A DNA stretch of 44,883 nucleotides from an uncultured Erysipelotrichaceae bacterium. GTDB taxonomy: Bacteria > Bacillota_I > Bacilli_A > Erysipelotrichales > Erysipelotrichaceae. The notes beneath the pieces are model-generated. The model was given only the letters and a program-made list of their open reading frames with translations. It did no database searches and was not told where the DNA came from. The translations under genes were made by a program, and so were the position numbers. Positions 1-44,883 of this stretch are shown piece after piece; within the stretch, counting starts at the first letter, position 1, and the number at the start of each line of letters is the position of its first letter. Where the stretch lies: NCBI GenBank assembly GCA_949289855.1, contig CASEPS010000011.1, forward strand, positions 1 to 44,883. Direction: 5' to 3'.

Positions 1-12
1 ATATGTGAAATA

Positions 13-33
13 AGCAGAGCAATCTGCTTTTTC
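13..33 (+). terminator. Rho-independent terminator of a gene left of the window
   Basis: AGCAGA and TCTGCT pair around a GCAA loop and are followed by a T run on the plus strand. It would end a rightward gene lying before base 1. Confidence 0.7.
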
Positions 34-37
34 TAGA

Positions 38-66
38 CAAAAAAAGATTTCACAATGGAAATCTTT
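38..66 (-). terminator. Terminator of the sortase gene
   Basis: A perfect 9-bp stem (AAAGATTTC with GAAATCTTT) is followed by a T run read leftward. It touches the sortase stop codon. Confidence 0.75.
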
Positions 67-893
67 CATCCTACCGCAACCGGTGCATCTTCAGAAATAC
101 TTCTTCTGCCGGTTTCCACACCAATGACCAGTGTTCTGCGATTGCTGTCTGTTCTTTCACATGTCTGCAATGTCACAAAGTGATCTGCTGCAGTAACAGA
201 AACACCTGTACCATACAGTGACCTGTTTGCTATCAGGTCATAGAAACCATTCCAGGAAGCATCATCGAAGTTTCCATACTCATAGTGCACATTCTGGGTA
301 CGCGTATCATAGTCCGCTACAGCACATACCGTATAGTCCCTCACCTCATTTTCCAGATACAGATGGAAGGTCTTGTTGGCTTCATAGTTGGCCTGGTTTT
401 TGAGCTGTTCAAGTGGTGAGAACATCAATGAGGCATCGGAATAGATGTAATGACCATAAATGGTGATGTTTGTGCCATTGAGGTCCTGCTGGGCATCCTG
501 GAAGACAGTGCCGTTAACATCATATTGCTTATAGAAGTTACGGCGCAGATAGCTGTCATTAGTTTCTCCCTGCACAACTGTCACATTGAGAAGACCGCTG
601 TCAAACACAAGCCAGCCGATAAAGTCATCATTCTGTGCCAGTGTTTCATTAAACATCGTTTCATATTGTGTCTGTACTTCAGGTGCAGAAGATGTTTCCG
701 GAATGACCCTGAGACTTGTTTCGGTCTGTACTTTTTTGGCATTAGCATTATCGACGTAGATTTTGATAATCTGATAGCCGGAAAAGGCACAAATGCATAG
801 CAGCACGACAAGCAGTACATTATAAACAGCATTTTTCAGCTTTTTCTTCTTTTTCTTTTTCTGTTTGATTTCTTTGTTTTCCATATTTGTCAT
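66..893 (-). CDS. srtB: Class B sortase
   Basis: A membrane-anchored cysteine transpeptidase that would attach surface proteins or pilins to the cell wall. The N-terminus is very Lys-rich (about residues 5-20) and is followed by one hydrophobic helix (about 22-42), the usual signal-anchor layout. The catalytic His is in YGHY near residue 147. The catalytic Cys is in the TLQTC motif near 245, and an Arg follows in NRRTLVIG. The length of about 275 residues fits class B rather than class A. The start at 893 was chosen because AGGTGA lies about 9 bases upstream; a TTG at 902 sits directly against that site. No sorted substrate lies next to it, so its target is unknown. Confidence 0.9.
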   Translation of the reverse strand: MTNMENKEIKQKKKKKKKLKNAVYNVLLVVLLCICAFSGYQIIKIYVDNANAKKVQTETSLRVIPETSSAPEVQTQYETMFNETLAQNDDFIGWLVFDSGLLNVTVVQGETNDSYLRRNFYKQYDVNGTVFQDAQQDLNGTNITIYGHYIYSDASLMFSPLEQLKNQANYEANKTFHLYLENEVRDYTVCAVADYDTRTQNVHYEYGNFDDASWNGFYDLIANRSLYGTGVSVTAADHFVTLQTCERTDSNRRTLVIGVETGRRSISEDAPVAVG

Positions 894-931
894 AACGTTC
901 AATCACCTCAGAACAACAATGATCATATCAC

Positions 932-960
932 AAAAAAGAAAAGACGGATGATAATCCGCC
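932..960 (-). terminator. Terminator of yebC
   Basis: CGGAT and ATCCG pair around a 4-base loop, followed leftward by TCTTTTCTTTTTT. Confidence 0.7.
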
Positions 961-969
961 TTCACCTGT

Positions 970-1701
970 TTACTCAGCTACAACAGCGTTGGTGTAGATC
1001 TTGTTGACATCGTCAACATCATTGAGCATATCCATCAGTCTGTGGAAAGTTTCTACATCTTCCGGATTTGTAAGCTCAACATATTCATTCGGCAGCATTG
1101 TTACTTCACATCTGTCAAACTTTGCATCTTCGCCAAGGAACTTTTCCAGTGCTTCCTGTGCCTTGCCGAAATCAGAATAGGATGTCTTGACGGTCATTTC
1201 GCCTTCTTCCACACTGATATCCTGTACATCAACTTCCGCTTCCATAAGGACATCGAGCATTTTTTCGTCATCCTCATATGGGAATTCGAAAATACCCACT
1301 TCCTCATAGTTATAGGAAACGCCACCGGCATTGACAAGCTTTGCGCCGTGGCACTTGTTGAAACATGTCTTTACGTTTGTATAAGAACGATTTGTGTTGT
1401 CAGTCAGACAATCGATGATGAGTGTGCTGCCACCAGGTCCGAAGCCTTCATAGCGTGCCTCATCATAGTTCTCATCAGTACCACCCTTTGCCTTGTCAAT
1501 TGCTCTTTTGATGACATCAGCAGGTACCTGATTGGACTTTGCTTCAGCAATCTTTCTCTTCAGTGTGAGGTTCATATCCGGGTCAGGAACACCACTCTTG
1601 GCTGCAATATACAGCTCTTTACCAAACCTGGAATACAGTTTTGACTTCATTGCCGCGGTCTTTGCCATCGAAGCTGCGCGGACTTCATGTGCTCTTCCCA
1701 T
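970..1701 (-). CDS. yebC: YebC/PmpR family protein
   Basis: A cytoplasmic protein of the YebC/TACO1 family, described in the literature as a DNA-binding regulator and, in some members, as a translation factor for proline stretches. The N-terminus (GRAHEVRAASMAKTAAMKSK, about 2-21) is the family hallmark, although most members read GHSKW there. The GFGPGGSTLIIDCLTDN segment (about 106-122) and the 243-residue length match. CAGGAGG lies 7 bases before the ATG. It is monocistronic: its own sigma-A promoter is upstream and a terminator is downstream. Which of the two proposed roles applies cannot be told from sequence. Confidence 0.92.
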   Translation of the reverse strand: MGRAHEVRAASMAKTAAMKSKLYSRFGKELYIAAKSGVPDPDMNLTLKRKIAEAKSNQVPADVIKRAIDKAKGGTDENYDEARYEGFGPGGSTLIIDCLTDNTNRSYTNVKTCFNKCHGAKLVNAGGVSYNYEEVGIFEFPYEDDEKMLDVLMEAEVDVQDISVEEGEMTVKTSYSDFGKAQEALEKFLGEDAKFDRCEVTMLPNEYVELTNPEDVETFHRLMDMLNDVDDVNKIYTNAVVAE

Positions 1702-1730
1702 GTATATCTCCTCCTGTTTTTTACCGATGT

Positions 1731-1759
1731 ATTATAGCAAATACACCATTTCTTGTGAA
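1731..1759 (-). promoter_or_regulatory. Sigma-A promoter of yebC
   Basis: Read leftward, TTCACA (1754-1759) and TATAAT (1731-1736) are separated by exactly 17 bases. The -10 lies about 30 bases before the yebC start. Confidence 0.75.
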
Positions 1760-1858
1760 GAAAGAATTCCCGAACAGCAGGATTCACGTGTTGTTCAGAA
1801 AAACTACGTAACAATTTCAAATTCAACAACTATTCTCATCATGAAAAGAGGTGTAAAA

Positions 1859-2173
1859 ATGCGGTGTATCCAGTGTCTGTCTCTATTGCTCATCCTCCTT
1901 TCCGGCTGTTCTGCAAAACCGGAAGAAGAAATGGTATCCGATACAGTCTATGGAAAAGTCACAGCAATCGATGAACATGCATTTACGGTTGTACGCGATG
2001 ATAACAAAAAGGAAATCTTTGTTCCTTTTGACAGTGATGTGATGATACTGGATGGGAATGACTGCTCATCCCCTTCTGATATTCACATGAATGATGAGCT
2101 GATGTGCACGTATACAAACGGAGAACTGACCGTCATTGAAATCATACATCCAGAAACCCCACCTGCAGAATGA
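1859..2173 (+). CDS. Small predicted lipoprotein
   Basis: A 104-residue secreted protein of unknown function. It has a short signal peptide ending in a lipobox (LLSGC, Cys about residue 17), so it should be lipidated and held on the outer face of the membrane. The mature part is acidic and reads like a small beta-rich domain (YGKVTAIDEHAFTVV, then a repeat of short strands), similar in style to OB-like lipoproteins; that fold is inference. AGAGGTG lies just before the ATG at 1859. An in-frame ATG at 1841 is upstream of that site and is less likely. It is divergent from yebC and precedes the phosphatase gene by 67 bases. Confidence 0.75.
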   Translation: MRCIQCLSLLLILLSGCSAKPEEEMVSDTVYGKVTAIDEHAFTVVRDDNKKEIFVPFDSDVMILDGNDCSSPSDIHMNDELMCTYTNGELTVIEIIHPETPPAE

Positions 2174-2240
2174 AAGCGTTATCTTCCCCTCTGTCGTTTT
2201 TTGCGCTACAATATAAAAACAGAAAAGTGGGTTTGCAGAT

Positions 2241-3029
2241 ATGGCTATTTATGTAATGAGTGATTTACATGGTTGTAAAGAAGAGTTTGATCAGATGCTG
2301 GAACTGATTTCTTTCAGCGACTATGATGCTTTATGGATTGTCGGAGATGTCTGTGACCGCGGGAACTTTTCCATTCCCCTGTTGCAGGAAATCATGTCCC
2401 ATGAAAACATGCATCTGATTTTTGGCAACCATGATGTATGGCTGGCAAGATACTGCCAGGAACTGATCGATGCCAAAAAGGACAATTCCAACATCGATAT
2501 GACAAATGACCTGTTGTGCTGGCTGCACTACAATGGTGGTTATCGCACGGCAGACCAGTTTATGGACCTCACCTTTCCAGAATGCTATGACATCAAATTA
2601 TATCTGGAAGACAGAATGCTCTATAAATATCTGACCGTACATGGCAGAAAGTTCCTGCTTGTCCATGCCGGTCTTTCCGAACAATATATGCATCCGGACA
2701 CAAGGATGTCCGAGGTTCCCCCACAGATTCTTGTCTGGAGTCATGTGGACATCGAAACCAACCCCTTTGATGACTGCACGATGATTGTCGGTCATACGCC
2801 AACCTTTATGTATGCGCCAAACTATGATGGCAAGATCGTACACAGCCCTGGTGACAAGACAATTCATATCGATTGTGGATGCGCCTATGGCAGAACACTT
2901 GGCTGTCTTCGTCTGGATGATATGCAGGAATTCTATGTCAAAAGCACTTATCCTTATGTCAAGTTCTATTCAGATGAGTTCCTCAAAGAATGGAAACAGA
3001 TGGAAGAAATGGCAGACAAAGAACTCTGA
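2241..3029 (+). CDS. Metallophosphoesterase (PPP-type phosphatase)
   Basis: A cytoplasmic two-metal phosphatase of the calcineurin-like superfamily. The metal-binding motifs appear in order: DLHG (about 8-11), GDVCDRG (about 36-42), GNHD (about 63-66), then a His in LVHAGLSE (about 140) and another in VGHTPT (about 185). This layout matches PPP-type Ser/Thr phosphatases and related ApaH-like hydrolases; which substrate it uses is not shown by the sequence. The 262-residue length is normal. The ribosome site is weak. A strong terminator follows 3 bases after the stop, so the transcript probably ends here. Confidence 0.85.
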   Translation: MAIYVMSDLHGCKEEFDQMLELISFSDYDALWIVGDVCDRGNFSIPLLQEIMSHENMHLIFGNHDVWLARYCQELIDAKKDNSNIDMTNDLLCWLHYNGGYRTADQFMDLTFPECYDIKLYLEDRMLYKYLTVHGRKFLLVHAGLSEQYMHPDTRMSEVPPQILVWSHVDIETNPFDDCTMIVGHTPTFMYAPNYDGKIVHSPGDKTIHIDCGCAYGRTLGCLRLDDMQEFYVKSTYPYVKFYSDEFLKEWKQMEEMADKEL

Positions 3030-3032
3030 CAC

Positions 3033-3056
3033 ACACTCCCGATTGGGAGTGTTTTT
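3033..3056 (+). terminator. Terminator of the phosphoesterase gene
   Basis: A perfect 8-bp stem (ACACTCCC with GGGAGTGT) with a GATT loop and a T run. Confidence 0.85.
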
Positions 3057-3071
3057 CTTTGGCTCAGAAAT

Positions 3072-3104
3072 GAAAAAAGGAGTCACCACTTTGTGGCAAC
3101 TCCT
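3072..3104 (-). terminator. Terminator of the ptsI operon
   Basis: Read leftward, AGGAGT pairs with ACTCCT around an inner GCCAC/GTGG stem and is followed by TTTTTT. It faces the plus-strand terminator just before it. Confidence 0.8.
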
Positions 3105-3115
3105 GAAGACTGCAA

Positions 3116-4822
3116 TTATGCAATTGTCTTTTTGACAAGCTCAGTAACTTCTTCCATTGTGTCCATGCCAACTGCTTCCTCAGCAAGCTTCTTCATCTCT
3201 TCATAGTTGAGACCATTGATCATCTTGCGGGCACGCAGAATGGATGTAGCACTCATGGAGAATTCATCAAGTCCAAGACCTAAGAGTACCGGTGCAGCAA
3301 GTTCATCACCTGCCATTTCACCGCACATACCGCACCACTTGCCATTCTTGTGAGCACCATCAATTGTCATCTTGACAAGACGGAGAATGGAAGGATTGAG
3401 CGGCTGGTACAGATAAGATACCGGCTGGCTCATACGGTCAGCAGCCATGGAGTACTGGATGAGGTCATTTGTACCGATGGAGAAGAAGTCAGCATACTTG
3501 GAGAGCTGGTCAGCCAGTACTGCAGCTGCCGGAATTTCGATCATGCAGCCGACTTCAACATCGTCACCAACCTTGACACCTTCAGCAATGAGCTTTGCAC
3601 GTTCTTCATCATAAACACCCTTTGCTTCCTTGAATTCATTCACAGTCGCAATCATCGGGAACATGATGCAGAGATGTCCATAAGCAGATGCACGAAGAAG
3701 GGCTCTGAGCTGAACACGGAAGATATCCTTTCTCATGAGGCAGAAACGGATAGCACGAACACCAAGGAATGGGTTCATTTCTTCATCGAATGTGTAGTAG
3801 TTAAGCTTCTTGTCACCACCGATATCGAGTGTACGGATAACAACCGGCTTGCCATTCATGCCTTCAAGAACGGACTTATATGCAGCAAACTGTGTTTCTT
3901 CATCCGGGAAGTCGTTTTCGCTCTTCATATAGAGGAACTCTGTTCTGAAAAGACCAACACCTTCACCGCCGTTATTCAATACACCTTCAACATCTGCCGG
4001 AGAACCGATATTACCAACGAGCAATACCTTGTGTCCATCTGTAGAAACAGATGGCTGGTCCTTCAATGCCTTGAGTGCTTCCTTTTCCTTGGCGAATTCT
4101 TCAGCCTTCTTCTCATATTCAGCAACCTGTTCATCTGTTGGATTGAGAATGACTTCACCATTGATGGCATCGAGAATGACTCTGTCACCAGCATTTGCTG
4201 CTTCAAGAATACCTGTAACACCAACAACAGCTGGAATTTCAAGAGATCTTGCCATGATTGCACTGTGGCTTGTACGCCCACCGATTTCAGTAGCAAAACC
4301 CTTTGCATAATCCTTGTTCAGAGAGCCTGTATCAGATGGTGTGAGATCCTTTGCAACGATGATAACCGGTTCATCGAGAGTAGCGAGGTTAGGAATTTCC
4401 TTGCCTGTCAGATTGCAGAGAAGACGAAAAGAAACGTCCTTGATATCTGCAGCTCTTCCTCTCATGTACTCATCATCCATGGATTCGAACATGGAAACCA
4501 TCATCTTGGAAACACTGTCAGCAGCAAATTCTGCGTTGACCTTGTTATCCCTGATTTCATTTTCCATCATGGAACGGAATTCCGGATCGTTAGCCATTGT
4601 CAGATGTGCATCGAAAATTGCCAGTTCCTCTTCCTTGAGGCTCTTGGAAGCAACTTCCTTGATCTTTTCAATGTCAGCGACCGTCTTTGTGAAAGCCTCG
4701 TCGAGCTTCTTCAGTTCTGTATCAGGATCGGCATCCACTCTCTGGATGTCGAGCGCTGGCTGAACAAGCTTGTAGACTTTTGCAACAGCAATACCTTGTG
4801 AAGCAGCAATACCCTTAAGCAT
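3116..4822 (-). CDS. ptsI: PTS enzyme I (phosphoenolpyruvate-protein phosphotransferase)
   Basis: The cytoplasmic enzyme that takes phosphate from phosphoenolpyruvate and passes it to HPr, the first step of sugar uptake by the PTS. The N-terminal domain carries the phosphorylated His in GGRTSHSAIMARS (about 181-193). The C-terminal PEP-binding barrel shows GVGLFRTEFLYM, LDIGGDKK and the GTNDLIQYSMAADR segment, and the active-site Cys is in GKWCGMCGEMAGD near 500. The 568-residue length is standard. TAAGGAGG precedes the ATG. The start overlaps the acyl carrier protein gene by 8 bases, so the two are translationally coupled. HPr is not next to it, which is unusual, because ptsH normally precedes ptsI. 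Confidence 0.97.
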   Translation of the reverse strand: MLKGIAASQGIAVAKVYKLVQPALDIQRVDADPDTELKKLDEAFTKTVADIEKIKEVASKSLKEEELAIFDAHLTMANDPEFRSMMENEIRDNKVNAEFAADSVSKMMVSMFESMDDEYMRGRAADIKDVSFRLLCNLTGKEIPNLATLDEPVIIVAKDLTPSDTGSLNKDYAKGFATEIGGRTSHSAIMARSLEIPAVVGVTGILEAANAGDRVILDAINGEVILNPTDEQVAEYEKKAEEFAKEKEALKALKDQPSVSTDGHKVLLVGNIGSPADVEGVLNNGGEGVGLFRTEFLYMKSENDFPDEETQFAAYKSVLEGMNGKPVVIRTLDIGGDKKLNYYTFDEEMNPFLGVRAIRFCLMRKDIFRVQLRALLRASAYGHLCIMFPMIATVNEFKEAKGVYDEERAKLIAEGVKVGDDVEVGCMIEIPAAAVLADQLSKYADFFSIGTNDLIQYSMAADRMSQPVSYLYQPLNPSILRLVKMTIDGAHKNGKWCGMCGEMAGDELAAPVLLGLGLDEFSMSATSILRARKMINGLNYEEMKKLAEEAVGMDTMEEVTELVKKTIA

Positions 4823-5072
4823 TTGTTAATTCCTCCTTAGACCCTTCACTGATGATATCCAGTACATCTTTCATATTGCGGACACGGAACATATCCTCAT
4901 CAGCAATGACAATATCAAACTTCTCTTCCACCTTCAGCAGAAAGTCAACAATCTCATAAGAATCCATACCCAGTTCCTCAAAAGTTGTTGACGGGTTGAA
5001 AGCGGTCCCATTATCGATGCCACTGTCAATGATTTCCTGCAGATACGATAGCCAATTTACTGGACACTTCAT
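4815..5072 (-). CDS. acpP: Acyl carrier protein
   Basis: A small acidic protein that carries acyl chains on a phosphopantetheine arm. The modified Ser is in LGMDSYEIVDF (Ser38), and the four-helix pattern and 85-residue length fit the family. There is no clear ribosome site before this ATG. An overlapping 20-codon reading frame starts a little upstream (ATG after AGGGG), so the gene may be translated by coupling; that is inference. It sits between an unknown gene and ptsI and overlaps ptsI by 8 bases. There are no fatty-acid genes nearby, so it may be a second, specialised carrier rather than the main AcpP. Confidence 0.85.
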   Translation of the reverse strand: MKCPVNWLSYLQEIIDSGIDNGTAFNPSTTFEELGMDSYEIVDFLLKVEEKFDIVIADEDMFRVRNMKDVLDIISEGSKEELTNA

Positions 5073-5091
5073 GTAAGAATTCTAACATCGT

Positions 5092-5409
5092 TTACCCCTG
5101 AAGGCAATGGAGAAACTCATGTACTGCATCTCTTCTGACCCTGTAATATCGCGATTTGGAAAAGTAACCTACATACCACTTCGGGGCACTTTTCTTCAGA
5201 TAATCATTAATGATGATATGACGCGTGTCGCTGCAGCAATCCATGACCGTGCGATCAATGAGATAGACATAGTTGCGATCGCTGTCATAGGTCCTGCTGT
5301 TTTCTGCCTTTTCTCCAAGGCACTGGGAAATGTCCATTCTCCGGCGGCATCGACGATATGCCCTTCCAAGATACTGCATAACTGTTTCTTCCTCTTCATA
5401 CGTTTTCAT
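5092..5409 (-). CDS. Conserved hypothetical protein, very basic
   Basis: About 105 residues with an N-terminal EEEETVMQYLGRAYRRCRRR stretch, a run of Arg, and a C-terminal half rich in Tyr, Lys and Arg. It has no signal peptide or membrane helix. It reminds me of the uncharacterised MG284/MPN403-like family, but that is recollection and not a search result. The start at 5409 was chosen because GGAGG lies 7 bases upstream. In-frame ATG codons further upstream lack a ribosome site. It is the first gene of an operon with acpP and ptsI (19-base gap). Its basic charge suggests nucleic acid or ribosome contact, which is only inference. Confidence 0.65.
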   Translation of the reverse strand: MKTYEEEETVMQYLGRAYRRCRRRMDISQCLGEKAENSRTYDSDRNYVYLIDRTVMDCCSDTRHIIINDYLKKSAPKWYVGYFSKSRYYRVRRDAVHEFLHCLQG

Positions 5410-5544
5410 AGTTTTTTCCTCCATCACCCTTTTATATTGTGCATCATAGACATTACTCCCCATACTCAAACGAAAGTTCCAGAAATTCATACTAAAAATG
5501 ATATATTTTTGTGCACGTTCTCCATAGAACATGGCGCAATTGCA

Positions 5545-5576
5545 CAAAAAAAGAAGAACTGCAATTTCTGCAGTCC
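5545..5576 (-). terminator. Terminator of hpf
   Basis: ACTGCA and TGCAGT pair around a short loop and are followed leftward by TCTTCTTTTTTT. Confidence 0.75.
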
Positions 5577-5588
5577 TTCAGATGTGCA

Positions 5589-6119
5589 TCAGCTATCCAC
5601 TTCAATCAGGCCATAGCTGTTGTCCCGACGGCGGTAAACAACAGATATCTTTCCAGATTCCTCATCAGTATAGATGTAGAAGTCGTGGTTGGAAAGTTCC
5701 ATCTGCATGATTGCCTCATCGAGATCCAGTCTGTCAGCTGTAATAGACTTTGTCTTGACCGGGATTTCTTCCCTGGTTTCTTCTTCGATTTCCTCATTCA
5801 CAAAGGAAACAGCCAGATTTTCACGATGTCTTCTCGAAAGTCTTGTCTTCTGCTTGCGGATCTGTCCTTCCAGTTTGTCAATGGCAAGATCAACTGCTGC
5901 ATAGAAGTCATCATCAACTACTTCTGTACGCAAAAGACCAATCTTGGTAGGAATCGTGACCTCTACTTTCTGAGAGTTCGGATACACCCGGGCAACTACC
6001 CGCGCAATGGTATTTGGATCGATGATCAGATACTTGTCAAGAATGGTGAGCTTCTCTTCGATCTTTCCTTTCATTGCTTCCGTAACTGTAATATTTTTTC
6101 CAATGATTTCAAACCGCAT
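5589..6119 (-). CDS. hpf: Ribosome hibernation-promoting factor, long form
   Basis: It binds the small ribosomal subunit in stationary phase and pairs two 70S ribosomes into inactive 100S dimers. Residues 1-100 are the YfiA/RaiA-like domain (KNITVTEAMKGKIEEKL, then a basic helix with KLEGQIRKQKTRLSRR). A linker and a C-terminal dimerisation domain follow (about 120-176, with FYIYTDEESGKISVVYRR), which marks the long form. The ATG at 6119 follows CAGGAGGTG; frames reaching further upstream lack a site. It is monocistronic with its own terminator. Confidence 0.95.
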   Translation of the reverse strand: MRFEIIGKNITVTEAMKGKIEEKLTILDKYLIIDPNTIARVVARVYPNSQKVEVTIPTKIGLLRTEVVDDDFYAAVDLAIDKLEGQIRKQKTRLSRRHRENLAVSFVNEEIEEETREEIPVKTKSITADRLDLDEAIMQMELSNHDFYIYTDEESGKISVVYRRRDNSYGLIEVDS

Positions 6120-6203
6120 ATGTGACACCTCCTGTCTATATGTGCATTGCGGTATATTGCAGAATAATGATATGAATTTCACATGATCTTTCTTCCTGTC
6201 TCT

Positions 6204-6232
6204 ATTATAGCGCGATAAAGCAAAAAAGACCA
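6204..6232 (-). promoter_or_regulatory. Probable hpf promoter
   Basis: Read leftward, TATAAT (6204-6209) is clear. The -35 region is poor (TGGTCT at 17 bases) and overlaps the T run of the preceding terminator. Confidence 0.5.
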
Positions 6233-6248
6233 CCGGTATCACCCGGTG
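6222..6248 (-). terminator. Terminator of the DUF2779-like gene
   Basis: CACCGG pairs with CCGGTG around a 6-base loop, with TTTTTT after it in the leftward direction. It overlaps the stop codon. Confidence 0.7.
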
Positions 6249-7720
6249 ATCAGCTTTTTCAACCAATTGTAGACAACAAGCATCGCATATGTATCCATAC
6301 TGCAATACTTCTTCAGATTCTCAATAATCTCTTCCCTGTCTTCCTGTTCATTGTTATCCAGGTGCCGCCATTCAAAGACCGCTTCCATGCCCTGGTGGAT
6401 GGCAAGATCGTTATAGCTTTCATCATCCATCATCGCCATAATCTTCTTGAGTGACCACTGTCCTGCCATGCGCACATCATAGACAATGCCGCTGACAAAG
6501 ACGAGTTCGAGATCTTCCATGCGAGCATTGATGGCATCCAGTTTTTCTTTGTATTCCGGAAACTGTTTTGCCAGTTCTTCAATGCGCACCTTTTCAGCCG
6601 TAAAGGCATTATAGGCAACGACACTGCCCGTTTCTGGAATATGCTGAATCAACGATTCAGCCAGTTCCTTTCTGTCATCATGCACAGAAAGAAAGACTGA
6701 ATGCTCTACCCTTCCATCTTCATGCAGGATATGCAATGAATACTCAAATGGCATGACATCATAGGGCTTCATGCCATCATATGGCGGTATGGCGAACCTT
6801 TCCCACTCAAAGTCAAGAAACGATATCGGAAAGGTTATCCGGGAAAGCCAGGAAGAAAGCGCTGCTTTATCCACAAAGAGACCGCCATTCATATCAGCCA
6901 TGATTTCCGCAAACTGCTGGCGGTTTCCTTCCAGTCTTTCAACATCCGCATCTTTGAGGAAACGTACACCTTCTCTTGCCATATTGTACTTTTCCCGGGA
7001 TGAATTCAATGTCAGGATGGAATTATCCGGTATCTCTTCATTTTCTTCAAAGCAATCCTGATAATACCGGCACTTCATACGGCCTGTACACTTCTGTGTC
7101 CGCTTTGGCAAAGGCATCGGCTTGTCTTCACACTCTGCCATCTCTTTCAACAGGGGACGGATATCGCGCTTCTTCTGGTAAATCATTTCCTTTAGAGGAA
7201 TGGTCGGATTGTTTGACATGTTATACAATGCATCGCTGATCACAAACAACTGATCCACATCCAGTTCTCCCTGCCGCTCGTAATTGGCATTGAGGTGAAT
7301 AATGCGTATATCATTCAGCTTTATGCCACAGCCTTCCAGCACAAATACCATGTCACAATAAAACTGGATGTCATCCGCATGTGGATAAAGACCAACAAAC
7401 AGAAAGTAGAGGTCCCATCCATCCTTTACCTTGTGCAGAAATGGCACTTTGATTCGCAATAAATCATATTGAAACCTTGCTTTGACAAGCCAGTCATACT
7501 GCTGAAGCGCATCCATTGCAAGACGGGGAGCATCGCCTCGTTGTCCCTTGAAACAGTCTTTGATGCCGAGTTTCTTTGCGGCAAGTTCCGTCACTTCTTC
7601 ATCAAGGCGCACAAAAGGCCGGAACTTCTCCGGTTCATTCTCTTTATCCAACCGGTACAGCCTTGCACACCGGTTATATTTTTTACAATCTGATATATGA
7701 AATACGTTATCCATGTTCAT
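6239..7720 (-). CDS. DUF2779-like protein with an exonuclease-type domain
   Basis: About 493 residues. The N-terminal half resembles proteins that pair a PD-(D/E)XK-like region with Cys residues (HISDCKKYNRCARLY at about 9-23; CTGRMKCRYYQDCF near 215). The C-terminal half is a DEDD-type 3'-5' exonuclease fold: FLDFEWE (about 295), VAYNAFTAEKVRIEEL (about 365) and YCSMDTYAML (about 475) hold the acidic positions. This matches my knowledge of DUF2779; the substrate is unknown. The start is uncertain. TATAAT lies only 10-16 bases before the ATG at 7720, and no ribosome site is visible, so the mRNA may be leaderless. Confidence 0.75.
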   Translation of the reverse strand: MNMDNVFHISDCKKYNRCARLYRLDKENEPEKFRPFVRLDEEVTELAAKKLGIKDCFKGQRGDAPRLAMDALQQYDWLVKARFQYDLLRIKVPFLHKVKDGWDLYFLFVGLYPHADDIQFYCDMVFVLEGCGIKLNDIRIIHLNANYERQGELDVDQLFVISDALYNMSNNPTIPLKEMIYQKKRDIRPLLKEMAECEDKPMPLPKRTQKCTGRMKCRYYQDCFEENEEIPDNSILTLNSSREKYNMAREGVRFLKDADVERLEGNRQQFAEIMADMNGGLFVDKAALSSWLSRITFPISFLDFEWERFAIPPYDGMKPYDVMPFEYSLHILHEDGRVEHSVFLSVHDDRKELAESLIQHIPETGSVVAYNAFTAEKVRIEELAKQFPEYKEKLDAINARMEDLELVFVSGIVYDVRMAGQWSLKKIMAMMDDESYNDLAIHQGMEAVFEWRHLDNNEQEDREEIIENLKKYCSMDTYAMLVVYNWLKKLITG

Positions 7721-7730
7721 CACGCAGAAC

Positions 7731-7736
7731 ATTATA
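7731..7736 (-). promoter_or_regulatory. -10 box of the DUF2779-like gene
   Basis: Perfect TATAAT read leftward. Initiation about 7 bases on would begin at or next to the ATG codons at 7720 and 7714. The -35 (TTTTGT at 17 bases) is weak. Confidence 0.55.
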
Positions 7737-7755
7737 GCATAAAGCTAAGGAACAC

Positions 7756-7778
7756 AAAAAAACCAGCCCGAAGGCTGG
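7756..7778 (-). terminator. Terminator of the rimO-ROK kinase operon
   Basis: CCAGCC and GGCTGG pair around TTCG, followed leftward by seven T residues. Confidence 0.85.
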
Positions 7779-7789
7779 CTGCAGATGGA

Positions 7790-8692
7790 TTAAAGTCCTG
7801 CACTCTTTGGCAGCATCGCAGCACCGATGACACCTGGTTCTTCAAGACTGGAAATGACAAATGGTGTATCGCGGACTGCTTCATGAGAGAACTTCTGGAA
7901 GTTGGCAATGACACCTGGCAGGAACTTGTCTGCACTCTTTGTAAGACCACCACCAATGATGAAAATTTCCGGGTCACATACGCAGGCAACAGTTGCAAAG
8001 AACTGACCAAGGTCTTCTTCCACCTCTTCAACAATTGCCTTTGCCTTTGGGTCACCAGCCTGTGCCATGTCGAAGACAACACCGGCATGCGGTACAGCTT
8101 CTTCACCAAAAGCAGCACGCCCCTTACGGGTGATGGCAGTGCCACTTGCTTCATTTTCAATAGCACCTGCATTGAGGTAGTTCACCTTTTCACGGTTGCG
8201 GTCAATGATGATATTGGCAACTTCACCACCAAAGCCATGCTTTCCAGGAACTGTCTTGCCATTGACAACAAGTACACCACCAATACCAGTTGAAATTGTT
8301 GTATAGAAGACAACATCAAGTCCTTTTCCAGCACCGACCAGAGCTTCCGCAAGACCTGCTACATTGGCATCATTATCCAGGAATGCCGGCATGCCGAATT
8401 CCTTTTTCAATTCACTGGCAAACGGATAACCTTTGAAGCCTGGAAGGTTGGTAGAAAGAACCATTGTACCCGCTTTTGTATCAACCGGGCCAGGTACACC
8501 TACACCAATACCTTCGCATTCGTTCCAGCCTGGAATCTCACGCACCATGTTCTTGAGATTAGCCATGACTTTCTCTGGACCCTCTGTACCATAGGAAGGT
8601 CCCTTTACCTGAGAAAGGACATTACCTTCCTCATCTACTTTTGCGACCCTGACATTTGTTCCGCCAAGATCAATTCCGATATAGGTTTTCAT
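7790..8692 (-). CDS. ROK-family sugar kinase, probable glucokinase
   Basis: A cytoplasmic ATP-dependent hexose kinase. The phosphate-binding loop is DLGGTNVRVAKV (about 8-19), and the catalytic Asp is in FLDNDANVAGLAEAL (about 103-117). The GTGIGG block follows near 134. The ROK zinc-binding cysteine cluster is missing: where CGCxxxGC is expected the sequence reads NYLNAGAIENEASG. This is a metal-free variant, as seen in some glucokinases. AAGGAGG precedes the ATG at 8692. It lies 13 bases after rimO, so the two are co-transcribed. Glucose is the likely substrate but is not proven by sequence. Confidence 0.88.
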   Translation of the reverse strand: MKTYIGIDLGGTNVRVAKVDEEGNVLSQVKGPSYGTEGPEKVMANLKNMVREIPGWNECEGIGVGVPGPVDTKAGTMVLSTNLPGFKGYPFASELKKEFGMPAFLDNDANVAGLAEALVGAGKGLDVVFYTTISTGIGGVLVVNGKTVPGKHGFGGEVANIIIDRNREKVNYLNAGAIENEASGTAITRKGRAAFGEEAVPHAGVVFDMAQAGDPKAKAIVEEVEEDLGQFFATVACVCDPEIFIIGGGLTKSADKFLPGVIANFQKFSHEAVRDTPFVISSLEEPGVIGAAMLPKSAGL

Positions 8693-8705
8693 ACAATCCT
8701 CCTTA

Positions 8706-10007
8706 TCACGATTCCTCTTCACCTATCAGATTCTGACCACTGGTCTTTTTATAACGCACTGTGACAAACTCACCCGGATGATGCTTTTTATCAGAACGGA
8801 AACGCACATTTCCATCCACATTATCCGGTGCAAATTCACAGCTTCGTCCAATATACATCCCCGTCAGAGGATCAATGCTTTCAACAAGCACTTCTGCACT
8901 TCTATCAATTCTCTCCATCAGCCGCTTTACACCAATTTCTTCCTGTACAGCAAGTATCTCTTTGCGGCGTGCCTGTTTGACCTCTTCCGGCACATCATCT
9001 TCCATATCAAATGCCGGTGTTCCATCTTCTTTCGAAAAGGTAAATACACCAAGTCTGTCAAACCCGATTTCCTTCACCATAGCAAGTGTATCCTGATGGT
9101 CTTCTTCTGTTTCTGATGGGAAACCGGAAATCAATGTTGTACGAAGAATTGCCTGTGGCATCTCCTTGCGAATTTTAGCACATAGGGAAATGATCTTTTC
9201 CCTGTTTGTTCTTCTGCGCATCGCCTTCAGTATGCGGTTTGAACCACTTTGTGAAGGAATGTCAAAGTAAGGAACAATATGTTTTGCATCACGGATCAGT
9301 TCAATCAGATCATCTTCCACTTCATCCGGATAGAGATACAGCAATCTGATCCAGTGAATGCCTTCAATCGCATCCAGTTTCTTCAACAATTCACCAAGAT
9401 GCTGTTTATAATCCCAGTCAAACCCATACCTGGCACAGTCCTGGGCAACAAGGGTGATTTCCTTCACCCCATTTTTCACAAGTTCCTGTGCCTCAGCAAC
9501 AATTTCCGCTTCATCACGGCTGTGGAGGCGGCCACGGATCAAAGGAATCGCACAAAAGCTGCAACGGTTGTCACAGCCATCGCTGATCTGCAGATAGGCC
9601 ATCCATGGCTTGCCTGACAAAACACGTGGTACAAGTCCATAATTGTTTGTCACCTTCACACCGAGTACTTCCGAAAGAATGGAACCCATCATCGGATACT
9701 CATCAATGGCAATAAAGCGGTCAACTTCAGGCATCTCCTCTTCCAGCTGTGGCTTATAGCGCTGGGAAAGACAGCCCATGACAATGAGCTTTTTGAGATT
9801 GCTTTCCTTGAGGTCAGCCACTTCCAGGATTGTATCAATCGCTTCCTGCTTGGCACTTTCAATAAAGCCACATGTATTGATGATGATGGCATCTGCCTCA
9901 TCTCTGTTTGTTGTCAGTTCAATACCAGAAAACCGCAATAGTCCAAGCAGATTTTCGGTATCTACAAGATTCTTGGCACAGCCAAGAGATATTACACCAA
10001 TTTTCAT
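8706..10007 (-). CDS. rimO: Ribosomal protein uS12 methylthiotransferase
   Basis: A radical-SAM enzyme that adds a methylthio group to Asp88/89 of ribosomal protein S12. The N-terminal domain has its three Fe-S cysteines in SLGCAKNLVDTE, NTCGFIESAK and VMGCLSQRY. The radical-SAM cluster motif is in GCDNRCSFCAIP (CxxxCxxC, about 143-154). A TRAM domain closes the protein (about 365-433). The 433-residue length is typical. The tRNA-modifying relative MiaB has a different N-terminus and target; SLGCAKNLVDTE favours RimO. GGAGTGAG precedes the ATG. Confidence 0.95.
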   Translation of the reverse strand: MKIGVISLGCAKNLVDTENLLGLLRFSGIELTTNRDEADAIIINTCGFIESAKQEAIDTILEVADLKESNLKKLIVMGCLSQRYKPQLEEEMPEVDRFIAIDEYPMMGSILSEVLGVKVTNNYGLVPRVLSGKPWMAYLQISDGCDNRCSFCAIPLIRGRLHSRDEAEIVAEAQELVKNGVKEITLVAQDCARYGFDWDYKQHLGELLKKLDAIEGIHWIRLLYLYPDEVEDDLIELIRDAKHIVPYFDIPSQSGSNRILKAMRRRTNREKIISLCAKIRKEMPQAILRTTLISGFPSETEEDHQDTLAMVKEIGFDRLGVFTFSKEDGTPAFDMEDDVPEEVKQARRKEILAVQEEIGVKRLMERIDRSAEVLVESIDPLTGMYIGRSCEFAPDNVDGNVRFRSDKKHHPGEFVTVRYKKTSGQNLIGEEES

Positions 10008-10063
10008 TTCTCACTCCAATTTCTTTTTCTATTGTACCACACCCACATGTCTCATACACCGTC

Positions 10064-10089
10064 AAAAAAACCGGCTTTTTTGCCGGTTT
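10064..10089 (-). terminator. Terminator of the leucine operon
   Basis: AAACCGGC and GCCGGTTT form a perfect stem with a 6-A loop and a T run, beginning at the ilvE stop codon. Confidence 0.9.
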
Positions 10090-11155
10090 AGTCCACTACA
10101 GTAATCCACCCTTTCGTATCTTCTATTCTGCCCCACTGAATACCAGTCAGAGTATTATAAAGTTTTTCTGTCAGTTCTCCGATAGTGTTGTTATGAATGA
10201 TGGTTGTTTCTTCTTTCCACCGCAGCTCTCCAACTGGCGAAATAACTGCTGCAGTACCTGTACCAAATACCTCTTCAACACGACCTTCACGAGCATAGCG
10301 CATCAGATCATCCACCGCAAGTCTTTCTTCACTCACTTCATAACCCCAGTCTTTACAAAGTTCAATCACCGAGCGGCGTGTAACACCTGGCAGTACTGTT
10401 CCATTGCATGGTGCAGTGATGATTCTTCCATCAATTTTGAAGAAGATATTCATCGCCCCGACTTCTTCTACATATTTATGTTCCACACCATCCAGCCACA
10501 ATACCTGGGCATATCCAAGCTTTTCGGCAAGTTCTCCCGATTTCATGCTTGCGGCATAGTTTCCACCGCATTTGGCAAATCCGGTAAGACCTGGAGCAGC
10601 GCGGATATATTCATCTTCCACATAAATACGCACTGGTTTCAGACCGCTTGCATAATACGCTCCAGAAGGTGAAAGAATGATGCAGAAAATGTATTCATCA
10701 GAGGCATGGACACCAAGTCCGGTGCCAGTAGCGAAAATAAATGGTCTGATATAAAGAGATGTACCTTCACTATGCGGTACCCAGCCTTCATCCATATGGA
10801 CGATGGCTTTAACTGCTTCTATGAAGTCCTTTTCATCAACAGATGGAATGCAGAGGCGGTCACAGGAATCCACAAACCTCTGTGCATTGCACGCCGGTCG
10901 GAACAACTGTATCTTTCCTTCCTTTGTCCGATATGCTTTCATTCCTTCAAAAACTTCCTGCGCATAGTGCAGTACCTGTGAAGAAGGATCCAGCATAAAT
11001 GGTCCATAAGGAACAATTGCTGCATCATGCCATCCAATGCCCCTGGCATATTTCATCACGAACATATGATCGGTAAATATCTGTCCAAAGCCGAGTTTTG
11101 TCTCATCCTGTGGTTTTTGCTTTGGTGTTGTTGTTTTGGTTACTTTTATTTCCAT
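10088..11155 (-). CDS. ilvE: Branched-chain amino acid aminotransferase
   Basis: A PLP enzyme that converts ketoisocaproate to leucine, and also makes valine and isoleucine, using glutamate. It is the type II (eukaryote-like) form: about 355 residues, with QEVFEGMKAYR (about 68), the substrate-arm SLYIRPFIFATGTGLGV and the PLP lysine in AKCGGNYAAS (about 205). The PLP phosphate is held by the C-terminal GTGTAAVISPV segment (about 305). It is the last gene of the leuACDB operon, 12 bases after leuB, so leucine synthesis is complete from ketoisovalerate. Confidence 0.95.
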   Translation of the reverse strand: MEIKVTKTTTPKQKPQDETKLGFGQIFTDHMFVMKYARGIGWHDAAIVPYGPFMLDPSSQVLHYAQEVFEGMKAYRTKEGKIQLFRPACNAQRFVDSCDRLCIPSVDEKDFIEAVKAIVHMDEGWVPHSEGTSLYIRPFIFATGTGLGVHASDEYIFCIILSPSGAYYASGLKPVRIYVEDEYIRAAPGLTGFAKCGGNYAASMKSGELAEKLGYAQVLWLDGVEHKYVEEVGAMNIFFKIDGRIITAPCNGTVLPGVTRRSVIELCKDWGYEVSEERLAVDDLMRYAREGRVEEVFGTGTAAVISPVGELRWKEETTIIHNNTIGELTEKLYNTLTGIQWGRIEDTKGWITVVD

Positions 11156-11167
11156 AGTTTTGCCTCC

Positions 11168-12241
11168 TTATCTGATTCTGTTGATGATTTCATTTGCCAT
11201 CGCAGTACAGCCAGCCTGGATTTTGTCTGTACTCATGATGTCCTTTGTCCGATAATCTGCCGCAAGTGTTTCTTCTACTGCCCTTTCAATGGCATTGGCT
11301 TCTTTTTCCATGCCAAAGCTGTAGCGCAACATGAGTGCTGCAGAAAGAATACAGGCACATGGATTAACGATATCCATGCCGGCAATATCAGGTGCTGAAC
11401 CATGTACCGGTTCATAAAGTCCCTGTTTTGTATCGCCTAGTGAACAGGAAGGAATCATACCGATTGAGCCGGTTATTTCACTTGCCTCATCAGACAGAAT
11501 GTCACCAAACATGTTCTCCGTCACAATGACATCGAACTGATCCGGGTTTTTCACCAGCTGCATCGCACAATTGTCCACCAGCATGTCCTCATATGTCACT
11601 TCCGGGTATTCTTCAGCAAGAGTATGCATCACATCCCGCCATAGCCTGCTTGTGTCCAGGACATTTGCCTTATCCACACTTGTCAGCTTTTTGCGGCGCT
11701 TCATGGCTGTTTCAAAAGCAATCCGGCCAATCCGTTCAATTTCTTCTTCATGATAGCCCATAATATCACGGGCATACCTTGAACCATTTTCAATAGTTAT
11801 GGAATGTTCACCAAAGTAAATTCCACCTGTTAATTCTCTGACTATCATCAGATCAATGTTCCGATCGACAATCTCCTGTTTCAAAGGACTTGCTTTTGCA
11901 AGGGCAGAAAAGACTTTTGCCGGGCGCAGATTTGTATAGAGTCCCATTTCCTTGCGCAGCCGCAACAATCCGGTTTCCGGTCTTTTTTCTTTGGGCATAT
12001 GATCCCACGCCGGGCCACCGATTGCGCCAAGAAGCACCGCATCGCTTTCTTTGCATTTTTGCAATTCATGGTCAGGCAGCGGATCATCATAAAGATCAAT
12101 CGCCTCTCCTCCCATTGCAACCTTTTCATATGTGAATGTACATCCATAGATATGCGAGATCTTATTCAGCACCCGGATTGTCTCACGGACAATTTCCTTT
12201 GAGGAACAATCCCCATGAATGACCGCAATCTTCTTATGCAT
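11168..12241 (-). CDS. leuB: 3-isopropylmalate dehydrogenase
   Basis: Oxidatively decarboxylates 3-isopropylmalate to ketoisocaproate with NAD. Visible features are the start [20 protein letters not shown] (about 70-82), the substrate-binding [12 protein letters not shown] (about 135-146), the Asp cluster in [11 protein letters not shown] and [15 protein letters not shown], and NAD-binding [14 protein letters not shown]. The family usually reads GDGIG at the start; here it is HGDCSS, a mild deviation. GGGAGGA lies 6 bases before the ATG at 12241. The start overlaps the end of leuD by 8 bases. Confidence 0.95.
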
Positions 12242-12731
12242 CCTGTTCCTCCCTGATGGCATTCAAAAGTCCACCTGCCGTAATCATCTTCTGAATAAAA
12301 TCCGGAAATGGTTCTGCATGGTAAATATGCCCATTTGACAGATCACGAATCTCACCTGTAGAAAAGTCCACTTCCACCGTATCACCTTTTTCTATGCCAT
12401 CAGCTGCAGCTGGACATTCCAGAATAGCAAGGCCAATATTGATGGCATTGCGATAGAAGATGCGGGCAAAACTCCTGGCAATGACACAGGATATCCCGCA
12501 TTCTTTGATCACTGCCGGGGCATGTTCTCTTGAAGAACCACAACCAAAATTCCATCCAGCAACAATCATGTCACCCTCTTTCACCTTCTTTGGAAATGCG
12601 GAGTCAATATCCTCCATGCAGTGAAGAGAAAGCTCTTTTACATCCGGTATATTGAGATAACGTGCAGGTATGATCACATCGGTATCGATGTGATCCCCAC
12701 AAGTATAAACAATTCCCTTCTTCTTCATCAT
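12234..12731 (-). CDS. leuD: 3-isopropylmalate dehydratase small subunit
   Basis: The small subunit of isopropylmalate isomerase, which pairs with Leu[15 protein letters not shown] (about 13-26) and the active-site loop [14 protein letters not shown] (about 59-72) are diagnostic. At 165 residues it is the short archaeal/clostridial type rather than the roughly 200-residue enterobacterial type. It overlaps leuC by an ATGA junction and leuB by 8 bases, so it is tightly coupled to both. Confidence 0.95.
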
Positions 12732-13999
12732 TTTTCCTCCAGGTATTTGCGTGGATCACTGATATGACCATCAATGGCACTTGCTGCAGCAGTATAAGGA
12801 CTGGCAAGATATACTTCTGATGTCTTAGCGCCCATACGGCCGACAAAATTACGGTTCGTTGTGGAAACACAGCGTTCACCATCTGCCAATATTCCCATAT
12901 AACCACCTAAACATGGTCCACAGGTAGGCGTGGAGATGATACAGCCAGCATCAATGAACGCCTCAGCATATCCTTTCTGGATACAGGTCTTGTAAACATC
13001 CATAGTTGCCGGGATGATGATCGCCCGCACTCCCTCTGCCACATGTCTTCCCTTTAAAATGCTATATGCTGCTTCCATGTCTTCCAGCCTTCCATTTGTA
13101 CAGCTTCCGATCACAATCTGGTCAATAGGAATGTTTTCTCCCTCTGTTGCGGGATGGGTATTGGAAGGCAGATGCGGAAAGCTCACAGTTGGCACAATGG
13201 AAGAAAGATCAATCTCAATCATCTTTTCATATGGTGCATCATCATCTGCTTCATAAACCTTCCACTTTCTGTCAGTACGTTCTTTCAAATAAGCAATGGT
13301 TGTTTCATCTACCGGGAATATGCCATTTTTAGCACCTGCTTCAATTGCCATATTGCATATGCAGAGCCTGTCATCCATGGATAAGTAAGAAACACCAGGT
13401 CCAGAAAATTCCAATGATTTATAAAGTGCACCATCAACCCCAATCATACCGATCAACGTCAAAATCACATCTTTTCCAGATACCATACTGCCTGGTTTTC
13501 CTGTCAGATTGATGCGGATTGCGGGAGGTACCTTGAACCAGGCTTTACCAGTTGCCATACCGGCTGCCATGTCTGTGGAACCTACACCTGTTGCAAATGC
13601 ACCAAGGGCACCATAAGTACAGGTATGGCTGTCAGCACCGATAACGCAATCTCCGGCAATGACAATGCCCTTTTCTGGAAGCAAAGCATGTTCAATGCCC
13701 ATCTTTCCCACATCATAGAAATGAGAAATGTGATGACAGCTGGCGAAGTTACGGCATTGTTTTGATTGTTCGGCACTTTTGATATCCTTGTTTGGCACAA
13801 AGTGATCCAGGACGATGGACACCTTGTCTTTGTCAAATACTTTTGTAAAACCAGCCTTTTCAAAGGCTTTGATAGCAACAGGCGTTGTTATGTCATTGCC
13901 ATGGACAAGGTCAAGCTCCGCATTGATGAGCTCTCCTGCCCTGACTTCTTTCCTGCCCGCATGATCTGCGAGTATTTTCTGCGTCATTGTCATCGCCAT
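12728..13999 (-). CDS. leuC: 3-isopropylmalate dehydratase large subunit
   Basis: The Fe-S large subunit of isopropylmalate isomerase. The three cluster cysteines are in IGSCTNGR (about 301-308) and [10 protein letters not shown] (about 361-370). The substrate and cluster region [21 protein letters not shown] is at about 121. The 423-residue length is the HACN/homoaconitase-like short form that partners the short LeuD. The start overlaps the leuA end by 10 bases. Confidence 0.96.
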
Positions 14000-15666
14000 G
14001 ATGCATGTTCCTTCCTTTCTTCACTATGATTATTGATGGCGGAAACAAGGGCACGGACACCGGCATTCATAATATCGTTGTCCATTCCGGCACCCCATGT
14101 AACACTGCCATCCTGCCACTTCAGACCAACATAACTGGCAGCTCTTGCGGAAATTCCTTCATCAAGAGCATGCTGAGAATAGGTTTCCAGAACAAACTGT
14201 TCGCTGATCACCTTTTTAACAGCACTTCCCACAGCATCCAGAGAACCATTTCCTGTGCCACGATACAGCTGTTCATTGATTTTCAATACAGTTTCCACAT
14301 TGTCGGCATTGGTCGTAAAGGAAAAATCACTGATATGGAGTGGCTCATCCACATTGAGATAGCGGTTGACAAAGATGTCATAAACCTCTTTGACAGAAAG
14401 TTCCCGATGTCCTTCATCAGAAATATCCTTTACCGCATAACCGAGGTCTTCCTTCATCTTTGGGGGCATCATAAAGCCATAGTTTTCTTCCAGTACATAG
14501 CTGATTCCGCCTTTGCCGGATTGGGAGTTGATGCGGATAATATCCCCATCATAGGTGCGTCCAATGTCCTGTGGATCGATCAGGATATAAGGCACTGTCC
14601 ATTTTGTTTCATGATATGTGCGACGGTATTTCATGCCCTTTGCAATAGCGTCCTGGTGGCTTCCGGAGAATGCAGCAAAGACGAGTTTTCCAGCATATGG
14701 CGAACGCTCATAGACGTGCATCTCTGTCACTTCTTCATACGTTTTGACAATGGACGGCAGATCAGAGAAATCAAGCTTCGGATCAACACCATGTCCATAC
14801 ATATTAAGGGCAAGCGTCACCGCATCTACATTGCCGGTTCTCTCTCCATTTCCAAAAAGGCAGCACTCAATGCGCTCTGCTCCGGCAAGTACGCCAAGTT
14901 CCGCATCTGCCACGCCCGTCCCCCTGTCATTATGGGGATGCAGAGAGAGAATGACATTATCGCGGTATTTAAGATTGCGCGACATGAATTCAATCTGTGA
15001 AGCATAGACATGCGGCATGCTCATCTGCACAGTCGAAGGCAGATTGATAATCATCTTGTTATCTGTTGTCGGACACATTACATCAAGCACGGCATTGCAT
15101 ACTTCTAATGCATAGTCCATCTCTGTTCCGGTAAAGCTTTCCGGTGAGTATTCAAACTGGAAATTACCTTCATATTCTTTGGACAATTGCAGGACAAGCT
15201 GTGCCCCATCGGTCGCAATCTTTTTGATTTCTTCTTTTGATTTAGCGAAAACCTGCTCTCTTTGGGCAACTGATGTTGAATTGTAGAAGTGAATGATTGC
15301 TTTTGGTGCCCCTTTCACTGCTTCAAATGTACGGCGGATAATATGGTCGCGGCACTGTGTCAGCACTTGCAGTGTCACATCATCAGGAACCATTTCCTTT
15401 TCGATCAGTGTGCGCACAAATTCAAATTCCGTTTCCGAAGCAGCCGGGAAGCCTACTTCAATTTCCTTGAAACCGATTTTGACAAGCATGTCAAAGAACT
15501 TCAATTTTTCTTCAAGGTTCATCGGTGTAATCAGCGCCTGATTACCATCACGAAGATCCACACTGCACCACGCCGGTGCTTTTTCAATGTGGTCTTTCTT
15601 CACCCATGTGTCATACCCATCGGGTGCCGGGAAATACCCGGGACTGTACTTTTTGTAGTTCATCAT
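13990..15666 (-). CDS. leuA: 2-isopropylmalate synthase, type 2
   Basis: Condenses ketoisovalerate with acetyl-CoA, the committed step to leucine. The TIM-barrel catalytic part shows [12 protein letters not shown] (about 34-45) and the metal-binding [12 protein letters not shown] (about 243-254). The C-terminal part (about 430-540) is the leucine-sensing regulatory domain. The 558-residue length and the [14 protein letters not shown] start mark the longer LeuA2 group common in actinobacteria and some Bacillota. AGGAAG precedes the ATG pair at 15666. Transcription passes through a T-box leader upstream. Confidence 0.95.
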
Positions 15667-15689
15667 ATCTTCCTTTCCTTTTCCTGAAG

Positions 15690-15965
15690 GAACAAAAAAT
15701 CCGTCCCTCAGGTTTCCCTAAGAGACGGAATATCGTTTTTCCGCGGTACCACTCTTCTTGCCGCAATACGGCCACTCAGTGCGATCGGCGCAAGGCGAAT
15801 CGCTGTTTCTGTAACGGGAACTCCCGTCAGCCCCTACTAAGCAATGTGTTCGGGCCTGCTGCTCATGGGTGAGTATGGCCCTTTCAGCATCTCCGCCTTT
15901 CACCACCCGGCAGTTCTCTATGTATGCGTCCAGAGTTTTTTTCCCAGTCATTGCATTTCTTAATG
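15690..15965 (-). ncRNA. T-box leader of the leucine operon
   Basis: Read leftward, the conserved T-box core GTGGTACCGCGG lies at 15741-15752, inside the antiterminator. It is followed by a U-tailed terminator at about 15693-15731 (TCCGTC with GGACGGA, then TTTTTT). The upstream stem region carries a CTC triplet at 15871-15873 in GGGCCATACTCACC, a plausible leucine specifier. Uncharged tRNA-Leu would favour the antiterminator and open leuA expression. The leader fills the whole gap between leuA and its promoter. Confidence 0.93.
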
Positions 15966-15970
15966 GTAAC

Positions 15971-15999
15971 ATTGTAAAAGAGCCAGCATGCACGTGCAA
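15971..15999 (-). promoter_or_regulatory. Promoter of the leucine operon
   Basis: TTGCAC (15994-15999) and TACAAT (15971-15976) are separated by exactly 17 bases, just upstream of the T-box. Confidence 0.85.
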
Positions 16000-16064
16000 C
16001 CCCAAATGTGAAAACTTCCAAATATTTTTGTTATATTTTTCAGAACTTATGAAACTGTTTTCAT

Positions 16065-17381
16065 TTAGTCTGCCAGTGTTCCAAATGGATCCCATGGCTC
16101 AAGTTCTACAGCTTCTTCCCGCAAAGCCGCGAGTGCCTTCTCAGACAGGTACTTACGGTTGACAGCAGCCGCATACATATACTTGTCAAACCATGTATCA
16201 CTGCATGTGTAGTAACCCTTGTTGGCAACCTTATCACCCCAGGAATTTTCAATCTTCCATCTTGTCGGTCTGCCATCCACAAGGTTGACACCGGTAAAGA
16301 CCATCGCATGATTCATAGCAGACTGACGGAAGTCAAGCATTTCTGCCTTTTCCATATCCAGATCCATATCAAATGTGTCACCATACGCAAATGCCTGATC
16401 ATCCCATAGACCTGTCTCACGATCACCATCTGCACCACAGTCACAGCCAAACCATACCGGATAACCATCCTTCAGCTGGGCAAGGATAGCAGCCTTGAAT
16501 TCTTCCATCGGCAGATTGACAAGGGAAATCGGATTGCCATTTGCCACATTGCCAAGGTACTTAACAAAATACTGCTTGTAGTAAGGCTTGTCAGCAGTAG
16601 GACCATTGATGATATTGACATAGTCATCAAGGTCTTCACCAAGATAGTTATGGTAGAAATCAAGTGGTGTAACATCATATTCCGCATGATGGTTCTCATC
16701 CTTGTCTACATATTCAAAGGTAAAGGAAACAGGTGGAAGGCCAAAACAGCTTGCGATAAGACCATAGATTTCCTTTGTTGTCTTTGTGCGGTAAGCCTGC
16801 AGTTCTTCTTCATTCATCTTGCGGATGTCACAGGCAAACTTACGCAGACGTCTGTTCAGAATCCTGTTCATATTCCCGGTATGAGAAGACTGGTATGTTT
16901 CAGGCATAGCTGTCTTAGGGCAGATACCATACTTTTTGACAATGGACACAAGCATATTCCACTGTCCACCATCCCCTATTGCATTTTCAAGAAGATAGCG
17001 CATTTCCGGACTGTTGATGTCACTGTTCTTTTCCGCAATGACACAATCCATGAACCAGTTTGCCTTCTCGAGTTTGTCATAGAAAGCAATGTAGTTCTGG
17101 GACAACTCAAACTCCTTGATGTTGTACTTCTTTGCGATCATTTCGCGCAGCACATTCATCGCACTGAAAATCCAGCATCTGCCAGACTGCATCTGGTTTG
17201 TGACCGGCATTGTCTTCAGGTCGATAGAGAAAATGGATGGGTTGTCGCACATCGCTGTAAAGTCACGGCTGATTGTGCTGATATCATTTTTCGTCAAGGC
17301 ATTTCTGACAACTCTTGCCTTGGCATCAGAAAGATATGCTTCACGCATATTCTGCAATTCTTCTACTGTAATTTCTTTCAT
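16065..17381 (-). CDS. pepC: Aminopeptidase C (bleomycin hydrolase family)
   Basis: A cytoplasmic C1B cysteine aminopeptidase that trims peptides. The catalytic Cys is in NQMQSGRCWIFSAMN (about 62-76), with the oxyanion Gln four residues ahead. The catalytic His is in NHAMVFTGV (about 365) and the Asn in IENSWGD (about 386). The 438-residue length is standard. The start at 17381 follows GAAGGAG; an upstream in-frame extension lacks a site. It is not clearly part of the leucine operon; it ends 66 bases before the T-box promoter. Confidence 0.95.
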   Translation of the reverse strand: MKEITVEELQNMREAYLSDAKARVVRNALTKNDISTISRDFTAMCDNPSIFSIDLKTMPVTNQMQSGRCWIFSAMNVLREMIAKKYNIKEFELSQNYIAFYDKLEKANWFMDCVIAEKNSDINSPEMRYLLENAIGDGGQWNMLVSIVKKYGICPKTAMPETYQSSHTGNMNRILNRRLRKFACDIRKMNEEELQAYRTKTTKEIYGLIASCFGLPPVSFTFEYVDKDENHHAEYDVTPLDFYHNYLGEDLDDYVNIINGPTADKPYYKQYFVKYLGNVANGNPISLVNLPMEEFKAAILAQLKDGYPVWFGCDCGADGDRETGLWDDQAFAYGDTFDMDLDMEKAEMLDFRQSAMNHAMVFTGVNLVDGRPTRWKIENSWGDKVANKGYYTCSDTWFDKYMYAAAVNRKYLSEKALAALREEAVELEPWDPFGTLAD

Positions 17382-17423
17382 GAGAACTCCTTCTTTCCAA
17401 GAATAGAGGATACTATAGAGAGA

Positions 17424-17466
17424 GAAAAAAAGAAAGATGTCAGCTCTTGCGCGTAAACATCTTTCT
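17424..17466 (-). terminator. Terminator after the zinc-ribbon membrane gene
   Basis: A perfect 10-bp stem (AGAAAGATGT with ACATCTTTCT) with a T run leftward. The first arm includes the end of the coding region. Confidence 0.8.
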
Positions 17467-17862
17467 GCATTTCGGGCAGGTAATTTCAATCTTCCCTCTG
17501 CCGGAAGGAACCCTTACCAGCTGATGGCAGGAAGGACATACAAAGTATTTATGTGAAGGATCATCACGATTCTTCTTCATTGCCATTCCATAATGCCGTA
17601 TGCCACCTGTCAGTTCCCTGAACTTTGTATTTTCCATTGTCCGCTTCACAATATTCTTCGAATAGATGCGAAACATGATCATCACAAGGAAGACAAGAGA
17701 AAGATACACAAGCACCGGAAGATTGAAGATAATACCAACAAGATCGAGAATCACCACAAACCAGGAAGCGGTGCGGTTAAGGTCATCCATGCCATACATA
17801 CCATATCTGCCCTGCATGAAGCGGATGTACTTCATGCTTAGATTATGTAACCAGTTTTTCAT
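17440..17862 (-). CDS. Membrane protein with C-terminal zinc ribbon
   Basis: 140 residues. Two close hydrophobic helices (about 33-65) lie between a basic N-terminus and a cytoplasmic tail. The tail holds two CxxC pairs (CPSCHQL near 109 and CPKCRKM near 130), typical of a small zinc ribbon. Its role is unknown. It overlaps the PAP2 gene by 4 bases, so the two are coupled and may work together in envelope lipid metabolism; that link is inference. Confidence 0.75.
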   Translation of the reverse strand: MKNWLHNLSMKYIRFMQGRYGMYGMDDLNRTASWFVVILDLVGIIFNLPVLVYLSLVFLVMIMFRIYSKNIVKRTMENTKFRELTGGIRHYGMAMKKNRDDPSHKYFVCPSCHQLVRVPSGRGKIEITCPKCRKMFTRKS

Positions 17863-18626
17863 AAGCGATATTCTAGCATGTTTCCAAAGAGATAAACAAC
17901 TCCATAGCCAATAAACATGCCCATCGCAACATCAGAAAGATAATGCATGCCACACATCATCCTGCCTATGCTGACAAATATGGCAAAGCCAATGGCAACA
18001 GCAGTCTTCCACTTCTTTCCTTTTCCAAAATATGTCCAAAGGTACAACAAAGAAGCAGACATGGCGTGCCCACTGGGAAAACTCTTGCAGCGATCATCCA
18101 GCAGAGATGGCTGATGTATGACATACCATGGGGAAAAGGAAGCATCCAGTTCATCAAGATAAATAAAACGGGGACGAGCAAATATGACTTTCATCACTTC
18201 TACAACAATAAGTGCGATTACAATTACCCCGATTACAGCGATAATCTTCTTTCTGTTTACTTCACTGCTTTCCATCTTTCCCGTACTCCATCTGACAAAA
18301 AAGTACAGCAATAAACCGATAACCACAACAAAAGTGACAAGAACAATGCCACCCATGAAAAGATGAAACAGACTCCATCCTGCGACTAACGAAAACACAA
18401 GAGAAACGATTCCATAGTATTTATTCTCATTGGAAAGATAAGAAAAACATACTGCAAGCAGCACATATGGTGGTAGTGGTCCAATGGCTGCAGCAACAAC
18501 AGAAATAACATCCAACCCATGTTCTGCCATGAACCATTCAACCGGTTCATCAAAGAATGTTCCAGACACAAACAGAACAAGACAGATTCCCATCATACAT
18601 AGTAATGTTTTGTCTTTGCGCATCAT
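17859..18626 (-). CDS. PAP2-family membrane phosphatase
   Basis: A multi-pass membrane phosphatase (about 255 residues, six hydrophobic segments) acting on lipid phosphates such as undecaprenyl pyrophosphate or phosphatidic acid. The three family motifs are present: KVIFARPRF, PSGHAMSAS, and SIGRMMCGMHYLSDVAMG with its conserved Arg, His and Asp. The start at 18626 follows AAGGAGTGAC; the coding frame continues upstream through the tRNA region but that part is not translated. Exact substrate is not shown by sequence. Confidence 0.88.
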   Translation of the reverse strand: MMRKDKTLLCMMGICLVLFVSGTFFDEPVEWFMAEHGLDVISVVAAAIGPLPPYVLLAVCFSYLSNENKYYGIVSLVFSLVAGWSLFHLFMGGIVLVTFVVVIGLLLYFFVRWSTGKMESSEVNRKKIIAVIGVIVIALIVVEVMKVIFARPRFIYLDELDASFSPWYVIHQPSLLDDRCKSFPSGHAMSASLLYLWTYFGKGKKWKTAVAIGFAIFVSIGRMMCGMHYLSDVAMGMFIGYGVVYLFGNMLEYRL

Positions 18627-18648
18627 GTCACTCCTTAATTTCCATAAT

Positions 18649-18680
18649 AAAAAAAGAAAAGCTCCCATTTCAAGGAGCTT
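18649..18680 (-). terminator. Terminator after tRNA-Leu
   Basis: AAGCTCC pairs with GGAGCTT and is followed leftward by TTTTCTTTTTTT, 4 bases after the tRNA 3' end. Confidence 0.85.
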
Positions 18681-18684
18681 AATA

Positions 18685-18769
18685 TGGTGCGGATAACAGA
18701 ATTCGAATCTGCACGAGTCTCCCCACTGACACCTGAAATCAGCGCGTCTACCAGTTCCGCCATATCCGC
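18685..18769 (-). tRNA. tRNA-Leu (anticodon CAG)
   Basis: Read leftward, GCGGATA pairs with TATCCGC as the acceptor stem. A D-loop with GGTAGACGCG, a long variable arm typical of class II tRNA and a TTCGAAT T-loop follow. The anticodon arm CTGAT/GTCAG encloses TTCAGGT, so the anticodon is CAG, reading CUG. The CCA end is encoded. Confidence 0.95.
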
Positions 18770-18941
18770 ATTGCTTATTTATATTACATCTGCGTATGAT
18801 GTTTGTAAAGTGTTTTTTTTCATCATCAGAAGAAAAATTCCAGTTCACTTCTGTTTGTATCATTTTCATTATTTTGACTTATTTTACATCTTTTTTTGAG
18901 GGTTTTCGATTTTCCTGCGTACAAAACATATGGAGGTACGT

Positions 18942-19298
18942 ATGGAGAAAGACAATTACAAGAGACAGCTGCAGATGTTCCGCAAAAGAGCAGCGTTTTA
19001 CCAGCAGTGCGAAGCGCGCATGCACGCCATGGAAAAAGCAAGCACTGTTCGCGAAGCTATGTCGCCGTATGGCATCAATGAGTATACGATGCTCAAAGAC
19101 AACAACAGCTACGTACAGTGTGTGCTGGGATGGATCAAAGAGAACTATGGCACTGATGCAGCGGACATCATCGCCAAAAACTATGTCCAGGGTTTCCCAC
19201 AGAAGGAGATTTCTCACGATTATCATCTGAGCTTACGGACAATGCAGAGACACATGCACAAATGGCTGAAGGAGGGATTAAACCAGAATGACCAATGA
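18942..19298 (+). CDS. HTH protein, sigma region 4-like
   Basis: 118 residues. The first half is coiled and charged. The C-terminal part (about 65-112) looks like a sigma-70 region 4 or ArpU-type helix-turn-helix: KNYVQGFPQKEISHDYHLSL followed by RTMQRHMHKWLK. Such small proteins regulate late genes in prophages or act as minor sigma-like factors; neither role is proven here. GGAGG lies 6 bases before the ATG at 18942. It overlaps the next gene by 11 bases, so the two are coupled. No phage structural genes are nearby. Confidence 0.65.
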   Translation: MEKDNYKRQLQMFRKRAAFYQQCEARMHAMEKASTVREAMSPYGINEYTMLKDNNSYVQCVLGWIKENYGTDAADIIAKNYVQGFPQKEISHDYHLSLRTMQRHMHKWLKEGLNQNDQ

Positions 19299-19695
19299 AC
19301 AGATCAATGCAGTAATCGCAGACCTCAGGGGCTACCGTCCCCTGATTCATGAGTGCCGGATACTCAAAAGACAGCTCATGGAAGAAGATGAGATGAGCTA
19401 TGGGTTAAGGAGCACTGGCAAAATATCCGGCAACAGTTCCTTTCAGGGCACTGACAGAATTTACTGGCTCATGCGAAAAGAAGAAACGGCAAGTCTGTTG
19501 CAGGAGAAGCAGAAGAAGCTTGAAGAAACGGAAAGGAAGATTGAACGCATTGCGACCAGTGCAGATGGTCCTTTGCTCTATCGGGTCTATGTGAAAAACG
19601 AACCGATGCGCAAAGTCGCCAGGGACTATGGCATCCTGCCAGGAAGTCTCTATAAACGACTGCATAAAGCACTCATCACCTGCTTTGCGGAATAA
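19288..19695 (+). CDS. Small HTH protein partner
   Basis: 135 residues with a central coiled coil (about 65-92, LLQEKQKKLEETERKIERI). A C-terminal helix-turn-helix follows (about 105-130, NEPMRKVARDYGILPGSLYK). The arrangement resembles the protein encoded just upstream, with which it overlaps, so they may form a pair. AGGAGGG precedes the start. I do not recognise the family. Confidence 0.6.
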   Translation: MTNEQINAVIADLRGYRPLIHECRILKRQLMEEDEMSYGLRSTGKISGNSSFQGTDRIYWLMRKEETASLLQEKQKKLEETERKIERIATSADGPLLYRVYVKNEPMRKVARDYGILPGSLYKRLHKALITCFAE

Positions 19696-19740
19696 GAAAA
19701 AGGATATTATCTCTTTTTGGGATGATATCCTTTCTTTTTG
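19694..19740 (+). terminator. Bidirectional terminator
   Basis: AAAGGATAT and ATATCCTTT pair around an 18-base loop, with T runs on both strands. It serves the rightward HTH genes and the leftward HAD gene. Confidence 0.75.
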
Positions 19741-20276
19741 AGTATTTTTCTTGCCTTTGCGTCAAGTTCTTCCGTATAACCCTCATGTGCATTGCAATGC
19801 AGCAGATGTTTTTCAAGATGGTCCATTTCCATATCATCAAAGATCAGATATTCTCCATAATCCGGATGGGCAAACAGATAATTTGTTATCTGCATTTCCC
19901 TGGTTGAGGTAAAGCTGTCCTCTGTTGCATCAACTACCTTTACGCGCTCATCCATACCGGCTTTGACAAGATAGTCATAGCAGAAGGAAATACCTGCATA
20001 ACGCCAGGAAGAAGAGATGATGACCGCAATATCAAAATCCATGCATAAGTCAGAAAAACGCCTGACACAATCCGGGTCCGCAAAATCCATTGCATTGCTC
20101 TTCTTTGCAAAACGTTCATATTGTGGTGAACCTGGCGGATACATCACATTGATGACACCATCAAAATCAAGGAAAGCATAAATCTTCTTCTTTCCTGTCC
20201 AACGGTTCAAAAATGCACGCCACTCGGTCTTCTTCACCCGGTCCTGCCACTCAAATTCATCTAATCCATCTATCAT
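19707..20276 (-). CDS. HAD-type protein related to RNA-repair HAD domains
   Basis: 189 residues. The nucleophile motif is FLDFDGVIN (about 35-43), motif II is ISSSWRYAG (about 88-96), and motif III/IV is YLIFDDMEMDHL (about 143). The SSSWR form is characteristic of HAD domains named after Swiss-army-knife RNA-repair proteins, by my knowledge of that family. Substrate unknown. It overlaps the PfkB-like gene by 4 bases, so they are one transcript. Confidence 0.72.
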   Translation of the reverse strand: MIDGLDEFEWQDRVKKTEWRAFLNRWTGKKKIYAFLDFDGVINVMYPPGSPQYERFAKKSNAMDFADPDCVRRFSDLCMDFDIAVIISSSWRYAGISFCYDYLVKAGMDERVKVVDATEDSFTSTREMQITNYLFAHPDYGEYLIFDDMEMDHLEKHLLHCNAHEGYTEELDAKARKILKKKGYHPKKR

Positions 20277-21178
20277 GATTTGTACGTAATCATTCTGACG
20301 AGCCGCTGTCTTTGTTCATTCCAGTCATACTCGTCCATGACCCCTCCATTTTCCGTAAATCTTTCTGCTAACCCCTGGGCAAACATCATACTGTTGCGCA
20401 CATCGACACCTGCCGCCCTGGCACTGACATATGCAGCAAATGCATAATGCAATGCATGATTATCTTTATATCCATCACTGTCCGGCGTACGGAAACGTTC
20501 CCCCTGATACAGTGAAAATATACTTTTGTTTTGCGTTGTGACAAGAAGCGGATTGTCATTTTCATTCGAGAGTTTCTTCATTGCCTTTTCACTATCCTCA
20601 TCAAGGCAGACAAGGTCCTCTTCTTTACAAATCCAGCATGGATGCAGATCTGTCAGCGATTCCCATATTTCTTCATCCCATTCTGCACCATATCCATCAC
20701 TCACCACATAGACAGGCACATCACACCGGTAGAGAAATTCCACAAATTCCTCTGCATTTTCTCCCTTTAACATGTCGCCAAAACAGAGTATTGCCGCAAT
20801 ATCTTCTTCATCTTCATAGGCAATATCCTCCTCATCAAAGGAATATTCCGTCCCTGGCATGACCATGACGGACTGCTTCCCTTCTTCATCCACCATATGG
20901 AATGTACAGCCTTCCATGTCTTCACGTTCACAATGCAGCACAATACCTTCTTCTGCCGCTTTATCATATACATATTCCCCATAACTGCCTCTGCCATATG
21001 GCGCAAACAGGTCATAGGAACTATGCAATCCATTTAACAGCTTTGCCGCGTCATATCCAGAACCACCTATCCGGATTTCCCGATCAAGAAATTCTACATC
21101 TTCATTACCCTTCGGCAAAGCTTTCACATGCGCGATGATATCGTATGTCACTGCACCAAATACTAGTATTTTCTTCAT
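20273..21178 (-). CDS. PfkB-family kinase-like protein, active site degenerate
   Basis: 301 residues with a ribokinase-type start (ILVFGAVTYDI) and the family block IRIGGSGYDAAKLLNGL (about 36-52). The second signature, normally D-T-x-G-A-G-D, reads SDGYKDNHALHYAFAAYVS (about 233). Aligned this way, the glycine-rich anion hole and the catalytic Asp are replaced. It probably binds a sugar or nucleoside without normal phosphoryl transfer, or uses a different mechanism; this is inference. It is coupled to the HAD gene. Confidence 0.7.
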   Translation of the reverse strand: MKKILVFGAVTYDIIAHVKALPKGNEDVEFLDREIRIGGSGYDAAKLLNGLHSSYDLFAPYGRGSYGEYVYDKAAEEGIVLHCEREDMEGCTFHMVDEEGKQSVMVMPGTEYSFDEEDIAYEDEEDIAAILCFGDMLKGENAEEFVEFLYRCDVPVYVVSDGYGAEWDEEIWESLTDLHPCWICKEEDLVCLDEDSEKAMKKLSNENDNPLLVTTQNKSIFSLYQGERFRTPDSDGYKDNHALHYAFAAYVSARAAGVDVRNSMMFAQGLAERFTENGGVMDEYDWNEQRQRLVRMITYKS

Positions 21179-21215
21179 ACATCAAAACTCCGATTCCATT
21201 ATAGCAAAAAAGCGG

Positions 21216-23030
21216 TCAGATAAGATCTGCCGCCATGTCATTAAACTGTCTTTTATACAGGCTGTAGTAATACCCTTTTTCCATCATCAGGTCGTGGTGC
21301 TTTCCCCTTTCGATGATCTTTCCATCTTTGACAACAAGGATGACATCCGCGTCCACTACCGTAGAAAGCCTGTGGGCGATGACAAAGGACGTTCTTCCTT
21401 TGATCACCGTATCAATCGCATTCTGTATCATGCGCTCCGTCAATGTATCAATAGAAGAAGTCGCTTCATCAAGGACAAGAATCTTCGGATCCGCAAGCAG
21501 TGCTCTTGCAAAAGACAACAACTGTTTTTCACCAGTAGAAAGAAGATCTCCTCCTTCACCGACTTCACTATCAAGTCCCTTATCCATGCGTTCAATAACA
21601 CCCTCCGCATGAACAAGCTGCAGTGCCTGCATGATTTCTTCATCACTTGCGTCCGGGTTGCCATACCGCAGATTGTCTCTGACCGTACCAGAGAAAAGAT
21701 GTGGACTCTGCAATACATAACCGATATTGCTGTGGAGCCAGAGCTGGCTTCTTTCACGGGCATCCCGTCCATCGATCAACAGATGACCACTTGTAGGTTC
21801 ATAGAAACGGCATACAAGATTGACAAGGGTACTCTTGCCAGCACCCGTTTCTCCGACAATTGCCACATTTGTGCCATGCGGTACCTTGAGGTTGAAATGT
21901 TCCAGCACCCATTCATCACCATCCGGATACATAAAGGACACATCTTTGAACTCAATATCGCCATGCAGCGGTTCCCAGTTCTCTTTCTTCGGACTGAATG
22001 TATCACCATACTTCGCAATGACTTCTTCACAATCTGCCACTTCTGACTCGGTTTCCATCAGTCTTGCAAAACGTTCAATATTGACCTGAATACCAATCAG
22101 GGCAGTGATCGTCTCAATGATGATCTGAATCGGATCCATCATGTTCAACGCATATGTCATAAACACTGACAATGTACCAAGCAGCATCACACCATCTTTT
22201 GTCAATGCTCCACCACGGTAAAGCACAATCGCCAGCGCAATCGAACTCATCAAAGATAACAGGGAAATCAAAGCGGCATTAAACCGCATGGTTTTGATAC
22301 TCACCCGTTTCATCCGGTCTGTATCTCTTTCAAAATCAGATTTCATGACACTTTCAATGACAAGTGTGCGGATGGATTTGGCACCGGTAATTCCTTCATT
22401 GAAATCAGCAGTGATTTCACTGTTGATCTCCCGCACTTTGCGGTTGAGTCTGACAAGTCTTTTCTGGAACCAGGTAATAAAGAGAATCGCTACTGGTACA
22501 GTGATGAGCACAAGCATTGCCAGCGCTGCATTTGTTCGCAGCATAATGATAACCACAAACAACAGATAGGAACCATTCCATACCAGGTCCATCAGTCTCC
22601 AGGAAACCATTTCACCAATCTTACCAGTATCACTCATAACCCGGGCATGAACATAACCGACATTGTTCTGGTTGAAGTAGGAAAAAGACAATGTCTGCAG
22701 GTGATTGAAGGAAGCATTGCGCAAATCCTGGTTAATACCCATTTCAATCTGGCTGCACCGGTATGTGCTGATGAAGTTGATGACAACCTGTGTAACAAGC
22801 AATACAACATACAGAATGACAAACAGCCATATTGTATCCAATGTATTCTCTGCTACATAATGATTCAATGCATACTGATTGAACAATGGCCAGCAGGCGT
22901 CAATGAGTGAAGCAAGCAGGCCAAGGACGACCGCAAAAGCAAGCTTGTTGCGGTATTGCTTTACATATGGCCATAACCGCACAAAGCCAAACCATGGAAG
23001 TGTTTTGATCTTATCTTCTTCTTTCATCAT
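21216..23030 (-). CDS. ABC exporter half, canonical ATPase site
   Basis: 604 residues: six transmembrane helices (about 25-310), then an ATP-binding domain with Walker A GETGAGKSTLV (about 393), signature LSTGEKQLLSFARALL and Walker B ILVLDEATSSID with the catalytic Glu. It belongs to the heterodimeric multidrug/lipid exporter type and overlaps its partner by 4 bases. In exporters of this type one half usually has an inactive site; this half is the active one. Substrate unknown. Confidence 0.9.
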   Translation of the reverse strand: MMKEEDKIKTLPWFGFVRLWPYVKQYRNKLAFAVVLGLLASLIDACWPLFNQYALNHYVAENTLDTIWLFVILYVVLLVTQVVINFISTYRCSQIEMGINQDLRNASFNHLQTLSFSYFNQNNVGYVHARVMSDTGKIGEMVSWRLMDLVWNGSYLLFVVIIMLRTNAALAMLVLITVPVAILFITWFQKRLVRLNRKVREINSEITADFNEGITGAKSIRTLVIESVMKSDFERDTDRMKRVSIKTMRFNAALISLLSLMSSIALAIVLYRGGALTKDGVMLLGTLSVFMTYALNMMDPIQIIIETITALIGIQVNIERFARLMETESEVADCEEVIAKYGDTFSPKKENWEPLHGDIEFKDVSFMYPDGDEWVLEHFNLKVPHGTNVAIVGETGAGKSTLVNLVCRFYEPTSGHLLIDGRDARERSQLWLHSNIGYVLQSPHLFSGTVRDNLRYGNPDASDEEIMQALQLVHAEGVIERMDKGLDSEVGEGGDLLSTGEKQLLSFARALLADPKILVLDEATSSIDTLTERMIQNAIDTVIKGRTSFVIAHRLSTVVDADVILVVKDGKIIERGKHHDLMMEKGYYYSLYKRQFNDMAADLI

Positions 23031-24844
23031 TTCACCTCCTCATCACCACGCATCTGCATATCAAACATCTTTTTATAAATACCATTCATGGCAAGTAACT
23101 CTTCATGCGTACCCATTTCCTTCACTCTGCCCTGATCCAGGACCACAATGCAGTCTGCCTGCATCAATGTCGTAATGCGATGGGCAATCAGGATAACGGT
23201 ACTGTCCCCGGTACTTTGTTGCAGCTGTTTGCGTATCTTTGCGTCTGTTTCTGCATCCACTGCAGAAAGAGAATCATCAAAGACCATGACAGGTGGTCTT
23301 CTGATTAACATCTGGGCAATCGCTGCACGCTGTTTCTGTCCACCGGATAATGTTACCCCTCTTTCGCCAACATATGTATCATACCCATGCTGGAAGCGTT
23401 CAATAGAATCATCAAGGCATGCAATACGTGCTGCATCGCGCACCTCCGCCATACTGCTGGATTGTCTTGCAATACGGATATTTTCACTTAATGTTCTGGA
23501 GAAAAGATATGGTTCCTGCAACACCATACCGATGTTCTCTCTCAGACACCCACGTCTGATCTTGCGGATATCCCTGCCACCGACAAGAATCTCTCCCTCA
23601 CCATCTTTCAGGTCATATAATCTGTCAAGCAGGGAAACCAGTGTGCTCTTTCCAGAACCTGTTCCACCGAGAATGCCAAATGTCGTTCCTTTGGGAATGG
23701 TAAAGGAAACATCATCGAGAATCTTCTGGCCACCAGCTTCATAGCTGAAGGAAACATGGTCAAAGACAATGTCCTGATGCATATCCCAGTCTGTGGCATC
23801 TGCTACATCGCTTTCCACTTCACTATTCATAATGCAGGCAAGACGGTCAATGGAAACACCTGCTTTGGAAAGTTGGGCAATGACACGGCCAATGGAACGT
23901 ACTGGCCACGTCAGCATCGCATTGTAGGAAACAAAGGCAATATAGTCACCTGCTGTCATCTGTCCCTGTACACAGAACACCGCACCAAGGGCAGTTACCG
24001 TCAGAATCTGCAACCCGGAGAACAGATCACCTGTACTCCAGAAAAGGGATAAAAGACGCATCAGGTCTACCCACATCTTTGTATAGAAACTGTTCTGCTT
24101 TTCAAAGCGCTCTCTTTCATATGACTCACGTCCAAAAGCACGCACAACTCTGACACCAGTCAGGTTTTCCTGCACGATGGCACTCAGCCTTCCTTCTTCT
24201 TCATCTGTTTTGCGGAATGTTGCGCCAATTCTGGAATGAAAGAAGAAGCTGTAAAGGACAATAATCGGAATGAATGCCGCTGAGATCAGAGCCAGTTTCA
24301 CATGGATGCCCATCATGAAGTAAAGTGCCATGAGAATCATGATCACAATACGGATCAAAGCCGTCAGCTGTTCAGAAAGAAAAACCTTGATCGTTTCTAC
24401 ATCCGACGTACAGCGCTGGATGATATCACCTGTCCGGTTTTCACTATACCAGGAAAATGGCAGATGCCCGATATGTTCAAACAGGCAGTCACGAATACGC
24501 TTGACGAGTGTTTCCGCACCAATGGCATTGCACAACCGGAATAAAAAAGTAATGGTCGCACTGCAAAGGGCAATAAAGATAACTGCCAGAGCTATCAGGT
24601 AAAGATGTTCCTTGAGATAAGGAATACCACCTGCCCATTCAATCAGCGGCAATACAAAGGAAGGTACATCGGCAGGTTCATTTCCGATGATGGAGTCAAC
24701 CGTAAAACCGATGATCTTCGGATTGATCAAAGATAATACCTGCATCAGTAAGGCAAAGACAATCGCTAAGAAAAACCAGCGTTTTGCCCCACGCATAAAA
24801 TGAAAGATCAGGCTGCTTCTTGTTGGAAAATTCTTATTCTTCAT
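23027..24844 (-). CDS. ABC exporter half, degenerate ATPase site
   Basis: About 605 residues with the same layout as its partner: six helices, Walker A GGTGSGKSTLVSLL (about 377), signature LSGGQKQRAAIAQML and Walker B VMVFDDSLSAVD. The residue after the Walker B Asp is Asp rather than the catalytic Glu, the known mark of the non-hydrolysing half in BmrCD- or LmrCD-type exporters. The ATG at 24844 is preferred because GGTGG lies 3 bases upstream; an in-frame ATG at 24853 is possible. A dyad (TATTG-AATT-CAATA) lies about 30 bases upstream and could be an operator. Confidence 0.9.
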   Translation of the reverse strand: MKNKNFPTRSSLIFHFMRGAKRWFFLAIVFALLMQVLSLINPKIIGFTVDSIIGNEPADVPSFVLPLIEWAGGIPYLKEHLYLIALAVIFIALCSATITFLFRLCNAIGAETLVKRIRDCLFEHIGHLPFSWYSENRTGDIIQRCTSDVETIKVFLSEQLTALIRIVIMILMALYFMMGIHVKLALISAAFIPIIVLYSFFFHSRIGATFRKTDEEEGRLSAIVQENLTGVRVVRAFGRESYERERFEKQNSFYTKMWVDLMRLLSLFWSTGDLFSGLQILTVTALGAVFCVQGQMTAGDYIAFVSYNAMLTWPVRSIGRVIAQLSKAGVSIDRLACIMNSEVESDVADATDWDMHQDIVFDHVSFSYEAGGQKILDDVSFTIPKGTTFGILGGTGSGKSTLVSLLDRLYDLKDGEGEILVGGRDIRKIRRGCLRENIGMVLQEPYLFSRTLSENIRIARQSSSMAEVRDAARIACLDDSIERFQHGYDTYVGERGVTLSGGQKQRAAIAQMLIRRPPVMVFDDSLSAVDAETDAKIRKQLQQSTGDSTVILIAHRITTLMQADCIVVLDQGRVKEMGTHEELLAMNGIYKKMFDMQMRGDEEVK

Positions 24845-24912
24845 GTCCACCATCCTATCATATTGTTATTGAATTGCAATAGAACAAAAATGCCTCAAAA
24901 GCATATGGCATA

Positions 24913-25356
24913 TTATGCCTGAATCAGTGTTCTCTCCATCCGGACATGCATGATGCCATCTTCATCAAATGGTTCAGAAACAACCACAAATCCAGCCTTT
25001 TCATAAAAAGTAACAGCATAGACCTGTGCCTCAAGAACAATGGCAGAAATACCAGGCATCTCTTTGATCTGCGCGATTGCCTTTGCAAGAACAGCAGAAG
25101 CGTAACCGTGTTTGCGGATTCGGGAAACAACTCTGCCGATCTGTATCACATCCCCTTCCCCTTTGAAATATCGAAGATAGGAAACAATCTTTCCATCTTC
25201 CATCATAAATACATGCATCGCCTTTTTATCAATGTCATCCAGCTCCCTGTAAGCACATTTCTGTTCCACAACAAAAACATCCACCCGCAGAGAAAGAATG
25301 TCATAGAGTTCATCAACCGTCAGTTCATGGAAGGATTTACAAACTATTTCACCCAT
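24913..25356 (-). CDS. GNAT acetyltransferase, ElaA-like
   Basis: 147 residues. The LRVDVFVVEQKCAYRELDDID stretch (about 27-47; VDVFVVEQ is the hallmark) places it in the ElaA group of N-acetyltransferases. The acetyl-CoA binding motif RVVSRIRKHGYASAVL is at about 74-89, and VTFYEKAGF closes the fold. Substrate unknown. A GGAG-type site precedes the start. It is the last chromosomal gene before the accessory element. Confidence 0.85.
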   Translation of the reverse strand: MGEIVCKSFHELTVDELYDILSLRVDVFVVEQKCAYRELDDIDKKAMHVFMMEDGKIVSYLRYFKGEGDVIQIGRVVSRIRKHGYASAVLAKAIAQIKEMPGISAIVLEAQVYAVTFYEKAGFVVVSEPFDEDGIMHVRMERTLIQA

Positions 25357-25374
25357 CAGAATCTCCTTTCATAC

Positions 25375-25400
25375 GAAAAAAGGACACCGGGTGATGTCCT
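25375..25400 (-). terminator. Terminator-like hairpin between elaA and the recombinase
   Basis: GGACA and TGTCC pair and are followed leftward by TTTTTT. It lies over 100 bases after the recombinase stop and only 19 bases before the acetyltransferase gene. It may be an original chromosomal terminator left outside the inserted element. Confidence 0.55.
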
Positions 25401-25507
25401 TGTTTTCATGGTGCACATTGTTGCACGTATCCAAACTGGTTATACCCATGATTTGGACAACTAAATTTTAGTGGTTTTTTTTATATTTTTCAACATTTTT
25501 TTACGGT

Positions 25508-26800
25508 TTATTGTTTCTTGAAAATAATGTCTGCACGTTTTGATCTCATATCAATTTTGATCTTCTCAACGTACTTGATAAGTATATCACGCTGAACATG
25601 GAATTCCACATTGCAAAACTCCCTATTTTCAACACCAGCCTGTAATGCACCAATTTCACCTTCGAGATTATCTACCCTGTCAATAAGAGATCCTGTCAGC
25701 TCTTTTACCTGATCATATGTTAGGTTTGTTCCTCCTACAGATGCAATTATTGATTTCAGTTTTCCGAACTCTTGTTCGTATTGCTTTTCTACTTCCTCAA
25801 GGTCGAGCTGATTAAAGTATGTTGAAGCCATATCATCAAGCTGATTTTTACACTGTGACAGAATCTTTATTTCTCCAATCTCTTTGCCACAGCAGCTACA
25901 CTTGTAATATTTATAGCTTTTCCCATTCGGCTTTGTTGTCATGGAAGTAACAGCATATTCACCACATTCCGAGCAATAAGCAAATTTCTTGAATATGTAT
26001 TTGTTTTGCGATTCTTCATATTTACGGATCAATCTGTTTGCTTCGTGATAGATCTCCTTCTCAATAATTGCTGGAGAGTGATTTTCAATTCTGAAGCCGC
26101 CGTATACGAAAGTGCCAATGTATATTTCGTTACGGATCATTCTGTAAAGAGAAGTATTAGACCACTTTAAGTTGAAATTCCTGTTTTTTGAGAGTTCAAT
26201 TCTGACTGAATTTACTGATCTTTTATCCACTGCTACCGCATTGAAAACATATCGCACAAGTTCTGCTTTCTCTTCATATATAACAAGTTTTCCATCTTTC
26301 TTTACATATCCGAATGGAGCAACAGCTTTTGGGTAATTTCCTTGAGCAGCCGATTCCATTATTCCACGACTGGTCCGTGAAAGAATGTTTTCCAACTCCC
26401 ATTGTGCAAACAGCACAACTATATTTATGAACAGTTTCCCAGCCGGTGTTTTTGTTTCTACATTCTCACACAGAGAGATTAAAGTTACATCGTTTTTGTT
26501 CATGAGGTCGATAAGATAAGCAAGGTCTGTAATTTTCCTTGTCAGGCGGTCAAGACAATACACATAGATGGAATCAATTTCTTTGTTTTCAATCATTTCA
26601 ATAATCTTTTTCATCTTTGGTCTGTCTAATGATGAGGCACTGAATCCATCGTCAATCATGATCTGAATTACGAAATCATCTTCTTTTTTCTTCTTTGCTT
26701 CAATGTATTTCATAATTCTGGATTCCTGATCTGCAAGCGAATATCCTTCATTTGCCTGCTTCTTAGATGATACACGGCAGTATACAATAGCTTTTTTCAT
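25508..26800 (-). CDS. Large serine recombinase
   Basis: 430 residues. The resolvase domain starts AIVYCRVSSKKQ, with the catalytic Ser in VSS (about residue 10) and Arg residues in LDRPKMKK and LDRLTRK (about 57 and 82). A recombinase domain and a zinc ribbon follow (CSECGEY and CSCCGKE, near 285-310), then a coiled coil (about 330-395). This is the layout of integrases from phages and integrative elements. GGAGGTG lies 6 bases before the ATG at 26800. It is divergent from parA, at the left end of the AT-rich accessory region, and is the likely integrase of the element. Confidence 0.92.
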   Translation of the reverse strand: MKKAIVYCRVSSKKQANEGYSLADQESRIMKYIEAKKKKEDDFVIQIMIDDGFSASSLDRPKMKKIIEMIENKEIDSIYVYCLDRLTRKITDLAYLIDLMNKNDVTLISLCENVETKTPAGKLFINIVVLFAQWELENILSRTSRGIMESAAQGNYPKAVAPFGYVKKDGKLVIYEEKAELVRYVFNAVAVDKRSVNSVRIELSKNRNFNLKWSNTSLYRMIRNEIYIGTFVYGGFRIENHSPAIIEKEIYHEANRLIRKYEESQNKYIFKKFAYCSECGEYAVTSMTTKPNGKSYKYYKCSCCGKEIGEIKILSQCKNQLDDMASTYFNQLDLEEVEKQYEQEFGKLKSIIASVGGTNLTYDQVKELTGSLIDRVDNLEGEIGALQAGVENREFCNVEFHVQRDILIKYVEKIKIDMRSKRADIIFKKQ

Positions 26801-26848
26801 TTTATTCACCTCCGTTCTGTATACTTTCCGAACATCCGATTTCCGGAT

Positions 26849-26860
26849 ATTATACTAACT
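26849..26860 (-). promoter_or_regulatory. Promoter box shared with the cassette genes
   Basis: AGTTAGTATAAT read leftward, the same extended -10 sequence found before most cassette operons further right. A small dyad (ATCCGGAAATCGGAT) follows and could bind a regulator. Confidence 0.7.
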
Positions 26861-26938
26861 ACCTCTGATTTTTCCGTTATTTCTCTGTATTTTTTGGATT
26901 TTTTATATTATATTTTTATCGTAAAGGAGATAAAAATA

Positions 26939-27739
26939 ATGAAAGTTATTATGTTTGGCACCCAGAAAGGTGGAGCTGCAAAAAGTTCTTCTGCTGTATG
27001 TACCGCCTGTATTCTGAACGCACTTGGTCACAAGACACTGTTTATTGATGGCGATTCACAGTGCAATGGTTCAATGCTCTTCAAAGCACATTCGGTAAAT
27101 GAAGGTTATTACAATCTTCTTGATGTGGTCTACAACAAGAGAGCAAAGCGCAGCATTAATTTTGAAGAAATTATCCAGCATTGTGAAGGAAGCGATGTGA
27201 TTACCGGAGATTCGTCTATCGTCAATAGTGGAGATGCTGTATCTGCAACTATTGATATGTGTTCTGAACAGATGAAATACAGAATTTTTGAAGATATCCG
27301 CAACCTCAATCAGTATGAATACGTAGTCATTGATACAGCACCGACCAAATCTTCTCTGCTTACTGCATTGCTGGCTATTACAGATTATATTATTTTTCCA
27401 ATCGCAGATGCAGGGTGTATTGATGGAGCGCATGTAGTTTATAGCATTGCTACTGATGTCGAGAAACATACTGGCAAAAAAATTAATGTTGCAGGATTTC
27501 TGATGACAATTGCATTGCCTACTGAGAATAATTTCAAGGATTTGTATGACGATACAGTAGCAACTGCAAATCTTTCCAAGTTTAATTCTCATGTATTCGA
27601 TACCATCATCCGAAGAAGAGCAGATTTCAAGGATGAAATCCGCAAGAATAATATTCCGGTTCTTACTTGTCGTGAATCTGACGCTTCTAAGGATTACTAC
27701 CATTTTACAAAAGAACTGCTTAAACAGATCGGAGAATAA
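26939..27739 (+). CDS. parA: ParA-type partition ATPase
   Basis: 266 residues. The deviant Walker A is QKGGAAKSSSA (about 9-19), with the ParA-specific Lys. The A' region reads FIDGDSQCNGS and motif B reads YVVIDTAPTKSSLL. It would move plasmid or element DNA during division together with the ParB gene 2 bases downstream. AAGGAGA precedes the ATG at 26939. Such a pair marks a plasmid-like or integrative element. Confidence 0.9.
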   Translation: MKVIMFGTQKGGAAKSSSAVCTACILNALGHKTLFIDGDSQCNGSMLFKAHSVNEGYYNLLDVVYNKRAKRSINFEEIIQHCEGSDVITGDSSIVNSGDAVSATIDMCSEQMKYRIFEDIRNLNQYEYVVIDTAPTKSSLLTALLAITDYIIFPIADAGCIDGAHVVYSIATDVEKHTGKKINVAGFLMTIALPTENNFKDLYDDTVATANLSKFNSHVFDTIIRRRADFKDEIRKNNIPVLTCRESDASKDYYHFTKELLKQIGE

Positions 27740-27741
27740 CA

Positions 27742-28695
27742 ATGGAAAACAACGCAATGAGATACGGTCAGTTTACTGGCACAAATGGAGATACAGAACT
27801 TTCTCCCGAAGCAATTAGAATCAGGGAAAGGAGAGAACAGCTTATGGCAGAAGCTACAGCTAACGATGAACTTGAGCACAGAACATCTGGAATTGAGTTT
27901 ATTCCGGTAGATGAGATAGAAGCTTCAAAGTTCAATGAAATCAGAGATGTAAGCGAAGACAGGATCAGAACAATTGCAGATTCTATCCGCAAAATCGGGC
28001 TTCTCAATCCGATAGTTGTATTCAAAAACGATTCTGGAAGTTACACAATTTATGGTGGACATGTCAGAACGGCTGCGTGGAAATATCTGATTTCTGTTGA
28101 TCCATCATGGCCGAGATCTATTCCATGTCGTGTATTCCCAGCACCATCTGGAGCAACCGAAAAGGAAATCGAACGTGCAGAAATGGAAATGCAGAGTCAG
28201 GCTGAAATTCATCGCTACACCAGAAAAGACGTTGAAAAAGAAGTTTTCAGAGCTGACGATCTCTGGCAGAACTATCTCACAGAAGAAGAAAAAAATCAGA
28301 AGCGGGAAGAATATCTCCAGTCGTTCAAAGAAAGAAATTCTGATAATGAAACCTACCAGGAGAATCCCGATAAATTTATCAGGGATAACTTCCGACCGAG
28401 AATTGAATACATCAGAGAGATTACTGGTATTACAGCCACTTCAGACAGAACAATCAGAAGAATGCTTAATGCAAGGTTGAAAGCAAACAATGAAGACGTG
28501 CTTGCTACTGAAGAAAAGCAGAAAGAAGAACGTATCCGGCAGAACAAGATCAGTACCAAGAAAGTTTGCAAGAAGTTTGCTCCGGTTTATGAATATGCAA
28601 AAGCATATTGTGATCAGTTTGATGCTGATGAGGATGTCAGAAGCAAGTTAGAAGAGATCATGAATCTGATTGATGAACTCAATGATATGAAGTGA
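27742..28695 (+). CDS. parB: ParB-type DNA-binding protein
   Basis: 317 residues. The ParB/Sulfiredoxin-type domain is at about 55-135: IEFIPVDEIEASKFNEIR, SIRKIGLLNPIVVF and YTIYGGHVRTAAW. In the last, GGHVR replaces the usual GEGHRR box. A helix-turn-helix region follows (about 205-245, EITGITATSDRTIRRML), and then a coiled C-terminus. No classical parS palindrome was seen nearby, so the binding site is unknown. It lies 2 bases after parA. Confidence 0.85.
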   Translation: MENNAMRYGQFTGTNGDTELSPEAIRIRERREQLMAEATANDELEHRTSGIEFIPVDEIEASKFNEIRDVSEDRIRTIADSIRKIGLLNPIVVFKNDSGSYTIYGGHVRTAAWKYLISVDPSWPRSIPCRVFPAPSGATEKEIERAEMEMQSQAEIHRYTRKDVEKEVFRADDLWQNYLTEEEKNQKREEYLQSFKERNSDNETYQENPDKFIRDNFRPRIEYIREITGITATSDRTIRRMLNARLKANNEDVLATEEKQKEERIRQNKISTKKVCKKFAPVYEYAKAYCDQFDADEDVRSKLEEIMNLIDELNDMK

Positions 28696-28769
28696 AAAAA
28701 GTTGCGGGGACAAAATGACCCCACAACTTTTTTAGTGGGAAAATGTGCGGGGCCATTTTGTCCCCGCAC
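28695..28769 (+). terminator. Two GC-rich hairpins after parB
   Basis: The first pairs AAAAAGTTG-GGGG with CCCC-CAACTTTTTT. The second is GTGCGGGG with CCCCGCAC around CCATTTTGT. Both share the GGGG-(A/C)-CA..TG-CCCC theme seen again at about 30300 and 31530. Confidence 0.75.
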
Positions 28770-29309
28770 AATATTTGATGCATCAGATAGAATTTTGATA
28801 TATGATTAGAGCATAAAGTTCACTTGTATTATTTCGCTGCCAAATAGGCAACCGGATATCCTCAGAAAACTAGAAACAAGCACTTATAAATTTGTTTCTA
28901 CCAATTCATTTACTGAATTGCTTTTGTTCTGTTCTTTGGTGAACTTTTTTTGTTAGTCAATCTTATCCCGCTTCTGTGCGTAAAAGCTTATTACAGGAGT
29001 GGGGACTCCTGTAATTTTGATTTATGCACAATGAAGCATGAATAGAAAGAAAGGAGATGATACGATGAGACTCACAAGAAAAAAAACTCATGAAATCTGA
29101 TATGCTTTTATCAAATTTGTAATTTAGGTTGTTATCCATGCGTATGAATTATGCGACAGCATATTACATTATTCGATGAACATTGCTATTAGTGTTTCAT
29201 GATCACAAAGAATTTTACTTTTGCTTATCCCCATAAGCAAATACAGGGTATGAATATACAATCCATACCTTTTTATTTAAACAATTGAAAACATTTGAAA
29301 GGAGCTTTA
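28770..29309 (+). other. Intergenic stretch with hairpins and an 11-residue reading frame
   Basis: No ordinary gene is visible. TACAGGAG/CTCCTGTA (about 28991-29012) forms a hairpin. At 29065-29100 a strong AAGGAGATG site precedes ATG and an 11-codon frame (MRLTRKKTHEI) that passes through eight A residues. One fewer A would give 18 residues ending at 29122. TTTGCTTAT/ATAAGCAAA is a perfect hairpin at about 29220-29241, and GGTATG/CATACC with a T run follows before the nuclease-family gene. Confidence 0.5.
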
Positions 29310-30290
29310 ATGAGTGATGAAAAATTAAATTCTGTTGGCAGAGCTTTAGAAAAATATAACAACAAGATTGATAAAGACATGCCAGCAAAACGATTCTTGT
29401 CGTTTAAACCAATTCTTGCACGCATCCTTAAAGGATTTATACCTGAATTTGCCAATTATTCGATTTCTGAAATCATTGGCTGTCTGGTTAACCCTGTTGA
29501 AATTGCAACAAAAGCGGTTTTTCCTGATGAAGCGGATGTGCGATTTGTATCTGCAAATACTGAAGGCAACAGTGATGGAAACAGTAGAACTACATTTGAT
29601 ATCAGGTTTTATGTTGCCGAGCCTTCAAGCAAAGACCCTGTTTGTGTTTTGATTAATATTGAAATACAAAACGAATTGAAATTGCCTTATCCTTTGGAAA
29701 ACCGTGGTGTATACTATATGTGTGAAAACATAGTAGACCAACACGGGACTGTCTGGAGAGATAGCAATTATCAGGACATGGTTAAAACCTATTCCGTATG
29801 GATCTGTCCACATCCTGATAAAAAAGAAGCGAACACTATCAAAGAGATTTCTCTTTGCCAGAAAAAGGCGTATGGTGATCCTACCCTTAACAATAAGGGT
29901 GACCTTATGACTTGCTATTTCGTTAATCTTGGTGACTATGGAAATGCGGGTTCTAACAACTTTCTCGGATTGCTGGATGTGATATTCGGCAAAATGACAT
30001 TTGAACAAAAACTTGAATTGGTTGAGAGTAAATTTGATCTGAAACTCAAAAAAGACGAAGAAGGAGAATTCCAGAAAATGACAATTGCGAATAACGGATA
30101 CTACGTTGAAGGATTTGACGACGGTGTAAAAAAAGGAAGCACTGATGGTGAAAAAAAAGGTATTCTCGCCATGATTAACTTTGCTAGAAAACAAAAAATT
30201 GCCAAAGCAGAGCTGGTAGAATCCCTTATGGAGGAATATGACATTTCCCAGGTTGATGCAAATGAATACGTCAACAAATACTACAAATGA
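29310..30290 (+). CDS. Rpn/PD-(D/E)XK nuclease-family transposase-like protein
   Basis: 326 residues. The nuclease core has Asp in TTFDIRFYV (about 96) and IEIQ in VLINIEIQNEL (about 115), the D...ExQ pattern of the Rpn/TIGR01784 group often labelled transposase. A hinge with GDYGNAGSNN follows, and a repetitive charged linker (GFDDGVKKGSTDGEKKG) precedes the C-terminal helices ending in EYVNKYYK. AAAGGAG precedes the ATG at 29310. Members are known to promote recombination; whether this one moves is unknown. A small protein at the right edge of the window ends with the same tail. Confidence 0.82.
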   Translation: MSDEKLNSVGRALEKYNNKIDKDMPAKRFLSFKPILARILKGFIPEFANYSISEIIGCLVNPVEIATKAVFPDEADVRFVSANTEGNSDGNSRTTFDIRFYVAEPSSKDPVCVLINIEIQNELKLPYPLENRGVYYMCENIVDQHGTVWRDSNYQDMVKTYSVWICPHPDKKEANTIKEISLCQKKAYGDPTLNNKGDLMTCYFVNLGDYGNAGSNNFLGLLDVIFGKMTFEQKLELVESKFDLKLKKDEEGEFQKMTIANNGYYVEGFDDGVKKGSTDGEKKGILAMINFARKQKIAKAELVESLMEEYDISQVDANEYVNKYYK

Positions 30291-30292
30291 TT

Positions 30293-30334
30293 AAAAAATG
30301 GTGTGGGGTCAAAATGTCCCCGCACCATTTTTTC
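30293..30334 (+). terminator. Bidirectional terminator
   Basis: AATGGTG-GGGG pairs with CCCCGCACCATT, with T runs on both sides, between the convergent nuclease and beta-helix genes. Confidence 0.85.
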
Positions 30335-30342
30335 TTTATCCT

Positions 30343-31413
30343 TCAGTCGTATTGCATGTCATTTGTATCATAATATTCTTCATTGCTGATACTGACATTT
30401 TCCATCTGGTAATCATCAATGGTAACTGATTGGCAGTCGGTAATTGAGCAATTTTCGAGTTTTGAATTTCTGATTTCGAGTTTATCAATATTTTTTATTT
30501 CTGTGTTCTTGAACTCTGTTTTATAAATATATGTATCTGGTCCGGTTAACGTGAAGTTATCGTATATACTGGCGTTTTCAATTTGTATTTGCTTATTTTT
30601 ATCTGTATTTATCTCAATCATCAGATTTATATTTCCAGACAATGCGCTTTCGTGAATCCATGTTTCATATCCTGCGTGTACATTTCCACTTAGTGTGCTG
30701 GATTCGATGCATGCATTTTCTTTTATCTCACATCTGTCTTTGATGACTGAATCAGTTACTTCTGCTTTGTTACAGATGATTGCATTTCCTGAAACTCTAC
30801 TTTCTCCATCAACCGTTGCATCATCTTTAATTATTGCATCTTCTGATATTTCTGATTTCCCACCTACGACTGCGTTATCTATGATTTTGGCATTTCCGAT
30901 TACTACAGCGTTATCATGAACCCATGATGTACCATTATGATCAAGATTATACTCTGATTCTACGTAACCGCCAAGATCACCAGGATACACATATCTGCTA
31001 TACAACCCTTCCAGAAGCGCACCAAGAATTGGCTGCATAGGGTTACCAATATATGTTAATGCCCGGATACGGTAAAGCTTGTGCCCGTTTCTTGTTATGC
31101 TGTCTTCTTTTACAAGCTCATATTTCTTCCCGGTCTGCAAGCCTTTAGTATAGTATTTTTTCTTTTTGCTTGATTCATCTTCAATGACTCCAAGTTCATC
31201 ATCGTACTTTACATCACAGATGATATGCCCTTCATATACTCTGTAATTACATTTTTGAAAATGACTGTATGTTACCGGCACTTCATATTTACTGAGTTTT
31301 CCATCGTTCACAGCTTTTTCAAATAATGATTCGGGAATTACGTTTACACAATATTCCTTGGTGTCACTGGTGACACAGAGATGGGCAAGAATATATTCTT
31401 CTGATACGTTCAT
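30343..31413 (-). CDS. YdcK-like beta-helix protein, copy 1
   Basis: 356 residues. An N-terminal part of about 95 residues is unlike the other copies. Next comes the family hallmark KLYRIRALTYIG and YPGDLGGYVESEYNLD (about 120-160). A long run of hexapeptide-like repeats follows (about 160-350, for example DNAVVGGKSEISEDAIIKDD), predicted to wind into a left-handed beta-helix. Relatives occur in phages and bacteria; their function is not established. AAAGGAG precedes the ATG. Single-gene cassette with its own promoter and terminator. Two paralogs lie further right. Confidence 0.8.
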   Translation of the reverse strand: MNVSEEYILAHLCVTSDTKEYCVNVIPESLFEKAVNDGKLSKYEVPVTYSHFQKCNYRVYEGHIICDVKYDDELGVIEDESSKKKKYYTKGLQTGKKYELVKEDSITRNGHKLYRIRALTYIGNPMQPILGALLEGLYSRYVYPGDLGGYVESEYNLDHNGTSWVHDNAVVIGNAKIIDNAVVGGKSEISEDAIIKDDATVDGESRVSGNAIICNKAEVTDSVIKDRCEIKENACIESSTLSGNVHAGYETWIHESALSGNINLMIEINTDKNKQIQIENASIYDNFTLTGPDTYIYKTEFKNTEIKNIDKLEIRNSKLENCSITDCQSVTIDDYQMENVSISNEEYYDTNDMQYD

Positions 31414-31476
31414 TTCTCATTCTCCTTTGTTTTTTAATGCAAAACTGTTGAATTTTCTACTGTTTTGCCTATGTAT

Positions 31477-31493
31477 ATTATACTATCTTTATT
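31477..31493 (-). promoter_or_regulatory. Cassette promoter of YdcK copy 1
   Basis: AATAAAGATAGTATAAT read leftward, one base different from the shared cassette promoter box. The -35 position carries no standard TTGACA. Confidence 0.7.
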
Positions 31494-31563
31494 CGGTTTT
31501 AGGCTTATTTATCACGATTATTTTTGTTGTGTGGCCGTTTTGTCCCCGCATAGTTTCCACTCC

Positions 31564-31704
31564 CATTCCAACAGGTTTGAACCCGTCCCTGATTCATGTT
31601 TACCCCGTTTCAACAGGTTTAGCTAATCATCATTCCCGTTCCAACAGGTCTGGTGCGTTAGATTTCCTGAAATGACGATAGATTTGTTTCCGTTTAAATA
31701 GGTT
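31564..31704. repeat. Cluster of the 15-bp motif, plus orientation
   Basis: Three good copies and one decayed copy of CATTCCAACAGGTTT: 31564, 31607, 31638 and 31690. All point right and lie upstream of the promoter of the first beta-helix gene. Confidence 0.8.
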
Positions 31705-31769
31705 TGTCCAGCATCCCTGTTTTGACTAGTCTTTCCAGAATACTGGTTTGCCGAATCCAGAAATATGAA

Positions 31770-31862
31770 TTTCACACTTCAAGAGATGTAGAAATCACAC
31801 TTCAAGACATGTGAATATCGCATTTCAAGAAGTGTGAATATCATGTTTCAAGAGGTGTGAAA
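31770..31862. repeat. Four tandem 23-bp repeats with internal dyad
   Basis: TTCAAG recurs at 31778, 31801, 31824 and 31847, exactly 23 bases apart. Each unit is close to CACACTTC-AAG-A-GTGTG, so each is a dyad. Such iterated dyads usually bind a protein. Confidence 0.8.
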
Positions 31863-31955
31863 TCCGGACTTCTGAAATACCACTGGCTGTTTTGATGATT
31901 GCTTGCGTAAATAACATGAGCAGGACAATAAAAGTGTCCTTCACCCCGGATATAA

Positions 31956-31982
31956 TGAAAAGAACCCGGTTTCCCGGATTCT
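31956..31982 (-). terminator. Terminator of the 290-residue gene
   Basis: GAATCCGG and CCGGGTTC pair around a short loop and are followed leftward by TTTTC. Confidence 0.65.
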
Positions 31983-32019
31983 CTTCACTATCATATTCGG
32001 ACTTTATTTCCAATTTCAA

Positions 32020-32892
32020 TCAGCCCCTGCGTTTTGTAAGACACTTGATCGGAGCAGGTTCCTGGTTTTCACTCCTTATTACTTCAATTCTGTTTTTGAT
32101 GCATTTTGCATACGAGATGGCATCACGGTCATTCCTGCTTTCCATGTGTCTGATGATAATATCTGTCAGCTGGTTAATGCTGTCCAGCAGGATATCTGTT
32201 TCCTGCGCCGGATAGACAGTACATTCCTTACCAGGCAAATCACCGTATGATTCCTGGCTGTTGTATATAGTGCTGTACATTCTGATAATTGCACCAAGTT
32301 CTTCGTTTGTAGGATTTTGTTTGAACGTGAAGGCAAGATCATCGCCATCCGGATAGCTGATGGATACATTGTCATACGGAATAGTGCTGTTATCTTTGAA
32401 GATACAGTTTTTCCAGATCCGGTATGCTGCATCATACGCCGTGCGGAAGTCTGGATATGTACCTTCTATCTCTACGTTTTCCTTGCCATAGTTATAGACT
32501 ACTACCCAGTGCGTATGCCTTCTTATGATTGCTTTAGTGATCTTTGTTACCATTGCATCGAATTCTTCTTCTGTCTGACTGTCCATGTAGCCGGCGATCA
32601 GTGACGTGCAATCTATATAGCGTTTTACATAGGTGTACGCCGGCTTGATGATGTCGCTTTCGCTATAGAACCGTGCTTCTGTACACTTGCCAAACTCATC
32701 ATAATAGACACAGCAGGCTTCTCCCTTATGCCTTCTGAAGTTCTCTGCTATGTATCTTTCAAACGCTTCTTCTACGCTTTGGCGGATCTTCACTTCTGGC
32801 AGCATCTCTTCTTTGATTGCTTCATCTGTTTCCATGGCCAACTCAAGATCCCAGAGACTGAATTCCTCTTCACAACTCAGCAAGATTCTCAT
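32020..32892 (-). CDS. Uncharacterised soluble protein, single cassette
   Basis: 290 residues, acidic, without signal peptide or membrane helix. I do not recognise a family. The middle part (RRHTHWVVVYNYGKENVEIE, about 127-146, followed by FRTAYDAAYRIWKNC) resembles in pattern the middle of the 226-residue cassette protein at 33824-34504: strand-rich segment, then an aromatic helix. AAAGGAGGG lies 8 bases before the ATG at 32892. It has its own promoter box and terminator, so it is a one-gene cassette. Confidence 0.65.
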   Translation of the reverse strand: MRILLSCEEEFSLWDLELAMETDEAIKEEMLPEVKIRQSVEEAFERYIAENFRRHKGEACCVYYDEFGKCTEARFYSESDIIKPAYTYVKRYIDCTSLIAGYMDSQTEEEFDAMVTKITKAIIRRHTHWVVVYNYGKENVEIEGTYPDFRTAYDAAYRIWKNCIFKDNSTIPYDNVSISYPDGDDLAFTFKQNPTNEELGAIIRMYSTIYNSQESYGDLPGKECTVYPAQETDILLDSINQLTDIIIRHMESRNDRDAISYAKCIKNRIEVIRSENQEPAPIKCLTKRRG

Positions 32893-32984
32893 GATTTTTC
32901 CCTCCTTTTTTCTATCTCCTGTAAGAACAGTATATAAATTTATGAATTGTGTTTGCTGGATTTTATCAGGTTTTTGCATTGTAT

Positions 32985-33000
32985 ATTATACTAACTTTAA
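32985..33000 (-). promoter_or_regulatory. Cassette promoter
   Basis: TTAAAGTTAGTATAAT read leftward, with CTCCCC about 20 bases further upstream where a -35 would lie. Confidence 0.75.
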
Positions 33001-33027
33001 TCATGTGGCAGGGGAGAGGGAGACCTC

Positions 33028-33087
33028 ATTTGCATTGAAATAAACTGAAATGCATTCAGATCAACTCAAATGCATTCAAATCAACTG
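33028..33087. repeat. Three tandem 20-bp repeats
   Basis: TGCATT recurs at 33031, 33051 and 33071, exactly 20 bases apart, in units close to TGCATTCAAATCAACTCAAA. They lie just upstream of the cassette promoter for 32892. Confidence 0.8.
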
Positions 33088-33198
33088 TTATCTGAAAAAT
33101 GAAAAAATGTAACAAAACTGATGATGGCGATAAAAATTCTGAATCTTATATGCATTTTGACAGGAATTATTCAGTTGAAAATGATTGGTATCCACTCT

Positions 33199-33446
33199 AA
33201 TTCCAACAGGTTTAACCTGTAACCAGATGCTTCAGACCTCTGTGAATCCTGGCTTAATTTATACTTCAACAGCTTATGCTGCAAAAAAGCAGGCACCTGG
33301 AAATTCTGCCTCTTTTTCCTGAAATCAGGTAAAATCATTCCAACTGGTGTGACGCGGAGCTGGTTCCAGGGAAACCTGTTGGAATAAAAAATGTGGTCAG
33401 GATATAGGCGGATGACATGGGCAGCCGGGAATAAACCTGTTGGAAT
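33199..33446. repeat. Cluster of the 15-bp motif, both orientations
   Basis: Plus copies at 33199 and 33336 and minus copies (AAACCTGTTGGAAT) at 33371 and 33432. The 33336/33371 pair faces inward across 20 bases. Lies between two cassettes. Confidence 0.8.
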
Positions 33447-33461
33447 AAATGGGGTGTTTAT

Positions 33462-33491
33462 AAAAAAAGAATAACGAGTTAACGCTATTCT
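33462..33491 (-). terminator. Terminator of the five-gene cassette
   Basis: AGAATAGCG and CGTTATTCT pair, followed leftward by TTTTTTT, overlapping the stop of the small membrane gene. Confidence 0.75.
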
Positions 33492-33808
33492 TTTGTCTGA
33501 TTTTTGTGTGGGTCTTCAATAAAATATTTGCATGCCAGAAGGCCAGCACTGATAGAAAGTAGTGGCAAAAGGACATAGATCGCATCAAGTAGAAGTTGAA
33601 TGATTTTTATATTATACGGTGTTGCAGTTTCCAACATATTTTTTAATACTTCATTTGCAATAAGCATTATGACTATCAATGGGATAGATAAAATAAGGAC
33701 TGTTTTATCCCATGCAGCACGATGGGCTTTATATACTTTATACAATAATGGAATAATAGCTATTGTTCCAATTACAATCATTGATGACATAAACATGGTG
33801 ACAGACAT
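33485..33808 (-). CDS. Small membrane protein
   Basis: 107 residues with three hydrophobic helices (about 5-22, 36-52 and 72-92) and a charged tail. Family not recognised; size and topology are holin-like, but no lysis gene is near, so that is only a possibility. GAAAGGAGG precedes the ATG. It lies 15 bases after the 226-residue gene, as last gene of the cassette operon. Confidence 0.65.
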   Translation of the reverse strand: MSVTMFMSSMIVIGTIAIIPLLYKVYKAHRAAWDKTVLILSIPLIVIMLIANEVLKNMLETATPYNIKIIQLLLDAIYVLLPLLSISAGLLACKYFIEDPHKNQTKE

Positions 33809-33823
33809 ATTTTATTCCTCCTT

Positions 33824-34504
33824 TCACCATTCCGTGATACTGATTCCAAGAATTTCTTCTGCTCGTTTAATCGTTTTCATTTCTTCCTCTAACGTCACAA
33901 CAGACATAGGCTCACAGAGTTCTGGGTCAAAGTCAGGTTCAACCTTTTCGGCAAACACACAGAATTTTCTCAGCCAGTGGTGGGCAAATCCATGTTTTTC
34001 ATTAACTAGATACTCTATCTGCAGGATTTTTGCCACCTCATCAACGTTGCAGTCTCTTTTGAATACACAGTATTCGTCATGTGATTCGCTGATTCCGGCA
34101 ACCACATATTCGCTTTTGTTATATTTTTCTCTTTCGTAGTTTAAAGTATCAGTTCTCCATCGCTCAAAAGCATTGATGAATGCCATCTCTAATGTATAAC
34201 AGCGATATTCGCATACAGTTTCGTTTTCTTCGATAATATAACATGCATATGGTGTTTTGATACATTCAGCACATTCCATGTATTCTTCTTCAAGATCTTC
34301 ACCTTCCAGAGTTTCAAAATAATCTTCTGGCCACAGATCTGGGTAGACATATCTGCACACTTCAACCATTTTCTGACTGTCAGCCGGTTCATGATTTTCC
34401 AAGGCAGCATCCAGTTCTTCGACCATCCTGTACATCCTTTGATATTCTTTAGTGGTGCGGATGGCGTTCAGTTTCTTTTCGAGTTCGGTAATCATTGGTT
34501 CCAT
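33824..34504 (-). CDS. Uncharacterised cassette protein
   Basis: 226 residues, acidic, soluble. The N-terminus (ITELEKKLNAIRTTKEYQRM) is shared with the broken gene at 38161-38967 (LTELEIKLHSIRTTEEYQKM), so the two have a common short helical head attached to different bodies. The middle holds Cys-rich segments (CAECIKTPYACYIIEENETV). No known domain recognised. AAAGGAG precedes the ATG at 34504. It lies in the operon that begins at 36014. Confidence 0.65.
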   Translation of the reverse strand: MEPMITELEKKLNAIRTTKEYQRMYRMVEELDAALENHEPADSQKMVEVCRYVYPDLWPEDYFETLEGEDLEEEYMECAECIKTPYACYIIEENETVCEYRCYTLEMAFINAFERWRTDTLNYEREKYNKSEYVVAGISESHDEYCVFKRDCNVDEVAKILQIEYLVNEKHGFAHHWLRKFCVFAEKVEPDFDPELCEPMSVVTLEEEMKTIKRAEEILGISITEW

Positions 34505-34522
34505 TGTTCTTTTTCTCCTTTT

Positions 34523-35339
34523 TTAGTCTGGTATCAATTCGTAACACGGGACTTTATCAACGTTTTCGTTTTCAAGCTCCTGCTCATAGAGATTAACTGT
34601 TGTGTAATTTGTTATATTGCATTGTTTTAGACTTGTATATTCAATCTGCAAATTCTTAATATCTTTAATTACACAATCAGTCAGTCTAGATTTCTTGATT
34701 TCTGTTAATTCATTGATGTTGCTGATATTTACATTTTGCAAAACTGCCTGTGATATATCAGCATATGTGTTTGTGATAGCAATGTTACCTACCAGTACAC
34801 TATGGGCAATCCATGTCCTGTTTCCAAGATACACATTTTCTTTGAGCTGGGTATGGGATATTGCTGCGGATTGATCTAGATTGATCTAGTATGCAGAAAT
34901 CATCTATAGTCGATCTGTCCAATACAACTGAATCTCCGCATACTACTGCGTTGCCTTTGACAATGCACCCGCCATCTACTATTGCATGTCCTGCAATTAT
35001 GGCGTTATCCAGTATCACTGAATTCCCGCTAACAACTGCATTGTTCTGTACCCGTGCATTACCCATTACAATAGACGTGTCATATACCCAGCTGTTTCCT
35101 TGCTGATCAAGATTTGCTTCTGATTCGATATATCCACCAAGATCCTCCGGATGAACCATCTGCTTATGCAGATTTGGATATGGATCGTTCGGGTCAGCTG
35201 GTTCACCAAAATGCGCCAATGCTCTGATACGATACAGCTTCTTCCCATCACGTTTTATACAATCATCTTGTTCAAGTTCGTATTTCTTGCCTGTTTTCAG
35301 ATGTTTTTCGTAGTATTTTTTGATTGGCTTTTCAGTCAT
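34523..35339 (-). pseudogene. YdcK-like beta-helix gene, copy 2, frameshifted
   Basis: The first part encodes KKLYRIRALAHFGEP and HPEDLGGYIESEANLDQQG, then hexapeptide repeats, as in the intact copies. At 34870-34889 the ten bases ATTGATCTAG occur twice in tandem. Removing one copy restores a continuous frame into the second part (34523-34834, starting KENVYLGNRTWI), which matches the other copies. As it stands the frame ends early with an unrelated tail. The start at 35339 overlaps the 90-residue gene by 8 bases. It could be a recent mutation or a switch by tandem slippage. Confidence 0.85.
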
Positions 35340-35604
35340 ATTCTTCTTCCATTCTTTCAGCAATTGCATCTGCAATTTCCTGCATCGTCATATGCTTTGT
35401 AGTATTCATGATTTTGATGACGTCCGGATCATCGTATCTGGTCCATGAGTTCTGACCAATGCTGATTTGTGTGACTGCCCATACAAAGCCCATTTTCTTG
35501 TTGTAGAACAATTCGACATAACCACAGCTTCTTGCATCCCAGTTAACGGTTTCTTTTGAAGCTTTCTTGATTCCTCCCATATGCAATCCATGTGTATTCA
35601 GCAT
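35332..35604 (-). CDS. Small uncharacterised cassette protein
   Basis: 90 residues, soluble, mixed charge, with an aromatic centre (CGYVELFYNKKMGFVWAV) and an acidic helical C-terminus (MQEIADAIAERMEEEYD). No family recognised. AAAAGGAG precedes the start. It overlaps the preceding gene by 7 bases and the following one by 8, so it is tightly coupled in the operon. Confidence 0.65.
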   Translation of the reverse strand: MLNTHGLHMGGIKKASKETVNWDARSCGYVELFYNKKMGFVWAVTQISIGQNSWTRYDDPDVIKIMNTTKHMTMQEIADAIAERMEEEYD

Positions 35605-36014
35605 GTTATATTCTCCTTTTCTCTCATTTTTTGCTCTTCTTGTACAACTCTGTTGATTTCTTCAACATATTTGATGGCGCATCTTGCTATTGTTTCTGGC
35701 AATATATCTCCAAGTGATGTCCATTCGCTGTATACAATGCCATTTTCAATGAAGATCTTTTCACCACGATAGCCACTGCTGTTAGATGTAGTTATTCTTT
35801 CTCCATTTTCATCCGTGTATTGGCACTGCCTTATCATTCCAGAAGATTTGTAGCAACAGACACCAAGATTGATGATCTGTCCCAATCCGTATCTGTCAAA
35901 GTAGTATCTTTTTACTTTCGTCTTTGGATTAATCCACGGTTTTACAAGCTGTTCTTCCACAAGCATTTTTACCTGTTTGTCTGTTATTCTTGTATCTGAG
36001 AGATAATATCTCAT
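35598..36014 (-). CDS. RYYLSDT-family cassette protein, copy 1
   Basis: 138 residues. It starts MRYYLSDTRITDKQVKMLV and continues with a conserved strand pattern: NPKTKVKRYYFDRYGLGQII, CQYTDENGER, a basic GYRGEKIFIENGIVYSEWT segment, then a helical tail. Two further copies lie at 38951 and 39688. Function unknown; I do not recognise it from named families. GAAAGGAAA precedes the ATG, the same leader arrangement as in the second copy. It is first in a five-gene operon. Confidence 0.7.
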   Translation of the reverse strand: MRYYLSDTRITDKQVKMLVEEQLVKPWINPKTKVKRYYFDRYGLGQIINLGVCCYKSSGMIRQCQYTDENGERITTSNSSGYRGEKIFIENGIVYSEWTSLGDILPETIARCAIKYVEEINRVVQEEQKMREKENITC

Positions 36015-36048
36015 AACCAGTATTTCCTTTCTTTATAAGCTTTTACAA

Positions 36049-36165
36049 CTGCTTGTTGTTTACACCTATATTATAGCTTAGTCAAGCGGTTTTTGCTATC
36101 TTTTATTTACTTGTTTTTCGCTATTTTTAGCTGTTTTTTGACATAGTATTATACTAACTTTATTC
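36049..36165 (-). promoter_or_regulatory. Cassette promoter module with second -10 and 5' UTR hairpin
   Basis: Read leftward, TTGAATAAAGTTAGTATAAT (distal box, ending at 36148) is followed about 75 bases on by a second -10 (TATAAT in AGCTATAATATAGG). A small hairpin (ACAAC with GTTGT) follows. The same order recurs before 37408, 39352 and 40521. Confidence 0.7.
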
Positions 36166-36205
36166 AACGGAAAAGGGGGAGTGGTACTTGCTAAAAACTT
36201 CAATC

Positions 36206-36320
36206 TAATTCAACAGGTTTCATCTGGACTCATCTTCTTCAGGACTTGGATTTACCCTTATTCCAACTGGTTTGCCAGCTTCTGTCCCCGCAGCACGCCT
36301 CACCAAAACCTGTTGGAATG
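36206..36320. repeat. Cluster of the 15-bp motif
   Basis: Plus copies at 36206 and 36258 and a minus copy at 36305. The last two face inward across 31 bases. It fills the gap between two cassettes. Confidence 0.8.
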
Positions 36321-36338
36321 CAATAGCTGCCCGCCAAC

Positions 36339-36363
36339 AAAAAAAAAAGTCATAATCAGACTT
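36339..36363 (-). terminator. Terminator of YdcK copy 3
   Basis: AAGTC and GACTT pair and are followed leftward by ten T residues. Confidence 0.7.
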
Positions 36364-37408
36364 CCTTTCCTGGTTCAAAAATCTTCTGATTTCCGATGAG
36401 CTTGTGCTCGATAGTGCAGCCGGTTATGTCAGCATAATCGGAATCGTACAATTTGAAGTTTTGCAGAACAGAATCGACTATCTCAATACTTCTGACCCGT
36501 GTGATTTCAGTGTTTTCCAGAATTGTGCCAAAACCCTCGAGTTTTATGAAGTTTTCAATGTTCACGTAGTTACATCCAGTAATGTTGGAATTGTATAATA
36601 ACGAATTAGATATTTCTATCTCGTTGTTATCCGACAATTTTACGAATTCAAGATGTGATTTGTTAATTTCCAAGGATTCTATATTTTCTAAGGTGATGTC
36701 TTTAATTTTGGAATTTGCTATTGCGTTTGTATAAACATTTTTGATTATTACTTTTCCTGTCAGTGTTGAGCCTTCTATTCTGCATTCATTCTTGTTTTCT
36801 TCGTATTCTTTCAATATTTCTATATCACCATCAAGTGTACTGTATATTGCCCATGCGCAGTATCCCAGATTAACATTCTTACGCAGCGTGCTTCGTACTG
36901 CCGATGAATTCAATTCAAGAACGCAATTATCAGTAATGGTTGATTTATCTAATACTCTTGCATATCCGCCGATGACAGCATTTCCGGTTATCATGCAACC
37001 ATCATCAACAATTGCTCTGTTTTTCACAATGGCATTGCCCTGGATCAGGGAATTACCGCCAACGACTGCATCATCCATTATCCGTGCATTTTCGGCAACT
37101 ATTGTACTGTCATAGACCCAGCACTTTCCTTTTTGATCGAGGTTTGCTTCTGATTCAATATAGCCACCGAGATCCCCTGGATTAACCCACTTGTTACGAA
37201 GATCTGTTGAACACAGCAATGGAGCAACCGGGTCGCCAAGATATTGCAGCGATCTTATTCTGTGCAGCTTCTTGCCACCAATTTCTAACGTATCGTCTTC
37301 AACGATTTCGTATTTTTTGCCAAGTGTTTTCCCTTTTTCGTAGTACATTTTCTTTTTGTCTTCTGCTTGTTCAAGCTTTTTGAAGATATCTGATTTTGTT
37401 ACGTTCAT
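36356..37408 (-). CDS. YdcK-like beta-helix protein, copy 3
   Basis: 350 residues. Head with charged helices, then the hallmark KLHRIRSLQYLGDP and NPGDLGGYIESEANLDQKG (about 53-100). Hexapeptide-like repeats run to near the C-terminus (DDAVVGGNSLIQGNAIVKNR and later leucine- and asparagine-rich strands). It is the intact relative of the frameshifted copy 2 and shares less with copy 1. GGGAGGTG lies 5 bases before the ATG at 37408; the frame further upstream lacks a site. One-gene cassette. Confidence 0.8.
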   Translation of the reverse strand: MNVTKSDIFKKLEQAEDKKKMYYEKGKTLGKKYEIVEDDTLEIGGKKLHRIRSLQYLGDPVAPLLCSTDLRNKWVNPGDLGGYIESEANLDQKGKCWVYDSTIVAENARIMDDAVVGGNSLIQGNAIVKNRAIVDDGCMITGNAVIGGYARVLDKSTITDNCVLELNSSAVRSTLRKNVNLGYCAWAIYSTLDGDIEILKEYEENKNECRIEGSTLTGKVIIKNVYTNAIANSKIKDITLENIESLEINKSHLEFVKLSDNNEIEISNSLLYNSNITGCNYVNIENFIKLEGFGTILENTEITRVRSIEIVDSVLQNFKLYDSDYADITGCTIEHKLIGNQKIFEPGKEV

Positions 37409-37440
37409 ATTCACCTCCCGATTCAATATATTTTCATCTT

Positions 37441-37563
37441 TACAACCGTCTGTTGTTTACACCTATATTATAGCTTATTCAAGCAGTATTTAACATCTTT
37501 TATTTACTCGTTTTTCGCTATTTTTAACTGTTTTTTTTCTATTATATTATACTAACTTTATTC
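37441..37563 (-). promoter_or_regulatory. Cassette promoter module of YdcK copy 3
   Basis: GAATAAAGTTAGTATAAT (ending at 37546), then AGCTATAATATAGG, then the ACAAC/GTTGT hairpin, in the same order and spacing as before 36014. Confidence 0.75.
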
Positions 37564-37659
37564 AGTTCGAAAAAGGGTGGGCAAAACAACAATTTGCATG
37601 TTGAGTTAATATCAGATGACTGCGTGTACATAGAGTATGACCAGCTGCGCACTCACCCC

Positions 37660-37815
37660 CATTCCAACAGGTTTATTAGATGAAATTCAGGTTCAAAACT
37701 CATTCCAACGGGTTTGGAGTGGTGATTCAGGAGCTTGAAACAACCAGTAAACCTGTTGAAATGGAATTTTATGACTCAGGCAGGTAATTAAATAGAGGTT
37801 AAACCTGTTGGAATG
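37660..37815. repeat. Cluster of the 15-bp motif
   Basis: Plus copies at 37660 and 37701, minus copies at 37749 and 37801. The 37701/37749 pair faces inward across 33 bases. Confidence 0.85.
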
Positions 37816-37859
37816 GGAGCGGGTTTGTGTGCCAAGAAAATCCTTTTGTCTACTGCTTA

Positions 37860-38102
37860 TCACTGATCTTTATTCTTCTTCCTTTCAGAAGGCAACGATT
37901 TCAACACGTCTATCCAATTGACATGCACAATATCACAGTATCTCTTGAATACATCCACGTCTATTGGATTCCGCCCGATTTCCCAGTAGTACACTGCCAC
38001 ATCACTTACTCCCAGTTGTGAAGCAATATTTACTCTTGTTATGTGGGCTTTCTTTCTGGCTAGTAATAAAGCACTTCCTATTTCCTCTCTGATTTCTGTC
38101 AT
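37860..38102 (-). CDS. Cro/CI-type HTH regulator
   Basis: 80 residues. A lambda-repressor-like helix-turn-helix spans about 10-60: LLLARKKAHITRVNIASQLG, VSDVAVYYWEIGRNPIDVDV. It has no extra domain, so it resembles small Cro-type regulators. It has its own promoter and AGAGG just before the ATG. It is a candidate regulator of the shared cassette promoter, which is inference. Confidence 0.85.
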   Translation of the reverse strand: MTEIREEIGSALLLARKKAHITRVNIASQLGVSDVAVYYWEIGRNPIDVDVFKRYCDIVHVNWIDVLKSLPSERKKNKDQ

Positions 38103-38113
38103 ATAGTCCTCTA

Positions 38114-38141
38114 TTTATACTTAGAATAGCAGAATTTACAA
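38114..38141 (-). promoter_or_regulatory. Promoter of the HTH gene
   Basis: TTGTAA and TATAAA with a 16-base spacer read leftward, ending about 12 bases before the ATG, so the untranslated leader is very short. Confidence 0.65.
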
Positions 38142-38168
38142 CATGAAAAAGAAGCCTTGTTCAGACTT
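38141..38168 (-). terminator. Weak terminator after the broken cassette gene
   Basis: GAAG pairs with CTTC around a longer loop and is followed leftward by TTTTTC. Confidence 0.45.
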
Positions 38169-38967
38169 CCTCTCTGAAAAACATGAAATTGTCGTAATCC
38201 CTTTTTGCACCTTTGAATCTCAACTCGTTTTCAGCATATGCATTTTGCTTGTCTCTCATCACCAAATAGGGAGCTTTGTACCCGTATGCACCGGCACCAC
38301 CGGTGAGGATGTTGTTGATGGACCAGGTGTCGCCATCTCTGCCGTTGTTGATGATCAGCCATACGCAGTCTTCTGATACACGGATGATTCTTCCTCCACC
38401 ATAAATGTCGAAGGTATCATAAATATCTTTTCCGGGAATATCAGACAGATTGATGCTTTCACCTTTATATTGATTTTCAGTAGTGCTGATAGCTTTTTCA
38501 AGATCTTTCAGTGCTTTCTGCATATCTGCTTCTGCTTCTTTTACCATTCTTCTCAACAGTTTTTCCTCGCAATAGTCTACCATGATCTTTTTGCCACGAT
38601 CTGTTTCGGAAAGATCTTTTGCTTTGACCCAATACCATTCTTCTGAGCCAGCCCCGAAAGAAAAGCCATCTGAATCGTGGTAAAAACTGGAAACAACCAT
38701 ATACGGGATATCGTCTTTCTCAAATGTATGTCCACGCACTGGCTTACCAGCAAAACCACCTTCAGCCGGGAAGGCAAATGTTTTGTAGTTCTTGTTCTCT
38801 TCTTCCTGCTTTCATCTTTTCTTTTCGGCTATCATTCTGCTTCGATCTGGATTGATGTCCTTTTCAATCTTTTCGTCCAGTTCTTCTACCAGCTTGTACA
38901 TTTTCTGATATTCCTCTGTTGTCCGGATGGAATGAAGTTTAATTTCGAGTTCAGTTAATGGTCTCAT
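38161..38967 (-). pseudogene. Cassette gene split by an in-frame TGA
   Basis: The first 51 codons (LTELEIKLHSIRTTEEYQKM...) end at a TGA at 38812-38814. The same frame then continues at once with KQEEENKNYKTFAFPAEGG and about 190 more residues, with no other stop until 38161. There is no good start for the second part: its first candidate is a GTG at 38739 without a ribosome site. The simplest reading is one gene of about 268 codons broken by a single nonsense change. The head is shared with the gene at 33824-34504; the body (WYWVKAKDLSETDRGKK, VSEDCVWLIINNGRDGD) is not recognised. It overlaps the RYYLSDT gene by 17 bases. Confidence 0.8.
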
Positions 38968-39352
38968 TTTCTGTTTCCTTTCTATTAATATAATTATCAG
39001 TGTATTTGACAGCACATCTGCATATTGTCTCCGCCACAGCACTGCCAGGCGTAGTCCAGGCACTGTACACCGTTCCATTTTCAATGAATATCTTCTGATG
39101 CCGGTAGCCACGTCTTATGGATGTTGCCACATTGTTTCCGTCTTCGTCTGTATACTGACATTGCTTTATCATTCCATGAGGTGTATACAAAACAACACGT
39201 TTCAGATCTATGATCTGTCTTAACCCATCAATTCCGAAGTAATATCGTTTTGTTTTTGTTCTTGGATTGACATATGGATATATCATCGCCTTATCAACAA
39301 GCATCTGTACCTGCTCATCTGTTATTTTTGTGCCTGACAGATAATATTTCAT
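38951..39352 (-). CDS. RYYLSDT-family cassette protein, copy 2
   Basis: 133 residues starting MKYYLSGTKITDEQVQMLV and continuing NPRTKTKRYYFGIDGLRQII, CQYTDEDGNN, HQKIFIENGTVYSAWTTPGS. It is close to copy 1 throughout. The start at 39352 was chosen because copy 1 has the same GAAAGGAAA leader but ATA where an upstream ATG occurs here. Function unknown. It begins an operon with the split gene downstream. Confidence 0.72.
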   Translation of the reverse strand: MKYYLSGTKITDEQVQMLVDKAMIYPYVNPRTKTKRYYFGIDGLRQIIDLKRVVLYTPHGMIKQCQYTDEDGNNVATSIRRGYRHQKIFIENGTVYSAWTTPGSAVAETICRCAVKYTDNYINRKETENETIN

Positions 39353-39381
39353 AACCAGCATTTTCCTTTCTTTGCAGACAG

Positions 39382-39503
39382 TTACAACTGTCTGTTGTAT
39401 GCATTTATATTATAGCGTATTTATGCGTATTTGCTACATTTATGTTGCTGTTTTTCATTATTTTTAACGAGTTTTTCAGTATTGTATTATACTAACTTTA
39501 TTC
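39382..39503 (-). promoter_or_regulatory. Cassette promoter module of RYYLSDT copy 2
   Basis: GAATAAAGTTAGTATAAT (ending at 39486), then CGCTATAATATA, then ACAAC/GTTGT, matching the other modules. CTCCCC lies about 20 bases upstream of the -10. Confidence 0.75.
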
Positions 39504-39624
39504 TGTGAAGAGGGGAGAAGTATATATGAATTCGCATACACCAACAGGCTCGTCTCAGATAGCCAGCTGATGATCCTGCAGTCGGATTGCATTATGCCGG
39601 GCATCAAGTCATAAAATCATGATA
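39504..39624. other. Short spacer with a decayed 15-bp motif
   Basis: Only a remnant of the motif (CACCAACAGGCT, near 39540) is seen between this promoter and the next cassette's terminator. No gene. Confidence 0.5.
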
Positions 39625-39650
39625 AGAAAAACCAGGATGTTATTCCTGGT
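39625..39650 (-). terminator. Terminator of RYYLSDT copy 3
   Basis: ACCAGG and CCTGGT pair around an 8-base loop and are followed leftward by TTTTTC. Confidence 0.8.
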
Positions 39651-39687
39651 CATCTATATATTCTTCCCAAGTGTCTATGATTGCTTC

Positions 39688-40521
39688 TTATTTCAGACTA
39701 TCCCAATAGTCCTGAATAGTTGCTTTGTATTCTTCTTCATACTTTTTCATGTTAGGTTCAATGACACCCATCTCTCTTATTTTATGATTCATTTTTTTGT
39801 AATATAGGAAGCCATCTGAGAACCAGATGTCATCACCTTGAATTTCAATATATGTATAATGGCCAGCTTTATAGATAATAATCTTTTCGGCTTTAATAAA
39901 GGATTCAACTACATTATCATTAAGAATCAGAATTTTAGCATTATCAAATTCTAATTCTTTCTTATATTCATTTTTGAAAGCATTTTTGCCGATTTTGATA
40001 TATGCGGGATAATATTCATTATATGCGCATACATTTTCAAACATCAAATAGCTTATTTTTCGTATAATCTGTCCATTTTTCTCTTCGACAGAATAGACAC
40101 GCAAATAATCATCCACGCAGATGCCAAGGAACAAGCTTTTGGAATCCTCGTATTCTTCCTCTTCTTTTTTAACGTAATCTATAGAGCGGTTTGCGATGGT
40201 TTCTGCTATAGCACTTCCAGGATTAGTCCATGCGCTGTATATAATGCCATTTTCAATGAATATGTTCAGATGGCGATGACCACGTTTGACAAAAGTAATT
40301 ACCTTATCTCCATTTTCATCAAAATACTGACATTTTCTGTATTGTTTAGATAAATTGATTGGCCAGAAATGCAGATCAATGATCTCTCTAAGTCCGTAGT
40401 TGGTGAAATAATAACGTTTTACATTTGTCTTTGGATTTATCTGTTGTCTTATCACCTGGTGGTCGACAAGTATATGTATTTGTTCTTCTGTCAGCTTAGT
40501 GTCTGATTTGTAGTATCTCAT
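39688..40521 (-). CDS. RYYLSDT-family protein, copy 3, with extra domain
   Basis: 277 residues. The first 125 match the shorter copies (MRYYKSDTKLTEEQIHILV, NPKTNVKRYYFTNYGLREII, LNIFIENGIIYSAWTNPGS). The added C-terminal 150 residues are strand-rich and aromatic (SLFLGICVDDYLRVYSVEE, ILILNDNVVESFIKAEKIII) and are not recognised. The ribosome site is 17 bases away, but a 5-codon frame (MVTAV, ATG at 40535) begins there and its TGA overlaps this start, so translation is probably coupled. One-gene cassette. Confidence 0.72.
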   Translation of the reverse strand: MRYYKSDTKLTEEQIHILVDHQVIRQQINPKTNVKRYYFTNYGLREIIDLHFWPINLSKQYRKCQYFDENGDKVITFVKRGHRHLNIFIENGIIYSAWTNPGSAIAETIANRSIDYVKKEEEEYEDSKSLFLGICVDDYLRVYSVEEKNGQIIRKISYLMFENVCAYNEYYPAYIKIGKNAFKNEYKKELEFDNAKILILNDNVVESFIKAEKIIIYKAGHYTYIEIQGDDIWFSDGFLYYKKMNHKIREMGVIEPNMKKYEEEYKATIQDYWDSLK

Positions 40522-40603
40522 ACCGCTGTTACCATTTATACCCTTTCTTTTTCTGATTCAATTCAGCATTGAATTTTCTTTATATATCGTTAATTTGTGA
40601 CAT

Positions 40604-40723
40604 ACAACTGTCTGTTGCTTACGTGTATAATATAGCATAATCAAGCTGCTTTTTCTATGTATAAAATGCATTTTCTTATTAATTTTAATGACTTTTTATC
40701 AATGTATTATACTAACTTTATTT
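40604..40723 (-). promoter_or_regulatory. Cassette promoter module of RYYLSDT copy 3
   Basis: AATAAAGTTAGTATAAT (ending at 40706), a second -10-like TATATTATAC region and a GCAAC/GTTGT-type hairpin. CTCCCC lies about 19 bases upstream of the -10. Confidence 0.7.
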
Positions 40724-40800
40724 GCGACTAGGGGAGGGATGTATATGTTTTACCTATGCCTCTGAAGCCTGCATTTTGCAGTGAGAGCTGCTGGAATGAA

Positions 40801-40833
40801 AAAAAAACAGGCACTTATGTATTTAGTACCTGT
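40801..40833 (-). terminator. Terminator of CRISPR transcript 1
   Basis: ACAGGTACT pairs with AGTGCCTGT, with a run of T after it in the leftward direction. It lies 47 bases beyond the leader-distal repeat. Confidence 0.8.
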
Positions 40834-40879
40834 CAGCAATCTTCACATTTAATTTTCTTTTCTTTTTGCAGCTGCTTGT

Positions 40880-41151
40880 CTGTTATCCCTACATACGTGG
40901 GTTAAATGAAATCATGAATTCTGCTGGAGCGGATGAATTCACTGTTATTCCCACATATGTGAGTTAAACTGTGTGTCCTTAGTGTGACAACAAAGATCTC
41001 CTGTTATCCCCACATGCGTGGGTTAAACTTTTTATTCATCAGAATCTCAGCGATCAGATCCCTGTTATCCCCAAATGCGTGGGTTAAACTACGGATGTAA
41101 GCGTCAACTGTTTTAGGTTTACACTGTTATCCCCAAATGCGTGGGTTAAAC
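40880..41151 (-). CRISPR. CRISPR array 1, type I-E-like, 5 repeats
   Basis: Five 28-bp repeats start at 40880, 40942, 41001, 41062 and 41124. The spacers are 34, 31, 33 and 34 bases. In the leftward sense the repeat begins GTTTAACCCACGCA, has the hairpin CCCACGCATGTGGG and ends GGGGATAACAG, closely like type I-E repeats. The leftmost repeats are the most diverged, which marks that side as leader-distal. The conserved flank on the right is the leader. No cas genes occur in the window, so the array relies on genes elsewhere or is inactive. Confidence 0.88.
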
Positions 41152-41301
41152 ACTAAATCACGCGTTTTCTCCACGTATGGGTGTATCTGCATTGACCAAC
41201 ATCTAAACCGAGATGATGTCGCTTGCAGATATTTTGTTTGTATCAATACACGTCATGCGTATTAACGATACTGGCTGATAACTTTGCCTGTTACTATTAT
41301 A
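41152..41301 (-). ncRNA. Structured leader of CRISPR array 1
   Basis: About 140 bases between an extended -10 (TGATATAAT at 41296-41304) and the first repeat. Two stem-loops are visible: one at 41240-41271 (GTATC/GATAC outer, AATACGC/GTGTATT inner, loop ATGAC) and one at 41185-41230 (ATCTGCA/TGCAGAT outer, CATCT/AGATG inner). Both are present in the leader of array 2 with compensatory changes. Confidence 0.8.
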
Positions 41302-41320
41302 TCATTTTTTACTCGAAAAC

Positions 41321-41349
41321 TTGCTCCTGATTTGTTTTCTTATTATTAT
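41321..41349 (+). promoter_or_regulatory. Rightward promoter into motif block A
   Basis: TTGCTC and TATTAT with 17 bases between them, back-to-back with the CRISPR leader promoter. The same arrangement recurs at array 2. Confidence 0.55.
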
Positions 41350-41373
41350 AATTTCTTTTCCGTTTTTTTGCTA

Positions 41374-41820
41374 TCGACTGCCATTAGAGCGGCAGAGGCA
41401 CTCCTTTCATTCCAACGGGTTTGGAGCTGGGCAATTGTAGTCGAGATTATTTAGGAAATATCTGGAGAAGTTTGATTAACCCGTTTCAACAGGTTTGAAA
41501 GGTATTTAACGCCTGATTTTAACTTATGAAACCTGTTGGAATGAATTAAATGTGCATCAGGAGAGCTGGTAAAGCTGTTGGAATGAGATTTTTCAGACTC
41601 AGGTGGATATTCAAGCATAGGTAAAATCTGTTGGAATGAGATTAAGTATAAACTTGTCGCGTTTTGGCGCCTAAAAGATATGCTGGTGATGCTGTTGAGA
41701 TGAGGCATGATATTAGTTTGGATCTGAGTTTTTCCGTTTCAACAGGTTTAAGCTGCAAAACAGTAATACTTCAGTAACACTTAGTTGAGAATCTCATAAA
41801 ATTTGAAACCTGTTGAAATG
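41374..41820. repeat. Motif block A
   Basis: Begins with the header CGACTGCCATTAGAG. 15-bp motif copies: plus at 41408, 41481, 41734; minus at 41529, 41570, 41622, 41805; a decayed copy at about 41689. The pair 41481/41529 faces inward across 32 bases. Reading frames here cross the repeats and lack ribosome sites; no gene is credited. Confidence 0.85.
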
Positions 41821-41973
41821 TGGCCTTGCCACTCAGAATGCTGAAGGAGTGCAGCTGACAAGATGCAAATTCATTATTTTTCACTATTTTTCTCTAAATA
41901 CAGATCAATTGCGAATTTGATTTGTTCTGTACCAGCTGCGAAAAGATGCAGGATATCCTTGCTGCAAGATAAG

Positions 41974-42447
41974 CTGTTCCAACAGGTTTCGTATAGGAGG
42001 AGCTGCTTCAGTTTATGCATTCCAACAGGTTTAAGCTGGTGTGCAGCGGGTGCATATTCAGAAAACAGCTGGCTTTCAGGAGAAAGTATAATCAGGGAAA
42101 CATTGCTGACCTGATCTAGATCTGACTTTTTTCATTTCAACGGGTTTGGGATACATCCGACGCGGTATCCGAACTAGTGAACCTGTTGAAATAAGAAAAA
42201 ATGATGTGCTGGAAACAATCGGGAACAATTAGAGAAACTCCATTAACTCATTCCAACAGGTTTGAAACGACTCAGGTGCCTGCTTTTTTCGACAAAACCT
42301 GTTGGAATGGGAATTTGTACAAATCTGATCTGGTAAGGAGAAACTGGTGAAACAAAGGTGCCTTTGTAAAAGTGGATAAAATGGATTTTATAATAAGTTT
42401 GTCGTATTTTGGTGACTATCTCAGATGCTGGTAAACCTGTTGGAATG
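41974..42447. repeat. Motif block B
   Basis: Plus copies at 41974, 42018, 42133 and 42249; minus at 42179, 42294 and 42432. The two inward pairs (42133/42179 and 42249/42294) have 31- and 30-base interiors. Confidence 0.85.
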
Positions 42448-42690
42448 AAACAGGACCCAGGTTTTATCTAGTTGTTGTAAATACAGCTGACATAATACGC
42501 ATGTCAGCATGGATAACAGCTGTAGTTCGGATCTACCGTATGTGACCACTTTGTTAACTGACGAACTTTTCTGATGTACATTCAGCAGATTCTTGGTTCT
42601 TTTCCTGGTTTATTTCGATCTTATTATCTGGTCTTTAAGTTAACTATGACCGGCTGCCATGAGGGAGGAAGTGCACGTAGTCAAAGCTGC
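42448..42690. other. Spacer between motif blocks B and C
   Basis: No gene. Contains a perfect 8-bp hairpin (GCTGACAT/ATGTCAGC, about 42487-42510) and, before block C, an AT-rich stretch ending GTTAACTATGACCGGCTGCC, the block header. Confidence 0.5.
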
Positions 42691-42908
42691 CATTTCAACG
42701 GGTTTCGCAGATGACTGCAGCGGGTTCTGTGCTGGTAAAGCTGTTGGAGCAAGAAGAGTGATGTATTGCACAGGAGTAGGGCTGTTTAGAAAAGCTCCAT
42801 TCATTCATTTCAACAGGTTTAACCTGGATCAGGGATAAATGAAACCTGTTGGAATGAAAAAATATAACTGGCGTCTTGCTCAGGTGAGCTGGCAAACCTG
42901 TTGGAACG
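42691..42908. repeat. Motif block C
   Basis: Plus copies at 42691 and 42806; minus at 42735, 42841 and 42893. The 42806/42841 pair has a 20-base interior. Confidence 0.85.
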
Positions 42909-42921
42909 AATTGATAAAGAA

Positions 42922-42950
42922 ACAAAAAAGGCACATTCTGCGTTGTGCCT
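42922..42950 (-). terminator. Terminator of CRISPR transcript 2
   Basis: AGGCAC and GTGCCT pair around a 10-base loop, followed leftward by TTTTTTG, 24 bases beyond the last repeat. Confidence 0.8.
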
Positions 42951-42973
42951 GATAAACGATTTATTTTTGCTTT

Positions 42974-43246
42974 CCGTTATTCCCGTATGCGTTGGTTCAC
43001 CGTGAAGGTGAATCAACTCTAAATTTCCAACCATCCTGTTATTCCTACATGCGTGGGTTAAACAATATGCTTGTCCATAAATTGGTTTACACTTACCTGT
43101 TATCCCCACATATGTGGGTTTTACGATCAATCGTTTGATACGAGCACCCATTTTTCCCTGTTATCCCCACATATGTGAGTTTTACGGAAGCCCATTTTTG
43201 GTGACATTCACTTTGATCCTGTTATCCCCACATATGTGGGTTTTAC
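42974..43246 (-). CRISPR. CRISPR array 2, type I-E-like, 5 repeats
   Basis: Five 28-bp repeats start at 42974, 43036, 43097, 43158 and 43219, with spacers of 34, 33, 33 and 33 bases, a regular 61-62-base period. The three right-hand repeats are nearly identical (GTAAAACCCACATATGTGG in the leftward sense) and the leftmost is decayed, again placing the leader on the right. The repeat differs slightly from array 1. No spacer is shared with array 1. Confidence 0.9.
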
Positions 43247-43396
43247 ACTAAACCATGAGCTTTATCCACGTATGTGTGTATCTGCATTGACCAATGTTTA
43301 AACTGAAACAATGTCGTTTGCAGATATTTTGTTTGTATCAATGCACGTCATGCGCATTAGCGATACTGGCCGATAACTTAGCCTGTAGATATTATA
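43247..43396 (-). ncRNA. Structured leader of CRISPR array 2
   Basis: Aligns along its length with the leader of array 1. -10 TATAAT at 43391-43396 in TGATATAAT. Stem-loop 1 at 43335-43366 (GTATC/GATAC, AATGCGC/GTGCATT, loop ATGAC). Stem-loop 2 at 43280-43325 (ATCTGCA/TGCAGAT, TGTTT/AAACA). Confidence 0.8.
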
Positions 43397-43430
43397 TCAT
43401 TTTCACCGGTTGTTTCATGTGTGCTTTCTA

Positions 43431-43460
43431 TTGTTCTTAGCATTAACATTCTAATATTAT
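43431..43460 (+). promoter_or_regulatory. Rightward promoter into motif block D
   Basis: TTGTTC and TATTAT with 18 bases between them, at the same place relative to the leader as the promoter before block A. Confidence 0.5.
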
Positions 43461-43469
43461 AGGTTTCAA

Positions 43470-43784
43470 AAGAACGACTGCTATGAGGAAGAAACATTAG
43501 TAGACAAATCTGTCATTTCAACAGGTTTGCTGCGGATTACCATAAGTAGAAACAAAAATGTCAAAAGTAGAAACAGAATTTCCATAAGTAGAAACAGGAT
43601 GGTTTCTGGAAAAATGTTTGAGAGATAGTGATTGACAGTGCGAATTGTGCTGGAAATCCTGTTGGTAGAAGGAAAATGATGTCCCGGAAACAATCGGGAA
43701 CAACTAGAGTAACTCCAATAACTCATTCCAACAGGTTTAAGCTGGCGTGCAGCGGGATCTGGATTTATTAATCCTGTTGAAATG
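43470..43784. repeat. Motif block D
   Basis: Begins with header CGACTGCTATGAGG. Plus copies at 43514 and 43724; minus at 43653 (decayed) and 43769. The 43724/43769 pair has a 30-base interior. Confidence 0.8.
43541..43600. repeat. Three tandem 21-bp repeats
   Basis: AAGTAGAAACA recurs at 43544, 43565 and 43586, exactly 21 bases apart, inside block D. Confidence 0.75.
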
Positions 43785-44079
43785 AAATAACATTGATCCT
43801 GACTGCTAACACAAATATTTCTGATCTGATGAACTCAGGTTAAGTGATATATGTGTCATCGAAACCTGGTTATTTTCATTGCTGCAGCTGGCACTGGAAT
43901 CATACATTTTACTTTTCGGAATTTGTTTTCGTTATATTTCTCTGTTTTATCAATCAAAGAGGTTAATCAAGATAAATAGCAGCTGACAGGATTAATGGTT
44001 TTTTGTTTCTTTAATTCATACATCCTGGGTTAACTTATGACGACTGCCAATGGGCAGAGGCATGGATTCGAGCTGATTT
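43785..44079. other. Spacer before motif block E
   Basis: No gene seen. AT-rich, ending with the header GTTAACTTATGACGACTGCC that also precedes block C in similar form. Confidence 0.5.
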
Positions 44080-44372
44080 CATTCCAACAGGTTCAACGCG
44101 TTCCCGGATCAGAGTTTTTTCATTCCAACGGGTTTGAAACGTAAAAAGTAACACTTCGGTAACGCTTTGATTTGGATCGGAATAAATGAAACCTGTTGAA
44201 ATGAGAATGATGCCTCAATGAAACCTGTTGGAACGGAAATAATAGTGAATTTTATCTGGAAAAGTCAGGAACGGAACCAGGTTGTCGTATTCTGATGAAA
44301 TATTTAAACCTGTTGGAACAGGATCGGACCAGGATCTGGAGCTTGATTTGTGCAGCCAAACCTGTTGGAATG
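44080..44372. repeat. Motif block E
   Basis: Plus copies at 44080 and 44121; minus at 44188, 44219, 44304 and 44356. The 44121/44188 pair has a 52-base interior that matches the interior of 41734/41805. Confidence 0.85.
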
Positions 44373-44544
44373 GGGGGTGGAAAACAAACGATGAAGCAAT
44401 AGTTGCTAATAATTAGAATTGTAGATAAAATTGCATTATAAAGATCACTTGTTATCACGTTATTTCTCAGCATTTCGAGATAACGTTCTCAGAAAAATTG
44501 TATGCACTAGTCATAACATTGATGTATACATGGGATTGATATTA

Positions 44545-44585
44545 ATCCTTTCATTTATCTGAAAGGATCAAGTGATCTTTTTATA
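44545..44585 (+). terminator. Hairpins before the last small gene
   Basis: ATCCTTTCA/TGAAAGGAT is a perfect 9-bp stem; GATC-AAGT-GATC followed by TTTTT overlaps its end and looks like a rightward terminator or attenuator ahead of the small gene. Confidence 0.5.
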
Positions 44586-44669
44586 TAGCCATCCGTCTTA
44601 TGCTGACGGAAAAACGATCAGCTAAGGCAGGCTGTTAATACATATAAAGTCACAGGAGGATTGATTAAT

Positions 44670-44882
44670 ATGTCAGGCTTTGGAGAAAGTGCTGCTATTG
44701 CCGCTGAAAAAGAAGGCGAAGCTGAAGGTTTTGAAGAAGGCAAGACAAAGGCTTACTTCATGTACATTAGAATTAAAGTTGAAAACAAATTTTCTTTTGA
44801 TGATATTGTAAAATACCTCATGAAGGATTTTGCTATTTCAGAAGTCGAAGCAAAACACTATTTGAATAAGTATTTCAAATAA
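44670..44882 (+). CDS. Small protein resembling the C-terminal tail of the Rpn-type protein
   Basis: 70 residues. A glycine-, alanine- and glutamate-rich head (EKEGEAEGFEEGKTKAYFMY) is followed by helices ending ISEVEAKHYLNKYFK. The 326-residue nuclease-family protein at 29310-30290 ends ISQVDANEYVNKYYK after a similar Gly/Lys-rich linker. CACAGGAGG lies 10 bases before the ATG, so it is translated as a free tail rather than being merely a truncated remnant. It could regulate or multimerise with the full-length protein; that is inference. It stops 1 base before the window ends. Confidence 0.7.
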   Translation: MSGFGESAAIAAEKEGEAEGFEEGKTKAYFMYIRIKVENKFSFDDIVKYLMKDFAISEVEAKHYLNKYFK

Positions 44883-44883
44883 C

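Follow-up and report, generated by a model that had tools for sequence, protein, structure and literature searches.

The window, i.e., the whole stretch of 44,883 nucleotides that was analysed, contains two small CRISPR arrays, each headed by a leader (minus strand; 41153-41306 and 43248-43401), and these leaders share a predicted fold of two hairpins in which both partners of several base pairs differ and still pair. The shared fold and its compensatory changes are real, and selection for a pair of RNA hairpins is the best reading of this promising two-sequence case. The explanation put forward, at roughly even odds (a probability of about 0.5), is that an integrated mobile element carries a related pair of orphan CRISPR RNA genes, whose leader RNA has a two-hairpin fold that is kept by selection and would aid the accumulation of the precursor.

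The two leaders can be aligned without gaps over 154 columns, of which 22 (14% of positions) differ. In the predicted folds, stem-loop 1 is located at 41240-41271 in leader 1 and at 43335-43366 in leader 2, and stem-loop 2 at 41184-41231 and 43279-43326, respectively, all on the minus strand. Compensatory changes in both hairpins had been claimed in the initial annotation and were reproduced: among the 28 base pairs, 24 are unchanged, four are changed on both sides and none is broken. The single A-U to G-C change described for stem-loop 1 was recovered, as were the three double changes of stem-loop 2, namely C-G to U-A, A-U to G-C and C-G to U-A. The loops, read from the predicted folds as AUGAC and CGGUUU/CAGUUU, had been called constant as well, which is incorrect for stem-loop 2, where column 98 in the loop differs between the leaders, as do columns 42 and 85, which are unpaired. 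The hairpin region (88 nt) holds 11 of the 22 differences, eight of which form the four compensated pairs, with the other three unpaired. All eight paired changes are transitions, compared with 8 of the 14 unpaired changes (Fisher P 0.04), which fits with passage through G-U intermediates. Three of the four compensations fall within one 5-bp helix, so the number of independent events may be as low as two, and the whole case for compensation is one comparison between two copies in one genome.

The role of chance was assessed with a null model in which the fold is predicted from one leader alone and the real substitutions are placed randomly on matching bases. With the fold of leader 2, four compensations were obtained in 19 of 300,000 random placements for the hairpin region (P 6e-5) and in 10 of 20,000 for the whole leader. 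The fold of leader 1 gives two compensations and weak support (P about 0.05), because this leader prefers a rival inner stem: its named inner stem of stem-loop 2 has pair probabilities of about 0.3, and a rival 7-bp stem is better by 0.8 kcal/mol. These P values are somewhat generous, since the case itself had been selected in a search for patterns by the initial reader. Five other diverged repeat pairs within the window served as controls, and most of them show zero or one compensation. The exceptions are the plus strands of D7 (four compensations) and D1a (three), each of which also has 10-11 broken pairs and, with 47-48 differences, about twice the divergence of the leaders.

The units are organized in the same way on the minus strand, with the predicted extended -10 promoter element TGATATAAT followed by the leader, an array of five repeats and four spacers, and an intrinsic terminator. 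In unit 1, the promoter element is located at 41296-41304, array 1 at 40881-41152 and the terminator, recognized as ACAGGTAC..GTGCCTGT and then a T run, at 40800-40834; in unit 2, the promoter element, array 2 and the terminator are found at 43391-43399, 42975-43247 and 42929-42950, respectively. The distal repeats of both arrays are degenerate, and homology between the units extends from about the -10 element to the end of the first repeat. The likely promoter is positioned 5' of both hairpins, which are followed by 31 bases up to the array, and a transcription start downstream of the two stem-loops is not what the sequence suggests. Judged from these signals, each cas-less unit is equipped with a separate terminator and a separate promoter in the leader, and looks like a complete RNA gene. 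A plus-strand orientation of the arrays could also be envisaged, given a nearly palindromic repeat whose plus strand is I-E-repeat-like too; it was rejected because the minus strand is indicated consistently by the promoter, the leader homology, the degenerate end and the terminators. In leader 1, another hairpin is predicted beside the first repeat, and it is absent from the fold of leader 2. None of the curated covariance models of Rfam matched over either leader, and no boxA motif was seen by eye in the leader RNA.

Both arrays look like CRISPR arrays and resemble the I-E type. The repeats of both units are 28-29 nt long, palindromic and I-E-like, with a spacing of about 61 nt, and the spacers (31-34 nt) are all different. 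By eye, the repeats are similar, though not identical, to those of I-E arrays near Cse1 in the same family, and the leader-repeat junction (TTTAGT|GT) resembles that of I-E relatives, with similar junctions also present in some family members. A search through 84,980 species for sequences identical to the repeat core found none. In the host genome, which is 96% complete, Cas1, Cse1 and Cas6e gave no match, and a PNPase gene is present. No credible protospacers for the arrays were found in phages or plasmids, and the two spacers tried in viral contigs gave none; a match to Pseudomonas phages (E 0.08) was treated as chance, and spacer matches to the window itself were not clearly above those of shuffled spacers. 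The leader is not shared by eight cas-linked I-E arrays of the same family, whose upstream 150 nt are mostly coding and fold unusually well in one case of the eight. This indicates that a structured leader is not a general property of CRISPR leaders, nor a family trait of I-E arrays. The one array with an unusually well-folding upstream 150 nt (L056/L057 in genome G072) has a z of about -2.9 on both strands, and this region is largely coding.

The conservation of the fold between the leaders suggests that the shape of the RNA may matter, and there are further hints that RNA is the constrained molecule. On the presumed transcribed strand, folding is better than in shuffled sequences, with z-scores of -2.5 and -3.3 in comparison with -1.5 and -0.9 for the other strand, the paired changes are exclusively transitions and a likely promoter is just upstream. 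The RNA-fold interpretation of the initial annotation is supported in part: the fold is on the presumed transcribed strand behind a likely promoter and heads arrays that are CRISPR-like, but it is known from two copies in one genome, a third leader was not found in the collections searched and the fold is not general to CRISPR leaders.

The palindromes may instead work as DNA, either as sites bound by a protein that is dimeric or bends DNA, or as a cruciform for spacer integration or for the recombinase or partition system of the element, with the RNA fold as a by-product. This is a serious, though unlikely, alternative. Sense and antisense strands show the compensation equally well, as expected of any palindrome, and the random-placement test does not tell them apart; the element is rich in other inverted repeats, and CRISPR leaders are known to carry DNA integration motifs (PMC5382924, PMC6895254). 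However, a sequence that is bound would be expected to retain its bases, while the inner stems keep their pairing only. The stretch from the hairpins to the first repeat, which is closest to the point of spacer insertion and in which an integration site should show the strongest conservation, moreover, is not the most conserved part, as 6 of its 31 positions differ against 11 of 88 in the hairpin region, and a Cas1-Cas2 docking site is therefore not indicated as the main constraint. The poorer folding of the non-transcribed strand relative to shuffles and the failure to find Cas1 in the genome also argue against a role as DNA.

Under the favoured explanation, transcription of the minus strand from the extended -10 promoter would produce an RNA of roughly 450-490 nt, composed of a leader of about 137 nt, the array with its five I-E-like repeats and four spacers, and the intrinsic terminator. 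The leader RNA would form its two hairpins close behind the 5' end, and the fold, beyond the sequence alone, would have been under selection since the divergence of the two copies. Its most likely job would be to let the untranslated precursor accumulate, with the hairpins guarding the 5' end from decay or sustaining elongation by the polymerase. For the production and use of the crRNAs, the units would then depend on Cas proteins in trans or on housekeeping RNases. In Gram-positive bacteria, hairpins at the 5' end also guard transcripts against 5' exonucleases. Given this protection and the parallels with RliB-CRISPR, PhrS/Rho and LoaP, the hairpins are proposed to act in the stability or elongation of the precursor.

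RliB-CRISPR of Listeria appears to be the nearest known relative in kind. It is never linked to cas genes, has five repeats and four spacers, a leader promoter and a terminator hairpin, is processed by PNPase and can use Cas proteins in trans (PMC3886909). It shares with the units described here the cas-less array, the numbers of repeats and spacers, an own promoter and terminator and a Gram-positive host. In contrast, RliB has another repeat, a 29-mer that is weakly palindromic, its structure arises from the repeats and spacers and it is a conserved Listeria locus, which was not matched here, whereas the present units have I-E-like palindromic repeats, occur as two paralogous copies on a putative mobile element and have hairpins in the leader itself. 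Short cas-less arrays are also known from other mobile elements, as mini-CRISPR arrays of viruses and orphan arrays of plasmids, and perhaps use Cas proteins of the host (PMC6858448, PMC9071438, PMC8616872). However, viral mini-arrays usually have one spacer and repeats copied from complete arrays of the host, while a matching host array was not found for the units studied here. Control of CRISPR transcription via the leader RNA is described, in sections of PMC6700203, for the PhrS sRNA, which is set against Rho at type I-F leaders of Pseudomonas. The likeness is that the leader RNA, beyond its DNA, sets the amount of precursor; the difference is that PhrS acts through base pairing of an sRNA, and those sections describe no intramolecular fold with compensatory changes. 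In Bacillota, a hairpin in the 5' leader RNA sets up transcript elongation in LoaP antitermination (PMC12691694). LoaP recognizes hairpins of the UNCG type, and neither of the loops found here is of that type.

Further leaders were searched for with BLAST in the genus (70 genomes) and with a covariance model in the family (273), the order (316) and a phylum sample (392), sets that overlap, and exact leader patterns were also sought in collections of viral sequences and genomes. Beyond the two known copies, no leader turned up in any of these sets, nor in phages, plasmids or viral contigs. The BLAST and covariance-model searches yielded the two known leaders and three weak matches. The match in G153 (E 0.048) was dropped, as its stems are deleted, it is inside an apparent ABC-transporter gene and no array is nearby, and that in G129 (E 0.7), found among ordinary genes with many broken pairs and no array nearby, was dropped as well. 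The match in G624 (E 0.075) is weak and covers only 90 bases of the 154-position model. The pattern matches L026-L042 gave no model match worth keeping.

The same stretch as the CRISPR units contains genes for a large serine recombinase (25508-26809) and for ParA- and ParB-like proteins (26894-28695), and one protein of the stretch has no relatives among 268 genomes of the family. Together, these features make it likely that the CRISPR units are located on an integrated mobile element. The ends of this putative element were not found, and neither was a sister element when relatives of its proteins were searched for. It is conceivable, although doubtful, that the units belong to a new lineage of mobile CRISPR RNA genes without cas genes, with the two-hairpin leader as a dedicated RNA element that controls their elongation, stability or processing.

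Multiple other repeated features have been observed in this stretch. Around 40 copies of AAACCTGTTGRAATG are present at 31564-44372, and 34 of the 36 copies in the genome (at most one mismatch) are in this stretch. In most clusters, minus-strand copies precede plus-strand copies, resulting in nested long hairpins between transcription units that resemble the boundary elements of a cassette array. A block with TATTATACTAACTTTATT or a near variant occurs in six copies (31451, 32959, 36122, 37520, 39460 and 40680) upstream of minus-strand ORFs; these blocks are promoter-like and spread across the element, and four of the regions share a short ACAAC..GTTGT-like inverted repeat. Two paralogous protein families are present, i.e., hexapeptide/beta-helix-like proteins (30343-31413, 34800-35375 and 36356-37426) and proteins starting with MRYY (35598-36014, 38951-39361 and 39688-40521), the latter with no relatives in the family of the host. 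Adjoining leader 2, three tandem 21-nt units around CATAAGTAGAAACA are located at 43541-43603. In addition, a noncoding module consisting of GACTGCCAT..G and then a copy of CATTYCAACRGGTTT is present in four diverged copies (41309-41430, 42580-42715, 43404-43540 and 43975-44100), two of which are directly upstream of the CRISPR units.

The units could also be decaying remnants, with arrays left behind after the loss of cas genes and a leader without present function. This reading is improbable. It would account for the cas genes that were not found, the degenerate repeats, the short arrays and the spacers without matches, but both promoters, leader folds and terminators are intact despite 14% divergence of the leaders. 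Template switching within a palindrome, by which one arm is copied from the other, could produce several matching changes in few events without selection for a fold, and the clustering of three of the four compensations in one 5-bp stem would be expected from it. It is nevertheless quite improbable, as either three of the five pairs would have to be mismatched in the ancestor or the events would have to be repeated, the paired changes are all transitions and the separate change in stem-loop 1 requires another event.

Both leaders contain an ORF of 17 codons that begins at the AUG in the stem-loop 1 loop (MTCIDTNKISASDIISV at 41203-41256 and MTCIDTNKISANDIVSV at 43298-43351, minus strand) and ends with TAG/TAA. 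Five of its seven changes are at third positions (about P 0.045, binomial), a pattern that could be due to chance or to an additional constraint. That this leader peptide is the conserved feature, and that its third-position changes merely look structural, is very improbable even with the open frame, the kept stop and the third-position changes, given that no Shine-Dalgarno sequence or other ribosome-binding site was seen for the ORF, the start codon is within a hairpin loop and the in-step changes of partners outside the frame (columns 47, 106 and 107) are left unexplained.

The paired leader copies make the two-hairpin fold directly testable. Work on CRISPR leaders has mainly addressed their DNA; should the RNA fold prove necessary, it would represent a way in which cas-less mobile arrays keep an untranslated guide precursor alive, and a further example beside RliB.
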